Positions 1 to 64,000 of a stretch of DNA of 64,000 nt are shown one piece after another. The notes beneath the pieces were generated by a model. That model ran no database searches. It was given only the letters and a program-made list of their open reading frames with translations, and was not told the origin of the DNA. Every line of letters starts with the position of its first letter. Position 1 is the first letter of the stretch. Origin of the DNA: Parazoarcus communis. Lineage in GTDB: Bacteria; Pseudomonadota; Gammaproteobacteria; Burkholderiales; Rhodocyclaceae. Location: NCBI RefSeq assembly GCF_003111645.1, contig NZ_CP022187.1, positions 1,860,001 through 1,924,000 on the forward strand, in the 5' to 3' direction. The translations under genes and the position numbers were made by a program.

Positions 1-184
1 TGAAGTCCTGCGCCATCGAGCGCGCTTCCTTCTGCGCAGCGCTGACGTCTTTGAGCGCGCTATTCAGCACGTCGGCAAAATCGACGCCGCCCGCAGCCTC
101 ACCGCCCTCGACAGGTTTGTTCTGGGCAGTCTGAGACACCGAGCGCAGCTCGGACAACATCTGATCAATTCCGCGGGTATCCAT
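1..184 (-). CDS. fliE: Flagellar hook-basal body protein FliE (N-terminal part, cut by window edge)
   Basis: FliE is a small exported adapter that joins the MS ring to the rod and is the first substrate of the flagellar export gate. The visible 61 codons start MDTRGIDQMLSELRS and continue with an Ala-rich helix containing VDFADVLNSALKDVS, the conserved FliE segment (F..vL..al..V). The start is ATG at 184, preceded by a GGGGGAG-type ribosome site. The 3' half lies outside the window. A strong -24/-12 site lies just upstream, so transcription by sigma-54 is likely. It is oriented away from flrC/flrB but on the same strand. Confidence 0.85.
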   Translation of the reverse strand, partial: MDTRGIDQMLSELRSVSQTAQNKPVEGGEAAGGVDFADVLNSALKDVSAAQKEARSMAQDF

Positions 185-229
185 GATTACTCCCCCGGGT
201 TCGGGTTACCTTGGTTCTGAGCATAGCAG

Positions 230-245
230 AGCAATCCTCATGCCA
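230..245 (-). promoter_or_regulatory. Sigma-54 (-24/-12) promoter candidate for fliE
   Basis: Read on the minus strand the sequence is TGGCAT-GAGGA-TTGCT. This matches the TGGCAY-N5-TTGCW RpoN consensus at essentially all key positions. It lies about 46 bp upstream of the fliE ATG. The neighbouring sigma-54 activator FlrC supports its use. Confidence 0.75.
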
Positions 246-316
246 CCACCCGCGCGGTGTCGTTCCGGTCCCGGGTCAGCGCCGCGCGGAGCAGGCCACC
301 GGCAAATCGCATCCAC

Positions 317-1783
317 TCACACGTCGTGACCCTCATCCCTGTACTGCTGCAGCTTGTAGCGCAAGGTGCGCTCCGAGATGCCGAGTTTTTCCACCGTCTT
401 CTTGCGCGAACCACCCATTTCACGCAGCGTTCCAAGAATGTGCTCGCGCTCCAGATCCTTCATGTTTGCCGGCTTGGCGGCAGCCTCGGACGGTCCCGGG
501 GCGGCAGAAGCGGCAAAACTTGCCGCCTGATTGCCGCTTATTGCCGGTGACGACGCATAGCCGGCAACGAATCCCGGAGCAGTCGGGGCGGCAGGCGGGG
601 CCGAAACGGCCGGTGACACCGCCGGCGCAGCGGCCGTGGGGGCAGCCTCGCCCGTCCAGTGCGGCAGACACAGGCGGATGGTCTCAGCACTCACGGTGTC
701 GCCAGCGGTCAGAATCAGCGCCCGGTGCGCGGTGTTCTCGAGCTCGCGCACGTTACCCGGCCAGCCATAGCGCAGCAGCAGGCTTTCGGCTTCAGGCGAA
801 AACCGTGCCTGGCGCCCGGCGCGCTGGGCATGACGCTGCAGGAAGTGACGCGCCAGCGGCACGATGTCGCCCGGCCGTTCGCGCAGCGACGGAATCCCGA
901 GCGGGAACACGTTCAGGCGGTAGTACAAGTCCTCGCGGAAGCGCCCGGCGGCGATCTCCTTGAGCATGTCGCGGTTGCTGGTCGCGAGCACGCGGATATC
1001 GAGCGGAATCGGCTTCTTGCCGCCCACCCGCTCCACTTCGCGCTCCTGCAGCACGCGCAGCATCTTGGCCTGCAGGCCCAGCGGCATTTCCGAGATTTCG
1101 TCGAGCAGGATGGTACCGCCCTGCGCCTGCTCGAACTTGCCCGGCTGGGCGCTCTGCGCCCCGGTGAATGCGCCCTTCTCGTAGCCGAACAGCGTGGCTT
1201 CGAGCAGGTTCTCCGGGATCGCGGCGCAGTTGATGGCGACAAAGGCCGCGCGTGCGCGTGGCGAGTGGTGGTGGATATGGCGCGCAAAGACTTCCTTGCC
1301 GGTGCCGGACTCGCCGGTGAGCAGCACCGTGGCGTCGGTTTCGGCCACACGCGCGGCCAGCCCCAGCAGGTTGCGGGTGTGCGGGTCCTCGGCCACGGTG
1401 TCGTCGGCTTCGGGCTGCACCGCGGCGTAACGGCGCACGTTCTCGAGCAGCACCTCGGGCTCGAACGGCTTCATCAGAAAATCGCAGGCGCCGCCGCGCA
1501 TGGCTGCCACCGCCTTGTCCACGTCGCCATAGGCCGTCATCAACAGCACCGGCAGCTGCGGCAGGCGGTTGCGGATCTCGCCCAGCAGCTGCAGGCCGTC
1601 CATGGGCTGCATGCGCAGGTCTGACACCACCAGGTTGAAGGACTGACGCTCGAGTTCGGCGAGCGCGGACGGGCCGCCGTCGACGCCGGTCACGCCATGG
1701 CCCGCCATTTCAAGCGTGAAACACACTGCATCGCGCAGTGCGTCGTCGTCCTCGACAACAAGGATGTTCAGATGTTCGATCAT
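317..1783 (-). CDS. flrC: Sigma-54-dependent flagellar response regulator (FlrC/FleR type)
   Basis: 488-residue NtrC-family activator, probably switching on mid/late flagellar promoters. Visible parts are a receiver domain at residues 5-120 with phospho-acceptor Asp55 in VVSDLRM, then an AAA+ domain with Walker A GESGTGKE (157-164), the sigma-54 contact loop GAFTGA (204-209) and Walker B LLDEISEMP. An Ala/Pro-rich linker (about 375-440) follows, then a Fis-type HTH at the C terminus (SRKKTVEKLGISERTLRYKL). The start overlaps the flrB stop by 4 nt (ATGA), which indicates one transcript and translational coupling. Adjacency to fliE and fliF makes the flagellar assignment strong. The flrC name rather than fleR is by analogy. 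Confidence 0.88.
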   Translation of the reverse strand: MIEHLNILVVEDDDALRDAVCFTLEMAGHGVTGVDGGPSALAELERQSFNLVVSDLRMQPMDGLQLLGEIRNRLPQLPVLLMTAYGDVDKAVAAMRGGACDFLMKPFEPEVLLENVRRYAAVQPEADDTVAEDPHTRNLLGLAARVAETDATVLLTGESGTGKEVFARHIHHHSPRARAAFVAINCAAIPENLLEATLFGYEKGAFTGAQSAQPGKFEQAQGGTILLDEISEMPLGLQAKMLRVLQEREVERVGGKKPIPLDIRVLATSNRDMLKEIAAGRFREDLYYRLNVFPLGIPSLRERPGDIVPLARHFLQRHAQRAGRQARFSPEAESLLLRYGWPGNVRELENTAHRALILTAGDTVSAETIRLCLPHWTGEAAPTAAAPAVSPAVSAPPAAPTAPGFVAGYASSPAISGNQAASFAASAAPGPSEAAAKPANMKDLEREHILGTLREMGGSRKKTVEKLGISERTLRYKLQQYRDEGHDV

Positions 1784-2970
1784 GATGCGCGTGCTCCGTC
1801 CGCAGTCGCGCCATTCGTGGCGCCCAGGGGCAAGGTCAGGGTAAAGGTTGTGCCGGTGCCGGGCGTGGAGCTCAGCGCGATGTCGCCGCCATGCCCGCGT
1901 GCCACGCCGCGGGCAATCGCCAGGCCAAGGCCGGTGCCCTCGGCACGGGTGGTAAAGAAGGGGTCGAACAGGCGGGTCTGCACTTCAGGCGGGATACCGC
2001 GGCCGGTGTCGCTGACCACGAAACGCACCTCCCTGCCCTGCGCTCCGTCGTCGACGAACACCTCGCAACTCACCTTGCCGCCCGGCTCGGTTGCCTGGAT
2101 TGCGTTCTCCAGCAGATTCGTCAGCGCGCCACCCACGGCCTTGCGGTCGCCATGCACGGTCAGTGCACCGCATTCACAGGCGCTGGAGAACTCGATCTGC
2201 CGCGCCCGCGCCAAGGGTTCGAGAGTGTGGGCGAGCTCGGCCGCGAGATCGCAGACGCCGAAATCCTGGCGCCCGAGGCTGTCACCGCGCGCAAACAGCA
2301 GCATGTCGCGGATCAGGCGCTCCAGGTAACGCATGCGCTCGATGGCGCGCTCCGCCACCTTGGCCCGCTCCACCGGCCCGAGCTCGGGCTGGCGCAGGTT
2401 GCCGGTGTATAGCAGCGCGGCCGCGAGCGGCGTGCGCAACTGGTGGGCAAGCCCGGCCACCATCTCGCCCATCGCCGCCAGGCGTTCATTGCGCTCGGCG
2501 GCGAGGCGCATGCGGTGGGTTTCGGTGACATCGTGCAGCAGCAGGATGCGCTCCTCGCCGGACTCGAGCGCGGTTTCCGACATGGCCAGGCGCCGCGCGC
2601 CCTCTGGGCGCTCGATGGTGAGCTCGCCCGGCGTCTCGGTGGTCTGCAACGCGCCGGAGACCTCATCCCAGACCTTGCCGACGAGATTGGTTCCGAACTG
2701 AACCTCCGCCGCACGGTTGACCTGAACCACTTCGCCCGCACGGTTCACCACCACCACCCCCGCGGGCAACGCGCCCATCAGCACCGTCAGGCGCTCGGTC
2801 AGCTGCACCACCTGCCCCTGCAGGGCGTTGTAGGCGGTCGACAGTTCTTCCGACGCGCGACTGAAGAGCGCAAAGGCCTCGGCCAGCTGGGCAGCATCCA
2901 GCGGCGGGGCGGCTTCCCCTGGCGGTTGGGCGTTATCGGCGGTCGTCGGCATCATCGGCGAATGCTCCAT
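1780..2970 (-). CDS. flrB: Flagellar sensor histidine kinase (FlrB/FleS type)
   Basis: 396-residue soluble kinase with no membrane segment, the usual form for FlrB/FleS, partner of the downstream FlrC. A PAS-like segment (VLMGALPAGVVVVNRAGEVVQVNRAA) is followed by the HisKA H-box (MVAGLAHQLRTPLAAAL) and a HATPase with N box LLENAIQA, G1 VSDTGRGIP and G2 GTGLGLAIA. The ATG at 2970 (MEHSP) is chosen because the longer frame begins only at a TTG; a second ATG pair at 2955/2952, preceded by GGAG, is a serious alternative. The start region faces the fliF promoter on the opposite strand. Confidence 0.85.
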   Translation of the reverse strand: MEHSPMMPTTADNAQPPGEAAPPLDAAQLAEAFALFSRASEELSTAYNALQGQVVQLTERLTVLMGALPAGVVVVNRAGEVVQVNRAAEVQFGTNLVGKVWDEVSGALQTTETPGELTIERPEGARRLAMSETALESGEERILLLHDVTETHRMRLAAERNERLAAMGEMVAGLAHQLRTPLAAALLYTGNLRQPELGPVERAKVAERAIERMRYLERLIRDMLLFARGDSLGRQDFGVCDLAAELAHTLEPLARARQIEFSSACECGALTVHGDRKAVGGALTNLLENAIQATEPGGKVSCEVFVDDGAQGREVRFVVSDTGRGIPPEVQTRLFDPFFTTRAEGTGLGLAIARGVARGHGGDIALSSTPGTGTTFTLTLPLGATNGATADGARAS

Positions 2971-2979
2971 TTTCACGAC

Positions 2980-2995
2980 TGGCACTCTAAGTGCT
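2980..2995 (+). promoter_or_regulatory. Sigma-54 promoter candidate for fliFGHI
   Basis: TGGCAC-TCTAA-GTGCT matches the RpoN consensus with one mismatch in the -12 element (GTGCT for TTGCW). It lies 120 bp upstream of the fliF start and points into it. A second RpoN-like site precedes fliE nearby, and both flank the flrBC regulator pair. Confidence 0.65.
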
Positions 2996-3114
2996 GACAA
3001 GCGTATGGTAACCGGCAAACAGGCGGCAAAAAATGCCGCTTATTCATCGAAGAGGCTTGCCCGCGCGGGCAGACAATGCTGCCATCCATAAAGGGCAGCA
3101 TCGGGAATTCCAAA

Positions 3115-4794
3115 ATGGCTACAGCAGATACGATTGCCGCGACGCCTGCCAGCGCCATGAACGCGCGCTTGCAGCAGATCCTGCAGAACATCAACGCCCT
3201 GTCGCAGCAGCAGAAGCTGGCGGCAGCCGTGGCGCTCGGACTCGCCATCGCGCTGGTCGTCGGCGTGCTGATGTGGAACCGCGGCCCGGACTACGGCGTC
3301 CTGTTCTCCAACCTGGAAGAGCGCGACGGCGGCCAGATCATCGCCGCCCTGCAGCAGCAGAACGTGCCTTATCGGATGTCGAGCGATGGCCGCTCCATCC
3401 TGGTTTCGCAAGATCAGGTGCACGACGTGCGTCTGCGCCTTGCCGCCGAAGGTCTGCCCAAGGGCGGCATGGTGGGCTTCGAGCTGATGGATACGCAGAA
3501 GCTCGGCGTGTCGCAGTTCAATGAACAGGTCAATTACCAGCGCGCGCTCGAAGGTGAGCTCTCGCGCACGGTGCAGTCGATTGCCTCGGTCATGAGCGCA
3601 CGGGTGCACCTGGCCATGCCCAAGCAGACCGCCTTCCTGCGTGACGACCAGAAGCCCACGGCCTCGGTAATGGTGAAACTGCGCGCCGGGCGCGTGCTCG
3701 ACGCTACCCAGATCGCCGGCATCGTGCACCTGGTGTCGTCCAGCGTGCCGCGTATGAGCGAATCCGGCGTGAGCATCGTCAACCAGAACGGCGAGCTGCT
3801 CACCATGAAGTCCGACCCCCTGCGTCAGGCCGGACTCGACCCGACGCAACTGGAGTATGTGCGCGAAGTCGAAGCCAGCTTCATCCGCCGCATCGAGACC
3901 ATCGTCGAACCGCTCGTGGGCAAGGGCAACTTCCGCGCTCAGGTCACCGCCGACGTCGATTTCAACCAGGTCGAGCAGACCGCGGAAACCTACAAGCCCA
4001 ACCCTTCGCCCGACCAGGCCATCCGCAGCCAGCAGACCAGCGAGCAGCTCTCCCGCGACGCCGGTGCGCAGGGCGTGCCCGGCGCGCTCACCAACCAGCC
4101 CCCCGCCCCGGCCACCGCGCCAATCACTACCCCTGCCGTCGCCGGACAGACCAACGCCAACGGCACGCAGCTCGGCACCAGCAACCGCAGCGCCGTGCTC
4201 AACTACGAACTCGACCGCACGGTGCAGCACGTCAAGCAGTCGCTCGGCCAGATCAAGCGCCTGTCGGTCGCGGTGGTGGTGAACCATCGCAACACCACGC
4301 TGCCCAACGGTGACCCGCAGGTTGTTCCGCCCACCGACGAGGAGATCGCCCGCATCACCAACCTCGTCCGCGAAGCGATGGGCTACAACGAGGGACGCGG
4401 CGATACGCTCAACGTTGCGAGCAGCCCGTTCGCGATCACCGACACCGCCGAGCCCGAACTGCCGCTGTGGAAAGACCCCGAGATGCTCGATCTCGGCAAG
4501 GAAGGCCTGAAGTACCTGGTCGTGATCGCCGCCATCCTCTTTGCCTACTTCGCCGTCGTGCGCCCGCTGATGCGCACCGTCGCGCCGAAGAAGAGTGAGG
4601 AGGAGGAAGAGGCCGAAGGCATCGAGGGCGAGGAAGGCGAAGAGGATGCCACGGTCAGCCTTTCCGGCGCGGCCACCGGCGACAGCTACGAAGCCCGCCT
4701 TGCTCGTGCGCGCGAAATGGCGCGCTCCGATCCGAAGATGGTGGCCAACCTCATCAAGGAATGGATGGGCGTCAATGAGGAGGGTCGCAAGTGA
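3115..4794 (+). CDS. fliF: Flagellar MS-ring protein FliF
   Basis: 559-residue inner-membrane protein that forms the MS ring, the base on which rotor and export gate assemble. One membrane helix lies near the N terminus (VALGLAIALVVGVLMW) and one near the C terminus (YLVVIAAILFAYFAVV), with a long periplasmic YscJ/FliF region between them. An Ala/Pro/Thr-rich stretch sits around residues 320-350. The acidic cytoplasmic tail ends VANLIKEWMGVNEEGRK, the part that binds FliG. ATG 3115 is preferred over the in-frame 3076 start because it puts the first helix at the usual distance. The stop overlaps the fliG GTG start by 4 nt. Confidence 0.95.
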   Translation: MATADTIAATPASAMNARLQQILQNINALSQQQKLAAAVALGLAIALVVGVLMWNRGPDYGVLFSNLEERDGGQIIAALQQQNVPYRMSSDGRSILVSQDQVHDVRLRLAAEGLPKGGMVGFELMDTQKLGVSQFNEQVNYQRALEGELSRTVQSIASVMSARVHLAMPKQTAFLRDDQKPTASVMVKLRAGRVLDATQIAGIVHLVSSSVPRMSESGVSIVNQNGELLTMKSDPLRQAGLDPTQLEYVREVEASFIRRIETIVEPLVGKGNFRAQVTADVDFNQVEQTAETYKPNPSPDQAIRSQQTSEQLSRDAGAQGVPGALTNQPPAPATAPITTPAVAGQTNANGTQLGTSNRSAVLNYELDRTVQHVKQSLGQIKRLSVAVVVNHRNTTLPNGDPQVVPPTDEEIARITNLVREAMGYNEGRGDTLNVASSPFAITDTAEPELPLWKDPEMLDLGKEGLKYLVVIAAILFAYFAVVRPLMRTVAPKKSEEEEEAEGIEGEEGEEDATVSLSGAATGDSYEARLARAREMARSDPKMVANLIKEWMGVNEEGRK

Positions 4795-5792
4795 CCACAC
4801 CCGAAGAAGGAACCGAAAAAGCTGCCCTGCTGCTGCTCACCCTGGGCCCGAACGAGGCCTCCGAGGTCCTCAAGCATCTGGGCCCGCGCGAAGTGCAGAA
4901 GCTGGGCATGAAGATGGCCACCATGCCCGCGCAGGAGCGCAGCAAGGTCGCCCCCATCCTGGAAGAGCTCGACACCCACTTCGGCAAGGGCTCGCCAATC
5001 CACGGCGACGAAGCGCAGATCCGCGAGATGCTGACCAAGGCGCTCGGCGACGAACGCGCGGCCCACATCATCTCGCGCGTGCTGCAGGGCTCGGACACCG
5101 CCGGCATCGAGAGCCTGAAGTGGATGGACGCGGCCACGGCTGCCGACCTGATCAAGAACGAGCACCCGCAGATCATCGCCACCATCCTGGTCCACCTCGA
5201 GTTCGACCAGGCCGGCGAGATCGTCAAGCATTTCAACGACCGCCTGCGTAACGACGTGATGCTGCGCATCGCCACCCTCGACGGCGTCCAGCCGACCGCG
5301 CTCAAGGAGCTCAACGAGGCCCTCAGCCGCATGCTGGCCGGCGCCTCGACGTCAAAGAAAGCGGCGATGGGCGGGATTCGCCACGCGGCGGAGATCCTCA
5401 ACTTCGTCGGCTCCGGTGCCGAGACTGCGGTCATCGACAACGTGCGCGACTACGACCCGGACCTCGCGCAGAAGATTCTCGACGAGATGTTCGTGTTCGA
5501 GAACCTGCTCGACATCGACGACCGCGGCATCCAGACCGTCCTGCGCGAAGTGCAGTCCGACTCCCTCATCATCGCGCTCAAGGGCGCGGCGCCCGAACTG
5601 CGCGAGAAGATCTTCAAGAACATGTCGAGCCGCGCGGCCGACATGATGCGCGAAGACCTCGAAGCCAAGGGACCGGTGCGCCTGTCCGAGGTCGAGGCCG
5701 AGCAGAAGGAGATCCTCAAGATCGTCCGTCGCCTGGCAGAGGAAGGCCAGGTCATGATGGCGAGCAAGGGCGGCGACGATGGTTTCGTTTAA
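4791..5792 (+). CDS. fliG: Flagellar motor switch protein FliG
   Basis: 333 residues, normal FliG length. It forms the torque ring of the C-ring between FliF and FliM. N-terminal sequence EKAALLLLTLGPNEASEVLKHL is typical of the FliF-binding domain. The EHPQIIATILVHLE segment of the middle domain and the C-terminal charged torque helix region (DLLDIDDRGIQTVLREV, LREKIFKNMSSRAADMMREDLE) are all present. GTG start at 4791 within the fliF stop (GTGA) implies translational coupling. Confidence 0.96.
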   Translation: MTTPEEGTEKAALLLLTLGPNEASEVLKHLGPREVQKLGMKMATMPAQERSKVAPILEELDTHFGKGSPIHGDEAQIREMLTKALGDERAAHIISRVLQGSDTAGIESLKWMDAATAADLIKNEHPQIIATILVHLEFDQAGEIVKHFNDRLRNDVMLRIATLDGVQPTALKELNEALSRMLAGASTSKKAAMGGIRHAAEILNFVGSGAETAVIDNVRDYDPDLAQKILDEMFVFENLLDIDDRGIQTVLREVQSDSLIIALKGAAPELREKIFKNMSSRAADMMREDLEAKGPVRLSEVEAEQKEILKIVRRLAEEGQVMMASKGGDDGFV

Positions 5793-5816
5793 CGCGGCGA
5801 CCGCGAGCACACGGCC

Positions 5817-6569
5817 ATGAGCATTTCGCGCCATCAGGCGGTAGGTGCCTACCGCCGCTGGGAGCCGACCGCATTCGATGCGGACGCCAAGGCCGCTGCC
5901 GATCCGGCCGCGCCGGAGAAGCCGCAGGCGGAACCGGAACCGGTCGCAGCGCCGGAGCCAGAACCCGCGCTCGAACCCGGTCTGCCCGAAGGCTTCCAGC
6001 TCCCCACCGCCGACGACATCGAGCGCATGCATGAAGAGGCGCGCAACTCCGGACACACTGAAGGCTTCGCCGAGGGCCGCGCCGCCGGCCAAAAGGACGG
6101 CTATGACGCGGGCTACGCCGAAGGCAAGGCGCAGGCCGAAGCCGAAGCCGAACGCCTGGCCGCGCTCGCCGACGAACTCGACACCGCCATGGCGAAAATC
6201 GACGAGGAAGTCGCAGACGAACTGCTCGCACTCGCCATCGAGATTGCACGCCAGGTGCTCCAGCACACCCTCGCAGCCCAGCCCGAGAGCGTCATCGAAA
6301 CCATTCGCGCCGCGCTCCAGCAACTGCCCCAGTCCCACGCCCAGATCCGCCTGAATCCGGAAGACCTCGCCCTCGCCCGCGAACACCTCGGCGAACAGCT
6401 CAGTCATGGCGGCCACCGCCTTGTCGAAGATGACAGCATTGCCCGCGGCGGCTGCCGGGTCGAAGCATCGGGCGCACAGATCGACGCCTCCATGGACACC
6501 CGCTGGCGTCGCGTGCTCGAGAGCCTGGGCAAGGACGAGGCCGAATGGACGCCGCCGGAGGCGGAATGA
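5817..6569 (+). CDS. fliH: Flagellar assembly protein FliH
   Basis: 250-residue cytosolic stator of the flagellar export ATPase; a FliH dimer holds FliI. The N-terminal third is low-complexity and rich in Pro, Ala and Glu. It is followed by the diagnostic GxxxG run ([26 protein letters not shown]) split here over residues about 80-105, then a long helix and the conserved C-terminal domain ([29 protein letters not shown]). It lies 24 bp after fliG and overlaps fliI by 4 nt. Confidence 0.92.
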
Positions 6570-7966
6570 AGCGCCACGGCGAAACCTGGCGCATCTTCCT
6601 GCAGGACGGCCAGCAGCTGGTCGAGGGCGTCACCCCCTTCCAGAGCGCAGGCCGCCTGACCCGCATCAACGGTCTGGTGATGGAGGCCGCCGGGCTGCGG
6701 CTGCCGCTCGGCTCGGGCTGCAAGGTGATGGTGCCCGGCGGCGGCTATGTCGAAGCCGAAGTCGTCGGCTTCAACGGCGACCGCCTGTTCATGATGCCGA
6801 CCGACGACGTGTTCGGCCTCGCCCCCGGCGCCCAGGTCCTGCCGATGGAAACCAGCCAGCCGCGACTGCTCGCCGGCAAGCCGCTCGGCCCGCGCCGCCG
6901 TGCCTCCGACCGTGCCAAGCACCTGCCCGTGGGCGACGCCCTGCTCGGGCGTGTAGTCGATGGCGCGGGACGTCCGCTCGACGCGCTCGGCCCCCTGCAC
7001 ACGGCAGAGACCCGTTCGCTCCAGGGGCGCCCGATCAACCCGCTCAACCGTGCGCCGATTCGCGCCCCGCTCGACGTCGGCATTCGCTGCATCAACAGCC
7101 TGCTCACCATCGGCCGCGGCCAGCGTCTGGGCCTGTTCGCCGGCTCCGGCGTCGGCAAGTCGGTGCTGATCGGCATGATGGCGCGCTACACCGAAGCCGA
7201 CGTGATCGTGGTCGGCCTTATCGGCGAACGCGGTCGCGAGGTGAAGGAGTTCATCGAACACAGCCTCGGGGCGGTTGGTCTCGAACGCTCGGTGGTGGTC
7301 GCGGCCCCCGCCGATACCAGCCCCCTGATGCGCCTGCAGGGCGCGGCCTACGCCACCACCATCGCGGAGTATTTTCGCGACCAGGGCAAGCAGGTGCTGC
7401 TGGTCATGGACTCGCTCACCCGTTACGCCATGGCCCAGCGCGAGATTGCGCTGGCCATTGGCGAGCCTCCGGTCACCCGCGGCTACCCGCCATCCGTCTT
7501 CGCCCGCCTGCCGGCCTTGGTCGAACGCGCGGGTAACGGCCCCGACGGCGGCGGTTCGATCACGGCCTTCTACACCGTGCTGGCCGAAGGCGACGACCAG
7601 CAGGACCCGATCGCCGACTCGGCACGCGCGATTCTGGACGGCCACATCGTGCTCACGCGCGCACTCGCCGATCAGGGCCACTACCCTGCGATCGACGTCG
7701 AGCAATCCATTTCGCGCGCCATGCACGGCATCGTTGGCGACGACCACTTCGAGAAAGTGCGTCGTTTCAAGCAGCTGTTCTCGCGCTACCAGCGCTCCCG
7801 CGACCTGATTGCCGTCGGCGCCTACCAGGCCGGGGGCGATCCGATGCTAGATCTCGCGGTCAAGGCCTACCCCAGCCTCGAAGCCTTCCTGCAACAGCGC
7901 ATCGACGAGCGCGAGGACTATATCGGCGCTGTCAATAAGCTCAATCAGCTTTTCTCTGGAAACTGA
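6566..7966 (+). CDS. fliI: Flagellum-specific ATPase FliI
   Basis: 466-residue ATPase of the type III flagellar export apparatus, homologous to F1-beta. Walker A GSGVGKS, the [14 protein letters not shown] motif, Walker [14 protein letters not shown] and the [12 protein letters not shown] segment are all present. The ATG at 6566, preceded by GGAGG and overlapping the fliH stop as ATGA, is chosen over the in-frame ATG at 6545. The usual next gene fliJ is absent: no ORF follows before the BMP gene. Confidence 0.95.
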
Positions 7967-8029
7967 GCACGCAGCACGCGCTATGATTCAGGCCAGTACT
8001 GTCTGCCAATGACCGCAAGGAGAACCTGC

Positions 8030-9118
8030 ATGACCCAACGCCGCCACTTCATGCTTTCAGCCGCTGCACTCGCCGTTGCCGCTACCCTGCCTCTCGGCGC
8101 ACTTGCAGAGGAGCCCACCAAGATCGGCTTCGTCTACGTCAGTCCGATCGGCGATGCGGGCTGGACCTTCCAGCACGACGAAGGCCGCAAGGAAATGGAA
8201 AAGGCCCTGGGCGCCAAGGTGCAAACCAAGTACGTTGAGAACGTCGCCGAAGGCGCCGACGCCGAACGCGTGATCCGTGAGTTTGCCGCCAGTGGCAACA
8301 AGGTGGTGTTCGCCACCAGCTTCGGCTACATGAACTACGTCGAGCGCGTGGCCAAGCAGTTCCCCAATGTGGCGTTCATGCACGCCACCGGCTACAAGAT
8401 GGGCAAGAACTTCGGCAACTACAACGCCCGCTTCTACGAAGGCCGCTACGTGACCGGCGTCATCGCCGGCAAGATGAGCAAGACCAATGTGCTCGGCTAC
8501 GTCGCCGCCTTCCCCATCCCCGAGGTCCTGCAAGGCATCAACGCCTTCACCCTTGGCGCGAAGAGCGTCAACCCCAAGGCTGAGGTGCGGGTGATCTGGA
8601 CCAACGCATGGTATGACCCGGGCAAGGAGCGCGAAGCCGCCATGACCCTGATCAGCCAGGGCGCGGACATGCTGACCCACCACACCGACTCCACCGCCGT
8701 CGTGCAGTCTGCCGAAGAGAAAGGCATCTACGCCTTCGGCTACCACTCCGACATGTCTAAGTACGGCGCCAGGGCACACCTCACCGCCACCACGCACCAC
8801 TGGGGTGAGTTCTACACCCGCACGGCCAAGGCTGTCGCTGACGGCACGTGGAAGCCCGAGAGCATCTGGGGCGGCTACAAGGAAGGCATGGTCAGCCTCG
8901 CACCGCTCAACCCGGCCATTCCCGCCGACGTGAAGACCCTGGTCACCGGCATCGAAGGCAAGCTCAAGGCCGGCAGCTTCCACCCCTTCACCGGACCGAT
9001 CGTCGATCAGGCCGGCAAGGAGCGCCTCGCCAAGGGCGCGGTCATGGACGACGTCGCCCTGGGCAAGATGGACTTCTTCGTCGAAGGCGTGGCTTCGCGC
9101 CTGCCGAACGCGAAGTAA
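8030..9118 (+). CDS. BMP-family ABC transporter substrate-binding protein
   Basis: 362-residue periplasmic binding protein of the Bmp/PnrA-like (purine nucleoside receptor) family. A signal peptide with an RR-x-F pattern (QRRHFMLSAAALAVAATL, cleavage near ALA-EE) could be Sec or Tat. The mature part begins KIGFVYVSPIGDAGWTFQHDEG, the family hallmark, and contains KVVFATSFGYM and ADMLTHHTDSTAVVQSAEEKG. ATG 8030 has AAGGAG 7 nt upstream, which rejects the in-frame 8009 start. No lipobox and no ABC ATPase or permease genes are adjacent. The following guanine deaminase suggests a purine or nucleoside ligand (inference). Confidence 0.85.
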   Translation: MTQRRHFMLSAAALAVAATLPLGALAEEPTKIGFVYVSPIGDAGWTFQHDEGRKEMEKALGAKVQTKYVENVAEGADAERVIREFAASGNKVVFATSFGYMNYVERVAKQFPNVAFMHATGYKMGKNFGNYNARFYEGRYVTGVIAGKMSKTNVLGYVAAFPIPEVLQGINAFTLGAKSVNPKAEVRVIWTNAWYDPGKEREAAMTLISQGADMLTHHTDSTAVVQSAEEKGIYAFGYHSDMSKYGARAHLTATTHHWGEFYTRTAKAVADGTWKPESIWGGYKEGMVSLAPLNPAIPADVKTLVTGIEGKLKAGSFHPFTGPIVDQAGKERLAKGAVMDDVALGKMDFFVEGVASRLPNAK

Positions 9119-9127
9119 GTCTTCCCT

Positions 9128-9190
9128 CCGCTTACAGGTGCCCGCTGCGCCTGTAAGCGGTTGGTACGGGCCTGCGCACGTGCAGGCCCG
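9128..9190 (+). other. Two strong hairpins between the BMP gene and guaD
   Basis: First stem CCGCTTACAGG (9128-9138) with CCTGTAAGCGG (9150-9160), 11 bp perfect. Second stem CGGGCCTGC (9167-9175) with GCAGGCCCG (9182-9190), 9 bp perfect. Neither has a T-tract, so these are not classical terminators. They may stabilise the abundant binding-protein message or attenuate read-through to guaD. Confidence 0.6.
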
Positions 9191-9247
9191 CTGTGCCCCG
9201 ACTGCGCATCCGCAGGTCCGCGTTCACGCTTTCATTTCCCGCGAAAA

Positions 9248-10564
9248 ATGACCGATACCCGCCGTGTGCACGCCGTTCGCGGCGAGCTGATCCACTTCAC
9301 CGCAGATCCGGCCGATGCCGGCGACGCCGCGCTCACCCACCTGCCCGACGGCGTCATGCTCATCGTCGACGGGCTCATCAGCGAGAGCGGTCCGGCCGAG
9401 GCCATGCTGGCAAAGCTGCCCGCCGATACGCGCACTACCGACTACCGCGGCAAGCTGATTCTGCCCGGCTTCGTCGACACCCACATCCATTACGCCCAGA
9501 CCGACATCATCGCCAGCTATGGCGAGCAGCTGCTGGCGTGGCTGGAGAAATACACCTTCCCCACCGAGGCCCGCTTTTCCGATCCGGAGCACGCCGGCGA
9601 GGTGGCGGACTTCTTCTGCGACGAGCTGCTCAGGAACGGCACGACCACTGCTCTGGCCTTTGCCACCGTGCATCCCGCGTCCGTCGATGCCCTGTTCGAA
9701 GCCGCCCGGCAGCGCAGCATGCGCATGATCGCCGGCAAGGTGCTGATGGACCGCAACTGCCCGGACTATCTCGCCGACACGGCCGACACCGGCTACGCCG
9801 ACTCGAAGGCCCTGATCGAGAAATGGCACGGCTGCGACCGCCTGCTGTACGCCGTCACACCGCGTTTCGCACCAACCTCGACCCGCGAACAGATGGCGCT
9901 TGCGGGACGCCTCTTTGCCGAGCACCCCGGCGTCTATCTGCAGTCGCATGTCGCCGAGAACCGGGGCGAGGTGGCCTGGGTCGCCGAGCTCTATCCCGAA
10001 GCACGCAGCTATCTCGATGTGTACGAACGCTACGGCCAGCTCGGCGAGCGCAGCGTATACGCGCACTGCATCTGGCTCGATGAAACCGACCGTGAGCGCA
10101 TGGCGAGCACCGGCTCGGCGATGAGCTTCTGCCCCACCTCGAACCTGTTCCTGGGTTCCGGCCTGTTCGATCTCGATCGCGCCCACGCCCTCGGCGTGCG
10201 CGTCGGCATCGGCACCGACGTCGGGGGCGGCACCAGCTTCTCGATGCTGCAGACGCTCAACGAGGCCTACAAGGTGCTGCAGCTGAACGGACAGCGCCTG
10301 TCAGCCGAGCGCGCCTTCTATCTCGCCACCCTGGGCGGCGCCCGCAGCCTCTATCTCGACGACCGGATCGGCAATTTCGCATCCGGCAAGGAGGCCGATT
10401 TCGTGGTCATCGACCCCGCGGCCACACCGCTCTTTGCCCGTCGCATGGCCGCGACAACGAGCCTGTCCGAACGCCTGTTCGTGCTGATGATGCTCGGTGA
10501 CGACCGCTGCGTGGCCGCAACCCACATCCTCGGTGAGTGCGCTTTCGAGGCCGGCACGGCATAG
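9248..10564 (+). CDS. guaD: Guanine deaminase
   Basis: 438 residues, the usual GuaD length. It is a zinc amidohydrolase converting guanine to xanthine and ammonia. Metal-site motifs visible are DTHIHYAQTD, HVAENRGEVAWV, YAHCIWLDETD and GTDVGGGTSFSMLQTLNEAYKV, and SFCPTSNLFLGSG is the deaminase signature. ATG 9248 (MTDTRRVHAVRG) fits the family start; the longer frame from 9161 runs through the hairpin region and is rejected. It lies downstream of the BMP binding protein, so both may serve purine scavenging for nitrogen. Confidence 0.93.
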   Translation: MTDTRRVHAVRGELIHFTADPADAGDAALTHLPDGVMLIVDGLISESGPAEAMLAKLPADTRTTDYRGKLILPGFVDTHIHYAQTDIIASYGEQLLAWLEKYTFPTEARFSDPEHAGEVADFFCDELLRNGTTTALAFATVHPASVDALFEAARQRSMRMIAGKVLMDRNCPDYLADTADTGYADSKALIEKWHGCDRLLYAVTPRFAPTSTREQMALAGRLFAEHPGVYLQSHVAENRGEVAWVAELYPEARSYLDVYERYGQLGERSVYAHCIWLDETDRERMASTGSAMSFCPTSNLFLGSGLFDLDRAHALGVRVGIGTDVGGGTSFSMLQTLNEAYKVLQLNGQRLSAERAFYLATLGGARSLYLDDRIGNFASGKEADFVVIDPAATPLFARRMAATTSLSERLFVLMMLGDDRCVAATHILGECAFEAGTA

Positions 10565-10607
10565 GCCCGTGACGGGCCGCATCGGCAGCGACGCCAATCA
10601 CCCAAAC

Positions 10608-10636
10608 GAAGACAGGCGCCATGAGCGCCTGTCTTC
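10608..10636. terminator. Bidirectional hairpin between convergent guaD and chemoreceptor genes
   Basis: Perfect 12-bp stem GAAGACAGGCGC / GCGCCTGTCTTC with a 5-nt loop, in the gap where guaD and the chemoreceptor gene converge. There is no clear T-tract, so termination efficiency is uncertain. Confidence 0.6.
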
Positions 10637-10655
10637 ACCTGTGCTGCACCCGCGT

Positions 10656-12143
10656 TCAGACGCCGTGCTTTTCTTCCACCATCCGGCTGATCAGGCGGAT
10701 CACGTCGTGGCTGCCTGCCTCGGCACTCTCCATCGCCGCCACGATGGCCTCGCGGGTTTCGTCTGCGTTGGCCATGTCGGACTGGATTCCCTTGAGCGCG
10801 GCGTGCACCGAACCGTGGACCCGCGCATGCGGCTTCTCCAGGTCGGCAAACGCGCGTGTCGCACCGAACAATGCCTTCCCCGAACCGTCGTAGTACCACT
10901 TTCCGAGGCGGCACTGGTGGTGATCGACGAGAATCGCGTCGGCCTCTTCACCCTCGCCCTTCGCCTCCATCGACACGTAGGCATTCTGCATGTAGATGAT
11001 GTGGTCCATCTTGACCAGCGAGGCAAACGAGAAGTCCTTGGCGCGGTCGAGGTGATAAATGGTCTTCTCGGCCGATGTCGCCACCGCGGCGAAACGCTCG
11101 CGGAAGGTCGACACGTTGCCGCTGACCAATGCACTCTGCTCGCCAACCTCGGCGGTCTGCTCGACCATCGCCTCCACCCGGCTGCGAAAGCCCTCGGTAA
11201 TGTGGCTGATCTCGGTCGTTGCCGCCTTGGTGCGTTCTGCCAGCTTGCGCACCTCGTCGGCCACCACCGCGAAACCGCGTCCCACTTCGCCCGCACGCGC
11301 GGCCTCGATCGCGGCATTGAGCGCCAGCAGGTTGGTCTGGTCGGTAATCTCCGAGATGATGCTCACCGCCCGGCGGATCGTCACGCTCGCCTCACCCAGC
11401 TCGCCCGCCGCTGTCGTCATGGCCTGCATGCGCTCGTTGATTCCTTCGAGCGCCGCACCGATCCGGCTCACTTCCTCGTGGCTGCGGGTTGCGCCCTGCC
11501 GGTTCTCCTCGGCAATGCCCATGACGCCGTCCATCTCGGTCGACACCTTGATCAGGTCGGACTGATTGCCCTTCAGGTTGCGCAACAGGTTAACCGTATT
11601 GAGTGCATGCAGCTGCGCCCCAAGCCGATGCTGCGCGACGAAGGCGGCATTCTCTTCCATGCCCTGGATCGCCGCGTTGATGTGCTCGAGCGAGCTCTTG
11701 AACTCGCCGGGCAGGCCATACACCAGCGCCCGGCGGTAATAGTGCCCCTCGCCCACCATGCGGAAGCAGGTGGTGATTTCCTTGAAATAGGTCTCGACCA
11801 GATCGAGAAACTCGTTGAGCTCCCACGCCACCTGACCCACCTCGCCCAGACCGGACGTATTCGTGATGCGCTGGTGAAGATCGCCGTCGCGACAGGCCAG
11901 AATGACTTTCTGCATGTAGTGCAGCGTTTCCAGCGGACGCTGGAAATGCCGCCACGCATAGAAACTGAACGCGATCGCCAACACCGGTATTACGATCACC
12001 GGACCATCGAGTCCATTCAGCCACAGCTGCCAGCCCGCCATCGCAGCGATCAGACCAACGAACACCACGCAATAGATGAGGAATTGCCGATCGAGAAAAG
12101 GCGCGCGCTTGCTCACACCTGCCCGCGAATTACCATGTTCCAT
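10656..12143 (-). CDS. Methyl-accepting chemotaxis protein with C-terminal CZB domain
   Basis: 495-residue chemoreceptor. The N terminus holds two closely spaced membrane helices ([39 protein letters not shown]) with almost no periplasmic loop, so it is not a classic periplasmic sensor. A HAMP-like region follows, then the signalling hairpin tip [21 protein letters not shown] with [18 protein letters not shown]. The C terminus carries a chemoreceptor zinc-binding (CZB) domain with the [11 protein letters not shown] motif and the upstream and downstream His residues. A PAS-protein gene lies 20 bp upstream on the same strand, so the pair probably works as a split Aer-like energy/redox sensor. 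Confidence 0.9.
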
Positions 12144-12162
12144 GTTGCCGTCCCCTCTGCGC

Positions 12163-12690
12163 TCAGCCTTTGTACAGCCCGAGCACGAACTTGTCGTACG
12201 TCGTGTTCAGATCCTCGATCGTCTTGTGCAGCAGCGCCATCGACGCGTCGGGCGCGTTGGCGGCCCCCGCCTCGCGCTCGGCGCGCAGCATCGCCTCGTA
12301 CAAGGGCACCACTGCCCGCACGGCATCGGCCGGAGGCGGACGCCGCACCGAGAAATAGCCCATCGCGCGGCCGCTCGCATCGAGGTCGGGCGTCACGTTG
12401 GCAAACACCCAGTAATAGGCGCCGTCCGCGGTCATGTTCTTCACCAGTCCGAAGAACTCCTGCCCACTCTTGAGCGTTTCCCACATGAAGCGGTACACCC
12501 CGCGCGGCATGTCGGGATGGCGCACGATGTTGTGCTGAACGCCGAGCAGATCGCGCTCGGCGAAATTCGCTATCCGCATGAAGGTGCGGTTGGCATAGGT
12601 AATACGCCCGGTGAGATCGGTCTTGCTCACGATCATTTCACCCGAACCCAGCACCACTTCCTGGCTGTTCGGTTCGATCTTCTTTTTCAC
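12163..12690 (-). CDS. Aer-like PAS domain protein
   Basis: 175-residue soluble protein with one PAS domain like the N terminus of the aerotaxis receptor Aer: [70 protein letters not shown]. There is no membrane segment or signalling domain. It probably passes a redox/FAD signal to the chemoreceptor encoded 20 bp downstream (inference). The GTG at 12690 with GGGAG upstream is preferred; an in-frame ATG at 12738 is possible. Confidence 0.75.
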
Positions 12691-12778
12691 TGCGCTCTCC
12701 CTGTCTCGAAAGCACCGCCCGACGTCATCAGGACACATGCCTTGAAGAGTTTATCGGCAGATCTGCGCAAAACTTCAC

Positions 12779-12813
12779 AAAAAAAATCGGCGGTGCGAAA
12801 AACACCGCCGATT
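12779..12813 (-). terminator. Rho-independent terminator after manC copy 1
   Basis: On the minus strand an 11-bp stem (AATCGGCGGTG / CACCGCCGATT, loop of 7) is followed by a run of eight T. It lies 77 bp after the manC stop and before the PAS gene. Confidence 0.85.
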
Positions 12814-12889
12814 GCATATTCCGGCCTGCTGCGAGTGCGCGTTTCCCACCCCCGACGCGCCGCCTGAGCGCCCGCGAGCCCCCCGAAGA

Positions 12890-14341
12890 TCAGCCTGCGA
12901 CGCGGCCGTAGGTATCCTCGAAGCGCACGATGTCGTCCTCGCCCAGGTAGCTGCCCGACTGTACCTCGATGATCTCCAGCGGCACCTTGCCGGGATTCGC
13001 CAGGCGGTGAGTGTGACCCAGCGGGATGTAGGTGGATTCGTTCTCGCCCAGCAGGAAGGTACGCTCGCCGTTGGTGACCTCAGCCGTGCCCTTCACCACG
13101 ATCCAGTGCTCGGCGCGGTGATGGTGCATCTGCAGGCTCAGCGTCGCGCCCGGATTCACCACGATGCGCTTGACCTGAAAGCGCTCGCCGAAGTCGATCG
13201 AGTCGTACCAGCCCCACGGGCGATACACCTTGCGGTGGCTGCGCGTCAGGCTCTTGCCCTCGGCCTTGAGCCGTTCCACGACTTTCTTCACGTCCTGGGT
13301 GCGGCTCTTGTGCGCCACCATCACCGCATCGGCGGTTTCCACCACCACCATGTCGTCGCAGCCCACCGCCGCCACCATGCGGTGCGTGGCGTGCACCAGG
13401 GTGTTGCGGCTGGATTCGAACATCACTTCGCCACGCCCGCTGTTGCCGTCGCCATCCTTCTCCGACACCGCCCACAGCGCGTCCCACGCGCCCACGTCCG
13501 ACCACCCGGCCGACAGCGGCACCACCACGCCCTGGCCAAGTTCGGGCGCAGTGCCCAGCTTTTCCATCACGGCGTAGTCGATTGAATCCGACGGGCAGGC
13601 GACAAACGCGGCCTTGTCCACACGCAGGAAGTCGGCATCCACCGAACGTCCTGCAAACGCCGCATCGCAGGCTGCACTGATATCGGGGCGGAAATGCGCC
13701 ATCGCCTTCAGCCACACCGAGCCCTTCATCATGAAGATGCCGCTGTTCCAGAAGTACTCGCCGCTCTCGACGTAGCGGGTGGCGGTGTCGGCATCCGGCT
13801 TTTCGACGAACTCGGCCAGCACGCGGGCGCTGTCGGTGTCACCCGCCAGCGGGCCGACGCGGATATAGCCGTAACCGGTTTCGGCGCGATCGGGCACGAT
13901 GCCGAAGGTCACCAGGCGACCGGCCTCGGCCTGCGCCGCCCCTTCGGCAATGGCCTTCTGGAACGCGGCCACATCGACGATCACATGGTCGGCCGGCATC
14001 ACCAGCAGCACCGGGTCCTTGCCCTCGGCCGTCGCGGCAAGCGCCGCCAGCGACAGCGCCGGCGCCGTGTTGCGGCCCACCGGCTCGAGCACGATCTGCG
14101 CCGAGCGCACACCCACCTGGCGCATCTGTTCGGCGATGATGAAACGGTATTCCTCGTTGCTCACCACCAGCGGCTGTGCGTCCACCTCGCCGCCCGCGTA
14201 GCCATTGAGCCGCACCACGGTTTCCTGCAGCAGCGAGTGATCGCTGGTCAGCGGCAGCAGCTGCTTGGGATAGGACTCACGCGACGCGGGCCACAGCCGC
14301 GTGCCGGAACCACCAGAAAGAATTACCGTCTTGATCGCCAT
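12890..14341 (-). CDS. manC: Mannose-1-phosphate guanylyltransferase / mannose-6-phosphate isomerase, copy 1
   Basis: 483-residue bifunctional type II enzyme making GDP-mannose. Nucleotidyltransferase signature LSGGSGTRLWPASRESYPKQLL lies at the N terminus, split here by position 8-29. The FVEKPDADTA motif lies in the middle and a cupin isomerase domain at the C terminus (LSLQMHHHRAEHWIVVKGTAEV, GHTHRLANPGKVPLEIIEVQ). ATG 14341 (MAIKTVILS) is the family start. A second copy at 36350-37801 is about 99% identical in DNA. Here the gene is monocistronic, with its own terminator, and diverges from cysD. Confidence 0.95.
   Translation of the reverse strand: MAIKTVILSGGSGTRLWPASRESYPKQLLPLTSDHSLLQETVVRLNGYAGGEVDAQPLVVSNEEYRFIIAEQMRQVGVRSAQIVLEPVGRNTAPALSLAALAATAEGKDPVLLVMPADHVIVDVAAFQKAIAEGAAQAEAGRLVTFGIVPDRAETGYGYIRVGPLAGDTDSARVLAEFVEKPDADTATRYVESGEYFWNSGIFMMKGSVWLKAMAHFRPDISAACDAAFAGRSVDADFLRVDKAAFVACPSDSIDYAVMEKLGTAPELGQGVVVPLSAGWSDVGAWDALWAVSEKDGDGNSGRGEVMFESSRNTLVHATHRMVAAVGCDDMVVVETADAVMVAHKSRTQDVKKVVERLKAEGKSLTRSHRKVYRPWGWYDSIDFGERFQVKRIVVNPGATLSLQMHHHRAEHWIVVKGTAEVTNGERTFLLGENESTYIPLGHTHRLANPGKVPLEIIEVQSGSYLGEDDIVRFEDTYGRVAG
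12913..14341. repeat. 1.43-kb direct repeat, unit 1 (manC)
   Basis: Aligned by eye with 36373-37801 (same orientation, offset 23,460): 13 differences in 1,429 bp. Homology stops abruptly just upstream of the manC ATG. It becomes strongly diverged (9 of 23) over the last codons, 12890-12912. Confidence 0.9.
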
Positions 14342-14387
14342 ATTCGGACACCTAGAAAACGTTCGGAATGATTCAGGCAGCATCAGC

Positions 14388-14431
14388 TGCACAATGCAAT
14401 ATCCTTGTGCGGGCAATCATACTGCAATGCA
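14388..14431. promoter_or_regulatory. TGCA-dyad motif cluster in the manC/cysD divergent intergenic region
   Basis: The 261-bp gap between divergent manC and cysD holds TGCACAATGCA (14388-14398) and the exact dyad TGCAATGCA (14423-14431). The same dyad recurs near a PEP-CTERM gene (27136-27149) and near the eps genes (52422, 52506). The palindromic form suggests a dimeric regulator site (inference). Nothing else was recognised in this gap. Confidence 0.35.
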
Positions 14432-14602
14432 GCATTACATTGCCATGAAGAAGTACCCGCTCCTGACCAGCAAGGTGCAGCGGCGCGCAGCGCACTCACC
14501 GGACAAACCGGCGCCGAGTGCCACATAATGCACCCGGCTCCGCCCCCAGCGCGGCAGCATGACCCGGTTCCCGATTCATTCCCGACAGGCAGGTGCGCCA
14601 CC

Positions 14603-15514
14603 ATGACCCATGCAGACACCCTCACCCATCTGCAGCGACTCGAAGCCGAGAGCATCCACATCATGCGCGAAGTGGTTGCCGAGGCCGACAATCCGGTGAT
14701 GCTCTACTCCATCGGCAAGGACAGTGCGGTGATGCTGCACCTGGCACGCAAGGCCTTCTTTCCCGCGCCGCCGCCGTTTCCGCTCCTGCATGTGGATACG
14801 CGCTGGAAGTTTCGCGAGATGTACGGCTTTCGCGACCGCATGGCACAGGAGAGCGGGATGGACCTCCTCGTCCACATCAACCCGGAAGGCATCGAGAAGG
14901 ACATCAACCCCTTCACCCACGGCTCGGCCATCCACACCGACATCATGAAAACCGAGGGCCTGAAGCAGGCGCTGGACAAGTACGGCTTCGACGCAGCCTT
15001 CGGTGGCGCACGCCGCGACGAAGAGAAGTCGCGCGCCAAGGAGCGCGTATTCTCCTTCCGCTCCGCCCAGCACCGGTGGGACCCGAAGAACCAGCGCCCC
15101 GAACTGTGGAAGCTCTACAACACGCGCAAGCACAAGGGCGAGTCGATCCGCGTGTTCCCGATCTCGAACTGGACCGAGCTCGACATCTGGCAGTACATCC
15201 ACCTCGAGGCCATCCCCATCGTGCCGCTCTACTACTCTGCCGTGCGGCCGGTGGTGGAACGCGATGGCGCGCTGATCATGGTCGACGACGAGCGCCTGCC
15301 GCTCAGGCCCGGTGAAGTCCCGATGATGAAGAGCGTCCGCTTCCGCACCCTGGGGTGCTATCCGCTGACAGGCGCGGTGGAATCCGAGGCCGACACCCTG
15401 CCTGCGATCATTCAGGAGATGCTGCTCACGCGCACGTCCGAACGTCAGGGACGCGTCATCGACCACGACTCAGCGGCGTCCATGGAAAAGAAAAAGCAGG
15501 AGGGCTACTTCTGA
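14603..15514 (+). CDS. cysD: Sulfate adenylyltransferase subunit 2 (CysD)
   Basis: 303 residues. It is the PAPS-reductase-fold subunit that forms adenosine 5'-phosphosulfate from ATP and sulfate. The PP-loop [40 protein letters not shown] and the C-terminal [15 protein letters not shown] segment are clear. ATG 14603 fits the family start; the in-frame extension from 14405 crosses the motif-containing intergenic region. The stop overlaps the cysNC start by one base (TGATG). Confidence 0.95.
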
Positions 15515-17424
15515 TGGCACACGTCTCCGACCTCATCGCCAGCGACATCGAGCAATATCTCAAGCACCACGAACACAAGAGCCTGCTGCGTTTCATCACC
15601 TGCGGCAGCGTGGATGACGGCAAGAGCACCCTGATCGGGCGCCTGCTGTACGAATCGAAAATGCTGTTCGAAGACCAGCTGGCCGCCGTCGAAGCCGATT
15701 CGAAGAAATTCGGCACCCAGGGCGACAACATCGACTTTGCGCTGCTGGTCGATGGTCTGGCCGCCGAACGCGAGCAAGGCATCACCATCGACGTCGCCTA
15801 CCGCTTCTTCTCCACCGACAAGCGCAAGTTCATCGTTGCCGACACGCCCGGCCATGAGCAATACACCCGCAACATGGTCACCGGCGCATCCACTGCCGAC
15901 GTCGCCATTCTCATGGTCGATGCACGCAAGGGCATCCTCACCCAGACCCGGCGCCACAGCTACCTCGTCACCCTGCTCGGCATCCGTCATGTGGTGGTCG
16001 CAATCAACAAGATGGACCTGGTTGCCTACGACGAGAAGACCTATGACAGAATCGTCGAGGACTACCGCGCCTTCGCCGCCCGGATCGGCATCGAAGGGAT
16101 GACCTTCATCCCGATGTCGGCCTTCAGGGGCGACAACATCATCCTCCCCAGCGACGCCATGCCCTGGTACCACGGGACGACGCTGATGGGCTACCTGGAA
16201 ACCGTCGAAGTCGACGACACCCGCCTGCAGCGCACCCCCTTCCGCATGCCGGTACAGTGGGTAAACCGCCCCGATCTCGACTTCCGCGGCTTTGCCGGCA
16301 CCATTGCCAGCGGCACCATCGCGCCGGGCGCGCGCATCCGCGTGCAGCCATCGGGCAAGGAGAGCTCGGTTGCCCGCATCGTCACAATGGATGGCGATCT
16401 CGCGCGGGCGGTGTCGGGACAGTCGGTCACCCTGACGCTGACCGACGAAATCGATGTCTCGCGCGGCGACGTGATGTCCGAAGCCACCGCGCCGGCCGAG
16501 ATCGCCGACCAGTTCGAATGCACCATCGTCTGGATGCACGAGGAAGCACTGCTTCCCGGCCGCCCCTACCTGCTCAAGATCGGCACACGCACCGTCACCG
16601 CCACCGTCACGTCGATCAAGCACCAGATCAACGTCAACACCCTGGAGCACATCGCGGCGAAGAAGCTGGAGCTCAACGCCATCGGCGAATGCAATCTCAG
16701 CCTCGATCGTCAGATCGCCTTCGACCGCTACGCCGACAACCGCGACACCGGCGGCTTCATCCTCATCGACCGGCTCAGCAACAACACGGTGGGCGCGGGC
16801 CTGCTCAACTTCGCGCTGCGTCGCGCCCACAACCTCCACGCCCAGCATGTGGACGTCGACAAGCACGCCCGCTCGGCCATCAAGGGGCAGAAGAGCTGCG
16901 TGCTCTGGTTCACCGGGCTGTCGGGCGCGGGCAAGTCGTCGATCGCGAACATGCTGGAAAAGAAGCTGCACGCCATGGGCTGCCACACCTATCTGCTCGA
17001 CGGCGACAATGTGCGCCAGGGCCTGAACAAGGATCTCGGCTTCACCGACGCCGACCGCGTCGAGAATATCCGGCGCGTGGGCGAAGTTGCGCGCCTGATG
17101 GCCGATGCAGGTCTGATCGTGCTGAGCGCCTTCATCTCGCCGTTCCGCGCCGAGCGCCGCATGGCCCGCGACCTGGTCGCCGAAGGCGAATTCGTCGAAG
17201 TCTTCGTCGATACACCGCTGGCGATTGCCGAGCAGCGTGATGTGAAGGGGCTCTACGGGAAGGCGCGCCGGGGCGAACTGAAGAACTTCACCGGCATCGA
17301 CTCGCCTTACGAGGCACCCGAATCACCGGACATCCGCATCGACACCACAAGCCTGTCGATTGAAGCGGCAGCCGATCTGGTGATCGCGACCCTCGAAACA
17401 AGGGGTGTTCTGCCAAGGCACTAA
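15514..17424 (+). CDS. cysNC: Bifunctional sulfate adenylyltransferase large subunit / APS kinase (CysN-CysC fusion)
   Basis: 636 residues. Residues 1 to about 430 are the CysN GTPase (P-loop GSVDDGKST at 31-39, [19 protein letters not shown]-Tu-like beta-barrel domains). From about 460 is APS kinase (P-loop GLSGAGKSS near 469, [32 protein letters not shown]). With CysD it makes APS and then PAPS, like rhizobial NodQ. The fusion supplies PAPS directly, which serves sulfation as well as assimilation. No APS/PAPS reductase or sulfotransferase gene is in the window. Coupled to cysD by a TGATG overlap. Confidence 0.95.
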
Positions 17425-17427
17425 GTA

Positions 17428-17479
17428 CGTTCGCCCCCGCTCCGGGCAGCGTTGTCTGCGACCACAGCGGGGGCGAACG
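17428..17479. terminator. Hairpin between convergent cysNC and rfbC
   Basis: A 14-bp inverted repeat, CGTTCGCCCCCGCT (17428-17441) and AGCGGGGGCGAACG (17466-17479), with a 24-nt loop, lies between the two convergent stops. It lacks a T-tract but is placed where a bidirectional terminator is expected. Confidence 0.55.
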
Positions 17480-17520
17480 GCACCAGGCATGTCAGGGACT
17501 CGACACCCGGGGACTTGCGT

Positions 17521-18066
17521 TCAGTCGAACACCTCGGCGGCCGCGAGCGGCTTGCCTTCCTTGTCCTTGGCCGACAGCAAGGGCTCGCCATCGAAATGCC
17601 AGTCGATCCCGATCGCGGGGTCGTTCCACATGATGCAGCGCTCATGCTGGGGCGCGTAGTAATCGGTGGTCTTGTACAGGAAATCGGCCGATTCGCTCAG
17701 CACCACGAAACCGTGAGCAAAGCCTGGCGGCACCCAGAACTGGCAGTTGTTGTCTTCCGACAGCTCGGCACCGACCCACTTGCCGAAGGTGGGCGAGTTG
17801 CGGCGCACATCCACGGCCACGTCATAGACGGCGCCCCGCACCACCCGCACCAGCTTGCCCTGCGGCTGCTGCAGCTGGTAATGCAGTCCGCGCAGCACCC
17901 CACGCCCGGAGCGGGAATGGTTGTCCTGCACGAAGTCGACATCCAGCCCGGTCACTTCACGAAACGTGCGGGCATTGAAGCTTTCCAGAAAAAACCCGCG
18001 GCTGTCGCCGAACACCTTTGGCTCCAGGACCAGCACTTCGGGAATCGCAGTCTGCGTTACTTTCAT
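17521..18066 (-). CDS. rfbC: dTDP-4-dehydrorhamnose 3,5-epimerase
   Basis: 181 residues, RmlC length. Third step of dTDP-L-rhamnose synthesis. It has the cupin-fold motifs PKVFGDSRGFFLESFNA, QDNHSRSGRGVLRGLHYQ (catalytic His) and FWVPPGFAHGFVVLSE with the downstream YYAPQHERC (catalytic Tyr region). The ATG at 18066 overlaps the rfbA stop by one base. It is the last gene of rfbBDAC. Confidence 0.95.
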   Translation of the reverse strand: MKVTQTAIPEVLVLEPKVFGDSRGFFLESFNARTFREVTGLDVDFVQDNHSRSGRGVLRGLHYQLQQPQGKLVRVVRGAVYDVAVDVRRNSPTFGKWVGAELSEDNNCQFWVPPGFAHGFVVLSESADFLYKTTDYYAPQHERCIMWNDPAIGIDWHFDGEPLLSAKDKEGKPLAAAEVFD

Positions 18067-18953
18067 CAAAACACCCTTTCTTCGAGCAGTCGCTTCAGGT
18101 ACTGCCCATAGCCATTCTTTGCCAGCGGCACGGCCAGCGTCTGCAGTTGTTCGTCGTTGATCCAGCCCGCACGCCAGGCGATCTCTTCCGGGCAGGCAAT
18201 CTTCAGCCCCTGCCGCTTCTCGATGGTCTGGATGAACAGCCCCGCTTCGAGCAGGCTTTCATGCGTGCCGGTGTCCAGCCAGGCGTGCCCACGGCCCATC
18301 ACCTGCACGTCGAGCGCACCCCACTCGAGGTACTGCTTGTTCACGTCGGTGATCTCGAGTTCGCCACGCGGGCTGGGCGCCAGCGACTTCGCGATATCCA
18401 CCACGCGCTCATCGTAGAAATAGAGCCCGGTCACCGCATAGCGGCTCTTGGGTTTGACGGGCTTCTCCTCGAGACTGATCGCGCGTCCATCTGCATTGAA
18501 CTCCACCACGCCGTAGCGCTCGGGGTCGTGCACCGGGTAGGCAAACACCGTCGCCCCGTCGCCGCGCCCACCGGCACCACGCAGGTCATTGGCAAACTCG
18601 TGGCCATAGAAGAGGTTGTCGCCCAGCACCAGAGCGGACGGACCTCCGGCAAGGAACTGCTCGCCGATGATGAAAGCCTGCGCCAACCCGTCCGGGCTGG
18701 GCTGCACTGCGTAGCTCAGGCTGATGCCCCACTGGCTGCCATCGCCCAGCAGGTGCTGAAAGCGCGGCGTGTCCTGCGGCGTGGAGATGATCAGGATGTC
18801 GCGAATGCCCGCCAGCAGCAGCGTCGACAGCGGGTAATAGATCATCGGCTTGTCGTACACCGGCAACAACTGCTTGGAAACGGCCAGCGTGGCCGGATGC
18901 AACCGGGTACCGGAACCGCCCGCGAGGATGATGCCTTTGCGTTGTTCGCTCAT
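18066..18953 (-). CDS. rfbA: Glucose-1-phosphate thymidylyltransferase
   Basis: 295 residues. It makes dTDP-glucose, the first step of the rhamnose pathway. N-terminal [23 protein letters not shown] is the pyrophosphorylase signature, and [23 protein letters not shown] and [10 protein letters not shown]-like sites follow (here [21 protein letters not shown]). ATG 18953 (MSEQRKG) is chosen; the longer frame has no support and would overlap the rfbD 3' end. Confidence 0.95.
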
Positions 18954-19041
18954 GATTTCACAGCCTTTCAAGGGCGCGTCCGGTGAGCCCACCGTGGCGC
19001 CATTCATCAAGCGGGCGGAAGAAGTTCCTGCCCGGTGAACA

Positions 19042-19929
19042 CTACAGCGTTTCGTCCAGCATCCGCGCCACACCGTCCTGCCATGGCGGCAGGCTCAGAC
19101 CGAAGGCGGCGCTCAGCCTGGTGGTATCAAGGCGAGAGTTGAGCGGCCGTGCGGCCGGCGTGGGGTAGTCAGTGGTGGGAATCGGTGCGATCTCGCCCAC
19201 CTTCAGCGCCACACCGCGCGCACGCGCAGCCTCGATCACGAATTCCGCATAGCCATGCCAGCTGGTTTCGCCAGCGGCCGCCAGGTGGTAGGTGCCCGAC
19301 AGCTCAGGGCGTGCGCGCAGGCTGCGCACGGCATGGGCGCTGACGTCCGCGATCAGCTCGGCCCCCGTCGGCGCACCGATCTGGTCCGCGATCACGGTCA
19401 GGCGCTCGCGCTCGGCCGCGAGGCGCAGCATTGTCCTGGCGAAGTTGCCACCACGGGCCGCATACACCCACGATGTGCGGAAAATCAGGTGCCTGCAGCC
19501 GCTGGCGCGAATGGCCTCTTCACCATCGAGCTTGCTGCGGCCATACACCGACAGCGGGCCCGTGGCATCGTCTTCCTGCCACGGCGTGCTGCCGCTGCCG
19601 TCGAACACGTAGTCGGTGGAATAGTGCACCAGCACCGCCCCCCGGCTCACGGCCGCCTGGGCCAGCACGCCGGGCGCATCGGCATTGATGCGCTGCGCCA
19701 GTTCGGCCTCGCTCTCGGCCTTGTCCACCGCGGTATGCGCGGCGGCATTCACGATCACATCGGGCGCAACCGCGTCCACCGTCGTCCGCAGTGCAGCCGG
19801 ATCCGACAGATCGCCGCTCAGTCCATCCCTGCCCTGTCGCCCGAGCGCCACCAGCTCGCCCAGCGGCGCCAGCGCACGCTGCAGCTCCCAGCCCACCTGG
19901 CCATCCTTGCCCAGCAGCAGAATCTTCAT
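19042..19929 (-). CDS. rfbD: dTDP-4-dehydrorhamnose reductase
   Basis: 295-residue SDR enzyme, the final step to dTDP-L-rhamnose. Rossmann motif [18 protein letters not shown] at the N terminus, [18 protein letters not shown], the [10 protein letters not shown] motif and the YGRSKLDGE catalytic Tyr/Lys are all present. The start overlaps the rfbB stop (ATGA). An 88-bp gap separates it from rfbA. Confidence 0.95.
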
Positions 19930-21005
19930 GCGTGCGAATCCTTCGCATCGCGGCCCGCGTAGTTTGCCGACACCCACTCGCGGTAGGCGCCGCTCTGCAC
20001 ATTGGCCACCCACTCGGGATTGGCCAGGTACCACTCGACCGTCTTGCGAATGCCGGTCTCGAATGTTTCGGCCGGGCGCCAGCCCAGCTCACGCTCGACC
20101 TTGCGCGCATCGATTGCATAGCGCCGGTCATGCCCGGGGCGGTCGGTCACATAGGTAATCAGGCGGCTGTAGCTGCCGGCCGCATCCGGCTTCAACTCGT
20201 CGAGCAGCGCGCACACGGTATGCACGATGTCGAGGTTGGGCTTCTCGTTCCAGCCCCCGATGTTGTACGTCTCGCCAAGGCGGCCGTTCTGCAGCACCGC
20301 GCGAATCGCGCTGCAGTGATCCTTTACGTACAGCCAGTCACGCACGTTCTGTCCGTCGCCGTAGATCGGCAGCGGCTTGCCCGCGAGGGCATTGACGATC
20401 ATCAGCGGGATCAGTTTTTCGGGGAAATGGTAAGGACCATAGTTGTTCGAGCAATTGGTCGTCACCACCGGCAGGCCGTAGGTGTGAAACCACGCCCGCA
20501 CCAGGTGATCGGACGCCGCCTTGCTCGCCGAGTACGGGCTGTTGGGCTCGTACGCATGGGTCTCCGCAAAGGGCGCCTCGTGCGCGGCGAGCGAGCCATA
20601 CACCTCGTCGGTGCTCACATGATGAAAGCGGAACGCCGCCTTGGCCTCGCCTTCGAGCGCGCCCCAGTAGGCGCGCGCGGCCTCGAGCAGGGTGAAGGTG
20701 CCTTCGACGTTGGTGCGCATGAACTCGCCCGGGCCGTGGATCGAGCGATCCACGTGACTCTCGGCAGCAAAGTGCACGATCGCACGCGGCCGGTGCTCTG
20801 CCAGCAGACGATCGACCAGTTCGCGATCGCAGATGTCGCCCTGCACGAAGACGTGACGCGTGTCGCTGTCAAGCGACTTCAGTGTCTCCAGATTGCCCGC
20901 ATAGGTGAGCTTGTCGAGGTTCACCACCGGCTCGCCGGTTTCGGCAATCCAGTCGAGAACGAAATTGCCGCCAATGAAGCCCGCACCGCCGGTTACCAGA
21001 ATCAC
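19926..21005 (-). CDS. rfbB: dTDP-glucose 4,6-dehydratase
   Basis: 359-residue extended SDR, second pathway step and first gene of the rfbBDAC operon. [12 protein letters not shown] nucleotide site, [12 protein letters not shown], the [11 protein letters not shown] motif and the [15 protein letters not shown] catalytic Tyr-x3-Lys are intact. Supplies rhamnose donors for the EPS glycosyltransferases further along (inference), although LPS use is equally possible. The 148-bp gap upstream holds no further gene. Confidence 0.96.
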
Positions 21006-21153
21006 GCCTTTACTCCCTGATCTTCCATGCTACAAAGATACCAGAGAAATATTGCATCGCACCAATTGAAAGCGCAATTCGTTCGAACAGGCAGCATCCA
21101 ATCCGGACTATTTCCCCGATTTCGAAGGCACGGCGGCGCTTTCCACACGGAAT

Positions 21154-22662
21154 CTACATTGGCTCGCCGCGCAGCGCGCTCAGATGCCAGTTGTAGACCT
21201 CTTCCAGCAGATGCGGCGTGTGCTTGCCCGGCGACTGATCCAGCGCACGATTGTAGTAGTCGCGCAGCGCCGGCTTGAAGTTGGGGTGGGCGCAGTTCTC
21301 GATCACGGCCTTCGCACGCTGGCGCGGCGACAGCCCGCGCAGATCGGCCAGGCCCTGCTCGGTGACCAGCACCTGCACGTCGTGCTCGGTGTGATCCACG
21401 TGCGACACCATCGGCACGATGCAGGAGATCGCACCGCCCTTGGCCTGCGACGGCGTCATGAAGATCGACAGGTAGCCGTTGCGCGCAAAGTCGCCCGAGC
21501 CGCCGATACCGTTCATGATCTGCGAGCCCATCACATGGGTCGAATTCACGTTGCCGTAGATGTCGGCCTCGATCATGCCGTTCATTGCAATTACACCCAG
21601 GCGGCGGATCACCTCGGGGTGATTGCTGATCTCCTGCGCTCTCAGGATGATGCGGTCGTGATAGAAATCGAGATTTGCATTGAGCTCACCGAGCGCGTCG
21701 CTGCTGAGCGAAAACGCGGTCGCCGATGCACAGGTCAGCTTGCCCGACTTGAGCATCTCCAGCATGCCGTCCTGCAGCACCTCGGTGTAGGCGGTCAGGT
21801 TCTCGAACGGGCCATCGTTGAGGCCGGCCATCACCGCGTTGGCGATGTTGCCCACACCCGACTGCAGCGGCAGCAGGTTGGCCGGCAGGCGCCCCTTCTT
21901 CACTTCGTGCTTGAAGAACTCAAGGATGTGCCCGGCGATCAGGCGCGAGTTCTCGTCCGGCGGCGAGAACGCCGTGTTGCGATCCGGGCTGTGGGTCTCG
22001 ACAATCGCCACGATCTTGCTGGGGTCGCAACGCAGATAGGGCTCGCCGATGCGATCCGACACCTTGACCAGCGGAATCGGCTTGCGGTTGGGCGGCAGCT
22101 GGGTACCGTAATAGATGTCGTGCATGCCCTCGAGGCGGCTGTTCTGCCACGAGTTCACCTCGAGAATCACCTTGTCGGCCTGATCCAGCCAGGTCTTGTT
22201 GTTACCGATCGACGACGACGGAATCAGACGACCATCCTCGAGAATGCCGCCCACTTCCACCACGGCAACGTCGAGCTTGCCGAGAAAGCCGGACCAGACG
22301 AACTGCGCAACGTGCGACAGATGGATGTCGATGTACTCCATCTCGCCGGCGTTGATACGCTTGCGGCACGCCGGATCGGACTGGTAGGGCAGACGCATCT
22401 CGATGCCATCGACAGCGGCCAATGCACCGTCGAGCTCGGGCGCCGTCGACGCCCCTGTCCATACCCCGACCCTGAACCGCTCGCCCTTGGCATTGGCGGT
22501 CGTGATGCGCTCGGCCAGCGCCGCAGGCAGCACCTTGGGATACCCCGATCCGGTGAAGCCGCTCATGCCGACGTTGGCACCGTTTTGGATAAGGCGTGCG
22601 GCCTCCGCGGCCGACATGATCTTGCTGCGCAGGGCGGAACACTGGATACGGGATTCGCTCAT
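21154..22662 (-). CDS. Acetyl-CoA hydrolase/transferase family protein, probably succinyl-CoA:acetate CoA-transferase
   Basis: 502-residue class I CoA-transferase of the AarC/Cat1 (SCACT) type, moving CoA between short-chain acids. NVGMSGFTGSGYPKVLPAAL near the N terminus, the central FSPPDENSRLIAGHILEFF, the MGSQIMNGIGGSGDFARNG oxyanion glycine motif and the C-terminal EQGLADLRGLSPRQRAKAVIENCAHP are characteristic. ATG 22662 (MSESRIQ) has AAAGAG upstream. Substrate is inferred from family. It diverges from a LysR gene, which may regulate it. Confidence 0.88.
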   Translation of the reverse strand: MSESRIQCSALRSKIMSAAEAARLIQNGANVGMSGFTGSGYPKVLPAALAERITTANAKGERFRVGVWTGASTAPELDGALAAVDGIEMRLPYQSDPACRKRINAGEMEYIDIHLSHVAQFVWSGFLGKLDVAVVEVGGILEDGRLIPSSSIGNNKTWLDQADKVILEVNSWQNSRLEGMHDIYYGTQLPPNRKPIPLVKVSDRIGEPYLRCDPSKIVAIVETHSPDRNTAFSPPDENSRLIAGHILEFFKHEVKKGRLPANLLPLQSGVGNIANAVMAGLNDGPFENLTAYTEVLQDGMLEMLKSGKLTCASATAFSLSSDALGELNANLDFYHDRIILRAQEISNHPEVIRRLGVIAMNGMIEADIYGNVNSTHVMGSQIMNGIGGSGDFARNGYLSIFMTPSQAKGGAISCIVPMVSHVDHTEHDVQVLVTEQGLADLRGLSPRQRAKAVIENCAHPNFKPALRDYYNRALDQSPGKHTPHLLEEVYNWHLSALRGEPM

Positions 22663-22892
22663 CGTCTGCTCTTTCAGAAGGGGCCAAAAGAAACGCGCCA
22701 TGCGGTGAGGCAATGGCGCGTGCTTCGATTGCTCGAAGGGTTCCCGAGGCGTCCGAGGGAGGGGACAGCTTCGGGAGGGCAACGCTGATTCATGCGGGAC
22801 GCAGTCTAGTTAGTGCTTGGTGTGCGCACAAACGACCATTTATTATTCGACGCATTAGCAGAACTTAATCATCAAACCATGATCAGGCAGCC

Positions 22893-23858
22893 ATGAGCTA
22901 CGAGCTTCCCAGTCTTGCCCTGCTGCGCACCTTCGAAGCCGCCGCCCGCCACCTGAGCTTCAAGAAGGCGGCAGACGAGATCTGCGTCACACCCGCGGCC
23001 GTGAGTCAGCAGATGAAAGCACTGGAAGATTATCTGGGCGTGCCGCTGTTCCACCGCCGGGTGCGGGCGCTGGAGCTTACCGAACATGGCAGCACCCTGC
23101 TGCCGGGTGTGCGCGACGCCTTCGAGCGCCTCGCCGTCGCGGTCGACCATACCCGGCGCGTCACCCCCGGCCCGCTCACCGTCACTGCCCCGCCCTCCTT
23201 CGCCAGCCACTGGCTGCTGCCGCGCCTGCCGCGCTTCAACGTTGCCCATCCAGACATCGAGCTGCGCCTGTCGAGCACCTCGGACACCGTCGACCACAAG
23301 GGCGAGGCCGCCGTGCTCGGCAAGCTGCATCCAGCGCGCACGGAAGTCGCCATTCTTTATGGCAAAGGTCACTATCCAGGCTATGTGGTGGTCCCGATCT
23401 TCACACCCGACTATGTGCCGGTATGCACGCCCGCGCTACAACGCGCTGCGGCACTCCAAACCCCGGCCAACCTGGCCGGACAAGTGCTCATCCACGACGA
23501 CACACTGAGCGAAGACGGTCGCGACAGGCATTCAAGGTCGGGTTGGGCAGAGTGGCTTCGGCTCGCGGGCGCATCGAACATCGACAGTCGCCGGGGGCCG
23601 CATTTTTCCAACGCGGCACTTGCACTGGAAGCCGCCCAGGCCGGCCACGGCATCGCGCTCGCGCCGCGCCCGCTGATCGATTCACGCGTCGCCGAAGGCA
23701 AGCTCGTCGTTCCCTTCAACATCACCCTGCCCTCGCCCAGCACCTACTATCTGGTCATGCACGAAGCGATGCAGCACCAGCCAGCCGTCGACGCGTTTCA
23801 GCATTGGTTGCTGGCGGAAGCATCGGCGCTACAAAAGCGTCAGCTTTATCGCACCTGA
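22893..23858 (+). CDS. LysR-family transcriptional regulator (GcvA-like)
   Basis: 321 residues: N-terminal winged HTH (LLRTFEAAARHLSFKKAADEICVTPAAVSQQMKALED, split over residues 9-45) and a LysR substrate-binding domain of GcvA style. It diverges from the CoA-transferase gene across 230 bp. That gap contains GTGC-N9-GCAC (22813-22829), a possible dyad operator. Probably controls the CoA-transferase and itself (inference); the ligand is unknown. Its 3' end overlaps a small opposite-strand ORF by 30 bp. Confidence 0.88.
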   Translation: MSYELPSLALLRTFEAAARHLSFKKAADEICVTPAAVSQQMKALEDYLGVPLFHRRVRALELTEHGSTLLPGVRDAFERLAVAVDHTRRVTPGPLTVTAPPSFASHWLLPRLPRFNVAHPDIELRLSSTSDTVDHKGEAAVLGKLHPARTEVAILYGKGHYPGYVVVPIFTPDYVPVCTPALQRAAALQTPANLAGQVLIHDDTLSEDGRDRHSRSGWAEWLRLAGASNIDSRRGPHFSNAALALEAAQAGHGIALAPRPLIDSRVAEGKLVVPFNITLPSPSTYYLVMHEAMQHQPAVDAFQHWLLAEASALQKRQLYRT

Positions 23859-24098
23859 ACAAACAAACAGGACTGCACCGCCGCGCAGACACAGTTCGTC
23901 CCAGCGGTTCCAGCCCGTGCCCAGGTCGTCGATCTGCTCGGTGACCAGGGGGATGGTCTCCTGGTCGATGCGTGCATGGCTGTGTTCAAGGATGTCCCGC
24001 AGGCTTGCCGCCTCACGCATCAGACCGTTTACCCGGAATGCCGGACGCAGAAGCAGCAACCCGCCAATGAACGCCAGCATTTCGGCCAGCAATGCCAT
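23829..24098 (-). CDS. Hypothetical small membrane protein
   Basis: 89 residues from the ATG at 24098 (MALLAEMLAFIGGLLLL). Two hydrophobic stretches, at the N terminus and at the C terminus (LCLRGGAVLFVCSGAIKLTLL), flank a polar middle. The family is not recognised. The end overlaps the lysR stop on the other strand. It follows the toxin-antitoxin pair on the same strand, 7 bp after the antitoxin stop, so it may be co-transcribed. An in-frame upstream start at 24143 would overlap the antitoxin gene. Confidence 0.4.
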   Translation of the reverse strand: MALLAEMLAFIGGLLLLRPAFRVNGLMREAASLRDILEHSHARIDQETIPLVTEQIDDLGTGWNRWDELCLRGGAVLFVCSGAIKLTLL

Positions 24099-24105
24099 TG
24101 AAATC

Positions 24106-24453
24106 TCAGAGCACGGTGTGCAGCAACAAGGTTCGACCATCAATCACAACGGCCTTGTCATCAACGGCTGTCGCCTTGCGCGCAAACCCAATCACAACCT
24201 CCATACCCTGCGCATGTGCAAGGGTCTCGAGCTGGGAAATCGTGATGCCTCTCGGCGCCTGACCGCCCTCGTAACGGCTGATTTCAGACTGTTGAACGCC
24301 GCTGCTCGCCGCCAGGTCACGTTGCGTCAGCCCGACCGTTTCGCGCAGTTCCCGCAACAGAAGGCCCATCTTCTCGGCGGCAGTCGCACCTTCGTAGCCC
24401 TCTTGAACCAGAGGATCACGAAGAAGTTCGTCTTCCAGCATACTCAATCTCAT
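24106..24453 (-). CDS. XRE-family HTH antitoxin (HigA-like)
   Basis: 115 residues with a central helix-turn-helix (LRETVGLTQRDLAASSGVQQSEISRYEGG) and a C-terminal beta-rich tail (EVVIGFARKATAVDDKAVVIDGR). Size, fold and position directly after a small basic protein gene fit the antitoxin of a type II system in HigBA (toxin-first) order. It would repress the operon and neutralise the toxin. An ordinary XRE regulator is the alternative. Confidence 0.7.
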   Translation of the reverse strand: MRLSMLEDELLRDPLVQEGYEGATAAEKMGLLLRELRETVGLTQRDLAASSGVQQSEISRYEGGQAPRGITISQLETLAHAQGMEVVIGFARKATAVDDKAVVIDGRTLLLHTVL

Positions 24454-24470
24454 TGCAAAACTCCTGAAGG

Positions 24471-24815
24471 CTATGTTCGTTGGACTGCACGAGCGATCGC
24501 GGCGTTCAAAGCGCCAGCCGAGAGGGCCTCGGCGATGAAGTCATCAAACGCGGCGACACTCAGCAGTACCAATGCCCGCCCCTTGAGCACAAACACGGCG
24601 GTAACGCCACAGCGTCCGACACAAAGACTGATCGCATACAGGCGCTCTCCGGAACGAAGATCGTGGCGCCTGAAAGCCGAATCGAGCCGCCCAGCCCGAA
24701 GTGCTTCATGGCGCTTCCTGATGAGTGCACCGACCGCTCTCGAAAAATCGCCCCTGCGCGCATTGATTGCGCACATTTCAGCTATCGCATCCTGGTGGGC
24801 GTCGCCGTCCGTCAT
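24471..24815 (-). CDS. Probable type II toxin (HigB/RelE-like)
   Basis: About 114 residues; the first gene of a pair with an XRE antitoxin 17 bp downstream. The middle is basic (RAVGALIRKRHEALRAGRLDSAFRRHDLRSGERLYAIS), followed by hydrophobic beta strands (GVTAVFVLKGRALVLLSVAAF), the layout of RelE/HigB RNases. No catalytic signature was confidently identified, so the call rests mainly on context. GGAGG lies 7 nt before the second of two tandem ATGs, which is taken as the start. Confidence 0.5.
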   Translation of the reverse strand: MTDGDAHQDAIAEMCAINARRGDFSRAVGALIRKRHEALRAGRLDSAFRRHDLRSGERLYAISLCVGRCGVTAVFVLKGRALVLLSVAAFDDFIAEALSAGALNAAIARAVQRT

Positions 24816-24861
24816 CATTGGCCTCCGATGAGATTATGGGCTTTTTCACATCAAATACAAG

Positions 24862-26274
24862 TCACTCCGCATTCAGCACCACCACCCGCCGATCCGTCTC
24901 GTTCCACAAACGCTTGCCCAGCGCCCGCCGGGCCTCGTCGTCGCCGTGGATCAGGCGCACTTCGGATGGCAGATGGCGCATGCGGGTGACGAAACGGACG
25001 AGGTCGTTCTGGTCGGCGTGGGCGGAATAGCCCGACAGGGTGTGGATGGCCGCCCTGATGTCGATGCGCTCGCCGTCGAGATCGACGTAGCCGCCACGCG
25101 GCCCGTAGGTCTGGATGTCGCTGCCTGGCGTGCCTTTCGCCTGATAGCCCACGAACAGCACATCGTGGCGCGGGTCATGGAGCATGGCCTTGAGGTAGTT
25201 CAGCACCCGCCCGCCGGTACACATGCCACTGGCGGCGATGACGATGGCCGGCTCGCCGCTGCGTGCGAGCCTGCGCACGTTGGCCATGTGGGCATCGTGT
25301 CCGTCGATTGCCACCAGCTGATCGAAGGCCAGCGGCTTGCGACCGGCGCGGACACGGGCCAGCGCCTCGGCGTCCCAGAACGGTTGCAGCTCGCGATAGA
25401 GCTGGGTAAAGCGCCCGGCCAGCGGTGAATCGAGATGGATCGGCAGCTTTTCCCATGCCGCCGCGTGCGGGCCGGGCTTCCTGCGCTGGCGATGCAGGAT
25501 GTCCTCGAACTCGTACAGCAACTCCTGCGTGCGACCGATGCTGAACGCTGGCACGATCACCGTGCCGCCATTGCCCAGCGCCCGCTCCACCACCGCCTGC
25601 AGGCGATCGCGTCGCGTCGCCCGGCTTTCGTGCACGCGGTCGCCGTAGGTGCTCTCCAGCACAACCACGTCCGCACGATAGGGCGGTTGCGGCGTCGGCA
25701 GCAGGGGCGCGTGCGGGGCGCCGAGGTCGCCCGAGAACAGCACCCGCACAGGGGCCTCGTCCGCACGCCGGATCTCGCACTCGACATAGGCCGAGCCCAG
25801 AATATGGCCCGCGCGTTGCAGACGGATGCGGCAACTGGCCTGCGAACTGCTGAACACTGTGTACCAGGTGCGCCAGGGCAGCGGCCGGATGCGGGACTCC
25901 AGCAGTTTGAGATAGCGCTCGACCAGTTGCCGGTCACGGCTGATACCCAGTTGGAACGCATCGGCCAGCACCACCGGCAGCAATCGCGCCGAAGGCTCGC
26001 TGCACAGGATCGGCCCCTTGAAGCCTGCCGCCAGCAACCAGGGAATACGGCCAACGTGGTCGATGTGCACATGGGTGGCGACCAGCGCCTGAATACCATC
26101 TACCGCAAACGGGATGTCCGGCTGCCCCGCGCCGGACAGGCCATCCGGCGCTGTTTCCGCCCCCTGGAACAGACCGCAATCAATCAGCAGGCTGCGCGCA
26201 TCGTCAATGAACAGCTGATGGCACGACCCGGTTACGCCTCTGAAGGCGCCGTGATGAATGATGTTTGCATGCAT
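24862..26274 (-). CDS. MBL-fold beta-CASP ribonuclease family protein
   Basis: 470 residues. Metallo-beta-lactamase core with HVHIDHVGRIPWLLAAGF (HxHxDH) and GHILGSAYVECEI. A beta-CASP insert contains VPAFSIGRTQELLYEFEDIL and ASGMCTGGRVLNYLKAMLHD, and the C-terminal RMM-like segment ends with GYSAHADQNDLVRFV. The family (YSH1/CPSF73-like, bacterial RNA-specificity type) acts as an RNA endonuclease or exonuclease in the cytoplasm. All metal ligands look intact. Its cellular target here is unknown. Confidence 0.85.
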   Translation of the reverse strand: MHANIIHHGAFRGVTGSCHQLFIDDARSLLIDCGLFQGAETAPDGLSGAGQPDIPFAVDGIQALVATHVHIDHVGRIPWLLAAGFKGPILCSEPSARLLPVVLADAFQLGISRDRQLVERYLKLLESRIRPLPWRTWYTVFSSSQASCRIRLQRAGHILGSAYVECEIRRADEAPVRVLFSGDLGAPHAPLLPTPQPPYRADVVVLESTYGDRVHESRATRRDRLQAVVERALGNGGTVIVPAFSIGRTQELLYEFEDILHRQRRKPGPHAAAWEKLPIHLDSPLAGRFTQLYRELQPFWDAEALARVRAGRKPLAFDQLVAIDGHDAHMANVRRLARSGEPAIVIAASGMCTGGRVLNYLKAMLHDPRHDVLFVGYQAKGTPGSDIQTYGPRGGYVDLDGERIDIRAAIHTLSGYSAHADQNDLVRFVTRMRHLPSEVRLIHGDDEARRALGKRLWNETDRRVVVLNAE

Positions 26275-26413
26275 CGCGGCATTCTAGAGGCTGCGAATAC
26301 TGCGATCAATACACAATCAGCATATGCAGAAACCGGCAGCTGCACGCACGTACACCAAGACCGGGCGGTGCGACACGCAAACTGAAGCGTCATGCACCGC
26401 CCCCCACGCAAGC

Positions 26414-27079
26414 CTACCGATTGCGCCGGCGTGCAATGGTGCCCAGCAGGCCGAGACCGGCAAGCATCATCGCGTAGGTCTCGGGCTCGGGCACAGCAGT
26501 CACACTGGTATCGGTTCGCAGCGTGCTGACGAAACTCTCGCTATTGCTGCCGAGCGAAATCACATGCAGGCCAACACGCAGATCTCCCGAACTGATGCCA
26601 GATACCACATCCGAGAAACTCGTGCCGCTCGTGAGATCGAAGCTCACCGTGAGCGTCTCCCCCGTATTCACACCGTTTGACGGTTTCGGATTGGCTGCGC
26701 TCACGGAGAAATCGGATGAAAAACTCACCGTATTGCCCGACGGAACGTTGCTCGGGCTTCCACCCAGCGAAAAACTCACCCCGGAGGACGACAGAACCGT
26801 CGCTGACGAGAAGTTGAGCAGACCAAGGCCATCGAAGTACACGTTGGCGATCGAACCATCACCAACCGTGTTGCCGAACACAAAGGAAACCGCCCCCCCC
26901 AGGTCACTCAAAGAAAGTGACAATCCGGATTCAAAACTACTGCTAATACCAGAATTATTAGTAATACTTAAAAAACCGATATCTGTAGACGAAGCCTCGA
27001 CGACCGAGGCGGATGCAATCGTCGACAGCGACAACAGGAGTGCAGCAGACAGACGCTTGGGCAGGATGGCAAGTGTCAT
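26414..27079 (-). CDS. PEP-CTERM sorting domain protein
   Basis: 221-residue exported protein: signal peptide (LSAALLLSLSTIASASVVEA), Ser/Thr/Gly-rich body with few charged residues and no Cys, then the sorting signal VPEPETYAMMLAGLGLLG followed by ARRR. This VPEPxTYAMMLAGLGL form is shared with the protein at 54258 and is expected to be processed by XrtB encoded in this window. It diverges from a second PEP-CTERM gene. The upstream gap holds a tandem TGCA dyad. No enzymatic domain recognised; probably a matrix or surface protein. Confidence 0.88.
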   Translation of the reverse strand: MTLAILPKRLSAALLLSLSTIASASVVEASSTDIGFLSITNNSGISSSFESGLSLSLSDLGGAVSFVFGNTVGDGSIANVYFDGLGLLNFSSATVLSSSGVSFSLGGSPSNVPSGNTVSFSSDFSVSAANPKPSNGVNTGETLTVSFDLTSGTSFSDVVSGISSGDLRVGLHVISLGSNSESFVSTLRTDTSVTAVPEPETYAMMLAGLGLLGTIARRRNR

Positions 27080-27135
27080 GGCGTTCTCTCAAGAAGGGAG
27101 GATGGATTCGAGACTCAATCATTGCAGATTCTTGC

Positions 27136-27149
27136 TGCACTGCAATGCA
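27136..27149. promoter_or_regulatory. Tandem TGCA-N-TGCA-N-TGCA motif between divergent PEP-CTERM genes
   Basis: TGCA repeated three times at 5-bp spacing (TGCACTGCAATGCA) lies 57 bp upstream of the minus-strand PEP-CTERM start. It is the most complete example of the dyad seen at 14423, 52422 and 52506. The rest of the 338-bp gap (27080-27417) is AT-richer than its surroundings and shows no clear RpoN site. Confidence 0.4.
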
Positions 27150-27417
27150 ATTTCTCACAGGCCCTGCATTTCTCTGAACAAGTACGGAATGCGGCGCATC
27201 ACGACCAGTCAGGCATATGCTGCAGCGCACCACCAACCCGATAACTGTCGGATTTTTTTACACGCAGCAAGGCATCAGGAAGGCGACTCAAGGGCACCCG
27301 CCAGCAAACACTTGATTCGTTGGCAATTCTCCAAAAAACCAAAATATGGAACGATTTTTGCTATCTATGTCCGAACTGTCGAATTCGACATAACCGCAAC
27401 ATAGTGAGTGAAATCTC

Positions 27418-28251
27418 ATGACATTCCAGAAAATCGCAGCCGCCCTCGCACTCTGCGCCTTTACGCCGCTCTCGATGGCAGCCATCATCGCCAGCGACAA
27501 CTTCGACTACGCCACAGGCGAAGTCGCAGGCCAGAACGGCGGCAGCGGCTGGGCCGGTGCATGGTCTGCCAACACCGGCGTCACACAGGTCGTTACCCCG
27601 AGCACCTCACTCGGCGGCAGCAACGCCCTGCAGGTGACCGGCAACAACAACAATGCCGCCTACCGCCAGCTCAGCTCGGCCTTTTCCGGCAACAGCCTCT
27701 TCGTGGATTTCTACATCCAGCTCGACGCCGGTGTTCTGTCTGCAAATGACTTCCTGGGCCTGTGGCTCGATACCGCCAGCACGGGCGATCACACGAACCG
27801 TCCGAACATCGGCATCAAGGCCGACGGCAGCGGCACCAACGACGTCTTCGTCCGCACCAACGGCACGAATGGCGCTTTCGCAGCCAGCAGCAACATCGGC
27901 ACCACCAACGACATCACCTATCACATCGTCGGCCTGCTCTCCCGCACCGCACCGGGCAACTACACGAGCTTCTCGATGTGGCTCGACCCGATGTTTGCGG
28001 ACTTGAGCACGCCCGACGCCGTCATGACCGGCAACACCGGCCTGTCGCAGATCAACTACGTCGGCTTCCGCTCGGTCAACCTCGACAGCGGCGACGTGCT
28101 GCTGATCGACGGCCTCCAGCTCTCCACCACCTGGAGCGAGGCCCTGCGCATCAGCACAAGCACCACCAATGACGTACCCGAACCCGGCACCGCGGCCCTC
28201 ATCGGCCTTGGCCTGCTCGGCCTGGGTCTGTCGAAGCGTCGCAAGGCCTGA
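27418..28251 (+). CDS. PEP-CTERM sorting domain protein
   Basis: 277-residue exported protein: signal peptide (IAAALALCAFTPLSMAA), an LamG-like beta-sandwich-type body (IIASDNFDYATGEVAGQNGGSGWAGAWS; later FRSVNLDSGDVLLIDGLQLS), then VPEPGTAALIGLGLLGLGLS and KRRKA. The sorting motif differs from the TYAMMLAGLGL form of its neighbour, so it may be a weaker XrtB substrate or be served by another exosortase. A good intrinsic terminator follows. Confidence 0.88.
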   Translation: MTFQKIAAALALCAFTPLSMAAIIASDNFDYATGEVAGQNGGSGWAGAWSANTGVTQVVTPSTSLGGSNALQVTGNNNNAAYRQLSSAFSGNSLFVDFYIQLDAGVLSANDFLGLWLDTASTGDHTNRPNIGIKADGSGTNDVFVRTNGTNGAFAASSNIGTTNDITYHIVGLLSRTAPGNYTSFSMWLDPMFADLSTPDAVMTGNTGLSQINYVGFRSVNLDSGDVLLIDGLQLSTTWSEALRISTSTTNDVPEPGTAALIGLGLLGLGLSKRRKA

Positions 28252-28294
28252 ACGGACGCAAGGCACAGCGCCCATCGGGGCGCACGGCATTAAG

Positions 28295-28320
28295 AAAAGA
28301 CCGCTGCGGCGGTCTTTTTT
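28295..28320 (+). terminator. Rho-independent terminator after a PEP-CTERM gene
   Basis: Stem GACCGC / GCGGTC extended by A4/T4 pairing, 4-nt loop, followed by T6. Located 44 bp after the stop at 28251. The remaining 305 bp up to the next PEP-CTERM gene (28321-28625) show no gene and no recognised promoter. Confidence 0.85.
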
Positions 28321-28625
28321 CGTTTGGATCGGACAAGCCTTCAGTTCAGTCCCTGAACCCGCGCGGCGTCATCAGCCTGCGGCCCGCAGAATGCGAACTC
28401 AGCCGGCCTGGAGAACCGGGTATCTCTCGCGAACGCCCCTGCGCGGCGCCAGATACAGGCGTCCCCGCTCAGGGATTCACAATCCTGAAAATATCCGCGG
28501 ATATCCTTCCGAGACTGAACTCAGATTCCGCATGTCATTTTCAGGTTCGCGCCGAATGACGACCAGCAAGCTGAAATCAGCGTTGTCAGCCCGCCCCCCT
28601 TCCCTCCCGACCCAAATACACGCCC

Positions 28626-29399
28626 ATGAAAACCCTGCCCCTGCTCGCCACTGCTGCCGTACTGTCTGCGGTCGCCACCCCTTCCTTCGCCCTGGTCTAC
28701 ACCATGACCGACAACCTGACCGGCGCCTTCAGTGCCTCAGGCTTCCAGGACGCAAACCCGAGTACCTACAACATCAACGTCCGTGACCTCGACGGCACCG
28801 TTAACCTGTACACCCCGCCCGCCGGCAGCCACACGACCGCCATCAGCGGCAGCCTGCTGCTGAACCTCTTGCCGGGTTCGAACCCGGCCCTGTCTGCGCC
28901 GTGGGATGTCGCCTTCAGCATTCCCGCCATTGCCAACATCTTTACCGCCGTGCTGTCCGGCGTTGCAGATACCGGCGTACGCACGTTCGCCTTCCAGCCC
29001 GGCACCCCAGGTGCAAATGACGGTGTGGCAATCGGCTCCGGAACCTTCAGGCTTACCTATGATGAACAGATCGCGCCTGAGATCCAGGCCACGCTGTACG
29101 CACTGACCGGCATGGCGATGCCGTCGAACGGCGCAGGCTCGATCGACGTACTGTACAGCCTGTTTCAGGACGGCTTCGATCTCGAGATCAGCGAGACGGC
29201 CACGACCTGGCCCGGCTTCGGCGTCGCACTTGCAGCCATCAACAGCGCAGTCGGAAGCACACCCAACCTGCTGGCGGGCGACTTCTCGGTAAACCAGCTT
29301 CAGGTCAGCAGCACTCAGGTGCCGGAACCCACCACGCTGGCACTGCTTGGCATCGGCGTTGCCGGTCTGGGCACACTTCGCAGGCTCAGGCAGGCCTGA
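28626..29399 (+). CDS. PEP-CTERM sorting domain protein
   Basis: 257-residue exported protein: signal peptide (TLPLLATAAVLSAVATPSFA), beta-rich, Cys-free body, then VPEPTTLALLGIGVAGLG and a basic end (RRLRQA). The LALLGIGVAGLG type matches the common generic PEP-CTERM signal rather than the TYAMMLAGLGL type. No domain was recognised. It is convergent with the sugar nucleotidyltransferase gene that ends the EPS operon. Confidence 0.87.
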   Translation: MKTLPLLATAAVLSAVATPSFALVYTMTDNLTGAFSASGFQDANPSTYNINVRDLDGTVNLYTPPAGSHTTAISGSLLLNLLPGSNPALSAPWDVAFSIPAIANIFTAVLSGVADTGVRTFAFQPGTPGANDGVAIGSGTFRLTYDEQIAPEIQATLYALTGMAMPSNGAGSIDVLYSLFQDGFDLEISETATTWPGFGVALAAINSAVGSTPNLLAGDFSVNQLQVSSTQVPEPTTLALLGIGVAGLGTLRRLRQA

Positions 29400-29484
29400 C
29401 AGATCGCGCCGCTGAGCCCTGATCCCCACAGCATTTGAGTGCGCCAAGGGCAAAGAAACACCCGCATCAGCGCGTACAGCACGC

Positions 29485-29513
29485 ACAAAAAAAGACCGCC
29501 GCGGCGGTCTTTA
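29485..29513 (-). terminator. Rho-independent terminator at the end of the EPS operon
   Basis: Minus-strand reading gives AAAGACCGCC-GC-GGCGGTCTTT followed by T7. It lies 20 bp after the nucleotidyltransferase stop. The AT-rich flank on the other side may let it also stop plus-strand transcripts from the convergent PEP-CTERM gene. Confidence 0.85.
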
Positions 29514-29533
29514 TCATGTCAGGCGCGCAACGA

Positions 29534-30637
29534 TCAGCCCCGCGCATCCCCCCAGCGCAGTTCGATGGAATCGTCCCCAACATAGGTGGCGTTGCCACTT
29601 CGATCAACGCAGTACTGAAAGGAGAGGATCTTCTCTTCCACCGTCTGACTTTCTCCCAGCCGCGTGTAGTCGAACAGCACACTGCGCTCAACGCGCGAAC
29701 CCGCGCGCAGGTGGCAGCCACGGCCGATCCACGTGGGACCAATCACCGAAACACCCGGCTCAATGCGCACGTTCGAACCGATATAGCATGGCCCCACAAT
29801 CGTCACGCTGTCCCACGCAATCGACGTGTTCAGACCCACCCACACACCCGGCTTGATCTCGCGACCGGGCATTTCCATCTGCGCCACCTCGCCACGCAGT
29901 ACGCGCTGCAGCACTTCCCAGTAGTCGGTCAGACGACCGATGTCGATCCAGTTGAAGAAGCGCTTCTGCGCATAGAACGGCACGTCCTGTTCGACCAGCA
30001 ACGGAAACAGCTCGCTGCCGATATCAAACTCGCGCCCCGGCGGAATCATGTCGATCACCTTGGGCTCAAAGATGTAGATGCCGGTACTGGCGAGGGTGGA
30101 CAGGGCCTCTTCGGGCGACGGCTTTTCCTGGAAGGCCTTGATCCTGCCTTCATCGTCGGTCACGACCACACCGTAGTTCTTAACCTGCTCACGCGGCACA
30201 TCCAGTGCTACCACGCTCGCCATCGCGCCCTTGTGACGGTGCTCGTCCAGCGCCGCGCCAATATCCAGATCGACGATTGCGTCCCCGCACATCACCAAGG
30301 TGGTTTCGTCGAAGAAGCCACCGAAGTCCTGGATCTTCCGCATGCCACCGGCCGACCCCATGGCCTTGGGCACAATGTCACCGTGCTCGCGCTTGCCCTC
30401 GTAGGAATAGCCGATCTCTACGCCCCAGCGATGCCCGTCGCCAAAGTAGTTTTCGATCTTGTAGTGATTGAACGCCACGTTGATCATGATCTCGCGGATG
30501 CCGTACCTGGCCAGGTGCTCGATCAGATATTCGAGCACCGGCTTGTTCAGAATCGGCACCATCGGTTTGGGCAGGTTCTTCGTCAGCGGGCGAACCCGCG
30601 TTCCCTGGCCTGCAGCCAGAATCATTCCCTTTGCCAT
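29534..30637 (-). CDS. Sugar-phosphate nucleotidyltransferase (mannose-1-P guanylyltransferase-like, two-domain)
   Basis: 367 residues: N-terminal Rossmann transferase (KGMILAAGQGTRVRPLTKNLPKP, LVMCGDAIVDLDIG, FQEKPSPEEA) and a C-terminal left-handed beta-helix (VGLNTSIAWDSVTIVGPCYIGSNVRIEPGVSVIGPTWIGRGC, residues about 255-310). It makes an NDP-sugar whose identity cannot be read from sequence; GDP-mannose or a related activated polyol or sugar are options. ATG 30637 has AGGGAG 7 nt upstream. Last gene of the EPS operon, together with the SDR and MenD-like genes. Confidence 0.85.
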   Translation of the reverse strand: MAKGMILAAGQGTRVRPLTKNLPKPMVPILNKPVLEYLIEHLARYGIREIMINVAFNHYKIENYFGDGHRWGVEIGYSYEGKREHGDIVPKAMGSAGGMRKIQDFGGFFDETTLVMCGDAIVDLDIGAALDEHRHKGAMASVVALDVPREQVKNYGVVVTDDEGRIKAFQEKPSPEEALSTLASTGIYIFEPKVIDMIPPGREFDIGSELFPLLVEQDVPFYAQKRFFNWIDIGRLTDYWEVLQRVLRGEVAQMEMPGREIKPGVWVGLNTSIAWDSVTIVGPCYIGSNVRIEPGVSVIGPTWIGRGCHLRAGSRVERSVLFDYTRLGESQTVEEKILSFQYCVDRSGNATYVGDDSIELRWGDARG

Positions 30638-30694
30638 GATCAATCTCCCTTTTACGTATTAGTTGAACCCGGTAGCACTCAAGAGAGCGAAAAA

Positions 30695-31570
30695 TCAATC
30701 GCCCTTCAGCCCAAGAGACCTGCCACCATCGACGATGAAATTCTGCCCGGTAATAAAGTTGGCCCGGGGAGAGGCAAGATAAGCCACCATCTCGCCAATA
30801 TCCTCAGGCTTACCGTAACCACTCAACCAGTTCGTCTTGCTCAGTTGCTCAAGCTCCGAAGCGCTGATCTCGCCACGCTGGACAATCCCCGGCGAAACGC
30901 AGTTTGCCGTAATTCCGAACGGTCCCAGTTCCATTGCGATGGACTTGGTAAAGGCGATCACCCCGCCCTTTGAAGCCGCATACTCGGCGAAATTGGCCTT
31001 GCCTTGCACGCCCAAGACACTGGAGATATTGATGATCCGACCGGTCTTGGACGGCACCATCGCCTTGGCCGCCTCCCGGCAGCACAGGATTGCCCCCCTC
31101 AAGTTCACGTTCAAGACTTGGTCGATGACCTCTGTCTTCTGCCCGATCAACGAGGAGTACTCGTCGCGTGCGCTCCCCCCTGCGCTATGAACCATGATAT
31201 CGAGTCGGCCGTGACGTGCGGTGACCTCCGCGAAAGTCCGCACAATATCAGCCTCATCCGTAACGTCTAGGCGCTGCGGATAGGCTTTACCCCCTAAACC
31301 GACAATCTCGGTAACAACAGAGTTGATTTTGTCCGGACTCATACCGCAGACATAGACGATAGCCCCTTCGGCTGCAAGGCAGCACGCAATACTCCGCCCG
31401 ATGGATCCGCTTCCGCCCGTGACGATCGCGACCTGGTTCTGCAGCACACAGCCATCCGCAACCCGTATCTCGTAGGGGACGGTAACCGGAATCCGCGGGG
31501 CCAACCCGTCACGCAGCGAACGTAATTTATTACGGACGCGACCAGGAACAAATTTCTTAAGCAACCTCAT
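30695..31570 (-). CDS. Short-chain dehydrogenase/reductase
   Basis: 291 residues. A 45-residue basic N-terminal extension precedes the Rossmann motif VAIVTGGSGSIGRSIA (TGxxxGxG), then a VHSAGG motif, NISSVLGVQG (catalytic Ser), YAASKGG (Tyr-x3-Lys) and SPGIVQRGEI. Classical NAD(P)-dependent SDR, FabG-like. In this operon it probably reduces or oxidises a sugar intermediate, perhaps in the same route as the MenD-like enzyme (inference). It starts 13 bp after the wzx stop. Confidence 0.85.
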   Translation of the reverse strand: MRLLKKFVPGRVRNKLRSLRDGLAPRIPVTVPYEIRVADGCVLQNQVAIVTGGSGSIGRSIACCLAAEGAIVYVCGMSPDKINSVVTEIVGLGGKAYPQRLDVTDEADIVRTFAEVTARHGRLDIMVHSAGGSARDEYSSLIGQKTEVIDQVLNVNLRGAILCCREAAKAMVPSKTGRIINISSVLGVQGKANFAEYAASKGGVIAFTKSIAMELGPFGITANCVSPGIVQRGEISASELEQLSKTNWLSGYGKPEDIGEMVAYLASPRANFITGQNFIVDGGRSLGLKGD

Positions 31571-31583
31571 GACTGAGTATCCT

Positions 31584-33110
31584 TTAACTTGGCTTGCCAA
31601 AACGGCGGGCGAATATGTCGAGGACTATCCGACGCTCATCGCGATGCAATCCGATCACGGCAACCGCCGCGACAACCGAGATTCCTGCAACGGCACAAAC
31701 AAGAAAAATGCCAAAGAGCGTCTCGGGCGCATGGTATTTCACGGCCAGCGGAGCAAGAGGCGCTAGCATCAGAACAGCACCGCAGCGCAGCCCCACATCC
31801 CGCGCAAAGAGCATCATCGGAAGAGCGATCGAATGCCGCAGAAAGTACAGTCGGGCAACCGCTATCAGCGCCGACAGGACAATGGCGACGACAAAGACAA
31901 TCTCAGGGGCGAACCCCTGGCTCAGGAAGACATAACTGATGGGTAAATTCGTCATGCCGATGGTGCTGACCGTCAGGTGATATGTCCTGACCTTTCCCGT
32001 CGCCGCCTGAGCCGTTCCAGTCACGCCCGCGAAGCTCTCGACCAATGCTTGAATCAGGACCAACTGAATGAAGACGACAGTATGCTCAGGTACAGTCGAG
32101 AGCCAGATTCCGAGCAGGGCCTCGGCTTCGATCAGTACCGGCAGGACCATCAATAGCACCAGGAAAAACGCAAGGCGGGCGCCCTTCAGCACCAGAGTAT
32201 GCATCTGCGCAAGATCGCCCGCTGCGTACGTCTTGACGATTTGCGGATTAAGCGCCTGGATGAAGCTGCTCGTGAAACTCTGTAACGCGTTGCTCACCTG
32301 AAGAGCGAGCCCGAAGGCTGCATTGACCAGCGTGCCGAAGATCAGGTTCAAAATAACATTCGTCCCCTGCAGGCGCAGCACGACCGAGAGATTGCTGAGA
32401 ATGCTCCAGGACGAAAAGGACAATATTTCGCGAAACAGACGGGGGTCACGAGCAGGGCGCGTATGGCATTCCGAAAAGTTCCGGCGCGCATACCAGCCAT
32501 AAACACCTGCGACGAGCGCTGCAACCACCAACATCAACACGGCATAGACCTGCAACCGGTCTCCAGAAACCCTGAAAAGCGCATAGGCGACAGCCAGCCT
32601 AAGTCCCACATCCACAATACTGACGTATGCGAATGCGGCCATCCGCTCATTGGCAATAATCGCTGCGTTAAAGGGTGCCGTGACGACATTGACCAGGAAA
32701 GCCAGCAAGGCACACTGATAGACCCAATTCGCGGCGTCCATCCGGTCTGGTGCAATATTCAACTGTGTATTCAGGAACCACAGCCCCAGCGTCTCCGCAA
32801 TGAGCAGAATGACCACCGCCAGCATCAGATGGATGAAAAGACTCGTGGCGAAGACGCGCTGCACATCGTCCGACGTACCTGACCGTCCTTTCTCGAAGTT
32901 CAGGAAGCGCTGCGTGGCGGCCGTCATCGCAGCGTTCAAGAACCCCATCAGGACCATGAGCCCGCCAACCAGGCTGAACAAACCGAAATCGCTGACCCCC
33001 AAGGCCTCGAGGATGACCCTCGAGGTATAGAGTGCAACAACCGTCGTCAGGAGCGTACGAAAATAGAGCGCCAGTGTGTTCCTGGCAATTCTGCGGCCAT
33101 GATGTTCCAT
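31584..33110 (-). CDS. Wzx-type oligosaccharide flippase
   Basis: 508-residue integral membrane protein with about 12-14 hydrophobic segments, starting RRIARNTLALYFRTLLTTVVALYTSR, the usual Wzx/MATE-like (MOP superfamily) N terminus. It flips the undecaprenyl-PP-linked repeat unit to the periplasm. Only flippase candidate in the window, next to a MenD-like gene (15 bp) and an SDR gene. AT-richer than the eps export genes, as is usual for repeat-unit-specific genes. Confidence 0.85.
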   Translation of the reverse strand: MEHHGRRIARNTLALYFRTLLTTVVALYTSRVILEALGVSDFGLFSLVGGLMVLMGFLNAAMTAATQRFLNFEKGRSGTSDDVQRVFATSLFIHLMLAVVILLIAETLGLWFLNTQLNIAPDRMDAANWVYQCALLAFLVNVVTAPFNAAIIANERMAAFAYVSIVDVGLRLAVAYALFRVSGDRLQVYAVLMLVVAALVAGVYGWYARRNFSECHTRPARDPRLFREILSFSSWSILSNLSVVLRLQGTNVILNLIFGTLVNAAFGLALQVSNALQSFTSSFIQALNPQIVKTYAAGDLAQMHTLVLKGARLAFFLVLLMVLPVLIEAEALLGIWLSTVPEHTVVFIQLVLIQALVESFAGVTGTAQAATGKVRTYHLTVSTIGMTNLPISYVFLSQGFAPEIVFVVAIVLSALIAVARLYFLRHSIALPMMLFARDVGLRCGAVLMLAPLAPLAVKYHAPETLFGIFLVCAVAGISVVAAVAVIGLHRDERRIVLDIFARRFGKPS

Positions 33111-33125
33111 TCATTCAGCTCAGTA

Positions 33126-34892
33126 TCAACGGAACAGTTTGGGCAGTTTGCGTCTGAGTCGGCGCCGCACTCTATCGCCGAAGGTAAGCTTGTCCAGCTC
33201 CTGCAGATAGGTCTTTAACTGGCGGACGTCGTCCTCCTTGACACTGAAGACCTCGACCAGGATCGGGCCAGACTCCGCAGGATTGGTTAAAACGTCAATT
33301 GCGGCGTCGCATTCCTCGCGCGTCGTCGCCGCCAGATAGCGGAAACCCACCGACTCCACCCAGCCCTTTGCCGAGGTCGCATGTCCTGCCGAGATGTGGC
33401 GCGACAACTGCGGCGCCAGTCCCTCGCTCAGCGGCATATGCATGACCCCACCACCCTCGTTGTTGAGCATCAGAATGCGCAGATTCTTCGACAGATGCCG
33501 GTTCCACAGGGCGTTCATATCGTAGAAGAAGGTAAGGTCGCCGATGACCAGGTAGACAGGATCGGACGTCGCAGCGGCGAAACCCACCGCAGCGGACATG
33601 CAGCCGTCAATTCCGTTTACACCTCGGTTGCAATAGGCCGTGACCGATGGGTCCGAACGGAACAGGTGCACCATGCGGATCGGAAGGCTGTTCGCGATAT
33701 GCAATTGCGCATTCTTCGGTAGCTTTCGAACCAACTGACCTACGGCATGAATTTCGCCAAAATCTACTTGCGGCTCTTCGATAGCGCCATCAACCTCGGA
33801 CCAAGCCTCGTAATAATCCATTCCGCCCTGCTGCTCGGCCTGCTCACACATCTTCTCGAAGAAGAAGCGCTCCCGAACCTCAAAGACGGTCGACAGTCGT
33901 CGGAAAGGGTCGGAGACGCGACTGGTTCCAAGATCCCATACTTCGAAGGGTCTGCCAGTCGAGGAGAGATACCCTTTAAGCTCTCCGTTGAACGTGTAGT
34001 TTCCGAAGAGTGTGATGACAACGTCAGGAGCCAATTCAGTAGTCTGCTCCAGCGTCATCGAGCGCAATGCAAGATAGGCCGTTTCAATGGTGCGCGAGGT
34101 GTGGCAGTTGGACAGTTTGTCCGCCAGGATCACACAATCGAAGCGCTCGATGAAACGCTCGACCGCCCGGCTTAGCGCTTCGTCCGTCGGTGCCGACTGC
34201 CCCCAGACGATCATGATCTTGCGCCCCGAGAGCCAACTCGCATATCGCTGCCAGATCTCTGGATCATCATCGCCGCGAACGCGAGAAATCTTGCGCACCT
34301 TGGGAAGGCTCTCGGTAGAGAACTTGTCGGTGTGATGACTTTCCACAGGAAAGTTGAGATGCACCGGTCCGCGACCGTGGTGGTCAAGTTCGAGGAAGGC
34401 TTCGTTGATCACCCGATTGCAGTACCACTCCGAAAGCCCGTCCTTAACCTCCGGCAGTTGCCCCTGATAGCGAATAAAGCCGTCATAGACATCCTTCTGA
34501 AGGAACATCTGCTCTTCCTTCTGATTGAGAAGCTCTGGAAGGCGATCCGCCGTCAATACCACGAGCGGCAACCCTTGATAGAAGGCTTCCACCACAGCAG
34601 ACCCATAATTGATCGCCGACGTGCCCGAGGTGCAGCAAACCGCGACCGGGGCACCAGAATTCTGAATCAAACCGAGAGCGAAGAAGGCTGCACTGCGTTC
34701 ATCTACAACAGAATATAGCGAAAAATCCGGATCCCGCTCCAGGGACCGCACCAGCGGATAGTGTCGGCTACCCGGCGAAATCACGACACTCAAGATGCCA
34801 TGTTGCTTCATGAGGGAGATGATCTGAAGAATCAACTTATTGTCTGAATACACGCTTATGTTCTCATCGAGTTTATCGAACCCATTGCACAT
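33126..34892 (-). CDS. MenD-like thiamine diphosphate-dependent enzyme in an EPS operon
   Basis: 588 residues, MenD length. It aligns along its whole length with SEPHCHC synthase: SPGSRHYPLVRSLE, VVDERSAAFFALGL (catalytic Glu region), CCTSGTSAINYGSAVVEAF, LVVLTADRLPELL, and the ThDP/Mg site NRGVNGIDGCMSAAVGFAAA with GDLTFFYDMNALW and LNNEGGGVMHM. The GANQ-type isochorismate segment of true MenD is replaced by NQKEEQMFLQKD. No other men gene is nearby. The likely role is C-C bond formation on a sugar or other EPS precursor (inference). ATG 34892 is used; the longer frame begins at a TTG. Confidence 0.8.
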   Translation of the reverse strand: MCNGFDKLDENISVYSDNKLILQIISLMKQHGILSVVISPGSRHYPLVRSLERDPDFSLYSVVDERSAAFFALGLIQNSGAPVAVCCTSGTSAINYGSAVVEAFYQGLPLVVLTADRLPELLNQKEEQMFLQKDVYDGFIRYQGQLPEVKDGLSEWYCNRVINEAFLELDHHGRGPVHLNFPVESHHTDKFSTESLPKVRKISRVRGDDDPEIWQRYASWLSGRKIMIVWGQSAPTDEALSRAVERFIERFDCVILADKLSNCHTSRTIETAYLALRSMTLEQTTELAPDVVITLFGNYTFNGELKGYLSSTGRPFEVWDLGTSRVSDPFRRLSTVFEVRERFFFEKMCEQAEQQGGMDYYEAWSEVDGAIEEPQVDFGEIHAVGQLVRKLPKNAQLHIANSLPIRMVHLFRSDPSVTAYCNRGVNGIDGCMSAAVGFAAATSDPVYLVIGDLTFFYDMNALWNRHLSKNLRILMLNNEGGGVMHMPLSEGLAPQLSRHISAGHATSAKGWVESVGFRYLAATTREECDAAIDVLTNPAESGPILVEVFSVKEDDVRQLKTYLQELDKLTFGDRVRRRLRRKLPKLFR

Positions 34893-35016
34893 TATGCAAA
34901 AAGGCAACCCTGTAAATCTAATATTTAGATAGCAGTTCCGAGCATCCGCGAAATTTAAACTTCAACCAAATTCATATTCCAATAATTTAACCTAGATACA
35001 CAAACTGTAAACTGAA

Positions 35017-36126
35017 TCATTCCTCTATCGCTCCAAGCAAAAAATCTGCTGAATCGCTCTGAAGCTTCGGCAAAACGTCATCGACAGTTGAGTAGTCGAC
35101 TGCCGTACCGATGAGCTCTTGCAGCCTGCTTTTGTCGTCGTATTCATTCAGCAGCAGCCTGGACTCCAGGTTGAACCCCCCAAGTAAGGACGTAAAACGT
35201 GAAAGTCCCCGACCGGAATTCCCAAGAGCGATGAAATTCTTCCTGAAGATGATTGCAAAAACAGTCCCGTGAAAGGAGTCGGTAACAATAAAGTCGGCAT
35301 GTTTGAACTCGCTTACCCACTCTGAAACCGATGCATCGGATTGCAACCCAAGTTCTCGCAGGACATAATGCTTGCCGAGCATCTCACGGGCGTCCCCAAC
35401 CAACTGTGACTTATCCTTGGCGCGGTCAAGGATGTACGTAAGCATGCGCTTCGTCCCTGAGACTTCCTTGGACTGCGGGACAGTAATCCTGTCGTATAAA
35501 CTCGCATCCACTAGCAGAGTGGGATCCAGGACATGGCGACAATCCGTACGCCCCAAGGCTTCACATATCGGCACGCCACTCTGCTCTCGCGTCGATACGG
35601 CATGAAAATCCGCAAGCAGGGGCTTTATTTCCTCGATCATGTCCGGAGCCTGCCAATGATCCATACCGAATGACGCCGCATAGGCGATTTTTCGAGTGTG
35701 CATGGAATCAACAAAGCTCAAAAAATACCTGGACGGATCATACGAAATGTAGTCCCACCTCCAGACCTGATCACTCCCAACGATCACGGCATCGAATTTT
35801 TCTCTGCTTGCAGCTCGTCTAAACTCGGCCTCGGAGCAGGCCTTTCGAGTTTGGCGGACGATATATTCACTCAGGAATTTCTCATGCCTTGAAGTCTTTT
35901 CGTATCGCTCCCGAATTCCGTTAAAATTCTGCCCCGGAACTCTTTCAAGCAAGGTTACGATCACCTTCTTTAGTGCCGGATTAAGACGCCTTCCCTGCGG
36001 CCCGTCATTACCGATCGATGTAACTCTATACCCCTTCTCATTCAGGAAACTATGCAGCGCGACAGCCTGTAGCATTCCACCGTAGTTTCCATCCCGGGGT
36101 AAATTCAAAATTCCTATATGCTTCAT
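35017..36126 (-). CDS. Polysaccharide pyruvyl transferase family protein
   Basis: 369 residues. NYGGMLQAVALHSFLNEKGYRV at the N terminus, VIVGSDQVWRWDY, the ASFGM and STREQSG segments and C-terminal DFIVTDSFHGTVFAIIFRKNFI are typical of the PS_pyruv_trans family (CsaB/WcaK-like). It would move pyruvate from PEP onto a sugar of the repeat, giving an acidic ketal. AT-rich 124-bp (34893-35016) and 223-bp (36127-36349) gaps on either side show no gene. The acceptor sugar is unknown. Confidence 0.85.
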   Translation of the reverse strand: MKHIGILNLPRDGNYGGMLQAVALHSFLNEKGYRVTSIGNDGPQGRRLNPALKKVIVTLLERVPGQNFNGIRERYEKTSRHEKFLSEYIVRQTRKACSEAEFRRAASREKFDAVIVGSDQVWRWDYISYDPSRYFLSFVDSMHTRKIAYAASFGMDHWQAPDMIEEIKPLLADFHAVSTREQSGVPICEALGRTDCRHVLDPTLLVDASLYDRITVPQSKEVSGTKRMLTYILDRAKDKSQLVGDAREMLGKHYVLRELGLQSDASVSEWVSEFKHADFIVTDSFHGTVFAIIFRKNFIALGNSGRGLSRFTSLLGGFNLESRLLLNEYDDKSRLQELIGTAVDYSTVDDVLPKLQSDSADFLLGAIEE

Positions 36127-36349
36127 TACGATCGATCCTGTCGAAAATACCTGCAGCCAGGCCTAACTTAGCTGGGGATCCAGCCTTTGGATTACCATAA
36201 GCCAATACCCGTATTTCTTCCGGGGCAGCGAGCAACAATGCCTGGATGCTCAGCTTGCCGCCTCAGATGTCAGTGCATTCGCACACGTGATGCGGATCGC
36301 CCGACGCCGGACCTCAAGCGTGCAAGGCGACCATCGACTTCGCCAAGCA

Positions 36350-37801
36350 CTAGCCCACAACTCGTCCATATGTATCCTCGAAGCGCACGATATCGTCCTC
36401 ACCCAGGTAGCTGCCCGACTGTACCTCGATGATCTCCAGCGGCACCTTGCCGGGATTCGCCAGGCGGTGAGTGTGACCCAGCGGGATGTAGGTGGATTCG
36501 TTCTCGCCCAGCAGGAAGGTACGCTCGCCGTTGGTGACCTCAGCCGTGCCCTTCACCACGATCCAGTGCTCGGCGCGGTGATGGTGCATCTGCAGGCTCA
36601 GCGTCGCGCCCGGATTCACCACGATGCGCTTGACCTGAAAGCGCTCGCCGAAGTCGATCGAGTCGTACCAGCCCCACGGGCGATACACCTTGCGGTGGCT
36701 GCGCGTCAGGCTCTTGCCCTCGGCCTTGAGCCGTTCCACGATTTTCTTCACGTCCTGGGTGCGGCTCTTGTGCGCCACCATCACCGCATCGGCGGTTTCC
36801 ACCACCACCATGTCGTCGCAGCCCACCGCCGCCACCATGCGGTGCGTGGCGTGCACCAGGGTGTTGCGGCTGGATTCGAACATCACTTCGCCACGCCCGC
36901 TGTTGCCGTCGCCATCCTTCTCCGACACCGCCCACAGCGCGTCCCACGCGCCCACGTCCGACCACCCGGCCGACAGCGGCACCACCACGCCCTGGCCAAG
37001 TTCGGGCGCAGTGCCCAGCTTTTCCATTACGGCGTAGTCGATTGAATCCGACGGGCAGGCGACAAACGCGGCCTTGTCCACACGCAGGAAGTCGGCATCC
37101 ACCGAGCGCCCTGCAAACGCCGCATCGCAGGCTGCACTGATATCGGGGCGGAAATGCGCCATCGCCTTCAGCCACACCGAGCCCTTCATCATGAAGATGC
37201 CGCTGTTCCAGAAATATTCGCCGCTCTCGACGTAGCGGGTGGCGGTGTCGGCATCCGGCTTTTCGACGAACTCGGCCAGCACGCGGGCGGTGTCGGTGTC
37301 ACCCGCCAGCGGGCCGACGCGGATATAGCCGTAACCGGTTTCGGCGCGATCGGGCACGATGCCGAAGGTCACCAGGCGACCGGCCTCGGCCTGCGCCGCC
37401 CCTTCGGCAATGGCCTTCTGGAACGCGGGCACATCGACGATCACATGGTCGGCCGGCATCACCAGCAGCACCGGGTCCTTGCCCTCGGCCGTCGCGGCAA
37501 GCCCCGCCAGCGACAGCGCCGGCGCCGTGTTGCGGCCCACCGGCTCGAGCACGATCTGCGCCGAGCGCACGCCCACCTGGCGCATCTGTTCGGCGATGAT
37601 GAAACGGTATTCCTCGTTGCTCACCACCAGCGGCTGTGCGTCCACCTCGCCGCCCGCGTAGCCATTGAGCCGCACCACGGTTTCCTGCAGCAGCGAGTGA
37701 TCGCTGGTCAGCGGCAGCAACTGCTTGGGATAGGACTCACGCGACGCGGGCCACAGCCGCGTGCCGGAACCACCAGAAAGAATTACCGTCTTGATCGCCA
37801 T
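36350..37801 (-). CDS. manC: Mannose-1-phosphate guanylyltransferase / mannose-6-phosphate isomerase, copy 2
   Basis: 483 residues, differing from copy 1 at only five positions seen (for example VKKIVERL for VKKVVERL, DTARV for DSARV, DVPAFQ for DVAAFQ, VVG for VAG at the end). It provides GDP-mannose inside the EPS operon. The last seven codons differ from copy 1 at nine bases although the peptide is almost the same. This points to recent gene conversion that ended short of the stop. ATG 37801 as in copy 1. Confidence 0.95.
   Translation of the reverse strand: MAIKTVILSGGSGTRLWPASRESYPKQLLPLTSDHSLLQETVVRLNGYAGGEVDAQPLVVSNEEYRFIIAEQMRQVGVRSAQIVLEPVGRNTAPALSLAGLAATAEGKDPVLLVMPADHVIVDVPAFQKAIAEGAAQAEAGRLVTFGIVPDRAETGYGYIRVGPLAGDTDTARVLAEFVEKPDADTATRYVESGEYFWNSGIFMMKGSVWLKAMAHFRPDISAACDAAFAGRSVDADFLRVDKAAFVACPSDSIDYAVMEKLGTAPELGQGVVVPLSAGWSDVGAWDALWAVSEKDGDGNSGRGEVMFESSRNTLVHATHRMVAAVGCDDMVVVETADAVMVAHKSRTQDVKKIVERLKAEGKSLTRSHRKVYRPWGWYDSIDFGERFQVKRIVVNPGATLSLQMHHHRAEHWIVVKGTAEVTNGERTFLLGENESTYIPLGHTHRLANPGKVPLEIIEVQSGSYLGEDDIVRFEDTYGRVVG
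36373..37801. repeat. 1.43-kb direct repeat, unit 2 (manC)
   Basis: Partner of 12913-14341 in the same orientation. The two units bracket a 22-kb stretch holding cysDNC, rfbBDAC, three PEP-CTERM genes and the end of the EPS operon. Recombination between them would delete that stretch. Confidence 0.9.
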
Positions 37802-37870
37802 GTCCCAGCTCCAATATTCCATCACAATTTACTGTTCAGTCGCTGTCTTGCTGCCACAAGGATTGCGGAC

Positions 37871-38716
37871 TCACAGCCTGTAAAGCCATCCGCGCAGCCG
37901 GAAGTAAGAGGCAATCAGCTGGTAGCGAGAACGCCCGAAACTCCCCTTGGCCAAAGATACGACCGCCCCTACAAGAGGCCGCAAAGCCATATAGCCGACG
38001 AACCAAATCGGGTATCCGGCAAGTTTCATCACGCGACCGAACCCCATGTTGTAGGAGCGTCCACGCGAGAACGTCTTGGCATCGAACTGACTCAGGGGCT
38101 CTGGATGATGAATGTAAAAGCTCGGGTCGTAGACCGCATGACACCCTCGATCCACCGACCTGATCATGAATTCGGTTTCCTCGCCAGACCCCCAGAGCGT
38201 ACCGGCGCCGGTGCCGAGTTCCTCACGGAAATTCCCAACCTTTTCGAACACGGCTTTCCGATAGAAGGTCGTGTACTGAGTCTGCGTAACCCAAGCGCTG
38301 TACCGGTCGATCGTTTGGCGAACGGTTGCCCATCGCCCCTGCGACGGAACCCCCTTTTCGTTGAAGCTCATGCCCGAAAAAATATCGAGATGATCATCCT
38401 TCGAAAACTCGCCATGAACCCTCTCGACAGCTCCCACCGGATACCAGCAGTCATCATCGGGAAATCCGATCACATCACCATCGACATGCCTCAGGCCGAT
38501 GTTCCTCGCAGCGGGCGCCCCTCGGGGAGGAGCCCGTAAAACCAGTAGATTCAAGCGTTCTGAAAACTCCGCCGCCACCGCCTCGGAAAGGTCGTCACGA
38601 CTCTGGTCAACCAAGATCACCTGGTCGGGCAAGCGGGTCTGAATGACAAGCGAGTCAAGCAACCGTCGCAACAAATCCGGACGATCCATGGTTGCAACCA
38701 CCAATGAGATACGCAT
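37871..38716 (-). CDS. Glycosyltransferase family 2
   Basis: 281-residue cytosolic GT-A enzyme: RISLVVATMDRPDLLRRLLDSL, VILVDQSRDD and the nucleotide/metal site GDVIGFPDDDCWYP. The GSGEETEFMIRSVDRG region is the acceptor/catalytic motif (ExxE/D). The C terminus is amphipathic and hydrophobic (GYPIWFVGYMALRPLVGAVVSL), suggesting membrane contact. It adds one sugar of the EPS repeat; the donor is unknown. ATG 38716 is preferred over the TTG two codons upstream. Confidence 0.85.
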   Translation of the reverse strand: MRISLVVATMDRPDLLRRLLDSLVIQTRLPDQVILVDQSRDDLSEAVAAEFSERLNLLVLRAPPRGAPAARNIGLRHVDGDVIGFPDDDCWYPVGAVERVHGEFSKDDHLDIFSGMSFNEKGVPSQGRWATVRQTIDRYSAWVTQTQYTTFYRKAVFEKVGNFREELGTGAGTLWGSGEETEFMIRSVDRGCHAVYDPSFYIHHPEPLSQFDAKTFSRGRSYNMGFGRVMKLAGYPIWFVGYMALRPLVGAVVSLAKGSFGRSRYQLIASYFRLRGWLYRL

Positions 38717-38790
38717 TTTCAAGTCCGCCTAAGAACAATTTTCTGAAAAATCACATCAAATCCAATGCACTCTCGTACATCCAGTTTTCG

Positions 38791-40044
38791 TCACGAGGCC
38801 AATGCTGGGGAGGGAACCGTTTCACCGTTTTCTGGCACAGACTGGCTCGTTCGAAGAATTGTTCGAAGGGCATCGACCTGTGCCTGATTCCACCGCTGCG
38901 CCGCGTGGAAGGCTTCACGCCCCGCACGCTCTCGCTCGTCCGGACTCATCGCAAACCGGATCACCGCATCGGCAAACGCTCTTGCATCGTTGTCAGGAAC
39001 AATGGTCACGCCATCGCCAAACCCCGTGCCGAGACCGCGACTGCCGGTTTCAGTGCATACCGTATGCACCGCTGTAGCCATGGCCTCAAGCAGCTTGATA
39101 TTGATCCCGGTTCCCAGCAGCATCGGATTGACAGAGAGTGGCGCATGGGAAAATGCATCCACCATGTGAGGAACTCGGCCGAGTTTCACCACGTTGGGGT
39201 AATCAGGGATGTGCTTGCAAACGGTTCCCGCAACATAGAGCAGAAAGTCAGGAACAGCCTTAACCACCAGAGGCAAGACCCTGTCGATAAAGTACGTAAT
39301 AGAATTTACGTTAGGGCTACTAGCCGATCCTACGAACGTGGCGCCACCAGGACGATAACTCTCGACCGGCCGACTTAGGTCCAAGAAGTGACTTACGACT
39401 CTGACGGGAGGAGCATCATTGCCCAATCGAGCCTCGAACTCCTTAGCCTCCGGCTCCTGAATTGCGACCACCACATCCGCCCGGCGAAAACCCTTGCATT
39501 CATCCTCTGGCGTTAGCGAAATCCAGTAATCGGGCTTCTTGTCACTACCAACAAACCCAATATGTCTATCGGCGAACGAGTCATGAGTGTCGAGGACTTT
39601 GATAATCTGATCTGGAAAAGCCGAGAATGCACGTGACTGAAAGACATACTCCACAAAAACGGCATCGAAGCTGTGCGATTTCTGAAGCGCCCTCAGTTGA
39701 TCAGTAAATCCGTCGTAGTAAAGCTCATCAAGTTCAAAATAGTATGCGCCAGCTGCGCCTAGTTTCGCCTTGATCTTTCGACCTGCGGTCAAGGTTGCGC
39801 GTTTAACGTTATACCTAAGCTTTTTTATCCCACCACGATAAAGCGGACTAAACTGCTTGACCCCGAATTCGCTCACATGAGCACTCACGTCAATATCAGT
39901 GCCCGCATTGGTTCGCGAGGGAAGGTATATGAAATGCGTCGTATGACCGATAGCCTTGATGGCTCTCGCCAGATTAAGTACCCGACTGCGATTACCTTCG
40001 ACGGTCGGGAACACTGGAATATTCGAAACGATCGCAACTTTCAT
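38791..40044 (-). CDS. Glycosyltransferase family 4
   Basis: 417-residue GT-B enzyme. N-terminal VAIVSNIPVFPTVEGNRSRVLNLARAIKAIGH acceptor domain, TFVGSASSPNVNSITYFIDRVLP at the domain switch, VVKLGRVPHMVDAFSHAPLSVNPMLLGTGINIKLLEAMATA (the E-x7-E type donor motif). The later part, TVCTETGSRGLG, is also of the family. Retaining transferase of the repeat unit; the sugar cannot be told. AT-richer than the eps export genes. Confidence 0.85.
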   Translation of the reverse strand: MKVAIVSNIPVFPTVEGNRSRVLNLARAIKAIGHTTHFIYLPSRTNAGTDIDVSAHVSEFGVKQFSPLYRGGIKKLRYNVKRATLTAGRKIKAKLGAAGAYYFELDELYYDGFTDQLRALQKSHSFDAVFVEYVFQSRAFSAFPDQIIKVLDTHDSFADRHIGFVGSDKKPDYWISLTPEDECKGFRRADVVVAIQEPEAKEFEARLGNDAPPVRVVSHFLDLSRPVESYRPGGATFVGSASSPNVNSITYFIDRVLPLVVKAVPDFLLYVAGTVCKHIPDYPNVVKLGRVPHMVDAFSHAPLSVNPMLLGTGINIKLLEAMATAVHTVCTETGSRGLGTGFGDGVTIVPDNDARAFADAVIRFAMSPDERERAGREAFHAAQRWNQAQVDALRTILRTSQSVPENGETVPSPALAS

Positions 40045-40107
40045 AGTCAAATTCCTTTTTCTTGCAACAAAACGCCATGCATGGATATCGCGCGCCCCGG
40101 AGCGATG

Positions 40108-43026
40108 TTATTCACTTGCAGCCTTACCCAGCCCGTTCTCCGCGCGAGTACCGTGACGGAGTGCAAAGATGCGATCTACCAGCAAGGCGTCCGTGGAAGC
40201 GCCTCGACCAACTTGAATGTAAATTCCTTTCGCATGATCTTTCGTCATTACGAAAGGACCACCGGGAATCAGGATCTCGGTGTAATTTCCGTCTCCAAGC
40301 CTTGCTGCATCGAGTCGGGTCGAGGCCCGCGAACCCGGATAGGCCCCCAAGATGGCAGCAAAATCGTGGCCAGACTGACTGGGAGCATCGATTCGAACTC
40401 GTGCATACAAGTCCCAACGCCCCTCCCCTGGAAGCCGATCGAGCTTGAGGTGTATCGCCCACGCGCGCTCGTTGCCTGGAATCCTTGCTGCGGCAGCATC
40501 GGATGCCTGCGGGTCGGGAACAATGCGTGCCCGTCCGTAAAGGTTGAAAGACAGCTCTTGAAAGTCGACCCAATCGGCCGACTTCAAGCCCTGGACGACA
40601 CTCGGCGCTTGTGGCGGCCGTCGCTCAATGGCGAGCAGTTCCCGCAAAGCTGTGATCGAGCCGTCCTGGCGGTACGCTTTCACCCCTTCGGCTGATATCG
40701 CCGCCCAGAACCGTGCCTGTCGCACCTCCATGGCGGGGTCCCACTCCACTCCCTCGCGCATCGCCATCGCACTCAACGCTGCACGATTCACCAGTGCTAC
40801 GTAGTCAACTGACATTCGTGCGGCACGGACATGACTGAGCCGCTGCGGATCACCGGCAACGGCCACCTCAGCCTCGTCAAACAGCCGGTCAGCAAGCGCA
40901 ATGAATCGCACGCCAAACATGCGCTGATCGACATGCGACTTCTCTGCGAGCACGTCACCATGCTCGTCGATCGCTTGATGCATCAGATCGATATATTCAA
41001 GGATCTGAGCACCGGCAGCACCGTAGTAGTACGTGCAGAACTCAGCAACCAGCGCGCGCACATCCTGATCCGGATTCCACAACAGGCGAGCTATCAACCA
41101 CGCTCTGAGCGAGGCGAATTCAGCGCCACGTGTGTTCCAGCTACCTTCTGCGAAATATCCGTTCACGTTTGGCAAGCCTGCAAGCCAACGGATGCTCTTT
41201 CCGATCGGGTAGATATTCGGTGTCGGCTGCAGGAAGCCACTGAAGTTGGTGATGTGATCCCACACCAGCACGTTTTTCGCAATCCGGCTCCAGCCAGCGA
41301 TATCTTCACCCAACTGCCGGTTACTGCCCTCATTGAGCGGGTAGCGGTAGTCAACATGAATCGTCATCGGAAAAACCATGACGTGGTCGGGCACACGCAT
41401 GCCGGCTGGCGGCGAAAAGCTCCAGTGATACGCATTGAACGCAAACCGGGCGCCCGGCATGTGTTTGCGGACGCGCTCGGCAACATCGATCACCATGTCC
41501 AGCCGTGGTGCGGCAGGAGACCCGCCGTGCTGCTCGGCAAAGCGGCGGCTCGCCGGGTCCATGTCCCAGCCCCAATCCATGTCATGGATGTCGAACCAGA
41601 TGCTGCGGTAATCGGGGTGTTGCTTGAGACGCTTGATGATGCCCTCGGCCATGGCCTGCCGCATGTCGGGATTCATCATCGCGACCTGCCCACCCGCGAA
41701 CCATTCCGGATGCAGTCTTTCGCTGTTCTTCTTGTCCAGCAAGGCCCAGAACGTGCCGTCGCCCCCCTTGGCACGCCAGCTCCGGTCCCAGGTATCGATC
41801 TCGGGCGGCCCGGGCTGAAACGAGGGCCCGTGCGACTCTCCGTTCAGCAGGTTATGCGCACGGAAGCGCTTGTCCTCGCCCTCCGAACTCAGCACCTCGC
41901 GATACGAGAAGCGCGGCACCTGGCGTTCGGTTACCGGCGCGATCGCAAGTCTGGTCTGGCGCGGGATATGCACATAGGTCGGGCTGAGCCACTTTACGCC
42001 GAGCTTGCGATCAAGAAACCAGTTAACGCCGTACATCGTCCCGCGCGAAGTCTGGCCGGCAATGAGGATGTGTTCGCCAACCGTCCGGATAAGGAAGCCG
42101 TCCTCGCCCAGGCCCTCGAACGACAGATCCGGCGCCAGTGCGGCCATCGCCTTTGCGCCCTGCCCGACGACGATCAGACGCTGTGCGCTGCCATCGCCAG
42201 ACGATGTCAGCGGCAGGAAGCCCGAGCCTGTGATCAATTGCAGATAACGGGCAAGCTCTCCAGCCGCGTGCATGGTCACCGCGTCTGCGTCGACGGCGAC
42301 CTGAATGCGGTAGTTGCTCCGGCCGGGCTCTGAAAGGGTGAGCAGCGGTGGTGTCTGGCGAGCCGGCGGACGGTCCGCGACGCCGGCAACAGGCACTGGG
42401 GTCGCACCATCTGCCTCAAGCAGTTCTGCCGCAAGTTCATCACGCCGCAGCGTCGCCGCGGTGTCGACCGGATCGGTGGTCGGCTCCACCCTCACCGCAT
42501 CAAAATAGGCTGCGCCATTCGTTCCGCTGACCTTGCGCAGGTACAGCAGGAGTTCGCTTGCGCCCTCAGGCGCTGCGACAACGACCGAATGCGGGCGCCA
42601 GGTGGATGTCTCGCCGGTCACGAAAAGTGCCGGTTCGGTTCGCCCGCCCAGTGCCACCCGTGCCGGGCCAACCCAGCCCTGATCGACCCCCTCACCCCGA
42701 TAGCTCAGCTGAACGAAAACCGAGCCTGCGGGTGCGTTCTCACCTCGAATACGCATGCTGATCCGGTAACGACTGCCCCCCTTGATGGCGCGCTTGTCCT
42801 GGGCCACGAAACCGCCCGTGACCCGCATCGAGGCATTGCCCTCGGCGGCACCGCCGCTGACAACGTCGCCCTTGCCCCACCACGGCGACTTGCCCGCCTC
42901 AAAGCCGCCATTGGCGATAACCAGCGCACCGTCGCCGGGCTCAGCTGCCAGCGCAAGCGGCGACAGCATCAACCCGGCAAGCAGGGCGACGAGCGCCCAC
43001 AGAATGGGGAGAATCCTTACTTCCAC
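40108..43026 (-). CDS. Large exported DUF4838 / alpha-glucuronidase-like protein
   Basis: 972 residues with a signal peptide (LWALVALLAGLMLSPLALA-AE). Residues about 30-180 form a carbohydrate-binding-like beta-sandwich (IANGGFEAGKSPWW...FDAVRVEP). From about 215 there is the glycosidase N-terminal segment (YRIQVAVDADAVTMHAAGELARYLQLITG) and then the DUF4838 core (YGVNWFLDRKLGVKWLSP, WFDIHDMDWGWDMDP, FNAYHWSFSPPAG, EGSWNTRGAEFASLRAWLIARLLWNP). A further beta domain closes the protein. The GTG start at 43026 overlaps the upstream GT2 stop by 10 bp. It probably trims or modifies the EPS in the periplasm or outside (inference); catalytic residues were not assigned. Confidence 0.75.
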   Translation of the reverse strand: MEVRILPILWALVALLAGLMLSPLALAAEPGDGALVIANGGFEAGKSPWWGKGDVVSGGAAEGNASMRVTGGFVAQDKRAIKGGSRYRISMRIRGENAPAGSVFVQLSYRGEGVDQGWVGPARVALGGRTEPALFVTGETSTWRPHSVVVAAPEGASELLLYLRKVSGTNGAAYFDAVRVEPTTDPVDTAATLRRDELAAELLEADGATPVPVAGVADRPPARQTPPLLTLSEPGRSNYRIQVAVDADAVTMHAAGELARYLQLITGSGFLPLTSSGDGSAQRLIVVGQGAKAMAALAPDLSFEGLGEDGFLIRTVGEHILIAGQTSRGTMYGVNWFLDRKLGVKWLSPTYVHIPRQTRLAIAPVTERQVPRFSYREVLSSEGEDKRFRAHNLLNGESHGPSFQPGPPEIDTWDRSWRAKGGDGTFWALLDKKNSERLHPEWFAGGQVAMMNPDMRQAMAEGIIKRLKQHPDYRSIWFDIHDMDWGWDMDPASRRFAEQHGGSPAAPRLDMVIDVAERVRKHMPGARFAFNAYHWSFSPPAGMRVPDHVMVFPMTIHVDYRYPLNEGSNRQLGEDIAGWSRIAKNVLVWDHITNFSGFLQPTPNIYPIGKSIRWLAGLPNVNGYFAEGSWNTRGAEFASLRAWLIARLLWNPDQDVRALVAEFCTYYYGAAGAQILEYIDLMHQAIDEHGDVLAEKSHVDQRMFGVRFIALADRLFDEAEVAVAGDPQRLSHVRAARMSVDYVALVNRAALSAMAMREGVEWDPAMEVRQARFWAAISAEGVKAYRQDGSITALRELLAIERRPPQAPSVVQGLKSADWVDFQELSFNLYGRARIVPDPQASDAAAARIPGNERAWAIHLKLDRLPGEGRWDLYARVRIDAPSQSGHDFAAILGAYPGSRASTRLDAARLGDGNYTEILIPGGPFVMTKDHAKGIYIQVGRGASTDALLVDRIFALRHGTRAENGLGKAASE

Positions 43027-43841
43027 AGGCCTTCAATACCCGGTTGACGCAGCAGGGGGACACGGAACTTGCTCCGGAACCGCATCAGGCTGTTGAGGTG
43101 CATTCGCCCAGCCCAACTGAAAGGACCGGCAGCACTGCTGCGCTGGTGGTCGTGAACCAGGCGCGCGCCGGGAAAGCACACCACTCTCTCCCCGGCCTGC
43201 CACACTCTCGCGCAAAGATCGACGTCTTCCATGTACAGGAAATAGGCTTCATCCATGCCCGTTACACGCTCGTAAAGCGCTCGCCGGACAAGAAAGCCCG
43301 TACCCATGACCCATTCGGCTTCAAACGGCAGCCCCGGCGCCCACGCATCCAGCATCAGGTGCCGCTTCATGCGCGACTTGAAAGGCCAGTACTTGCCCAG
43401 TGGTGTGCGGCGGGCGGCAACATCCAGCAGACTGTAGAAGCGCCTTGCCGAATGCTGGCGCTCGCCGCCCGGATACACCAGATCGAGCCCGACCAGCCCG
43501 ACGTCGGGGCGTGCGTCGAAGTAGCGGACAACGCGCTCAAGGCTGTCATCCTCGAAGTACGTGTCGGGATTGAGCACCAGCACGAAATCGAGCGAGCACG
43601 CGGCCGCGCCCAGGTTGACCCCCGCGCCAAAGCCGCCATTGCGCGTTGCCCGGATCAGCTGCACGCCTGGCGGCAATCGGGCGGACAGCTGCTCGAAGGA
43701 ATCGTCGGGAGAGCCGTTCTCCACGACGATGATGTCCTTGGCGGCGGCCACCCCATGCTCAAGAATGGAAGCCACGCACTTGCATGTCAGATCCGGCGTA
43801 CGGAAGTTGACGATAACCGGGTTAACTCGTGTGATATTCAT
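43017..43841 (-). CDS. Glycosyltransferase family 2 (rhamnosyltransferase-like)
   Basis: 274 residues: PVIVNFRTPDLTCKCVASIL, IIVVENGSPDDS, RNGGFGAGVNLG, the donor site FVLVLNPDTYFEDDSL, and WVMGTGFLVRRALYERVTGMDEAYFLYMEDVDLCARVWQAGERV, split across residues 175-220. These are typical of the WbbL/RfbF-like rhamnosyltransferase branch. That fits the dTDP-rhamnose operon in this window, but donor choice is inference. ATG 43841 with GAGG upstream is preferred. Confidence 0.85.
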   Translation of the reverse strand: MNITRVNPVIVNFRTPDLTCKCVASILEHGVAAAKDIIVVENGSPDDSFEQLSARLPPGVQLIRATRNGGFGAGVNLGAAACSLDFVLVLNPDTYFEDDSLERVVRYFDARPDVGLVGLDLVYPGGERQHSARRFYSLLDVAARRTPLGKYWPFKSRMKRHLMLDAWAPGLPFEAEWVMGTGFLVRRALYERVTGMDEAYFLYMEDVDLCARVWQAGERVVCFPGARLVHDHQRSSAAGPFSWAGRMHLNSLMRFRSKFRVPLLRQPGIEGLWK

Positions 43842-43863
43842 TCCGCACCTCTCAAGCACTGCA

Positions 43864-44919
43864 CTAGACCGCCCCTTGCAGACACCGTCCGCCCGCACTC
43901 ACCACGTCATCGACAATGCTCCACAGCGCATCCGCCGACGCGTTCCAATCAAAACGCCTGACCTGCTCCCGGCCGCGCCCCGCGAGCTCGGCTCTCAGAC
44001 CCGGTTCGACCATCAGTTGGCGAAGCGCGCGGGCAATGTCGTCCACGGAGTACGGATCGACGATGAGCGCAGCGTCGCCCGCGACCTCGGGCATGGCAGA
44101 TACGTTGGAGGTCAGCACCGGAACACCCGAAGCCATGGCCTCGACGATCGGCAGGCCGAAACCTTCATAGAGCGAGACGAAGGCAATCGCTTCCGCCCCC
44201 CGGTAAATGCGCGGCAGATCCACATCGGCGAGGCGTCCGGCAAAATGCACATATGCTTCAACGCCTTCATTCCGGGCGAGATTCATCAGTTCGGCATTTT
44301 CGGTGCCGGTCATGACGAGATGAACATCCATGTCACGCAAGCCCGAGCGCGCGTAGGCGCAGACAAGCCGATCAAGGTTCTTGTAGCTGCGATGGTTGCC
44401 CGGATAGAGCACGTAGCGGTAGGGCAGCCCGAGCGTTTCGGTGTTGGCGGAAAACTGCGGGCTGACCCCGTTCAGGACGACGTGAACGCGACCGGCCGGC
44501 ATGCCCGACCACTCGATGAACTCACGCCGTGTGTAATCTGACACGCACACCACAGCCTCGCAGCGCCTGTAGAGCGGCAGGAAGAAATGTCGGTAGTAGA
44601 GCGCATGCGCGCGACTGTAGAAGTGAAGGTGGGTCAGATCATGCACGGTCACCACGCTTGGCACCGGCGACCACAAAGGCGGCACGAAGCCGGCGCTCCA
44701 GAACACACCGCCATCAAGCGCTTTCCCCCGCAAGCTGCGGGAAACCGCCAATGGCGATAACGGGCTGCCAATGCGGCCCTGGACATCCAGATCAACCACT
44801 TCGGCATGACTTGGACATCCATCCATCATCGCGGTCATGACGTTGCCGATGCCGGTCTTTTCGGGCCAGCGCATGTCCGAGAAGACCTGATACTTTGCTA
44901 CACATCGTTGATCACCCAT
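43864..44919 (-). CDS. Glycosyltransferase family 4 (mannosyltransferase-like)
   Basis: 351-residue GT-B enzyme: VTVHDLTHLHFYS, AVVCVSDYTRREFIEWSGMPAGRVHVVLNGVSPQF, RYVLYPGNHRSYKNLDRLVCAYA, and donor motif AEAIAFVSLYEGFGLPIVEAMASGVPVLTSNVSAMPEVAGDAALIVDP (E-x7-E). The WbaZ/mannosyltransferase-B branch has this pattern, fitting GDP-mannose from ManC (inference). ATG 44919 has GGAGG upstream and overlaps the Wzy-type gene by 8 bp. Confidence 0.87.
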   Translation of the reverse strand: MGDQRCVAKYQVFSDMRWPEKTGIGNVMTAMMDGCPSHAEVVDLDVQGRIGSPLSPLAVSRSLRGKALDGGVFWSAGFVPPLWSPVPSVVTVHDLTHLHFYSRAHALYYRHFFLPLYRRCEAVVCVSDYTRREFIEWSGMPAGRVHVVLNGVSPQFSANTETLGLPYRYVLYPGNHRSYKNLDRLVCAYARSGLRDMDVHLVMTGTENAELMNLARNEGVEAYVHFAGRLADVDLPRIYRGAEAIAFVSLYEGFGLPIVEAMASGVPVLTSNVSAMPEVAGDAALIVDPYSVDDIARALRQLMVEPGLRAELAGRGREQVRRFDWNASADALWSIVDDVVSAGGRCLQGAV

Positions 44920-46144
44920 GGCGCGCCTCCAAAGACCGCCCATTCAGCAGTCGATCACCTTTCACAGACCGCTCGTGACCAACTGTTGACGTTCCAGAAG
45001 CAGCCTGCAACGTTGAGGCCTGCTGAGCTAATGCATATGAAACAAGCCAACCACAAAACAGATACACGATCTCCGACTGATGCAGTGGGTTGACCAATGA
45101 CCACAAGGCTACGGGCGCCAGCACGATCACAGCCGTTCTGCCCAAACCCACACCTGCAAAGAACATCATCCACATCAACACCCCTGGAATGCCGGCAATC
45201 ACAAACAAATCAAGAGGGGAGCTGAACACTGAGTTCGTTCCTGCGCCGAGCCCCCGTACAGCAATCCAGAAAGTTGAAAAGTACGATTCCACGAATCCAA
45301 ATCCGTAACCAACGAAATTGCGCTCGATGAGTTCAAGCACCTGAACCAAGGCCAACCCTCGCTCCTCCTCGAGACGAACACGCAGCAATTCGCCGGTCAA
45401 TTCAGGGCCGAAACGGTAGTAGAACAATCCAGCACCGGCTGCCACTGCCAGCCACTTCAAGACCCCGCCTCCCTTGAACTGCAGCAACAAGACGACACCA
45501 CACGGAATCAGAATGGTTTTTGATCCGCTCAATAGCGCGACGACGATACATACGGACGCAAACAATGCTGCTGATTTGGGCTTCCGATCCGAGCGGAGAA
45601 AGAGAAGGTAGGCGCCTAGAAAGAAGAAAACCGCAAGCCAGTTGCGTTCCTTGAATGTGCCGTGCAACGCCCCTTGCATGAACGGGACATGTTGATGCAA
45701 CACGGGCACCTCAAAGTGCTGAACCAGAAACTGAAAGACAAGAAACAGCCACAGGAACAAATACCCGTATGGCATCTTACGTGACTGATAATAGCTTCCT
45801 AGAGTCCTCCCGACCAGATAGCAGGCGGGATAGACGATCGCGAACTTGATCACCTGCTCCACCGCTTTCACGCGGTCGTAATCCGAAAAAAAGGTCAGCA
45901 CCAGCGCCGTTGCCATGAAAAGCACGTAGCACAATACCTCCTGCAGTCGCGGCGCGAGCCCCCCCCGGAGAACGACAAGCGCAAGCGTGCCGAGCACCCA
46001 CAGCTGTCCCGACTGTGCTGGGCCGATTTGGAAAAACTGAAGGGATATCAGAAACAGGCCGACAATCACAAAGGGATCGTTAAAACCCATCGACTGAGGT
46101 CGTGCCTTCACAATATCGTTCACACAAGAGACTCCCACATGCAT
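44912..46144 (-). CDS. O-antigen polymerase/ligase-like membrane protein (Wzy type)
   Basis: 410 residues with about 10-12 hydrophobic helices (for example PFVIVGLFLISLQFF, LWVLGTLALVVLRGG, LLFLRSD, SAALFASVCIVVALLSGSKTILI) and a periplasmic loop with LEEERGLALVQVLELIERNFVGYGFG, a Wzy_C-like pattern. Probable polymerase of the repeat unit on the periplasmic face. It sits between the exosortase genes and the first glycosyltransferase. An ATG at 46144 is used; the TTG two codons upstream is not supported. Confidence 0.75.
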   Translation of the reverse strand: MHVGVSCVNDIVKARPQSMGFNDPFVIVGLFLISLQFFQIGPAQSGQLWVLGTLALVVLRGGLAPRLQEVLCYVLFMATALVLTFFSDYDRVKAVEQVIKFAIVYPACYLVGRTLGSYYQSRKMPYGYLFLWLFLVFQFLVQHFEVPVLHQHVPFMQGALHGTFKERNWLAVFFFLGAYLLFLRSDRKPKSAALFASVCIVVALLSGSKTILIPCGVVLLLQFKGGGVLKWLAVAAGAGLFYYRFGPELTGELLRVRLEEERGLALVQVLELIERNFVGYGFGFVESYFSTFWIAVRGLGAGTNSVFSSPLDLFVIAGIPGVLMWMMFFAGVGLGRTAVIVLAPVALWSLVNPLHQSEIVYLFCGWLVSYALAQQASTLQAASGTSTVGHERSVKGDRLLNGRSLEARHG

Positions 46145-46174
46145 ACGCAATAAATAGCGTTGTAACTCAATAGC

Positions 46175-46357
46175 CTATCCAACAGCCTTAACAAGTTGTG
46201 CATTCAACCGCGCAAAACCGAGCGCTGGGTGGACCGCCACACCTACAAGCCAAGTCCCCGCGATTCCAAGGGTAATTTCAAGTTCTGAAAGGTTTATCTC
46301 CGTTGCCACCGGAGGCAATAAACACCACAAAGCTAACAACAATCCCAAAAACCACAC
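46175..46357 (-). CDS. Possible small membrane protein between epsI and the polymerase gene
   Basis: 60-residue reading frame, GTG start, mostly hydrophobic (WFLGLLLALWCLLPPVATEI; LGIAGTWLVGVAVHPALGFARL). It is in the same frame as epsI, just after the epsI stop, and fills the gap before the polymerase gene. No clear ribosome site. It could be a real small membrane protein, a decayed gene, or chance. Confidence 0.3.
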   Translation of the reverse strand: MWFLGLLLALWCLLPPVATEINLSELEITLGIAGTWLVGVAVHPALGFARLNAQLVKAVG

Positions 46358-46381
46358 CCAAACTGAACAGGGCCGTAGTAT

Positions 46382-47080
46382 TCAGTTGCGCGACTGATAC
46401 TTCAGCCCGGCGATACGTGCGCGATCCTGAACTCTCAGCTGACTAATCATGCTTTGAAGGAAATCACCCTGTAATGAAAACGCACGTTCGCTGTCAGGGT
46501 CGATGCTGGACAGGCGAAAGATCAGCCCATCCGGAATCAGTCCTTTCAATCCATATTCGAGCTCTACGATTCGCCGCTGAAAAAGACTCGATATGGCAAC
46601 GTCACCTACTGTGGTCCAGTAAGTGAGCGGCTCAAAGCGTGAACCAGCTCGGGTTTCCATGCGAACGACCGGTATATTTCCATAAGGAGTGGGCAACAGC
46701 CCGCCCTGCGTGGATGTCACGGTGAAGCCCTGTGCGGGATAACAGAAATCGGGCTTGTGCGCCTCCAATTCCCCACGCTGATCCTCGCCATATGCGACTG
46801 ACAGCATGACGCGCTCGCCGGCCTCACTGATGTAGATCCGATTAATCACTTGTGAATAGAGCTTGTCCAGGAGCACGCTTGCCTGCGGATTGACGACCTC
46901 GACCGGCGTGCTGTCGAGACGTTGCCACCCTTCGAAACGATCCGGCAGCACGGCTTCGAGATCGAGTTTGGTGCCCAGATCGGAGAGCTTGATGACCGGC
47001 TTGAAATGTTCGGCCACGACGAGCGAGAGCATCATGATCACCGCAAGTGCGATGGCTACGGGCAAACTGAGCGCCTTCAT
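46382..47080 (-). CDS. epsI: Exosortase B-associated protein EpsI
   Basis: 232 residues with an N-terminal membrane anchor (LPVAIALAVIMMLSLVVAEHF) and a periplasmic domain. Family features visible: LPDRFEGWQRLDS, then YSQVINRIYIS, and the conserved HKPDFCYPAQGFTV (Cys-Tyr-Pro-x-Gln-Gly). The EpsI family accompanies or is fused to exosortases and is needed for EPS export or PEP-CTERM processing; its biochemistry is not settled. The start overlaps the xrtB stop (ATGA). Confidence 0.9.
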   Translation of the reverse strand: MKALSLPVAIALAVIMMLSLVVAEHFKPVIKLSDLGTKLDLEAVLPDRFEGWQRLDSTPVEVVNPQASVLLDKLYSQVINRIYISEAGERVMLSVAYGEDQRGELEAHKPDFCYPAQGFTVTSTQGGLLPTPYGNIPVVRMETRAGSRFEPLTYWTTVGDVAISSLFQRRIVELEYGLKGLIPDGLIFRLSSIDPDSERAFSLQGDFLQSMISQLRVQDRARIAGLKYQSRN

Positions 47081-47943
47081 GCCGGTACCCCTGCAACCAC
47101 CTTGCGACGGCCGGTCATTACGCGCAACAGCGCATCAACAGAGATGATGATCAGCAGGGCCGAAAGGAAGAGCACCATGCCGGCGAAGCCGTGAAGAAAG
47201 CCCTGCCCAGCTTCGTCACCAAAATGATAGGTAATCAGCGTAAGCACCATGACCCTGATGACATTCGCAGTAAAGGATATCGGCACGATCAGGACCGCAA
47301 GTGTGATGTTGCGCATAAGCGAGGTGTGCCTCACCACGTTCAGATAGAGCAGGCCGAGCGATTCGAGCGCGAGCAGTGTCTGCAGACCTGCACAGGCATC
47401 GGCAACGAGGAGTTTGTACTGCCCGATCTGCAGAATGACGCCAGCGCGGGCGATCGGGTAACCAAGTGCGAACAGTGCGTTCTCCGCGACGTAGGACACC
47501 GCAATCTTCATCGGCATGGTCAGGGATTCCACGAGGGGCCCAGGCAGCGGCACCAGGAAGAACAGGAAGAAGACCGGGAACCAGATCTGCTTGAGACTGT
47601 TTGCGCCTCGCAAGAGCAGAACCGTGCCAATCAGTACGGGGAGCAGGGAGAGTGCCTGCGCACCTTCAAACCCCTGCGAGCGGCCGAGAATATAAAGGAC
47701 GCACCCACCCGCCAGCAGAGGCCAGCCGAGTGCAGGCACCGGACGGTCGTCGTTTGATGCGAATGCAGGCCACTTCCGGTAGATCAGCCAGACTGATATG
47801 GCGAGCACCATCGGGCCATGAACCTGCTCTTCCGTTGCCCATATCCCCGCCGAGAAATCAGTGACCATCGGGACGTACATGAAGCAGAGGCCACCGAGCG
47901 CGATGAGCCACGAAGCGTATGCGCGAATGTCATGCGTTGGCAT
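47077..47943 (-). CDS. xrtB: Exosortase B (XrtB / EpsH)
   Basis: 288-residue multi-spanning membrane transpeptidase that cleaves PEP-CTERM proteins. The catalytic set is intact: Cys184 in VADACAGLQTLL, Arg230 in FTANVIRVMVL and His251 in GFLHGFAGM. EpsI follows directly, which defines the B type. ATG 47943 with GGAG 6 nt upstream is preferred over the in-frame GTG at 47961. Its likely local substrates are the VPEPxTYAMMLAGLGL proteins at 26414 and 54258. Confidence 0.93.
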   Translation of the reverse strand: MPTHDIRAYASWLIALGGLCFMYVPMVTDFSAGIWATEEQVHGPMVLAISVWLIYRKWPAFASNDDRPVPALGWPLLAGGCVLYILGRSQGFEGAQALSLLPVLIGTVLLLRGANSLKQIWFPVFFLFFLVPLPGPLVESLTMPMKIAVSYVAENALFALGYPIARAGVILQIGQYKLLVADACAGLQTLLALESLGLLYLNVVRHTSLMRNITLAVLIVPISFTANVIRVMVLTLITYHFGDEAGQGFLHGFAGMVLFLSALLIIISVDALLRVMTGRRKVVAGVPA

Positions 47944-48014
47944 TCTGCACTCCGGCGTCACCCTCGCGACATGTGCATGCGCTCGGCGAGTGGGGGGCGT
48001 TCAAGAGATCGCCC

Positions 48015-48899
48015 TCATTGATTGTTGAGAATCGAGCCGATGACCGTGCAACCGCCAAGGCGCAGGCTGTCTGCATACGCCCGCAGGTTCCGGCTGCCCG
48101 TCTGATCGCGCCGTGCGACCATGAGCGCCGCCCCTGCGCGGGCGGACAGGGTCTGCCCATCTGCATACTCGCTGCCGGGCGGCGTATCGAGGATGATGAC
48201 ATCGAACTGTTCGCCAAACTGGGTGAGCAGTTGCGGCAGCAGCGGACGGGCGAGAAGCTCCTGGGGGTTGGGCGGGGTTGAGCCTGCCGGCAGAACCGAG
48301 AGCCCGAGCAGCTCGGGAATACGCTGCAGCGCATCGGGGCTGCTTCTGCCGGAGAGCAGCGTGGAAAGTCCCGTGCGATTCTCGATACCGAAGAGGGTGT
48401 GCTGCGAAGGGTTGCGAAGGTCCGCGTCGATCAGCAATGTGCGTTCGCCCAGCTGACTGAACACGACTGCCAGATTCGAGGCGAGCCAGGATCGACCCTC
48501 ACGGCGGTCGGGACTGACAATGGCGAGCGTCTTGCGCTCGTGCGCAACGTCGAACCAGCGCAGCATGAGCTGGCTGCGCAGGGCACGAAGCGCCTCGACC
48601 TTGAGCGAAAACGGTTGATAGGCGGCAACCACTTCGGTGGCGACCGAGCTTTGACCGGATTGCAGGTAGGGGTAGTCGAACTGCTGCGACAGGGCAAACT
48701 GGATGTCGGCCTCACTCAGAAGTCCGAGTGCTTTGGCGGCGTCGCCGAACATCATGCCCTGTTCGCGCTGAAGGCGAAGGATGCGTTCGGCGTCCGCAGG
48801 CTTGAGACGTCCGGTGTCGATCAGAATCGCACCGATGGAACGCCCGGCGGGCGCTCCATTACCGGCAAACAGCTGGCTTGCGTCATGGATCATGTTCAT
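48015..48899 (-). CDS. epsG: Chain-length determinant tyrosine-kinase-like protein EpsG
   Basis: 294 residues. Residues 20-80 form a GspE/MshE N-terminal-type domain (SIGAILIDTGRLKPADAERILRLQREQG, LLSEADIQFALSQQFDYPYL). Residues 105-290 are a BY-kinase/ParA-like domain with Walker A' LLIDADLR (155-162) and Walker B VIILDTPPG. The P-loop reads REGRSW (133-138), with Arg where GEGKS normally has Lys. There is no Tyr-rich C-terminal cluster. It works with EpsF to set chain length. Confidence 0.88.
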   Translation of the reverse strand: MNMIHDASQLFAGNGAPAGRSIGAILIDTGRLKPADAERILRLQREQGMMFGDAAKALGLLSEADIQFALSQQFDYPYLQSGQSSVATEVVAAYQPFSLKVEALRALRSQLMLRWFDVAHERKTLAIVSPDRREGRSWLASNLAVVFSQLGERTLLIDADLRNPSQHTLFGIENRTGLSTLLSGRSSPDALQRIPELLGLSVLPAGSTPPNPQELLARPLLPQLLTQFGEQFDVIILDTPPGSEYADGQTLSARAGAALMVARRDQTGSRNLRAYADSLRLGGCTVIGSILNNQ

Positions 48900-48968
48900 G
48901 CGCCTTCTCCTGCCCCGGCGGCTCTGCCGGCGGCGTTGCTGATTTCAGCGAAATCGAGTTCTCGGGCT

Positions 48969-50354
48969 TCAGGCAGCATTTGCAGTCCTCCAGCGCCAGC
49001 CTTTCCTGCCCGGGTTATCGGGGGGGATGGAGCCGAGAACGGGCAGCCCAAGTTCGTTGAACAGGTCGTCAGCAGAGCGGATTCGTGCGTTGATCAGTTC
49101 GAGCAGGAGCGCAACACCGCAACCCAGAGCGGCGCCGAATACGCAGGCAAGCAATGCGTTCAGCAGCAGCCTGGGGCTGGAGGGTGACGACGGGACTGTG
49201 GCCGAGGTCAGCACTGCGATGTTGGTCTGTTGCGTCTGACTTTCGAGGTTGGTCTGCATCAGCCGCTTCGTGACCAGATCGTAGGCATTCTGTGCATTCT
49301 CGACGTCGCGCTGCAGCACTGCGATACGGTCTCTGTGCGCCTTGAGTTCAAGCAGGCGGGCCTTCTGCGCCTCGACCGCGGACGCGATGTCGGCCTCGCG
49401 CGCAATGCTGATGCGCTCGCTTGTGCCCAGCGAGCGTGCGATGCGTTCAGTTTCGATTGCAACGCGCTGGCGCATCGACGCCAGTTCGGCATCGATTCTC
49501 GCCAGATCCGGATGGTTGGGCCCGAGCCTGCCAATGACCTGTTCGCGCTGTGCCTCGATACGTGCGACATCGCCCTTGAGCGACGACACCAGCGGGCTCT
49601 GAACCACTTCGGGAAGGGATTCGGCCGAGCCCGACTGGCTTTTCCGCGAGCGGCTGTCGACCTTCTGACCCTGCACGGTGACAAGCTGACTCGACAGCTC
49701 GGCCATTCGTGCACTTTCGACGTCGAACCGCTCGTCCGAAGCCACGATGCCGTGCTCCTGCTGATAATCGGAGAGCTTCTTGCGCGCGATCTCGACCTCG
49801 TCGCGGAGACCCTGCGTACGATCATTAAACCAGCTTGCATACTGCTTCGCCGGCTCGACCTTGAGCTCCAGCGTCGTTTCGATATAGGCCTCGGCGAAGG
49901 CATTCGCGATGGTTGCGGCAAACTCCGGATCGGCTGCCGTGTAGCTGATTGAGATGACGCTGCTTTCGCGGGAGGGCCGCACATCGAGCCCCCTGCGCAA
50001 CGAATCGCCCAGCCACGCCTGCAGCGAACCGACGCCATCAGTAGCCTCCCGCCAGCGCTCCTGGAAAGCCGGCAGGCGATCCATGCCGGTTCTGGAGACA
50101 ACCTGCTGCGCCACACGGCTCGACGCGATGATGTCCACCTGGGTCGAAATGTAGCCCGACATGGTCTGACCGGATGACGACGACGCAAGCAGCGGGTCGC
50201 CGCGACTGCCATCGACGACCACGGAAGCGTTGGCCGTGTACTTCTTTGGCAACGCGAGGCTGACGCCCATCACGACCACGACGACGCCCACGAAAATGGC
50301 AACCACCGTCCATCGCCGCGCCAGAAGAATCTGAAAGAATTGCTGAAAAGTCAT
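48969..50354 (-). CDS. epsF: Chain-length determinant protein EpsF (Wzz/PCP family)
   Basis: 461 residues: N-terminal helix (TVVAIFVGVVVVVMGVSLAL) and C-terminal helix (LLLNALLACVFGAALGCGVALLLELI) bracket a periplasmic coiled coil (EIARKKLSDYQQEHGIVASDERF, RIEAQREQVIGRLGPNHPDLARID). PSSPSSPRLLLN just before the last helix is the proline-rich Wzz motif. The short cytoplasmic tail (RSADDLFNELGLPVLGSIPPD) meets EpsG. 69 bp upstream of epsG, 14 bp after epsE. Confidence 0.92.
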   Translation of the reverse strand: MTFQQFFQILLARRWTVVAIFVGVVVVVMGVSLALPKKYTANASVVVDGSRGDPLLASSSSGQTMSGYISTQVDIIASSRVAQQVVSRTGMDRLPAFQERWREATDGVGSLQAWLGDSLRRGLDVRPSRESSVISISYTAADPEFAATIANAFAEAYIETTLELKVEPAKQYASWFNDRTQGLRDEVEIARKKLSDYQQEHGIVASDERFDVESARMAELSSQLVTVQGQKVDSRSRKSQSGSAESLPEVVQSPLVSSLKGDVARIEAQREQVIGRLGPNHPDLARIDAELASMRQRVAIETERIARSLGTSERISIAREADIASAVEAQKARLLELKAHRDRIAVLQRDVENAQNAYDLVTKRLMQTNLESQTQQTNIAVLTSATVPSSPSSPRLLLNALLACVFGAALGCGVALLLELINARIRSADDLFNELGLPVLGSIPPDNPGRKGWRWRTANAA

Positions 50355-50368
50355 GTGCGGTCCCCTGG

Positions 50369-51178
50369 TCAGAACAGGCTTTCCTTCACGTAGATGACGT
50401 CATCTACCTGGAGCAGGTCGTCGAGTTCAGGCTCGATCACTTTCAATACGCCGTCCGCGCCACGGCGGTGAACTCGAAGCCCCCGAATGGTGCCGCGCGC
50501 CGTCGTACCGCCGCCCACGGCCAGCCCCTGCATGACGCTCATGCCGCGCTCGAGGCGAAACGCGCCTGCACGCTGAACCTCGCCGTAGATGTAGAACACG
50601 GGGGCACGATGAACGTAGATCAGGTCGCCCCCGGAAACGACGGCGTCGTTTGCAAGATCGCCATTCATGAAGAGTGCGGGGATGTCGATTTCGCGGCGGA
50701 TCTGCTTTCCTTCACGGACGCCCACGAGGACGACCGTATCTGCACCATTGGGCGAGATACCCCCGGCGATGGCGAGCATGTCGGTGAGTCGCAGATTGGC
50801 CGTTTCCATCGGGAAACGGCCCGGACGATTGACCTGGCCGAGCACCGCGACCTGGTTGCCACGGATCTGCATCGGCAGGACATTGACCTGGGGCATGAGA
50901 ACGAAACCGCCTTCGCGCAAGCGGGTCGCGATGGTGTTCTCAGCCTTGGTTGTACTCTGGCCACCGACGACGATCGAGCCGATCAGGGGAAAGGTGAGCG
51001 TGCCATTTTCCGACACCCGGGTCTCGGTCGTAAGGTCAGGGTTCTGGAATACCGTGATGCGCACAATGTCGCCGGGCCCGAGGACATACTCCCGCTCTGC
51101 CGCGGCCGACGCCGCGCCAATGAAGCCGAAGACGAGAAGCAGCAGTGTGGCGAGGAAACGGGATGGAGAAGAGGTCAT
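50369..51178 (-). CDS. epsE: Polysaccharide export protein EpsE (Wza family)
   Basis: 269 residues: signal peptide (LATLLLLVFGFIGAASAAAE) without lipobox Cys, then the Poly_export domain (EREYVLGPGDIVRITVFQNPDLTTETRVSENGTLTFPLIGSI) and SLBB domains (VAVLGQVNRPGRFPM, YIYGEVQRAGAFRLERGMSV). It forms the outer-membrane secretion channel for the polymer. Absence of the lipid anchor used by E. coli Wza is normal for this subfamily. Confidence 0.93.
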   Translation of the reverse strand: MTSSPSRFLATLLLLVFGFIGAASAAAEREYVLGPGDIVRITVFQNPDLTTETRVSENGTLTFPLIGSIVVGGQSTTKAENTIATRLREGGFVLMPQVNVLPMQIRGNQVAVLGQVNRPGRFPMETANLRLTDMLAIAGGISPNGADTVVLVGVREGKQIRREIDIPALFMNGDLANDAVVSGGDLIYVHRAPVFYIYGEVQRAGAFRLERGMSVMQGLAVGGGTTARGTIRGLRVHRRGADGVLKVIEPELDDLLQVDDVIYVKESLF

Positions 51179-51283
51179 AGTTTTCGTATCTCGGCTCGGA
51201 AGGTTTGAACCAGTTGTATTGAAACCGCCGGCACATCAGCTCCGGCATCGGGGCTTGCAGGGAGCCCCACCATGGGGCGGAAT

Positions 51284-52240
51284 CTAGTTGAGACCCGCAG
51301 CCCCCTTCTCCAGCGCAGAACCCGACCCGGCAATCGACCGGGCGGTCTCGGGCAGCGCTTCGGGCGCCGCAACCTTTGCGCCGTCATCGGCCGCAGCAGC
51401 GGCAGTAGCAAACTCGCCCACGTATTCAATCCTGGCGATCTCGCGCAGACGCTTGAGTTCGGCCTTGGCAAGTTCGACCTTGGCCTGATTGAGCAGATAT
51501 TGCTCGATGAAGGGCTCGGCCTTCGCACGATCGATCGGCTCATCACGGTAGCCGGCAAGAAACAGAATCAGGGCACCGTAAGGCGTGCGACTGACGGCTG
51601 CCTGCCCCGTTTCAAGCTGCACCAGTCCGTTGAGCACTTCCATGGGCAACTGCTCTGCAGGCTTCGTGCCGTCACCGGCCGTAAACGGAATGCTTTTCTC
51701 GGTCAGCCACCGGGACACCTCCTCAGGCGTGCTGGCCCCCCGGACGGCATCCCGCAACTCCGCGTAGCGCTCAGCCGGAATGCGAATGCTGAGTTCGCGG
51801 AGATCATAGATGCGACGCTTGGCAAAGAGACCCGGATTGGCCTCATAGAACGCGCTGACTTCCGAAGCGCTGGGACGAACGCCAAAACCCGCCACCTGGT
51901 CGGCATAGGCCCGCGCCAGGATCTCGCGCCGCGCGGACTCGATGGCCTGCATGACCTTGGGCGTTCGGTCGAGCTTGCGCTCTTTCGCCTGCTGAACCAG
52001 CAACTCCTGATCGATGAGGCGCTCGAGCGCAGCTGCGCTGGCCTGCTTGACCTGATCGGCGGGCACATTTCCGGAGCGCATCAGCAGTTCATTCAGCTGA
52101 TGAACGGAAAGCTCTTCCTTGTTCACTTTGGCGGCGACCTGAGACGCAGGCTTGGAGGTGCTTTTTTCAGCGCCGCAGCCCGACAGCAGTCCGATGACAA
52201 TCACGGCAAGCAAGGGCGCCACTCGAACGGGTTGGAACAT
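51284..52240 (-). CDS. epsD: EpsD-family peptidyl-prolyl cis-trans isomerase lipoprotein
   Basis: 318 residues: lipoprotein signal with lipobox LLSGC, a SurA/PpiD-type N-terminal chaperone domain (LSVHQLNELLMRSGNV, ALERLIDQELLVQQAKER) and a parvulin-like C-terminal part (YDLRELSIRIPAERYAELR...). It probably helps fold the export barrel or EpsE in the periplasm. 106 bp before epsE; epsL lies 415 bp upstream. Confidence 0.88.
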   Translation of the reverse strand: MFQPVRVAPLLAVIVIGLLSGCGAEKSTSKPASQVAAKVNKEELSVHQLNELLMRSGNVPADQVKQASAAALERLIDQELLVQQAKERKLDRTPKVMQAIESARREILARAYADQVAGFGVRPSASEVSAFYEANPGLFAKRRIYDLRELSIRIPAERYAELRDAVRGASTPEEVSRWLTEKSIPFTAGDGTKPAEQLPMEVLNGLVQLETGQAAVSRTPYGALILFLAGYRDEPIDRAKAEPFIEQYLLNQAKVELAKAELKRLREIARIEYVGEFATAAAAADDGAKVAAPEALPETARSIAGSGSALEKGAAGLN

Positions 52241-52655
52241 TAGCTGACCTCGGATTTAATAAACCAGGCTTATCGAACTTCACACTGACAACGCTCACGT
52301 AACGTCAGCATAACAATCCGCCGTTTAGCGTCGATGACAGACTTCACATTCCGGAATCATGTTTCACAACGCCCTCCAGCAAACTGAAAGCAAACTTCGG
52401 GCCGACACGACCAAATCGTGCTGCAATGCAACTGTATTCAAGGGAAGGATCGCTTGACCGGTCGGGAAGCACGCACCAAAAAGGCATGCTGTACGCACTT
52501 TGTTTTGCAGTGCAACATAACAACATCATGAAAGCGCGTCAAGCTGATGGCATCACACTGCAGAATACCGATCCACGCGCACCGCACATGCCATCAGGCA
52601 CTGGCAGGGTGCATGAAGCAGAAAAATGCACCACCTTGGAACCGGACTCGAGTCC
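52241..52655. promoter_or_regulatory. 415-bp gap between epsL and epsD with two TGCA dyads
   Basis: Holds exact dyads TGCAATGCA at 52422-52430 and TGCAGTGCA at 52506-52514, 84 bp apart centre to centre, about 180-275 bp upstream of epsD. No coding frame with protein-like features was found and no intrinsic terminator follows epsL. The length and the motifs suggest an internal promoter for epsD onward (inference). Confidence 0.4.
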
Positions 52656-53870
52656 TCAGAAGGCAAACTTCCCGGACAACCAGATGGATGTCGCCCTGTA
52701 TTCGCTGGCAGCCACCGCAGACGACCGTCGAGACCGATTAAGACCAACACTCAAGCTGAGCGCGCGCATCGCCTGGTAACTGAGATTGAACCCATAGGTC
52801 GTTGTTCGATAGTCGCCCGCATCCACAAGGCCATCGTAGCCAAGCTCCGGGTCACCACCGTAATCGCGGGTGCGGACGTCGAAGATGCCCCCGAGGCGGA
52901 GTTTGTCGGAGATCGCCCACGTTGGCGCAATGGAAACAACGCGCGTAACCGCATAATTCGCCGCCAGGTCTTCTTCGGCACCGATCTCCCGCCGCCACGA
53001 AAGCGTCACTGCAGTTTTGGCCGTTGGTACCCACTGCAGGGCGAGACGCCCGGTATAGCCCTGAAAGTCCCGATTGGGCGCCGAGTCATAACTGCGGTCG
53101 GTGACACCGAAATAGCCTGACAGGCGCAACGCCCCGGTCAATCGCCAGTCACCTGAAACACGCACATCACGCTGCTGGTAATCGCGAATCGAGCCCGTTA
53201 TGTCGGCTCGGTTGGGGTAGCGACCGACGGTCTGGCGCGCGGTAAACACCACACGATTACCCGAGGAAGGACGGTAGGTGACGTTCACATCCACATCCCG
53301 ACTATCGAGCTCCGACTCCGGGCTGGCATTGTCCAGATAGGTGTAGCTCAACCGCGAAGCCCCAACCCCTACGGCCCAATCGGGATGAATCCAGTAGTTC
53401 GCGCTCGCGGCGGTACGCACATTGCGACTGATGGTCTGGTTTGAGCCAGCCGTATCGTCAAAGTCAGTCATCGCTTCGCTGTAGCTGTGACTGAGCGCCC
53501 CGCTCCAGTGGTTGCCCAGCTGCCAGTCCCACGCCAGCCTGAGACTGGGCGCGCTGTAATCAAGCCCATCGTGAACCGCGTAGGCTGAATGCCTGACTGC
53601 GAGATCGGCCTGCAAGCGCTGACGACTGTAAACCCGGTCGAATGCAGCCGTAACGGCCGTCACACTGATGGTGTCGCCACGCTCACCGCCCTCCGGCTCC
53701 TCGCCATCTGCAAGTCGATAGAGGTTGTCATCACGGGTGACAGTCTGCGACACACCGAAGTTGATCGCATCGGCCTCGTCAGCCCAGGCCGGCGCATGCG
53801 CCACGACCAGCGCTGCGAAGGCTGCGACCTGAACAGCTCCGGTTCGATAATTGCTTGTCGTATCTGCCAT
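52656..53870 (-). CDS. epsL: EPS operon outer-membrane protein EpsL
   Basis: 404 residues: signal peptide (VQVAAFAALVVAHAPAWA) and a series of amphipathic strands with aromatic ends typical of a beta-barrel (LRLAWDWQLGNHWSGALSHSYSE, GRLALQWVPTAKTAVTLSWRREI), ending IWLSGKFAF with terminal Phe for BAM recognition. EpsL is conserved at the edge of methanolan-type exosortase clusters and may be an export porin. First gene of the minus-strand EPS locus. Confidence 0.88.
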   Translation of the reverse strand: MADTTSNYRTGAVQVAAFAALVVAHAPAWADEADAINFGVSQTVTRDDNLYRLADGEEPEGGERGDTISVTAVTAAFDRVYSRQRLQADLAVRHSAYAVHDGLDYSAPSLRLAWDWQLGNHWSGALSHSYSEAMTDFDDTAGSNQTISRNVRTAASANYWIHPDWAVGVGASRLSYTYLDNASPESELDSRDVDVNVTYRPSSGNRVVFTARQTVGRYPNRADITGSIRDYQQRDVRVSGDWRLTGALRLSGYFGVTDRSYDSAPNRDFQGYTGRLALQWVPTAKTAVTLSWRREIGAEEDLAANYAVTRVVSIAPTWAISDKLRLGGIFDVRTRDYGGDPELGYDGLVDAGDYRTTTYGFNLSYQAMRALSLSVGLNRSRRSSAVAASEYRATSIWLSGKFAF

Positions 53871-54138
53871 GGCTCCGGAGTGTATCGACTCCCCTGTTAC
53901 ATTCTCGAGTGCGCTGCACAGCCTTCATCCTGGTGACATCTTCAGCCTGCAGACTCTCCCGGATTCTGCACGAGCCACCCCCTCAAGTCACGATGAACAT
54001 ACTGCACAGCATCAAAACAATGTGTCGGATTATTTTACACTTCGCCACCTTTGACACTGCATGACATTCGTTTACGGACCTTACCGCAGTGCACAAGCAA
54101 CTGATCGCGATCACCTTTGTACCAGACGCCCTCACCTT

Positions 54139-54154
54139 GGGCACAGTTCATGCT
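54139..54154 (+). promoter_or_regulatory. Sigma-54 promoter candidate for the PEP-CTERM gene at 54258
   Basis: GGGCAC-AGTTC-ATGCT keeps the GG and GC cores at the correct spacing, with one mismatch in each box of TGGCAC-N5-TTGCW. It would give a leader of about 90 nt. The 387-bp gap (53871-54257) separates epsL and this gene divergently and also holds a partial TGCA dyad (CGCAGTGCA, 54085). PEP-CTERM genes are often RpoN-controlled in this group. Confidence 0.45.
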
Positions 54155-54257
54155 TTTCATCTCTCAGCGCTGACTGGTGATCAACAGATCTTCATGGCAC
54201 GGCGCCAACAGCACGATGGTCGTTAATACCCCCGAACCCCATCAGGAGATTTTATTC

Positions 54258-54773
54258 ATGAAGCTCAAAAAATCAGTCGCAGCCCTCGTTCTTGGACTGA
54301 GCCTCGCAGGTAGCGCCAGCGCCGCAGTCTATGATTTGGGCACGATCACCCCGGGCACGGTCCTCAGTGACTTCAGCAGCACCTTCGCTTCCGGAACCAG
54401 CTTCACCGACACCTGGAACTTCTCGATTGCCACCCCTCTCGAGTCGGCCGGCTGGATCTCCAACGTGATCCTGGGAACGTGGTACAACATCACCGGACTG
54501 AGCGCGAGCCTGTTCACGTCCAGCGGTATCGAGCTTTACGACCTGAACGCGAATCCGGCGAGCACGGCCGACACGCTCTATGGGTCAGGCACGTTTGCAG
54601 CCGGCAACTACTACTTTGAGGTGTCCGGTACCGCAACCGGACCAAACGGTGGTCTGTACGCCTTTTCCGTGACCACTCAGCCGGTGCCGGAACCGGGAAC
54701 CTACGCAATGATGCTGGCCGGTCTCGGACTGATCGGCGCAGTGGCCCGCCGCAGGATGGGCGACAAAGCCTGA
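54258..54773 (+). CDS. PEP-CTERM protein of FxDxF type
   Basis: 171 residues: signal peptide (KSVAALVLGLSLAGSASAA), a short beta-rich body with GTSFTDTWNFSI (the FxDx[FW] motif of this subfamily) and the sorting signal VPEPGTYAMMLAGLGLIG plus ARRR. The signal is nearly the same as in the protein at 26414. Likely an XrtB substrate and an EPS-associated surface protein. ATG 54258 with AGGAG 9 nt upstream; the earlier in-frame start at 54177 lacks a signal peptide. Confidence 0.88.
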   Translation: MKLKKSVAALVLGLSLAGSASAAVYDLGTITPGTVLSDFSSTFASGTSFTDTWNFSIATPLESAGWISNVILGTWYNITGLSASLFTSSGIELYDLNANPASTADTLYGSGTFAAGNYYFEVSGTATGPNGGLYAFSVTTQPVPEPGTYAMMLAGLGLIGAVARRRMGDKA

Positions 54774-54785
54774 CGTTCGGAACCA

Positions 54786-54846
54786 CCGCAGATCGTTCAT
54801 CTGCGGCAAGCTGAAATACGCGGATCGCGGCCAGCAACTGGCCGCG
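54786..54846 (+). terminator. Two consecutive hairpins after the PEP-CTERM gene
   Basis: CCGCAGAT/ATCTGCGG (54786-54806, 8-bp stem, 5-nt loop) and CGCGGCCAG/CTGGCCGCG (54826-54846, 9-bp stem, 3-nt loop). No T-tract, so probably weak or factor-dependent. They separate this gene from epsB. Confidence 0.45.
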
Positions 54847-54991
54847 TCTGCACTTACCCCATCTGTGCCGGTACTTCGTTACCGAAAAGGCCAAGCACGG
54901 CGCCAAAAGCGCCCCTTCAACACCTGTGCAAGAACTCGCAATGCTATACTCTAAGCATGTTGCATAGCAGCAATGACTAGGAATAATGCAT

Positions 54992-56386
54992 ATGTTCGCG
55001 GCCATCGACAGACAGAACGTACTTCGTAGAAGCAGCTTCACACTGACGAGTGCGATCGAGGCATTTCTTGATCCTGCGATCATCGTTTCCGTGCTGCTTT
55101 GCAGCGCACTTTACTTCAATGACCGCATGGGTCCTCACTACCTGATACTTTGCGCGCTCTCTTTCGCGCTCAGTTTTCCGGGTAACGTCGCCTTTCATGA
55201 AATACCGCGCAGGATGCTGCGCAAGCAATTCTCCAACTGGTTGCTGTTCGTCGGCATCCTCGGCACCTTTGGTGTCGTGTCCGGTTACGTCCATTACTTT
55301 CCGCAGGACCTGCTCCTGAGCTGGGCTGTGATTACGCCGTTCGCGCTGATTGGCAGTCATGTGCTGGTGCGCTCCACCCTGCCGCGCGTCATCTCCATGG
55401 GGCAAAACCAGCGGGTCGCGGTGGTTGCGGGCGTGAACGACATCGGCATTCGCCTGACGCAGCAGTTTCGCGACAACCCCTACCTGGGCACGAAGGTGCT
55501 GGGCTTCTTCGACGACCGCAGCAGCGACCGTCTGCAGCCGACGAATGGCGTGCCCATCCTCGACACGATGAGTCGATTGGCCGAATTCGTTAAACGCCAC
55601 CACGTCGAAGCGATCTACCTCGCGCTTCCGATGGCAACCCAGCCGCGCATCCTGCAACTCCTCGATGACCTGAAAGACACAACCGCGTCGATCTACTTTG
55701 TGCCTGACATTTTCGTGACCGACCTGATCCAGGGTCGCCTCGACAGCGTCGGAGGCATGCCGGTCGTTGCGGTTTGCGAAACACCGTTCACCGGCTTCAG
55801 CGGCGTGATCAAGCGCGCATCGGACGTGTTGCTGTCAACGCTGATCCTGGTGATGCTGACGCCGATCATGGCCGCGCTTGCGGTCGGGGTAAAGATGTCC
55901 TCCCCCGGCCCGGTGATCTTCAAGCAGCGCCGTTACGGGCTCGATGGCAAGGAGATTCTTGTCTACAAGTTCCGCTCGATGACTGCCACCGACAACGGTG
56001 CGGTGGTGAAGCAGGCCACCAAGAACGACCAGCGCATTACCCCGTTTGGTGCCTTCATCCGCCGTACCTCGCTGGACGAGCTGCCGCAGTTCGTGAATGT
56101 GCTCCAGGGCCGCATGAGCATTGTCGGTCCGCGTCCGCACGCGGTGGCGCACAACGAGACCTACCGCAAGCTGGTGAAGGGCTACATGGTGCGGCACAAG
56201 GTGAAGCCGGGCATTACCGGCTGGGCGCAGGTCAATGGCTACCGTGGCGAAACCGAAACGGTGGACAAGATGGAAAAGCGCATCGAGTACGACCTCGAAT
56301 ACCTGCGCAACTGGTCGCTGAGCATGGACCTGTGGATCATCATCAAGACCGCTCTGCTGGTCATCAAGGACCGTAACGCCTACTAA
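54992..56386 (+). CDS. epsB: Undecaprenyl-phosphate sugar phosphotransferase (EpsB, priming transferase)
   Basis: 464 residues. The N-terminal half has several membrane helices and a CoA-binding-like Rossmann segment (VAVVAGVNDIGIRLTQQFRDNPYLGTKVLGFFDD). The C-terminal half is the WcaJ/PglC-type phosphoglycosyl transferase: SPGPVIFKQRRYGLDGKEI, YKFRSMTATDNG, RRTSLDELPQFVNVLQGRMSIVGPRPHAVAHNE, KVKPGITGWAQVNGYRGET. It starts each repeat unit, probably with glucose-1-P. ATG 54992 with AGGA 8 nt upstream is preferred over 54986. TATACT at 54945-54950 could be a -10 box. Confidence 0.93.
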   Translation: MFAAIDRQNVLRRSSFTLTSAIEAFLDPAIIVSVLLCSALYFNDRMGPHYLILCALSFALSFPGNVAFHEIPRRMLRKQFSNWLLFVGILGTFGVVSGYVHYFPQDLLLSWAVITPFALIGSHVLVRSTLPRVISMGQNQRVAVVAGVNDIGIRLTQQFRDNPYLGTKVLGFFDDRSSDRLQPTNGVPILDTMSRLAEFVKRHHVEAIYLALPMATQPRILQLLDDLKDTTASIYFVPDIFVTDLIQGRLDSVGGMPVVAVCETPFTGFSGVIKRASDVLLSTLILVMLTPIMAALAVGVKMSSPGPVIFKQRRYGLDGKEILVYKFRSMTATDNGAVVKQATKNDQRITPFGAFIRRTSLDELPQFVNVLQGRMSIVGPRPHAVAHNETYRKLVKGYMVRHKVKPGITGWAQVNGYRGETETVDKMEKRIEYDLEYLRNWSLSMDLWIIIKTALLVIKDRNAY

Positions 56387-56407
56387 GCTGCCAGGCGCGG
56401 CGCCAGA

Positions 56408-57847
56408 TCAGGCGCGCGCGCCTTCCGCGCCCAGTGCCGGCAGCACCAGCCGGAACACGGCCCCCGGGCCGGTGTTGCGCAGTTCGATGTAGCCGTGGTG
56501 CTGGCGTGCCGTCTGATAGGCCAGATAGAGCCCGAGCCCGGCGCCACTGCCAACGGCGCGCGTGGTGAAGAACGGCTCGAAAACATGCTGGGCGATTGCG
56601 CTGTTGATGCCCGGCCCCGTATCTGCAATCTCGAGCCAAGCCAGGCCGCCCGAGCAGCCGGTGCTGCAGCGAACCACCCCCCCCTTTCCGGCCACGGCCT
56701 TCACGGCGTTGTCGAGCATCTCGTCGATTGCGACTGCGAGGCCACGCGGTGAAACCATGGCGACCGCATTGGCCTCGCACGACACATCGAACTCGACCTC
56801 GGTCGGGGCGCTTGCCTTATAGGTGAGCAGCACTTCGTCGATGATGCGATGCAGTTCGGTGGGCTTCGGTTCTTCTTCGGCGCCACCTGCGCTGCAGCGC
56901 AGGGCTTCGACGATGCGGTGGATGCGCTCGAGGCCGGCGCGGGACTCTGTAAGCAGTTGCGGCGCGTCTTCGCGCACGAAGTCGCGGTCGGCGCGCTCGC
57001 AGGCGGTATTCCACGCAGCGGCGGACGCGCCGTCGGCAACGAGTCTGTCGGCTTCCTCGCTGAGCTTTACGAGTTGCTCGCAGTAGCTGCCCAGCGCGTT
57101 CAGGTTGCCGCCGATATAGCCCAGCGGGGTGTTGAGTTCGTGCGCCATCCCCGCGGCGAACTGGCCGAGGGCGGCCATTTTTTCGGACTGGACGATTTCT
57201 TCCTTGGCCGCTTCGAGGTGGCGCACCGCGTCCTGGAGATCGGCGGTGCGCTCGGCGACGCGCTGTTCGAGTTCGGCCTTGGCCTTGATCAGCTCGGCAT
57301 TGCGTTCGGCCACCGTGGTGTAGAGGGTGTGCACGGCGCTGACCAGCGCCCGGTTGGCGGGGTCGGCGGCGGTTGCATCCTGATCATAGGCGTCGGCCGC
57401 GCTGACGCCTTTTTCCATGGCGTGCAGCTGGCGTGACATCGACATGTCGATGCCTAGAATGTGAAGCGCAAGCCAGCTCGAAACGTAGCGCAGCAGTTCT
57501 GTCAGGACGCTGCCCTGGCCGGATGCGATCGCAGCGGCGAGGGCGTCGATCTGCGCCACAAACTCGGCATGCGCCGCGCAGTGACTCTCGAAGTGGCGCC
57601 GGTCGATTCCGCGCGCCTTCATCATCTCTTCTTCGGTGCGGAAATGCAGGATGGCATAGCGGCCGAGGCCGTCCATGACGTGATCCAGCTCGGCCGCGGA
57701 CAGGCTGCGTCCGGTCGCAAGACGTGCGCCGAGCTGATTGACCAGGCCGACCAGCTTGAAGTGCTGCTCGTCGACTTCACCGAGACCTGTTTCAAAATAG
57801 TCGGCCCATATGAATGGGCCGCCGGATGCGGCGTGTTCGGTGCTCAT
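56408..57847 (-). CDS. Hemerythrin-domain sensor histidine kinase
   Basis: 479 residues. Residues 14-140 are a bacteriohemerythrin with all seven diiron ligands in place: His29, His68, Glu72, His89, His93, His129, Asp134. A coiled coil (AERNAELIKAKAELEQRVAERTADL) leads to HisKA (FAAGMAHELNTPLGYIGGNL) and HATPase (ADTGPGINSAIAQHVFEPFFTT, GAGLGLYLAY). Likely senses O2 or redox state in the cytoplasm. It has no receiver domain; the response regulator encoded 22 bp upstream is the probable target. ATG 57847 is chosen. Confidence 0.9.
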   Translation of the reverse strand: MSTEHAASGGPFIWADYFETGLGEVDEQHFKLVGLVNQLGARLATGRSLSAAELDHVMDGLGRYAILHFRTEEEMMKARGIDRRHFESHCAAHAEFVAQIDALAAAIASGQGSVLTELLRYVSSWLALHILGIDMSMSRQLHAMEKGVSAADAYDQDATAADPANRALVSAVHTLYTTVAERNAELIKAKAELEQRVAERTADLQDAVRHLEAAKEEIVQSEKMAALGQFAAGMAHELNTPLGYIGGNLNALGSYCEQLVKLSEEADRLVADGASAAAWNTACERADRDFVREDAPQLLTESRAGLERIHRIVEALRCSAGGAEEEPKPTELHRIIDEVLLTYKASAPTEVEFDVSCEANAVAMVSPRGLAVAIDEMLDNAVKAVAGKGGVVRCSTGCSGGLAWLEIADTGPGINSAIAQHVFEPFFTTRAVGSGAGLGLYLAYQTARQHHGYIELRNTGPGAVFRLVLPALGAEGARA

Positions 57848-57869
57848 GTCTTTCCCGTTTGATAGGTGA

Positions 57870-59189
57870 CTAGGCAACAGAGACGATGACGGCTCGCCCC
57901 TCCGTGCGCTCGAGGCGCAACAATTGCTCGATGATCGCGTCATCGATGACGAAGCCCTTGCTCAGCAGCAGGTAGCCGTCCGCGTGGATCAGGTCTCTGG
58001 CCAGCACCATGCCGGCCTTGAGCATTGCGGGGCGCAGGCGCTGCTCTGTGTTCGCCCGTTCGGCTTGCAAGAGTACGCCTACGCTGACGAAGGCATCGAC
58101 CACGGAAGGGTCGTAGCGCTTGCCGCGGCTGGCGACGATGAAATCGAGGGCATCCTTCGGGCTGAGCGTGCGCCCGACCATGGTGCCGAGCTGCAGTGAA
58201 TCGAAGGCGTTTGCCACTGCGAGGATGCGTGCAAGGTGCGGAATCGCCAGGCCGGCACTGCCATCAGGGTAGCCGGTGCCGTCGAAGTGTTCATGATGGG
58301 CGCGCACGATGGCAGCGGCTTCGCGCAGCGGCGAGATGCCCATCAGCAGGGTTTCAGCGCGGGTCGGATGCGTCATGACCACACTGCGCTCCTCCGCATG
58401 CAGCGTGCTGTATGGCTTGGAGAGGAGCTCGTCGGGCAGACCGATCTTTCCCATGTCGTGCAGCATGGACGCAAGCACCAGGGTTTGCTGCTCGGCATCG
58501 CTCACGCCCAGCTTGCGTGCGATATTGCGCGCGAGATCGGCGACGCGCCGCCCGTGTCCCTTGAGAATCGAACTGCGGGACTCGATCAGCTCGCAGAACA
58601 CCCGTACCGTGCTGGTATAGGACTGGCGCAGGTCGCGATGCGCCTTGTCCGTGGCCGCGAGGGACTCGCTCAACGCCTTGGTGCGGGCCTGGACCCGCGC
58701 CTCGAGTTCGGCGTTGAATTGCCGCAATTGCTCGTTCTGTTCGGCGATGGTCTTCGTCATGCGCTCGTTCTCGAGCTTGAGAAACTTGTGCGCGAGGGCG
58801 TCGCGCACCAGCATCTTCAGTTCGTCATCCACCCACGGCTTGGAAACATAGCGATAGATCTGGCCGCGGTTGATCGCTTCGATCGTCGAGCTCATGTCGG
58901 CATAGCCGGTGAGCAGAATGCGGACGGTGTCGGGCCAACGCTCGCAGGAAGTGGTCAGCAACTGCGCACCGCTCATGCCGGGCATGCGCATGTCCGACAG
59001 AATGAGATCCACCGGTTCGGCGGCAAGCAGCTCGAGCGCTTCGTCGCCGCTCTCGGCGGTGAGCACCCGGTAACCCTGCGGCCGGAACAGTCGGCGCAGA
59101 CTGGACAGAATGTTGGCCTCGTCGTCCACCAGCAGCAGGGTGGGCGGCGAAGGCGTATCGACTGCGGGGGCGGCGGGGGTCGTGGTCAT
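57870..59189 (-). CDS. Response regulator with HD-GYP c-di-GMP phosphodiesterase domain
   Basis: 439 residues of RpfG type: receiver domain with Asp66 (LILSDMRMPGMSG), a coiled coil (MTKTIAEQNEQLRQFNAELEARV), then an HD-GYP domain with LASMLHDMGKIGLP (HD at 244-245) and HHEHFDGTGYPDG (GYP at 306-308). All active-site motifs are intact, so c-di-GMP hydrolysis is expected. It lies between two kinase genes, overlapping the upstream one by 4 nt. Confidence 0.92.
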   Translation of the reverse strand: MTTTPAAPAVDTPSPPTLLLVDDEANILSSLRRLFRPQGYRVLTAESGDEALELLAAEPVDLILSDMRMPGMSGAQLLTTSCERWPDTVRILLTGYADMSSTIEAINRGQIYRYVSKPWVDDELKMLVRDALAHKFLKLENERMTKTIAEQNEQLRQFNAELEARVQARTKALSESLAATDKAHRDLRQSYTSTVRVFCELIESRSSILKGHGRRVADLARNIARKLGVSDAEQQTLVLASMLHDMGKIGLPDELLSKPYSTLHAEERSVVMTHPTRAETLLMGISPLREAAAIVRAHHEHFDGTGYPDGSAGLAIPHLARILAVANAFDSLQLGTMVGRTLSPKDALDFIVASRGKRYDPSVVDAFVSVGVLLQAERANTEQRLRPAMLKAGMVLARDLIHADGYLLLSKGFVIDDAIIEQLLRLERTEGRAVIVSVA

Positions 59190-60532
59190 GTGTTGATCCC
59201 GGTGTCGGCGGGCTTGAGGGTGTCGGGTGGCTGCAGTTCAGTGAGCGGCAGCTCGATGGTAAAGGTGCTGCCCTGCCCCGGCACGCTGGTGGCAAAGAGC
59301 CTGCCGTGGTGCTGACGGATAATGTCCTGCGCCAGCGACAGCCCGAGTCCGGTGCCCTTGCCTGCAGCCTTGGTGGTGAAGAACGGCGCAAAGATGCGGT
59401 TGAGGATGTCGGGCGGAATGCCGCTGCCGGTATCGGCAATGCGGATGAGCACCTTGTCGCCCTCGACCGCTGTCACGACGGTGATCGTGCCCTGGGTCTC
59501 GATGGCCTGCGCCGCGTTGGCAAGCAGGTTGAGGAAGACCTGGTTGATCATCGAGGGCACGCACCAGACTTCGGGCAGCTCACCGTATTCGCGGATGACC
59601 TCGGCCTTGTGCTTGATCTCGTAGCGCAGGATGTTGATGGTGGAGTCCAGCCCGCGATGGAGATCGGCAAACTGCCAATCCTGCTCGCCCACTCGCGAGA
59701 AATCCTTGAGGTCGCGAGCGATGCGCTGCACGCGGTCGAGCCCGTCGCGGCTCTCCGCGAACAGCGCCGGGAGGTCTTCGCGCAGGTAATCGATGTCGGC
59801 CGCGACATACTGCGCCTCGGCCGCCGCCAGCGCCTGCGCCGGATCGTCCGAGGCGGCCGCGGCATGGTAGGCCGCGATCAGGCCGAGCATATCGCCGACG
59901 TTGCGTTCGAGGGTGCCAAAGTTGGTACTTACGAAGCCGATCGGCGTTTTCAGTTCGTGCGCAACGCCGGCGGCGAGCTGGCCGATGGCGGCGAGCTTTT
60001 CCGACTGTACGAGCTGAACCTGGGCGCCTTCGAGCTGCTGGTTGAGGCGCACGGTTTCGGCGAGCTGTGCCTTCAGGACCGCTTCGTCCTGACGCCACTG
60101 GCTGATGTCGCGCACTGTGCCGAGGATGCGCGCGGGTTCGCCGTCTGCGTTGCGCTCGATAAGCTGCCCCCGGACCTGCATCCAGCGGTATGCGTAATTG
60201 GGGTCGCGCATGCGCAGGTCGCAGCAGAACGGCGTACCTTCGTCGCGGAAATGCGCACGCAGGTGCTGGCGCAGACGCCCAATGTCATCCGGATGAACAT
60301 GATTGACGAAAGCTTCGCTATCATCGCCAAAGCCGCCATCGTCGTAGCCAAGCAAGGCGTTGAAACGGGGGCCATAGAACACCTTGCCGTCGCGGATGTT
60401 CCAGTCCCACACGCCGTCGCCACCGCACTCGAGGGCAAGCTGCCAGCACGCCCCGGAAGCATCGGCGCCAGTCGCCGACCAGCACGAGGGCAAGGGTGGC
60501 GAGAGCAATCTCGGAGGAGCGGAGGCGGCCAT
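59186..60532 (-). CDS. PAS-domain sensor histidine kinase
   Basis: 448 residues, no membrane helix. PAS/PAC of the PAS_3 type at 30-150 ([57 protein letters not shown]), HisKA ([23 protein letters not shown]) and HATPase ([51 protein letters not shown]). Leads the three-gene kinase / HD-GYP / hemerythrin-kinase operon, so both kinases may feed one regulator. It diverges from the second HD-GYP gene across 98 bp. Confidence 0.88.
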
Positions 60533-60630
60533 TATTCGTGTTTCCGCTTGATGGATATCAGGCGAAGATACCGGCAGCGCGAGCTAAAATCCAGACATAG
60601 GGCCTCACCTGAGATCAAGGAAGCTCAAGC

Positions 60631-62040
60631 GTGATAAAGGAACTGATGAATTCGGGCGGGGATCAGGGCGTCACGATCGACCCGGCACGTCTGTGCCCGG
60701 GGCTGTTCGTCCGGCTCGACATGGGCTGGATGGCGCACAACTTCATGTTCAATCAGTTCCGGATCACGACCGACGCGCAGGTGCGAGAGTTGCAGGCGCT
60801 GGGGCTGAGCGCGATTACGTTTTACCCGGCGCGAAGCACGGCGCGGCCGCTGGACCTTGCGGGCGGTGTGCCGTCCGGGGGGACGGAGGCAGGCGCGGGC
60901 CCGGCGGGGGAAGACATTTCTCACGCGGCGGGCGCCGAGGGCGCGGCGGGCGCGGCGGGCGCGGAGGAAGATCCGGGGGCAGGAAAAGGTCTGCCGCAAG
61001 TCGAGGACGGCTCCGGAGGGGCGGAAGAACAGGCTGCGCCGCGAGTGAGTGAGAAGGAGGTGCAGGCGCAGCGGCTGGCGGCTCGGCGGGCGGAAATTGC
61101 GCAGTGCGAGCGGCGCTATGCGGCGGCAGCTGCGGGGGTGAAGTCGGTGATGCGGGATGTCTTCCCGGCCGGCGACAAGGCGGTGAGCACCGCGCGCAAG
61201 CTGGTGGGTGATACGGTGGATGGGCTCGCCGAGACGGGCGAGATCGTGATCCACCTGATGAACGAGAAGCTGGCCGACGAAACTGCGTATTTCCACGTGC
61301 TCAACGTGATGGTGCTGTCCATCCTGCTTGGGCGCGAGCTCAAGCTGCCGCCGGAAATTCTGCTGGTGCTCGGCGAGGCGGCGCTGTTTCACGACATCGG
61401 CAAGCTGAAGGTGCCCGAATCCGTTCTGCGCAACGACAAGCGCAACCGCCACGAGGAAGACTTTTTCCGCCTGCACACCACCTATGGCCGCGAGATTGCA
61501 CGCGACCTCGGCAGCTTGGCTGCTGCGGCCTGTGACGTGATCGAGTATCACCACGAACAGATGGACGGCAAGGGCTACCCCAAGGGGCTGAGCGGGCAGC
61601 ACGTGCCGCTGCTGGCGCGACTGGTGGGCATCACCAACCATTACGACAACCTGTGCAATCCGCTGAGCCTCGATGCGGCCATGACGCCGGCCGAGGCGCT
61701 GACCCACATGTTCCGCAACGAGAGCGAAGCCTGGGACAAGGCCATGCTGCAGGCTTTCATCCGCCTGCTCGGGGTGTATCCGCCAGGATCGCTGGTACAG
61801 CTGTCGAACGGAAACATTGCGCTGGTGGTGGCTGTGAACCACGCCGACCTGCTGCGCCCCTCGGTGATGGTGTTCGACCCGTCCACACCGCGCGAGGACG
61901 CGCTGGTGGTGGACCTTATCGAACATGCAGATGTGGAGATCGACGTGGTGCTCAACCCACGCGAGCTCGATCGCGCCGCACTCGCCTATCTGTCACCACG
62001 GCGCAAGATGAGCTATTACCACAGCAAACGCACGCAGTAG
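60631..62040 (+). CDS. HD-GYP phosphodiesterase with N-terminal DUF3391
   Basis: 469 residues: DUF3391 at about 10-75 (LCPGLFVRLDMGWMAHNFMFNQFRI), an Ala/Gly/Glu-rich linker (about 85-145), a helical segment and HD-GYP with AALFHDIGKLKVPESVL and YHHEQMDGKGYPKGLSGQHVPLLARL. The motifs are complete, so c-di-GMP hydrolysis is likely. The start is either GTG 60631 (AAGGAAG upstream) or ATG 60646. It diverges from the kinase/HD-GYP operon. Confidence 0.88.
   Translation: MIKELMNSGGDQGVTIDPARLCPGLFVRLDMGWMAHNFMFNQFRITTDAQVRELQALGLSAITFYPARSTARPLDLAGGVPSGGTEAGAGPAGEDISHAAGAEGAAGAAGAEEDPGAGKGLPQVEDGSGGAEEQAAPRVSEKEVQAQRLAARRAEIAQCERRYAAAAAGVKSVMRDVFPAGDKAVSTARKLVGDTVDGLAETGEIVIHLMNEKLADETAYFHVLNVMVLSILLGRELKLPPEILLVLGEAALFHDIGKLKVPESVLRNDKRNRHEEDFFRLHTTYGREIARDLGSLAAAACDVIEYHHEQMDGKGYPKGLSGQHVPLLARLVGITNHYDNLCNPLSLDAAMTPAEALTHMFRNESEAWDKAMLQAFIRLLGVYPPGSLVQLSNGNIALVVAVNHADLLRPSVMVFDPSTPREDALVVDLIEHADVEIDVVLNPRELDRAALAYLSPRRKMSYYHSKRTQ
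60925..60972 (+). repeat. GC-only low-complexity tract inside the HD-GYP gene
   Basis: Imperfect tandem units of GCGGCGGGC type encode repeated Gly-Ala-Glu residues in the linker. Such tracts can slip; the frame is open here. Confidence 0.5.
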
Positions 62041-62056
62041 GCACCAAGGCCTGGCG

Positions 62057-62767
62057 CTACCTGACGGGGTCGCCGTTGCGCAGGCAGGCGGCGATGGCAG
62101 TGGCGATGCCGTCGGCCATGCGCGCCTGTCGCACGGGGTCGCGCAACAGCAGTTCTTCATCCCGGTGCTTGATCACGCCCGCCTCGAACAGCAGCGCGGG
62201 CATGCTGGCGTGGCGCAGGACGGCGAGACCATCGTAGTAATGCACCGCATGGGCGGCATCGGCATAGGGGCGGCGACGCGCGTTCTTGTGCGTGGGGACG
62301 AAACCCAGCCGCTGCAGCCGCGCCCCTGCCACGCGCGCGCACAGCAGGCTGCGCGGCAGGTCGGGATTCTCGCGCGAGACGAATAGCGAGTGACCGGCGA
62401 ACTCATCGTTGAAGTCGAGCGCCAGACCGTTCCACGTCCACGGCTGCAGCTCGTGCGCGGACACCGAGTCGTGATGGATGGAGATGAACAGCTCGGCACC
62501 TTCGGCCGCAGCTTGCGCGGGCCGGGCACGCAGGCTGGGGATCTCGCCGTCTGCGTTGATGACCCGCACCGTCAGCCCGCGCTCGCGCAGCGCGCTCACC
62601 AGTTGCCAGGCCAGATCGCGATTGAACTCGAACTCGCTGCGCCCCCTGGCACTGGTCGCCCCGCTGGCCGCGAGGGTGTGGCCGATATCGACCGCAACGG
62701 TCTGCGCCTGCGCCCCTGCCATGAACAGCGCAAAGATCAGGCCGGCACGGAAAAACGTCTGGAGCAA
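62057..62767 (-). CDS. N-acetylmuramoyl-L-alanine amidase (Amidase_3)
   Basis: 236 residues: signal peptide (TFFRAGLIFALFMAGAQAQ) and a zinc amidase domain with VAVDIGHT (first His), ELFISIHHDSV (His pair) and SMPALLFEAGVIKHRDEE (catalytic Glu). It cleaves the peptide from MurNAc in the periplasm. The TTG at 62767 is chosen because GAGG lies 8 nt upstream and it sits right at the signal peptide; the frame stays open to 63037 through the palindrome, which is unlikely to be coding. A chitinous or EPS role is not suggested. Confidence 0.82.
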   Translation of the reverse strand: MLQTFFRAGLIFALFMAGAQAQTVAVDIGHTLAASGATSARGRSEFEFNRDLAWQLVSALRERGLTVRVINADGEIPSLRARPAQAAAEGAELFISIHHDSVSAHELQPWTWNGLALDFNDEFAGHSLFVSRENPDLPRSLLCARVAGARLQRLGFVPTHKNARRRPYADAAHAVHYYDGLAVLRHASMPALLFEAGVIKHRDEELLLRDPVRQARMADGIATAIAACLRNGDPVR

Positions 62768-62913
62768 GATGAAAACCTCGGTGCGTGAAAGGCCGCAGTG
62801 TGTAACGCCAGCATCGTATACGCCATCCACGATAATCCTTATGCACAGCCGCCGCGAAGCCCGCGCGGGTTGTTGCGACGCAGCGCCCAACGCGGTAAAA
62901 AAAGCATTCAAAG

Positions 62914-62967
62914 AATCAAAGGGGTCAGAGTCGTTTGAAATTTCAAACGACTCTGACCCCTTTGATT
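62914..62967. repeat. Perfect 54-bp palindrome (REP/MITE-like)
   Basis: Two 27-bp arms, AATCAAAGGGGTCAGAGTCG... and its exact complement, meet at 62940/62941. The core GGGGTCAGAGTC is, from memory, common in dispersed palindromes of proteobacteria linked to REP-associated tyrosine transposases. It lies between the divergent amidase and deaminase genes, 23 bp before the latter's ATG. No transposase is present, so it would be a non-autonomous copy. Confidence 0.8.
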
Positions 62968-62990
62968 GCAATCCGATATGGAGCCCTGCC

Positions 62991-64000
62991 ATGAGCCGTA
63001 GCCTGCTGATTCGAAACGCCCTCCTCCTTGCCACCATGGACGATCAGCGTCGCGAGATCGGGAATGGCTGGGTGCTGATTCGTGGCAACCGGATCGAGGC
63101 GCTGGGCGAAGCCGGGGACGCGCCCGACACCGCGGACGAGATCATCGACGCCAGCGGTTGCGTGGTGACGCCGGGCCTGGTGAACACGCACCATCACATG
63201 TACCAGACCCTGACCCGTGCGGTGCCCGGTGCGCAGGATTGCGAACTGTTCGGCTGGCTCAAGCGCCTGTACCCGATCTGGGCGAGGCTCACACCGGCGA
63301 TGATCCGGGTATCGACGCAGACGGCGATGACCGAGCTGATCATGTCCGGGTGCACGACCGCGTCGGACCACCTCTACATCTATCCGAACGGCTGCACGCT
63401 GGACGACTCGATCGAGGCCGCCGCGGAGATCGGCATGCGCTTTCATGCCTGCCGGGGTTCGATGAGCGTGGGTGAATCCAAGGGCGGCCTGCCGCCCGAC
63501 CGCGTGGTGGAGCACGAATCCGCCATCCTGAAGGATTCCCAGCGTCTGATCGAAGCGTGGCACGACCCGGCGGACGGGGCCATGCTCAAGATCGCGCTGG
63601 CGCCATGTTCGCCGTTTTCGGTGTCGCAGGATCTGATGCGCGAATCCGCGGTCATGGCCCGCCACTACGGTGTTGGCCTGCACACCCACCTGGCCGAGAC
63701 CGTGGGCGACGTGGCCTACAGCCGCGAGCGTTTTGGCCGCACCCCGGCACAGTACGCCGAAGACCTGGGCTGGACCGGTGAGGGCGTGTGGCATGCGCAC
63801 TGTGTGTGCCTGGACGACCACGGCATCGACCTCTTCGCCCGCACCCGCACCGGGGTGGCGCACTGCCCTTCGTCCAACATGCGCCTGGGCTCCGGCATCG
63901 CTCCCATCCGCAAGATGATCGACGCCGGCGTGCCCGTGGGCCTGGGGGTGGATGGATCGGCCTCGAACGACGCCGGCCATCTGCTGCTGGAAGCACGCAT
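62991..64000 (+). CDS. 8-oxoguanine deaminase-like amidohydrolase (5' part, cut by window edge)
   Basis: 336 codons visible, frame open to the window end. Subtype of the ATZ/TRZ amidohydrolases: LVNTHHHMYQTLTRAVPGAQD, HTHLAETVGDVAYS, WHAHCVCLDDHGID, AHCPSSNMRLGSGIAPIRKM and LGVDGSASNDAGHL. This set fits 8-oxoguanine deaminase; hydroxyatrazine-type hydrolases are the close alternative. ATG 62991 (MSRSLLIRNALLLATMDD) with GGAG upstream. It would convert 8-oxoguanine to urate in purine salvage, which echoes guaD at the other end of the window. Confidence 0.82.
   Translation, partial: MSRSLLIRNALLLATMDDQRREIGNGWVLIRGNRIEALGEAGDAPDTADEIIDASGCVVTPGLVNTHHHMYQTLTRAVPGAQDCELFGWLKRLYPIWARLTPAMIRVSTQTAMTELIMSGCTTASDHLYIYPNGCTLDDSIEAAAEIGMRFHACRGSMSVGESKGGLPPDRVVEHESAILKDSQRLIEAWHDPADGAMLKIALAPCSPFSVSQDLMRESAVMARHYGVGLHTHLAETVGDVAYSRERFGRTPAQYAEDLGWTGEGVWHAHCVCLDDHGIDLFARTRTGVAHCPSSNMRLGSGIAPIRKMIDAGVPVGLGVDGSASNDAGHLLLEAR

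Follow-up and report, generated by a model that had tools for sequence, protein, structure and literature searches.

A MenD paralogue of polysaccharide gene clusters, linked to pyruvyl transferase and reductase genes, as a candidate ThDP-dependent ligase

Known systems and the layout of the locus

The two substrates of MenD (SEPHCHC synthase, EC 2.2.1.9; NCBIfam model TIGR00173) have been assigned to individual residues in the Bacillus subtilis enzyme. In the active-site account given there (PMC2914249), Arg409 and Arg428 bind 2-oxoglutarate, with Arg409 serving both substrates, Arg32, Arg106 and Lys299 bind isochorismate, and Ile489, Phe490 and Leu493 form a non-polar patch; the corresponding description of the L. 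monocytogenes MenD structure agrees with these roles (PMC12312563). ThDP enzymes also build branched sugars. The relevant parts of a 2025 review (PMC12247030) divide them into three classes, YerE-like, alpha-ketoacid dehydrogenase type and transketolase, and describe how YerE, ErwE and their relatives put acyl units on CDP-keto sugars of O-antigen; the word MenD does not occur in that review. As to pyruvylation, the characterised transferases CsaB and WcfO use lipid-linked glycans as substrates, and WcfO had no activity on UDP-galactose, according to the passages on these enzymes in a review (PMC6801904) whose main text contains neither of the words MenD and thiamine and describes no coupling to a ThDP enzyme. 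Among the papers listed by a literature search restricted to open-access work, none was seen to describe MenD homologues that take part in making polysaccharides.

The window analysed here, a stretch of 64,000 nucleotides of the Parazoarcus communis chromosome, contains an operon transcribed in the order ManC-like gene, PF04230 pyruvyl transferase, MenD-like gene, Wzx, SDR and nucleotidyltransferase (Table 1), embedded in a larger EPS region of the exosortase type (exosortase being named by sequence reading). The MenD-like reading frame on the minus strand is open over 33126-34907, which gives 593 aa if counted from a TTG; the boundary at 34892 in the initial annotation is an in-frame ATG, and codon 19, a GTG, lies at the usual start position among homologues. 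The pyruvyl transferase gene ends 109 bp from the open start of this frame, the Wzx gene starts (33110) 15 bp downstream of the MenD-like gene, and the Wzx and SDR genes overlap by 17 bp. The flippase was assigned no family in the first Pfam search of the neighbours, and its score against the NCBIfam WZX_like model (26 bits) was far under the cut-off of 300. The TGGxxxIG and YxxxK motifs are both present in the SDR sequence.

Several features surround this operon. Three proteins with PEP-CTERM-like anchor ends (VPEP...) are encoded at 26414-29399, just outside it, and exosortase-like and EpsI-like genes at 46382-47961, toward its other end (all named by reading). The EPS region also encodes, at 40108-43026, a secreted-looking protein of 972 aa with a DUF4838, a GH67 N-terminal-like domain and a carbohydrate-binding module. 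The ManC-like gene at 36350-37825 has a counterpart at 12890-14416 of the window, with 98.8% identity over 484 residues, which suggests a recent duplication or gene conversion.

Table 1. Positions of the MenD-like gene, its marked segments and the neighbouring genes in the window
Feature	Position	Strand	Basis or remark
ManC-like sugar nucleotidyltransferase, upstream neighbour	36350..37825	-	name from sequence reading alone, without family search
Polysaccharide pyruvyl transferase family protein (PF04230)	35017..36126	-	Pfam, 106.4 bits; gathering score 25.3
MenD-like ThDP enzyme	33126..34853	-	probable GTG start at 34853, where most homologues begin; 575 aa
Changed acceptor-side segment NQKEEQMFLQKD of the MenD-like protein	34491..34526	-	residue comparison
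C-terminal basic helix of the MenD-like protein, residues 558-575	33129..33182	-	charge count and AF2 model
Wzx-type flippase	31584..33110	-	PF01943 match, 43.8 bits; cut-off 28.2
Classical SDR reductase with basic N-terminal extension	30695..31600	-	adh_short_C2, E 2.6e-56; 191.3 bits, gathering 27
Sugar nucleotidyltransferase with hexapeptide repeats	29534..30643	-	Pfam NTP_transferase

The MenD-like protein scored 304.1 bits against TIGR00173 (cut-off 244.2) and at most 34.4 bits against models of the acetolactate-synthase type, and its closest solved relatives are MenD. An AlphaFold2 model had a mean pLDDT of 90.8, and the best 50 of its 422 structural matches (E 0.001) were all MenD. They superposed poorly as whole chains (TM 0.42-0.54, rmsd 18-20 A), so that the domain arrangement of this single-chain model is unreliable and we draw no argument about the pocket from it. 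These searches bear out the layout given in the initial annotation, a full-length MenD homologue directly before Wzx and in line with a pyruvyl transferase, an SDR and a nucleotidyltransferase, and the MenD motifs quoted there are present in the protein.

The MenD-like clade, its genomes and its active-site residues

We scanned a collection holding one genome per species (84,980 species) using a single query and carried forward the top-scoring 80 out of 250 candidates, so that the size of the clade described below is a lower bound. The 80 loci split cleanly into a set with men neighbours (menF/menB/menC/menE) and a set without men genes in the examined flanks; men labels rest on blastp comparison with a small number of annotated men proteins, and the ORFs of the other loci are greedy calls in which genes can be missed. 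None of 26 clade loci had a men gene in the examined flanks, some of which are short, as against 57/57 loci of the Bacteroidota type and 17/20 others among the comparison MenDs. In a tree of 67 proteins, the window protein falls within a clade of 27 rows (support 99/95), whose sister is the group of Bacteroidota men-operon MenDs (94/92). Thus, on its placement in the tree, the MenD-like protein is a MenD paralogue, belonging to a separate lineage sister to the menaquinone MenD of the Bacteroidota type. The phylogeny proposed as a check in the initial annotation accordingly returns a separate clade situated in polysaccharide clusters, beside Wzx and SDR genes.

Clade members occur in Bacteroidota, Bacillota, Verrucomicrobiota, Spirochaetota and Pseudomonadota (Zoogloeaceae), and the clade has apparently moved between phyla with polysaccharide clusters. 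The window protein groups with a Parazoarcus protein, the two adjoining Bacteroidota members, a placement that suggests horizontal transfer of its gene. Among 60 relatives examined, one of the four same-genus genomes carries the protein (78% identity), and ten further genomes have a distant MenD, with a menF-like gene adjoining in 8/8 loci examined. No other close relative was found in 369 genomes of the class, the host included; the next best match (33%) lies beside a menF-like gene. Searches of whole genomes, many of them drafts, found a further MenD homologue in 8/26 clade genomes and none at E 1e-15 in the remaining 18. In Bacteroides xylanisolvens XB1A (L094) and a Phocaeicola genome bin (L081), the second copy is situated in a men operon; the two forms of MenD thus coexist there as paralogues. 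Separately, an Azospirillum megaplasmid carries a lone MenD (L037, 11896-13767) whose flanks contain no annotated men gene, with EboA/EboE-type and UbiA-type genes nearby.

The host chromosome is complete (4.57 Mb) and contains no second MenD; the only other match (E 1e-6) is an acetolactate synthase. Models of menB, isochorismate synthase and menA gave nothing over their curated cut-offs in this genome. Below the cut-off, the isochorismate-synthase model matched TrpE and PabB, and the menA model matched a prenyltransferase for which the best NCBIfam names are DHNA polyprenyltransferases, all likewise below cut-off. This evidence speaks against a role of the MenD-like gene in menaquinone synthesis, in line with the non-menaquinone role proposed by the initial annotation. 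The models searched do not show a complete menaquinone pathway in a genome that lacks any other menD, and the protein does not fall inside the canonical MenD clade with its isochorismate residues intact.

We then counted active-site residues in 28 clade members and 77 comparison MenDs, using the B. subtilis numbering. The clade retains the ThDP glutamate, Ser405, Gln118 and Arg409 in 28/28 and Arg428 in 27/28; in the comparison MenDs, Arg409 is present in 73/77 and Arg428 in 77/77. On the isochorismate side, Arg32 is found in 22/28 and Arg106 in 22/28 (Lys in five more), as compared with 76/77 and 77/77, respectively. Lys299 and Leu493 are absent from all 28 members, and Phe490 is present in 18 (Met in 9), whereas the comparison MenDs have Lys or Arg at position 299 in 70/77 and Leu or Ile at position 493 in 77/77. 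As Lys299 is also missing from seven comparison MenDs (five Bacteroidota, two others), its loss is not diagnostic by itself. The residue preceding Gln118 is Asp or Glu in 26/28 clade members but in 0/77 comparison MenDs: the segment NQKEEQMFLQKD, which the initial annotation had singled out as a changed isochorismate-contact region, reads Glu-Glu-Gln where comparison MenDs have, for example, Asp-Gly-Gln or Ala-Asn-Gln. The window protein itself keeps the ThDP glutamate, Arg409 and Arg428, and has Arg, Arg, Gly, Val, Met and Pro at the positions of Arg32, Arg106, Lys299, Ile489, Phe490 and Leu493, respectively. Taken together, the counts show a donor side that is kept and an acceptor side that is changed. 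From the retained residues we infer 2-oxoglutarate as the probable donor; the acceptor may be a carboxylate-bearing compound close to isochorismate, as Arg32 and Arg106 mostly remain.

The comparison set showed variation of its own. Phocaeicola-type men-operon MenDs (L061, L067, L080, L092 and L104) have Gly at the position of Lys299, and in their operons menB and menC are separated by an ORF of 841-868 aa; four Bacteroidota men-operon MenDs (L064, L069, L075 and L078) have Tyr at the 2-oxoglutarate-binding Arg409.

A more distant MenD-like form was found on plasmid pRUMAL01 of R. albus 7 (L034), in B. xylanisolvens (L153) and in an Akkermansia genome (L155). Members of this second subfamily share 43-49% identity among themselves and 29-32% with the window protein, and they have also lost Arg106 and Arg428; with Arg428 gone, their donor may differ. 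The R. albus protein is one of the 27 rows of the clade, with a very long branch, and one of the 28 members counted above, among which it is the exception in several residue columns. The second-subfamily genes are likewise beside PF04230 and reductase-type genes. In the Akkermansia genome, a GT2-SDR fusion (6234-8264) lies close to the MenD-like gene, another SDR and a PF04230 gene; the R. albus cluster carries annotations for LicD, an aminotransferase and a cytidylyltransferase, for which a phosphonate role was considered. Two second-subfamily proteins scored 172.7 and 163.1 bits against the menD model, under its cut-off, whereas all three main-clade proteins tested passed it. Annotation would therefore name main-clade genes of this kind MenD, and some genomes without a menaquinone pathway are likely credited with one.

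Pyruvyl transferases, reductases and basic tails

As an assessment of gene coupling, we compared 29 MenD-like genes (the main-clade gene of 27 genomes plus two added second-subfamily genes) with 70 control flippase genes, namely those PF01943 genes of the 27 genomes whose distance from a MenD-like gene exceeds 15 kb; the controls may include MurJ- or SpoVB-like proteins. In whole-genome searches, a PF04230 gene was located within 5 kb of 26/29 MenD-like genes (24/27 main-clade genes and both second-subfamily genes) but of 4/70 controls, within 3 kb of 24/29 and 2/70, and within 10 kb of 26/29 and 6/70, respectively; the rows are related by descent, and the Fisher value of this comparison is not a true probability. 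The three genes without PF04230 within 5 kb comprise two that have it about 11 kb away (G373 and G387) and one on a 7.6-kb contig with none (G380). When the eight Bacteroidota genomes G370-G377 were counted by hand, PF04230 lay within 5 kb of 8/9 MenD-like genes and 0/35 flippases, and within 10 kb of 2/35 flippases. Eight other MenD homologues of the clade genomes, which were excluded from the 29 and treated as men-type (two were seen in men operons), had no PF04230 gene within 10 kb by the same kind of count.

The PF04230 proteins linked to MenD-like genes are somewhat clustered in their own tree but do not form one clade. They require 12 changes on it, as compared with a mean of 16.9 after shuffling, and 8/500 shuffles gave a value as low; the tree used 50 of 54 matches, with four broken-gene pieces in one genome (G384) dropped and three ambiguous rows treated as a group of their own. 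We therefore rejected co-inheritance of the pyruvyl transferase from a single origin, and the result speaks for recruitment on several occasions, or for a common need, rather than for a block inherited as a whole. The link may also be partly a reflection of cluster type. One PF04230 protein close to a clade member (L053, 4257-6494) is fused to a domain of the FrhB/FdhB type.

A reductase of one of four types lies near the MenD-like gene in 26/28 loci, a raw count at the MenD-like loci alone. A relative of the classical SDR is beside the gene in 22/28, namely in 20 as an intact ORF, in one (L047) in two pieces, and in the window. Four loci have unrelated reductase-type genes instead: an aldo-keto reductase (L042), a protein with a GFO/IDH/MocA C-terminal domain (L050) and extended SDRs (L058 and L034). 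The remaining two had no reductase nearby (L044, and L054, where the contig ends). The substitution of unrelated reductases for the SDR suggests that the ThDP product has to be reduced; against this, sugar clusters commonly contain epimerase-type proteins such as the ones encoded at L058 and L034. The nucleotidyltransferase was strongly conserved solely in the same-genus locus (L045, 92%), with weak matches in two others (L056 and L060) among 27 loci, and was rejected as a member of the module. Of the joint building-block pathway proposed in the initial annotation, the SDR thus stands as a conserved partner and the nucleotidyltransferase does not.

Other neighbours were sorted into families using 128 of 145 selected genes on the MenD strand within five genes of it (17, mostly short or very long, were dropped), with the SDR, PF04230 and Wzx clusters excluded. 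Glycosyltransferases were frequent among these 128 proteins.

The clade is also marked by its C-terminus. After the conserved C-terminal Glu, its members have a median of 45 residues (38-58), as compared with 23 (13-44) and 24.5 (5-60) in two comparison groups, and the last 25 residues of 27 clade members carry a mean net charge of +5.5 (3 to 9), as compared with +0.8 (-2 to 4) and +0.2 (-4 to 3); in both length and charge the groups differ yet overlap. In the window protein, the tail is predicted as a helix at 558-574, in a block modelled with moderate confidence (pLDDT 65-75). Most of the SDRs have a basic N-terminal extension, as read by eye without a statistic. Together with the action of CsaB and WcfO on lipid-linked glycans, the basic tails found on both the MenD-like protein and the SDR suggest a membrane location for the module, with a lipid-linked repeat unit as its substrate. 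By analogy, the substrates of these pyruvyl transferase relatives (as given in the passages on them in PMC6801904) point to a lipid-linked repeat unit as an acceptor at least as likely as a nucleotide sugar. The strong coupling to the pyruvyl transferase, the swapped reductase types and the basic tails are features that the initial annotation had missed.

Proposed function and comparison with known systems

On balance, we consider it probable from these sequence comparisons that the protein is a 2-oxoglutarate-using ThDP C-C ligase with an acceptor other than isochorismate, whose ketone product would be reduced in the course of polysaccharide repeat-unit assembly. In more general terms, the best-supported reading is that a ThDP ligase derived from MenD takes part in polysaccharide assembly with a changed acceptor, and that it is coupled to both a pyruvyl transferase and a reductase. 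The MenD-like enzyme would decarboxylate 2-oxoglutarate and pass the remaining four-carbon carboxy-acyl unit on to a sugar-linked acceptor, attaching it at a carbonyl carbon or a conjugated one, and the new ketone would be reduced by the nearby reductase, the SDR in the window. The PF04230 enzyme, acting in the same pathway and on the same repeat unit, would either cap the new hydroxyls or prepare the acceptor. These steps would take place at the membrane, on a lipid-linked glycan, and the finished repeat unit would be exported by Wzx.

A more specific version, in which the three enzymes form one pathway of the Stetter type on the lipid-linked repeat unit, is a long shot. The PF04230 protein would add a PEP-derived enolpyruvyl group, and the MenD-like enzyme would then use the rare conjugate addition known from MenD to join the carbanion derived from 2-oxoglutarate to the carboxylate-bearing double bond of that group. 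Reduction of the ketone by the reductase would leave the sugar with a branched dicarboxylic ether of seven carbons. Such a pathway would account for the loss of Lys299 alongside the usual retention of Arg32 and Arg106; no case of Stetter chemistry on a glycan was noticed among the papers listed by the open-access literature search.

Among the alternatives to a ligase of this kind, we regard as doubtful the idea that the enzyme is a decarboxylase only, releasing succinic semialdehyde from 2-oxoglutarate for the SDR to convert to 4-hydroxybutyrate, which would become an acyl or ether group on the polysaccharide. The retained 2-oxoglutarate residues and the frequent reductases fit such a route. 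However, no acyl-activating family is among the top 25 of the 126 families matched by the 128 neighbour proteins, and the conserved Gln118, the mostly conserved Arg106 and the new acid point to a shaped acceptor site.

It is unlikely that the enzyme follows the logic of YerE with another donor, taking its unit from a 2-oxo acid other than 2-oxoglutarate and adding it to a nucleotide-linked 4-keto sugar, with the SDR then reducing the product to give a branched sugar. The O-antigen pathways of YerE and ErwE provide the precedent, RmlB-like and RmlD-like genes (named by reading) are found at 19042-21005 of the window, and the loss of Arg428 in the second subfamily would agree with a change of donor. 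Yet the window's own clade keeps both 2-oxoglutarate arginines, and each sugar epimerase or dehydratase family matches just 6 to 8 of the 128 neighbour proteins.

Still less probable is a loose co-location in which the three enzymes each make an ordinary decoration of their own and the clusters simply gather tailoring genes. The origin of the linked PF04230 proteins from several lineages and the abundance of glycosyltransferases nearby are what this explanation would predict; the difference between MenD-like genes and control flippases in PF04230 linkage, and the presence of unrelated reductases where the usual SDR is missing, speak against it. Finally, that a true MenD of the menaquinone pathway sits in the EPS operon by chance is extremely improbable and was rejected, even with a score over the menD cut-off and fold matches to MenD, since isochorismate synthase, menB and menA are all without a match over cut-off in the complete genome, acceptor residues are lost, two other clade genomes (L081 and L094) also have a men-operon MenD, and in the 18 genomes, many of them drafts, without a second homologue at E 1e-15 the clade member is not a spare copy.

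The MenD-like protein is like MenD in its family, its ThDP site, its 2-oxoglutarate arginines and, for the most part, Arg32 and Arg106. It is unlike MenD in forming a clade of its own, in having lost Lys299 and Leu493 throughout, in the acid before Gln118, in its longer and more basic C-terminal tail, and in its location in polysaccharide clusters with no men genes seen nearby. What is new is the tight link of this clade with PF04230, along with the nearby reductase and the basic tails; the neighbour at 35017-36126 belongs to the same family as the ketal-pyruvyl transferases CsaB and WcfO. If the proposed function is correct, ThDP chemistry would have arisen independently once more for surface sugars, in addition to the three classes set out in PMC12247030. 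The proposal predicts that bacteria of the gut, the rumen and the environment carry a module of two to three genes that gives a sugar a carboxylated modification.

For YerE-type branched sugars, such as yersiniose and erwiniose, a ketone-reducing partner is known. By analogy, the MenD-like enzyme resembles the YerE-like lyases as a ThDP enzyme serving a surface polysaccharide, whereas the models set the two groups apart, the score for menD far exceeding those of the acetolactate-synthase type. The closest functional parallel to the MenD-like enzyme and its reductase would be YerE plus a ketoreductase.
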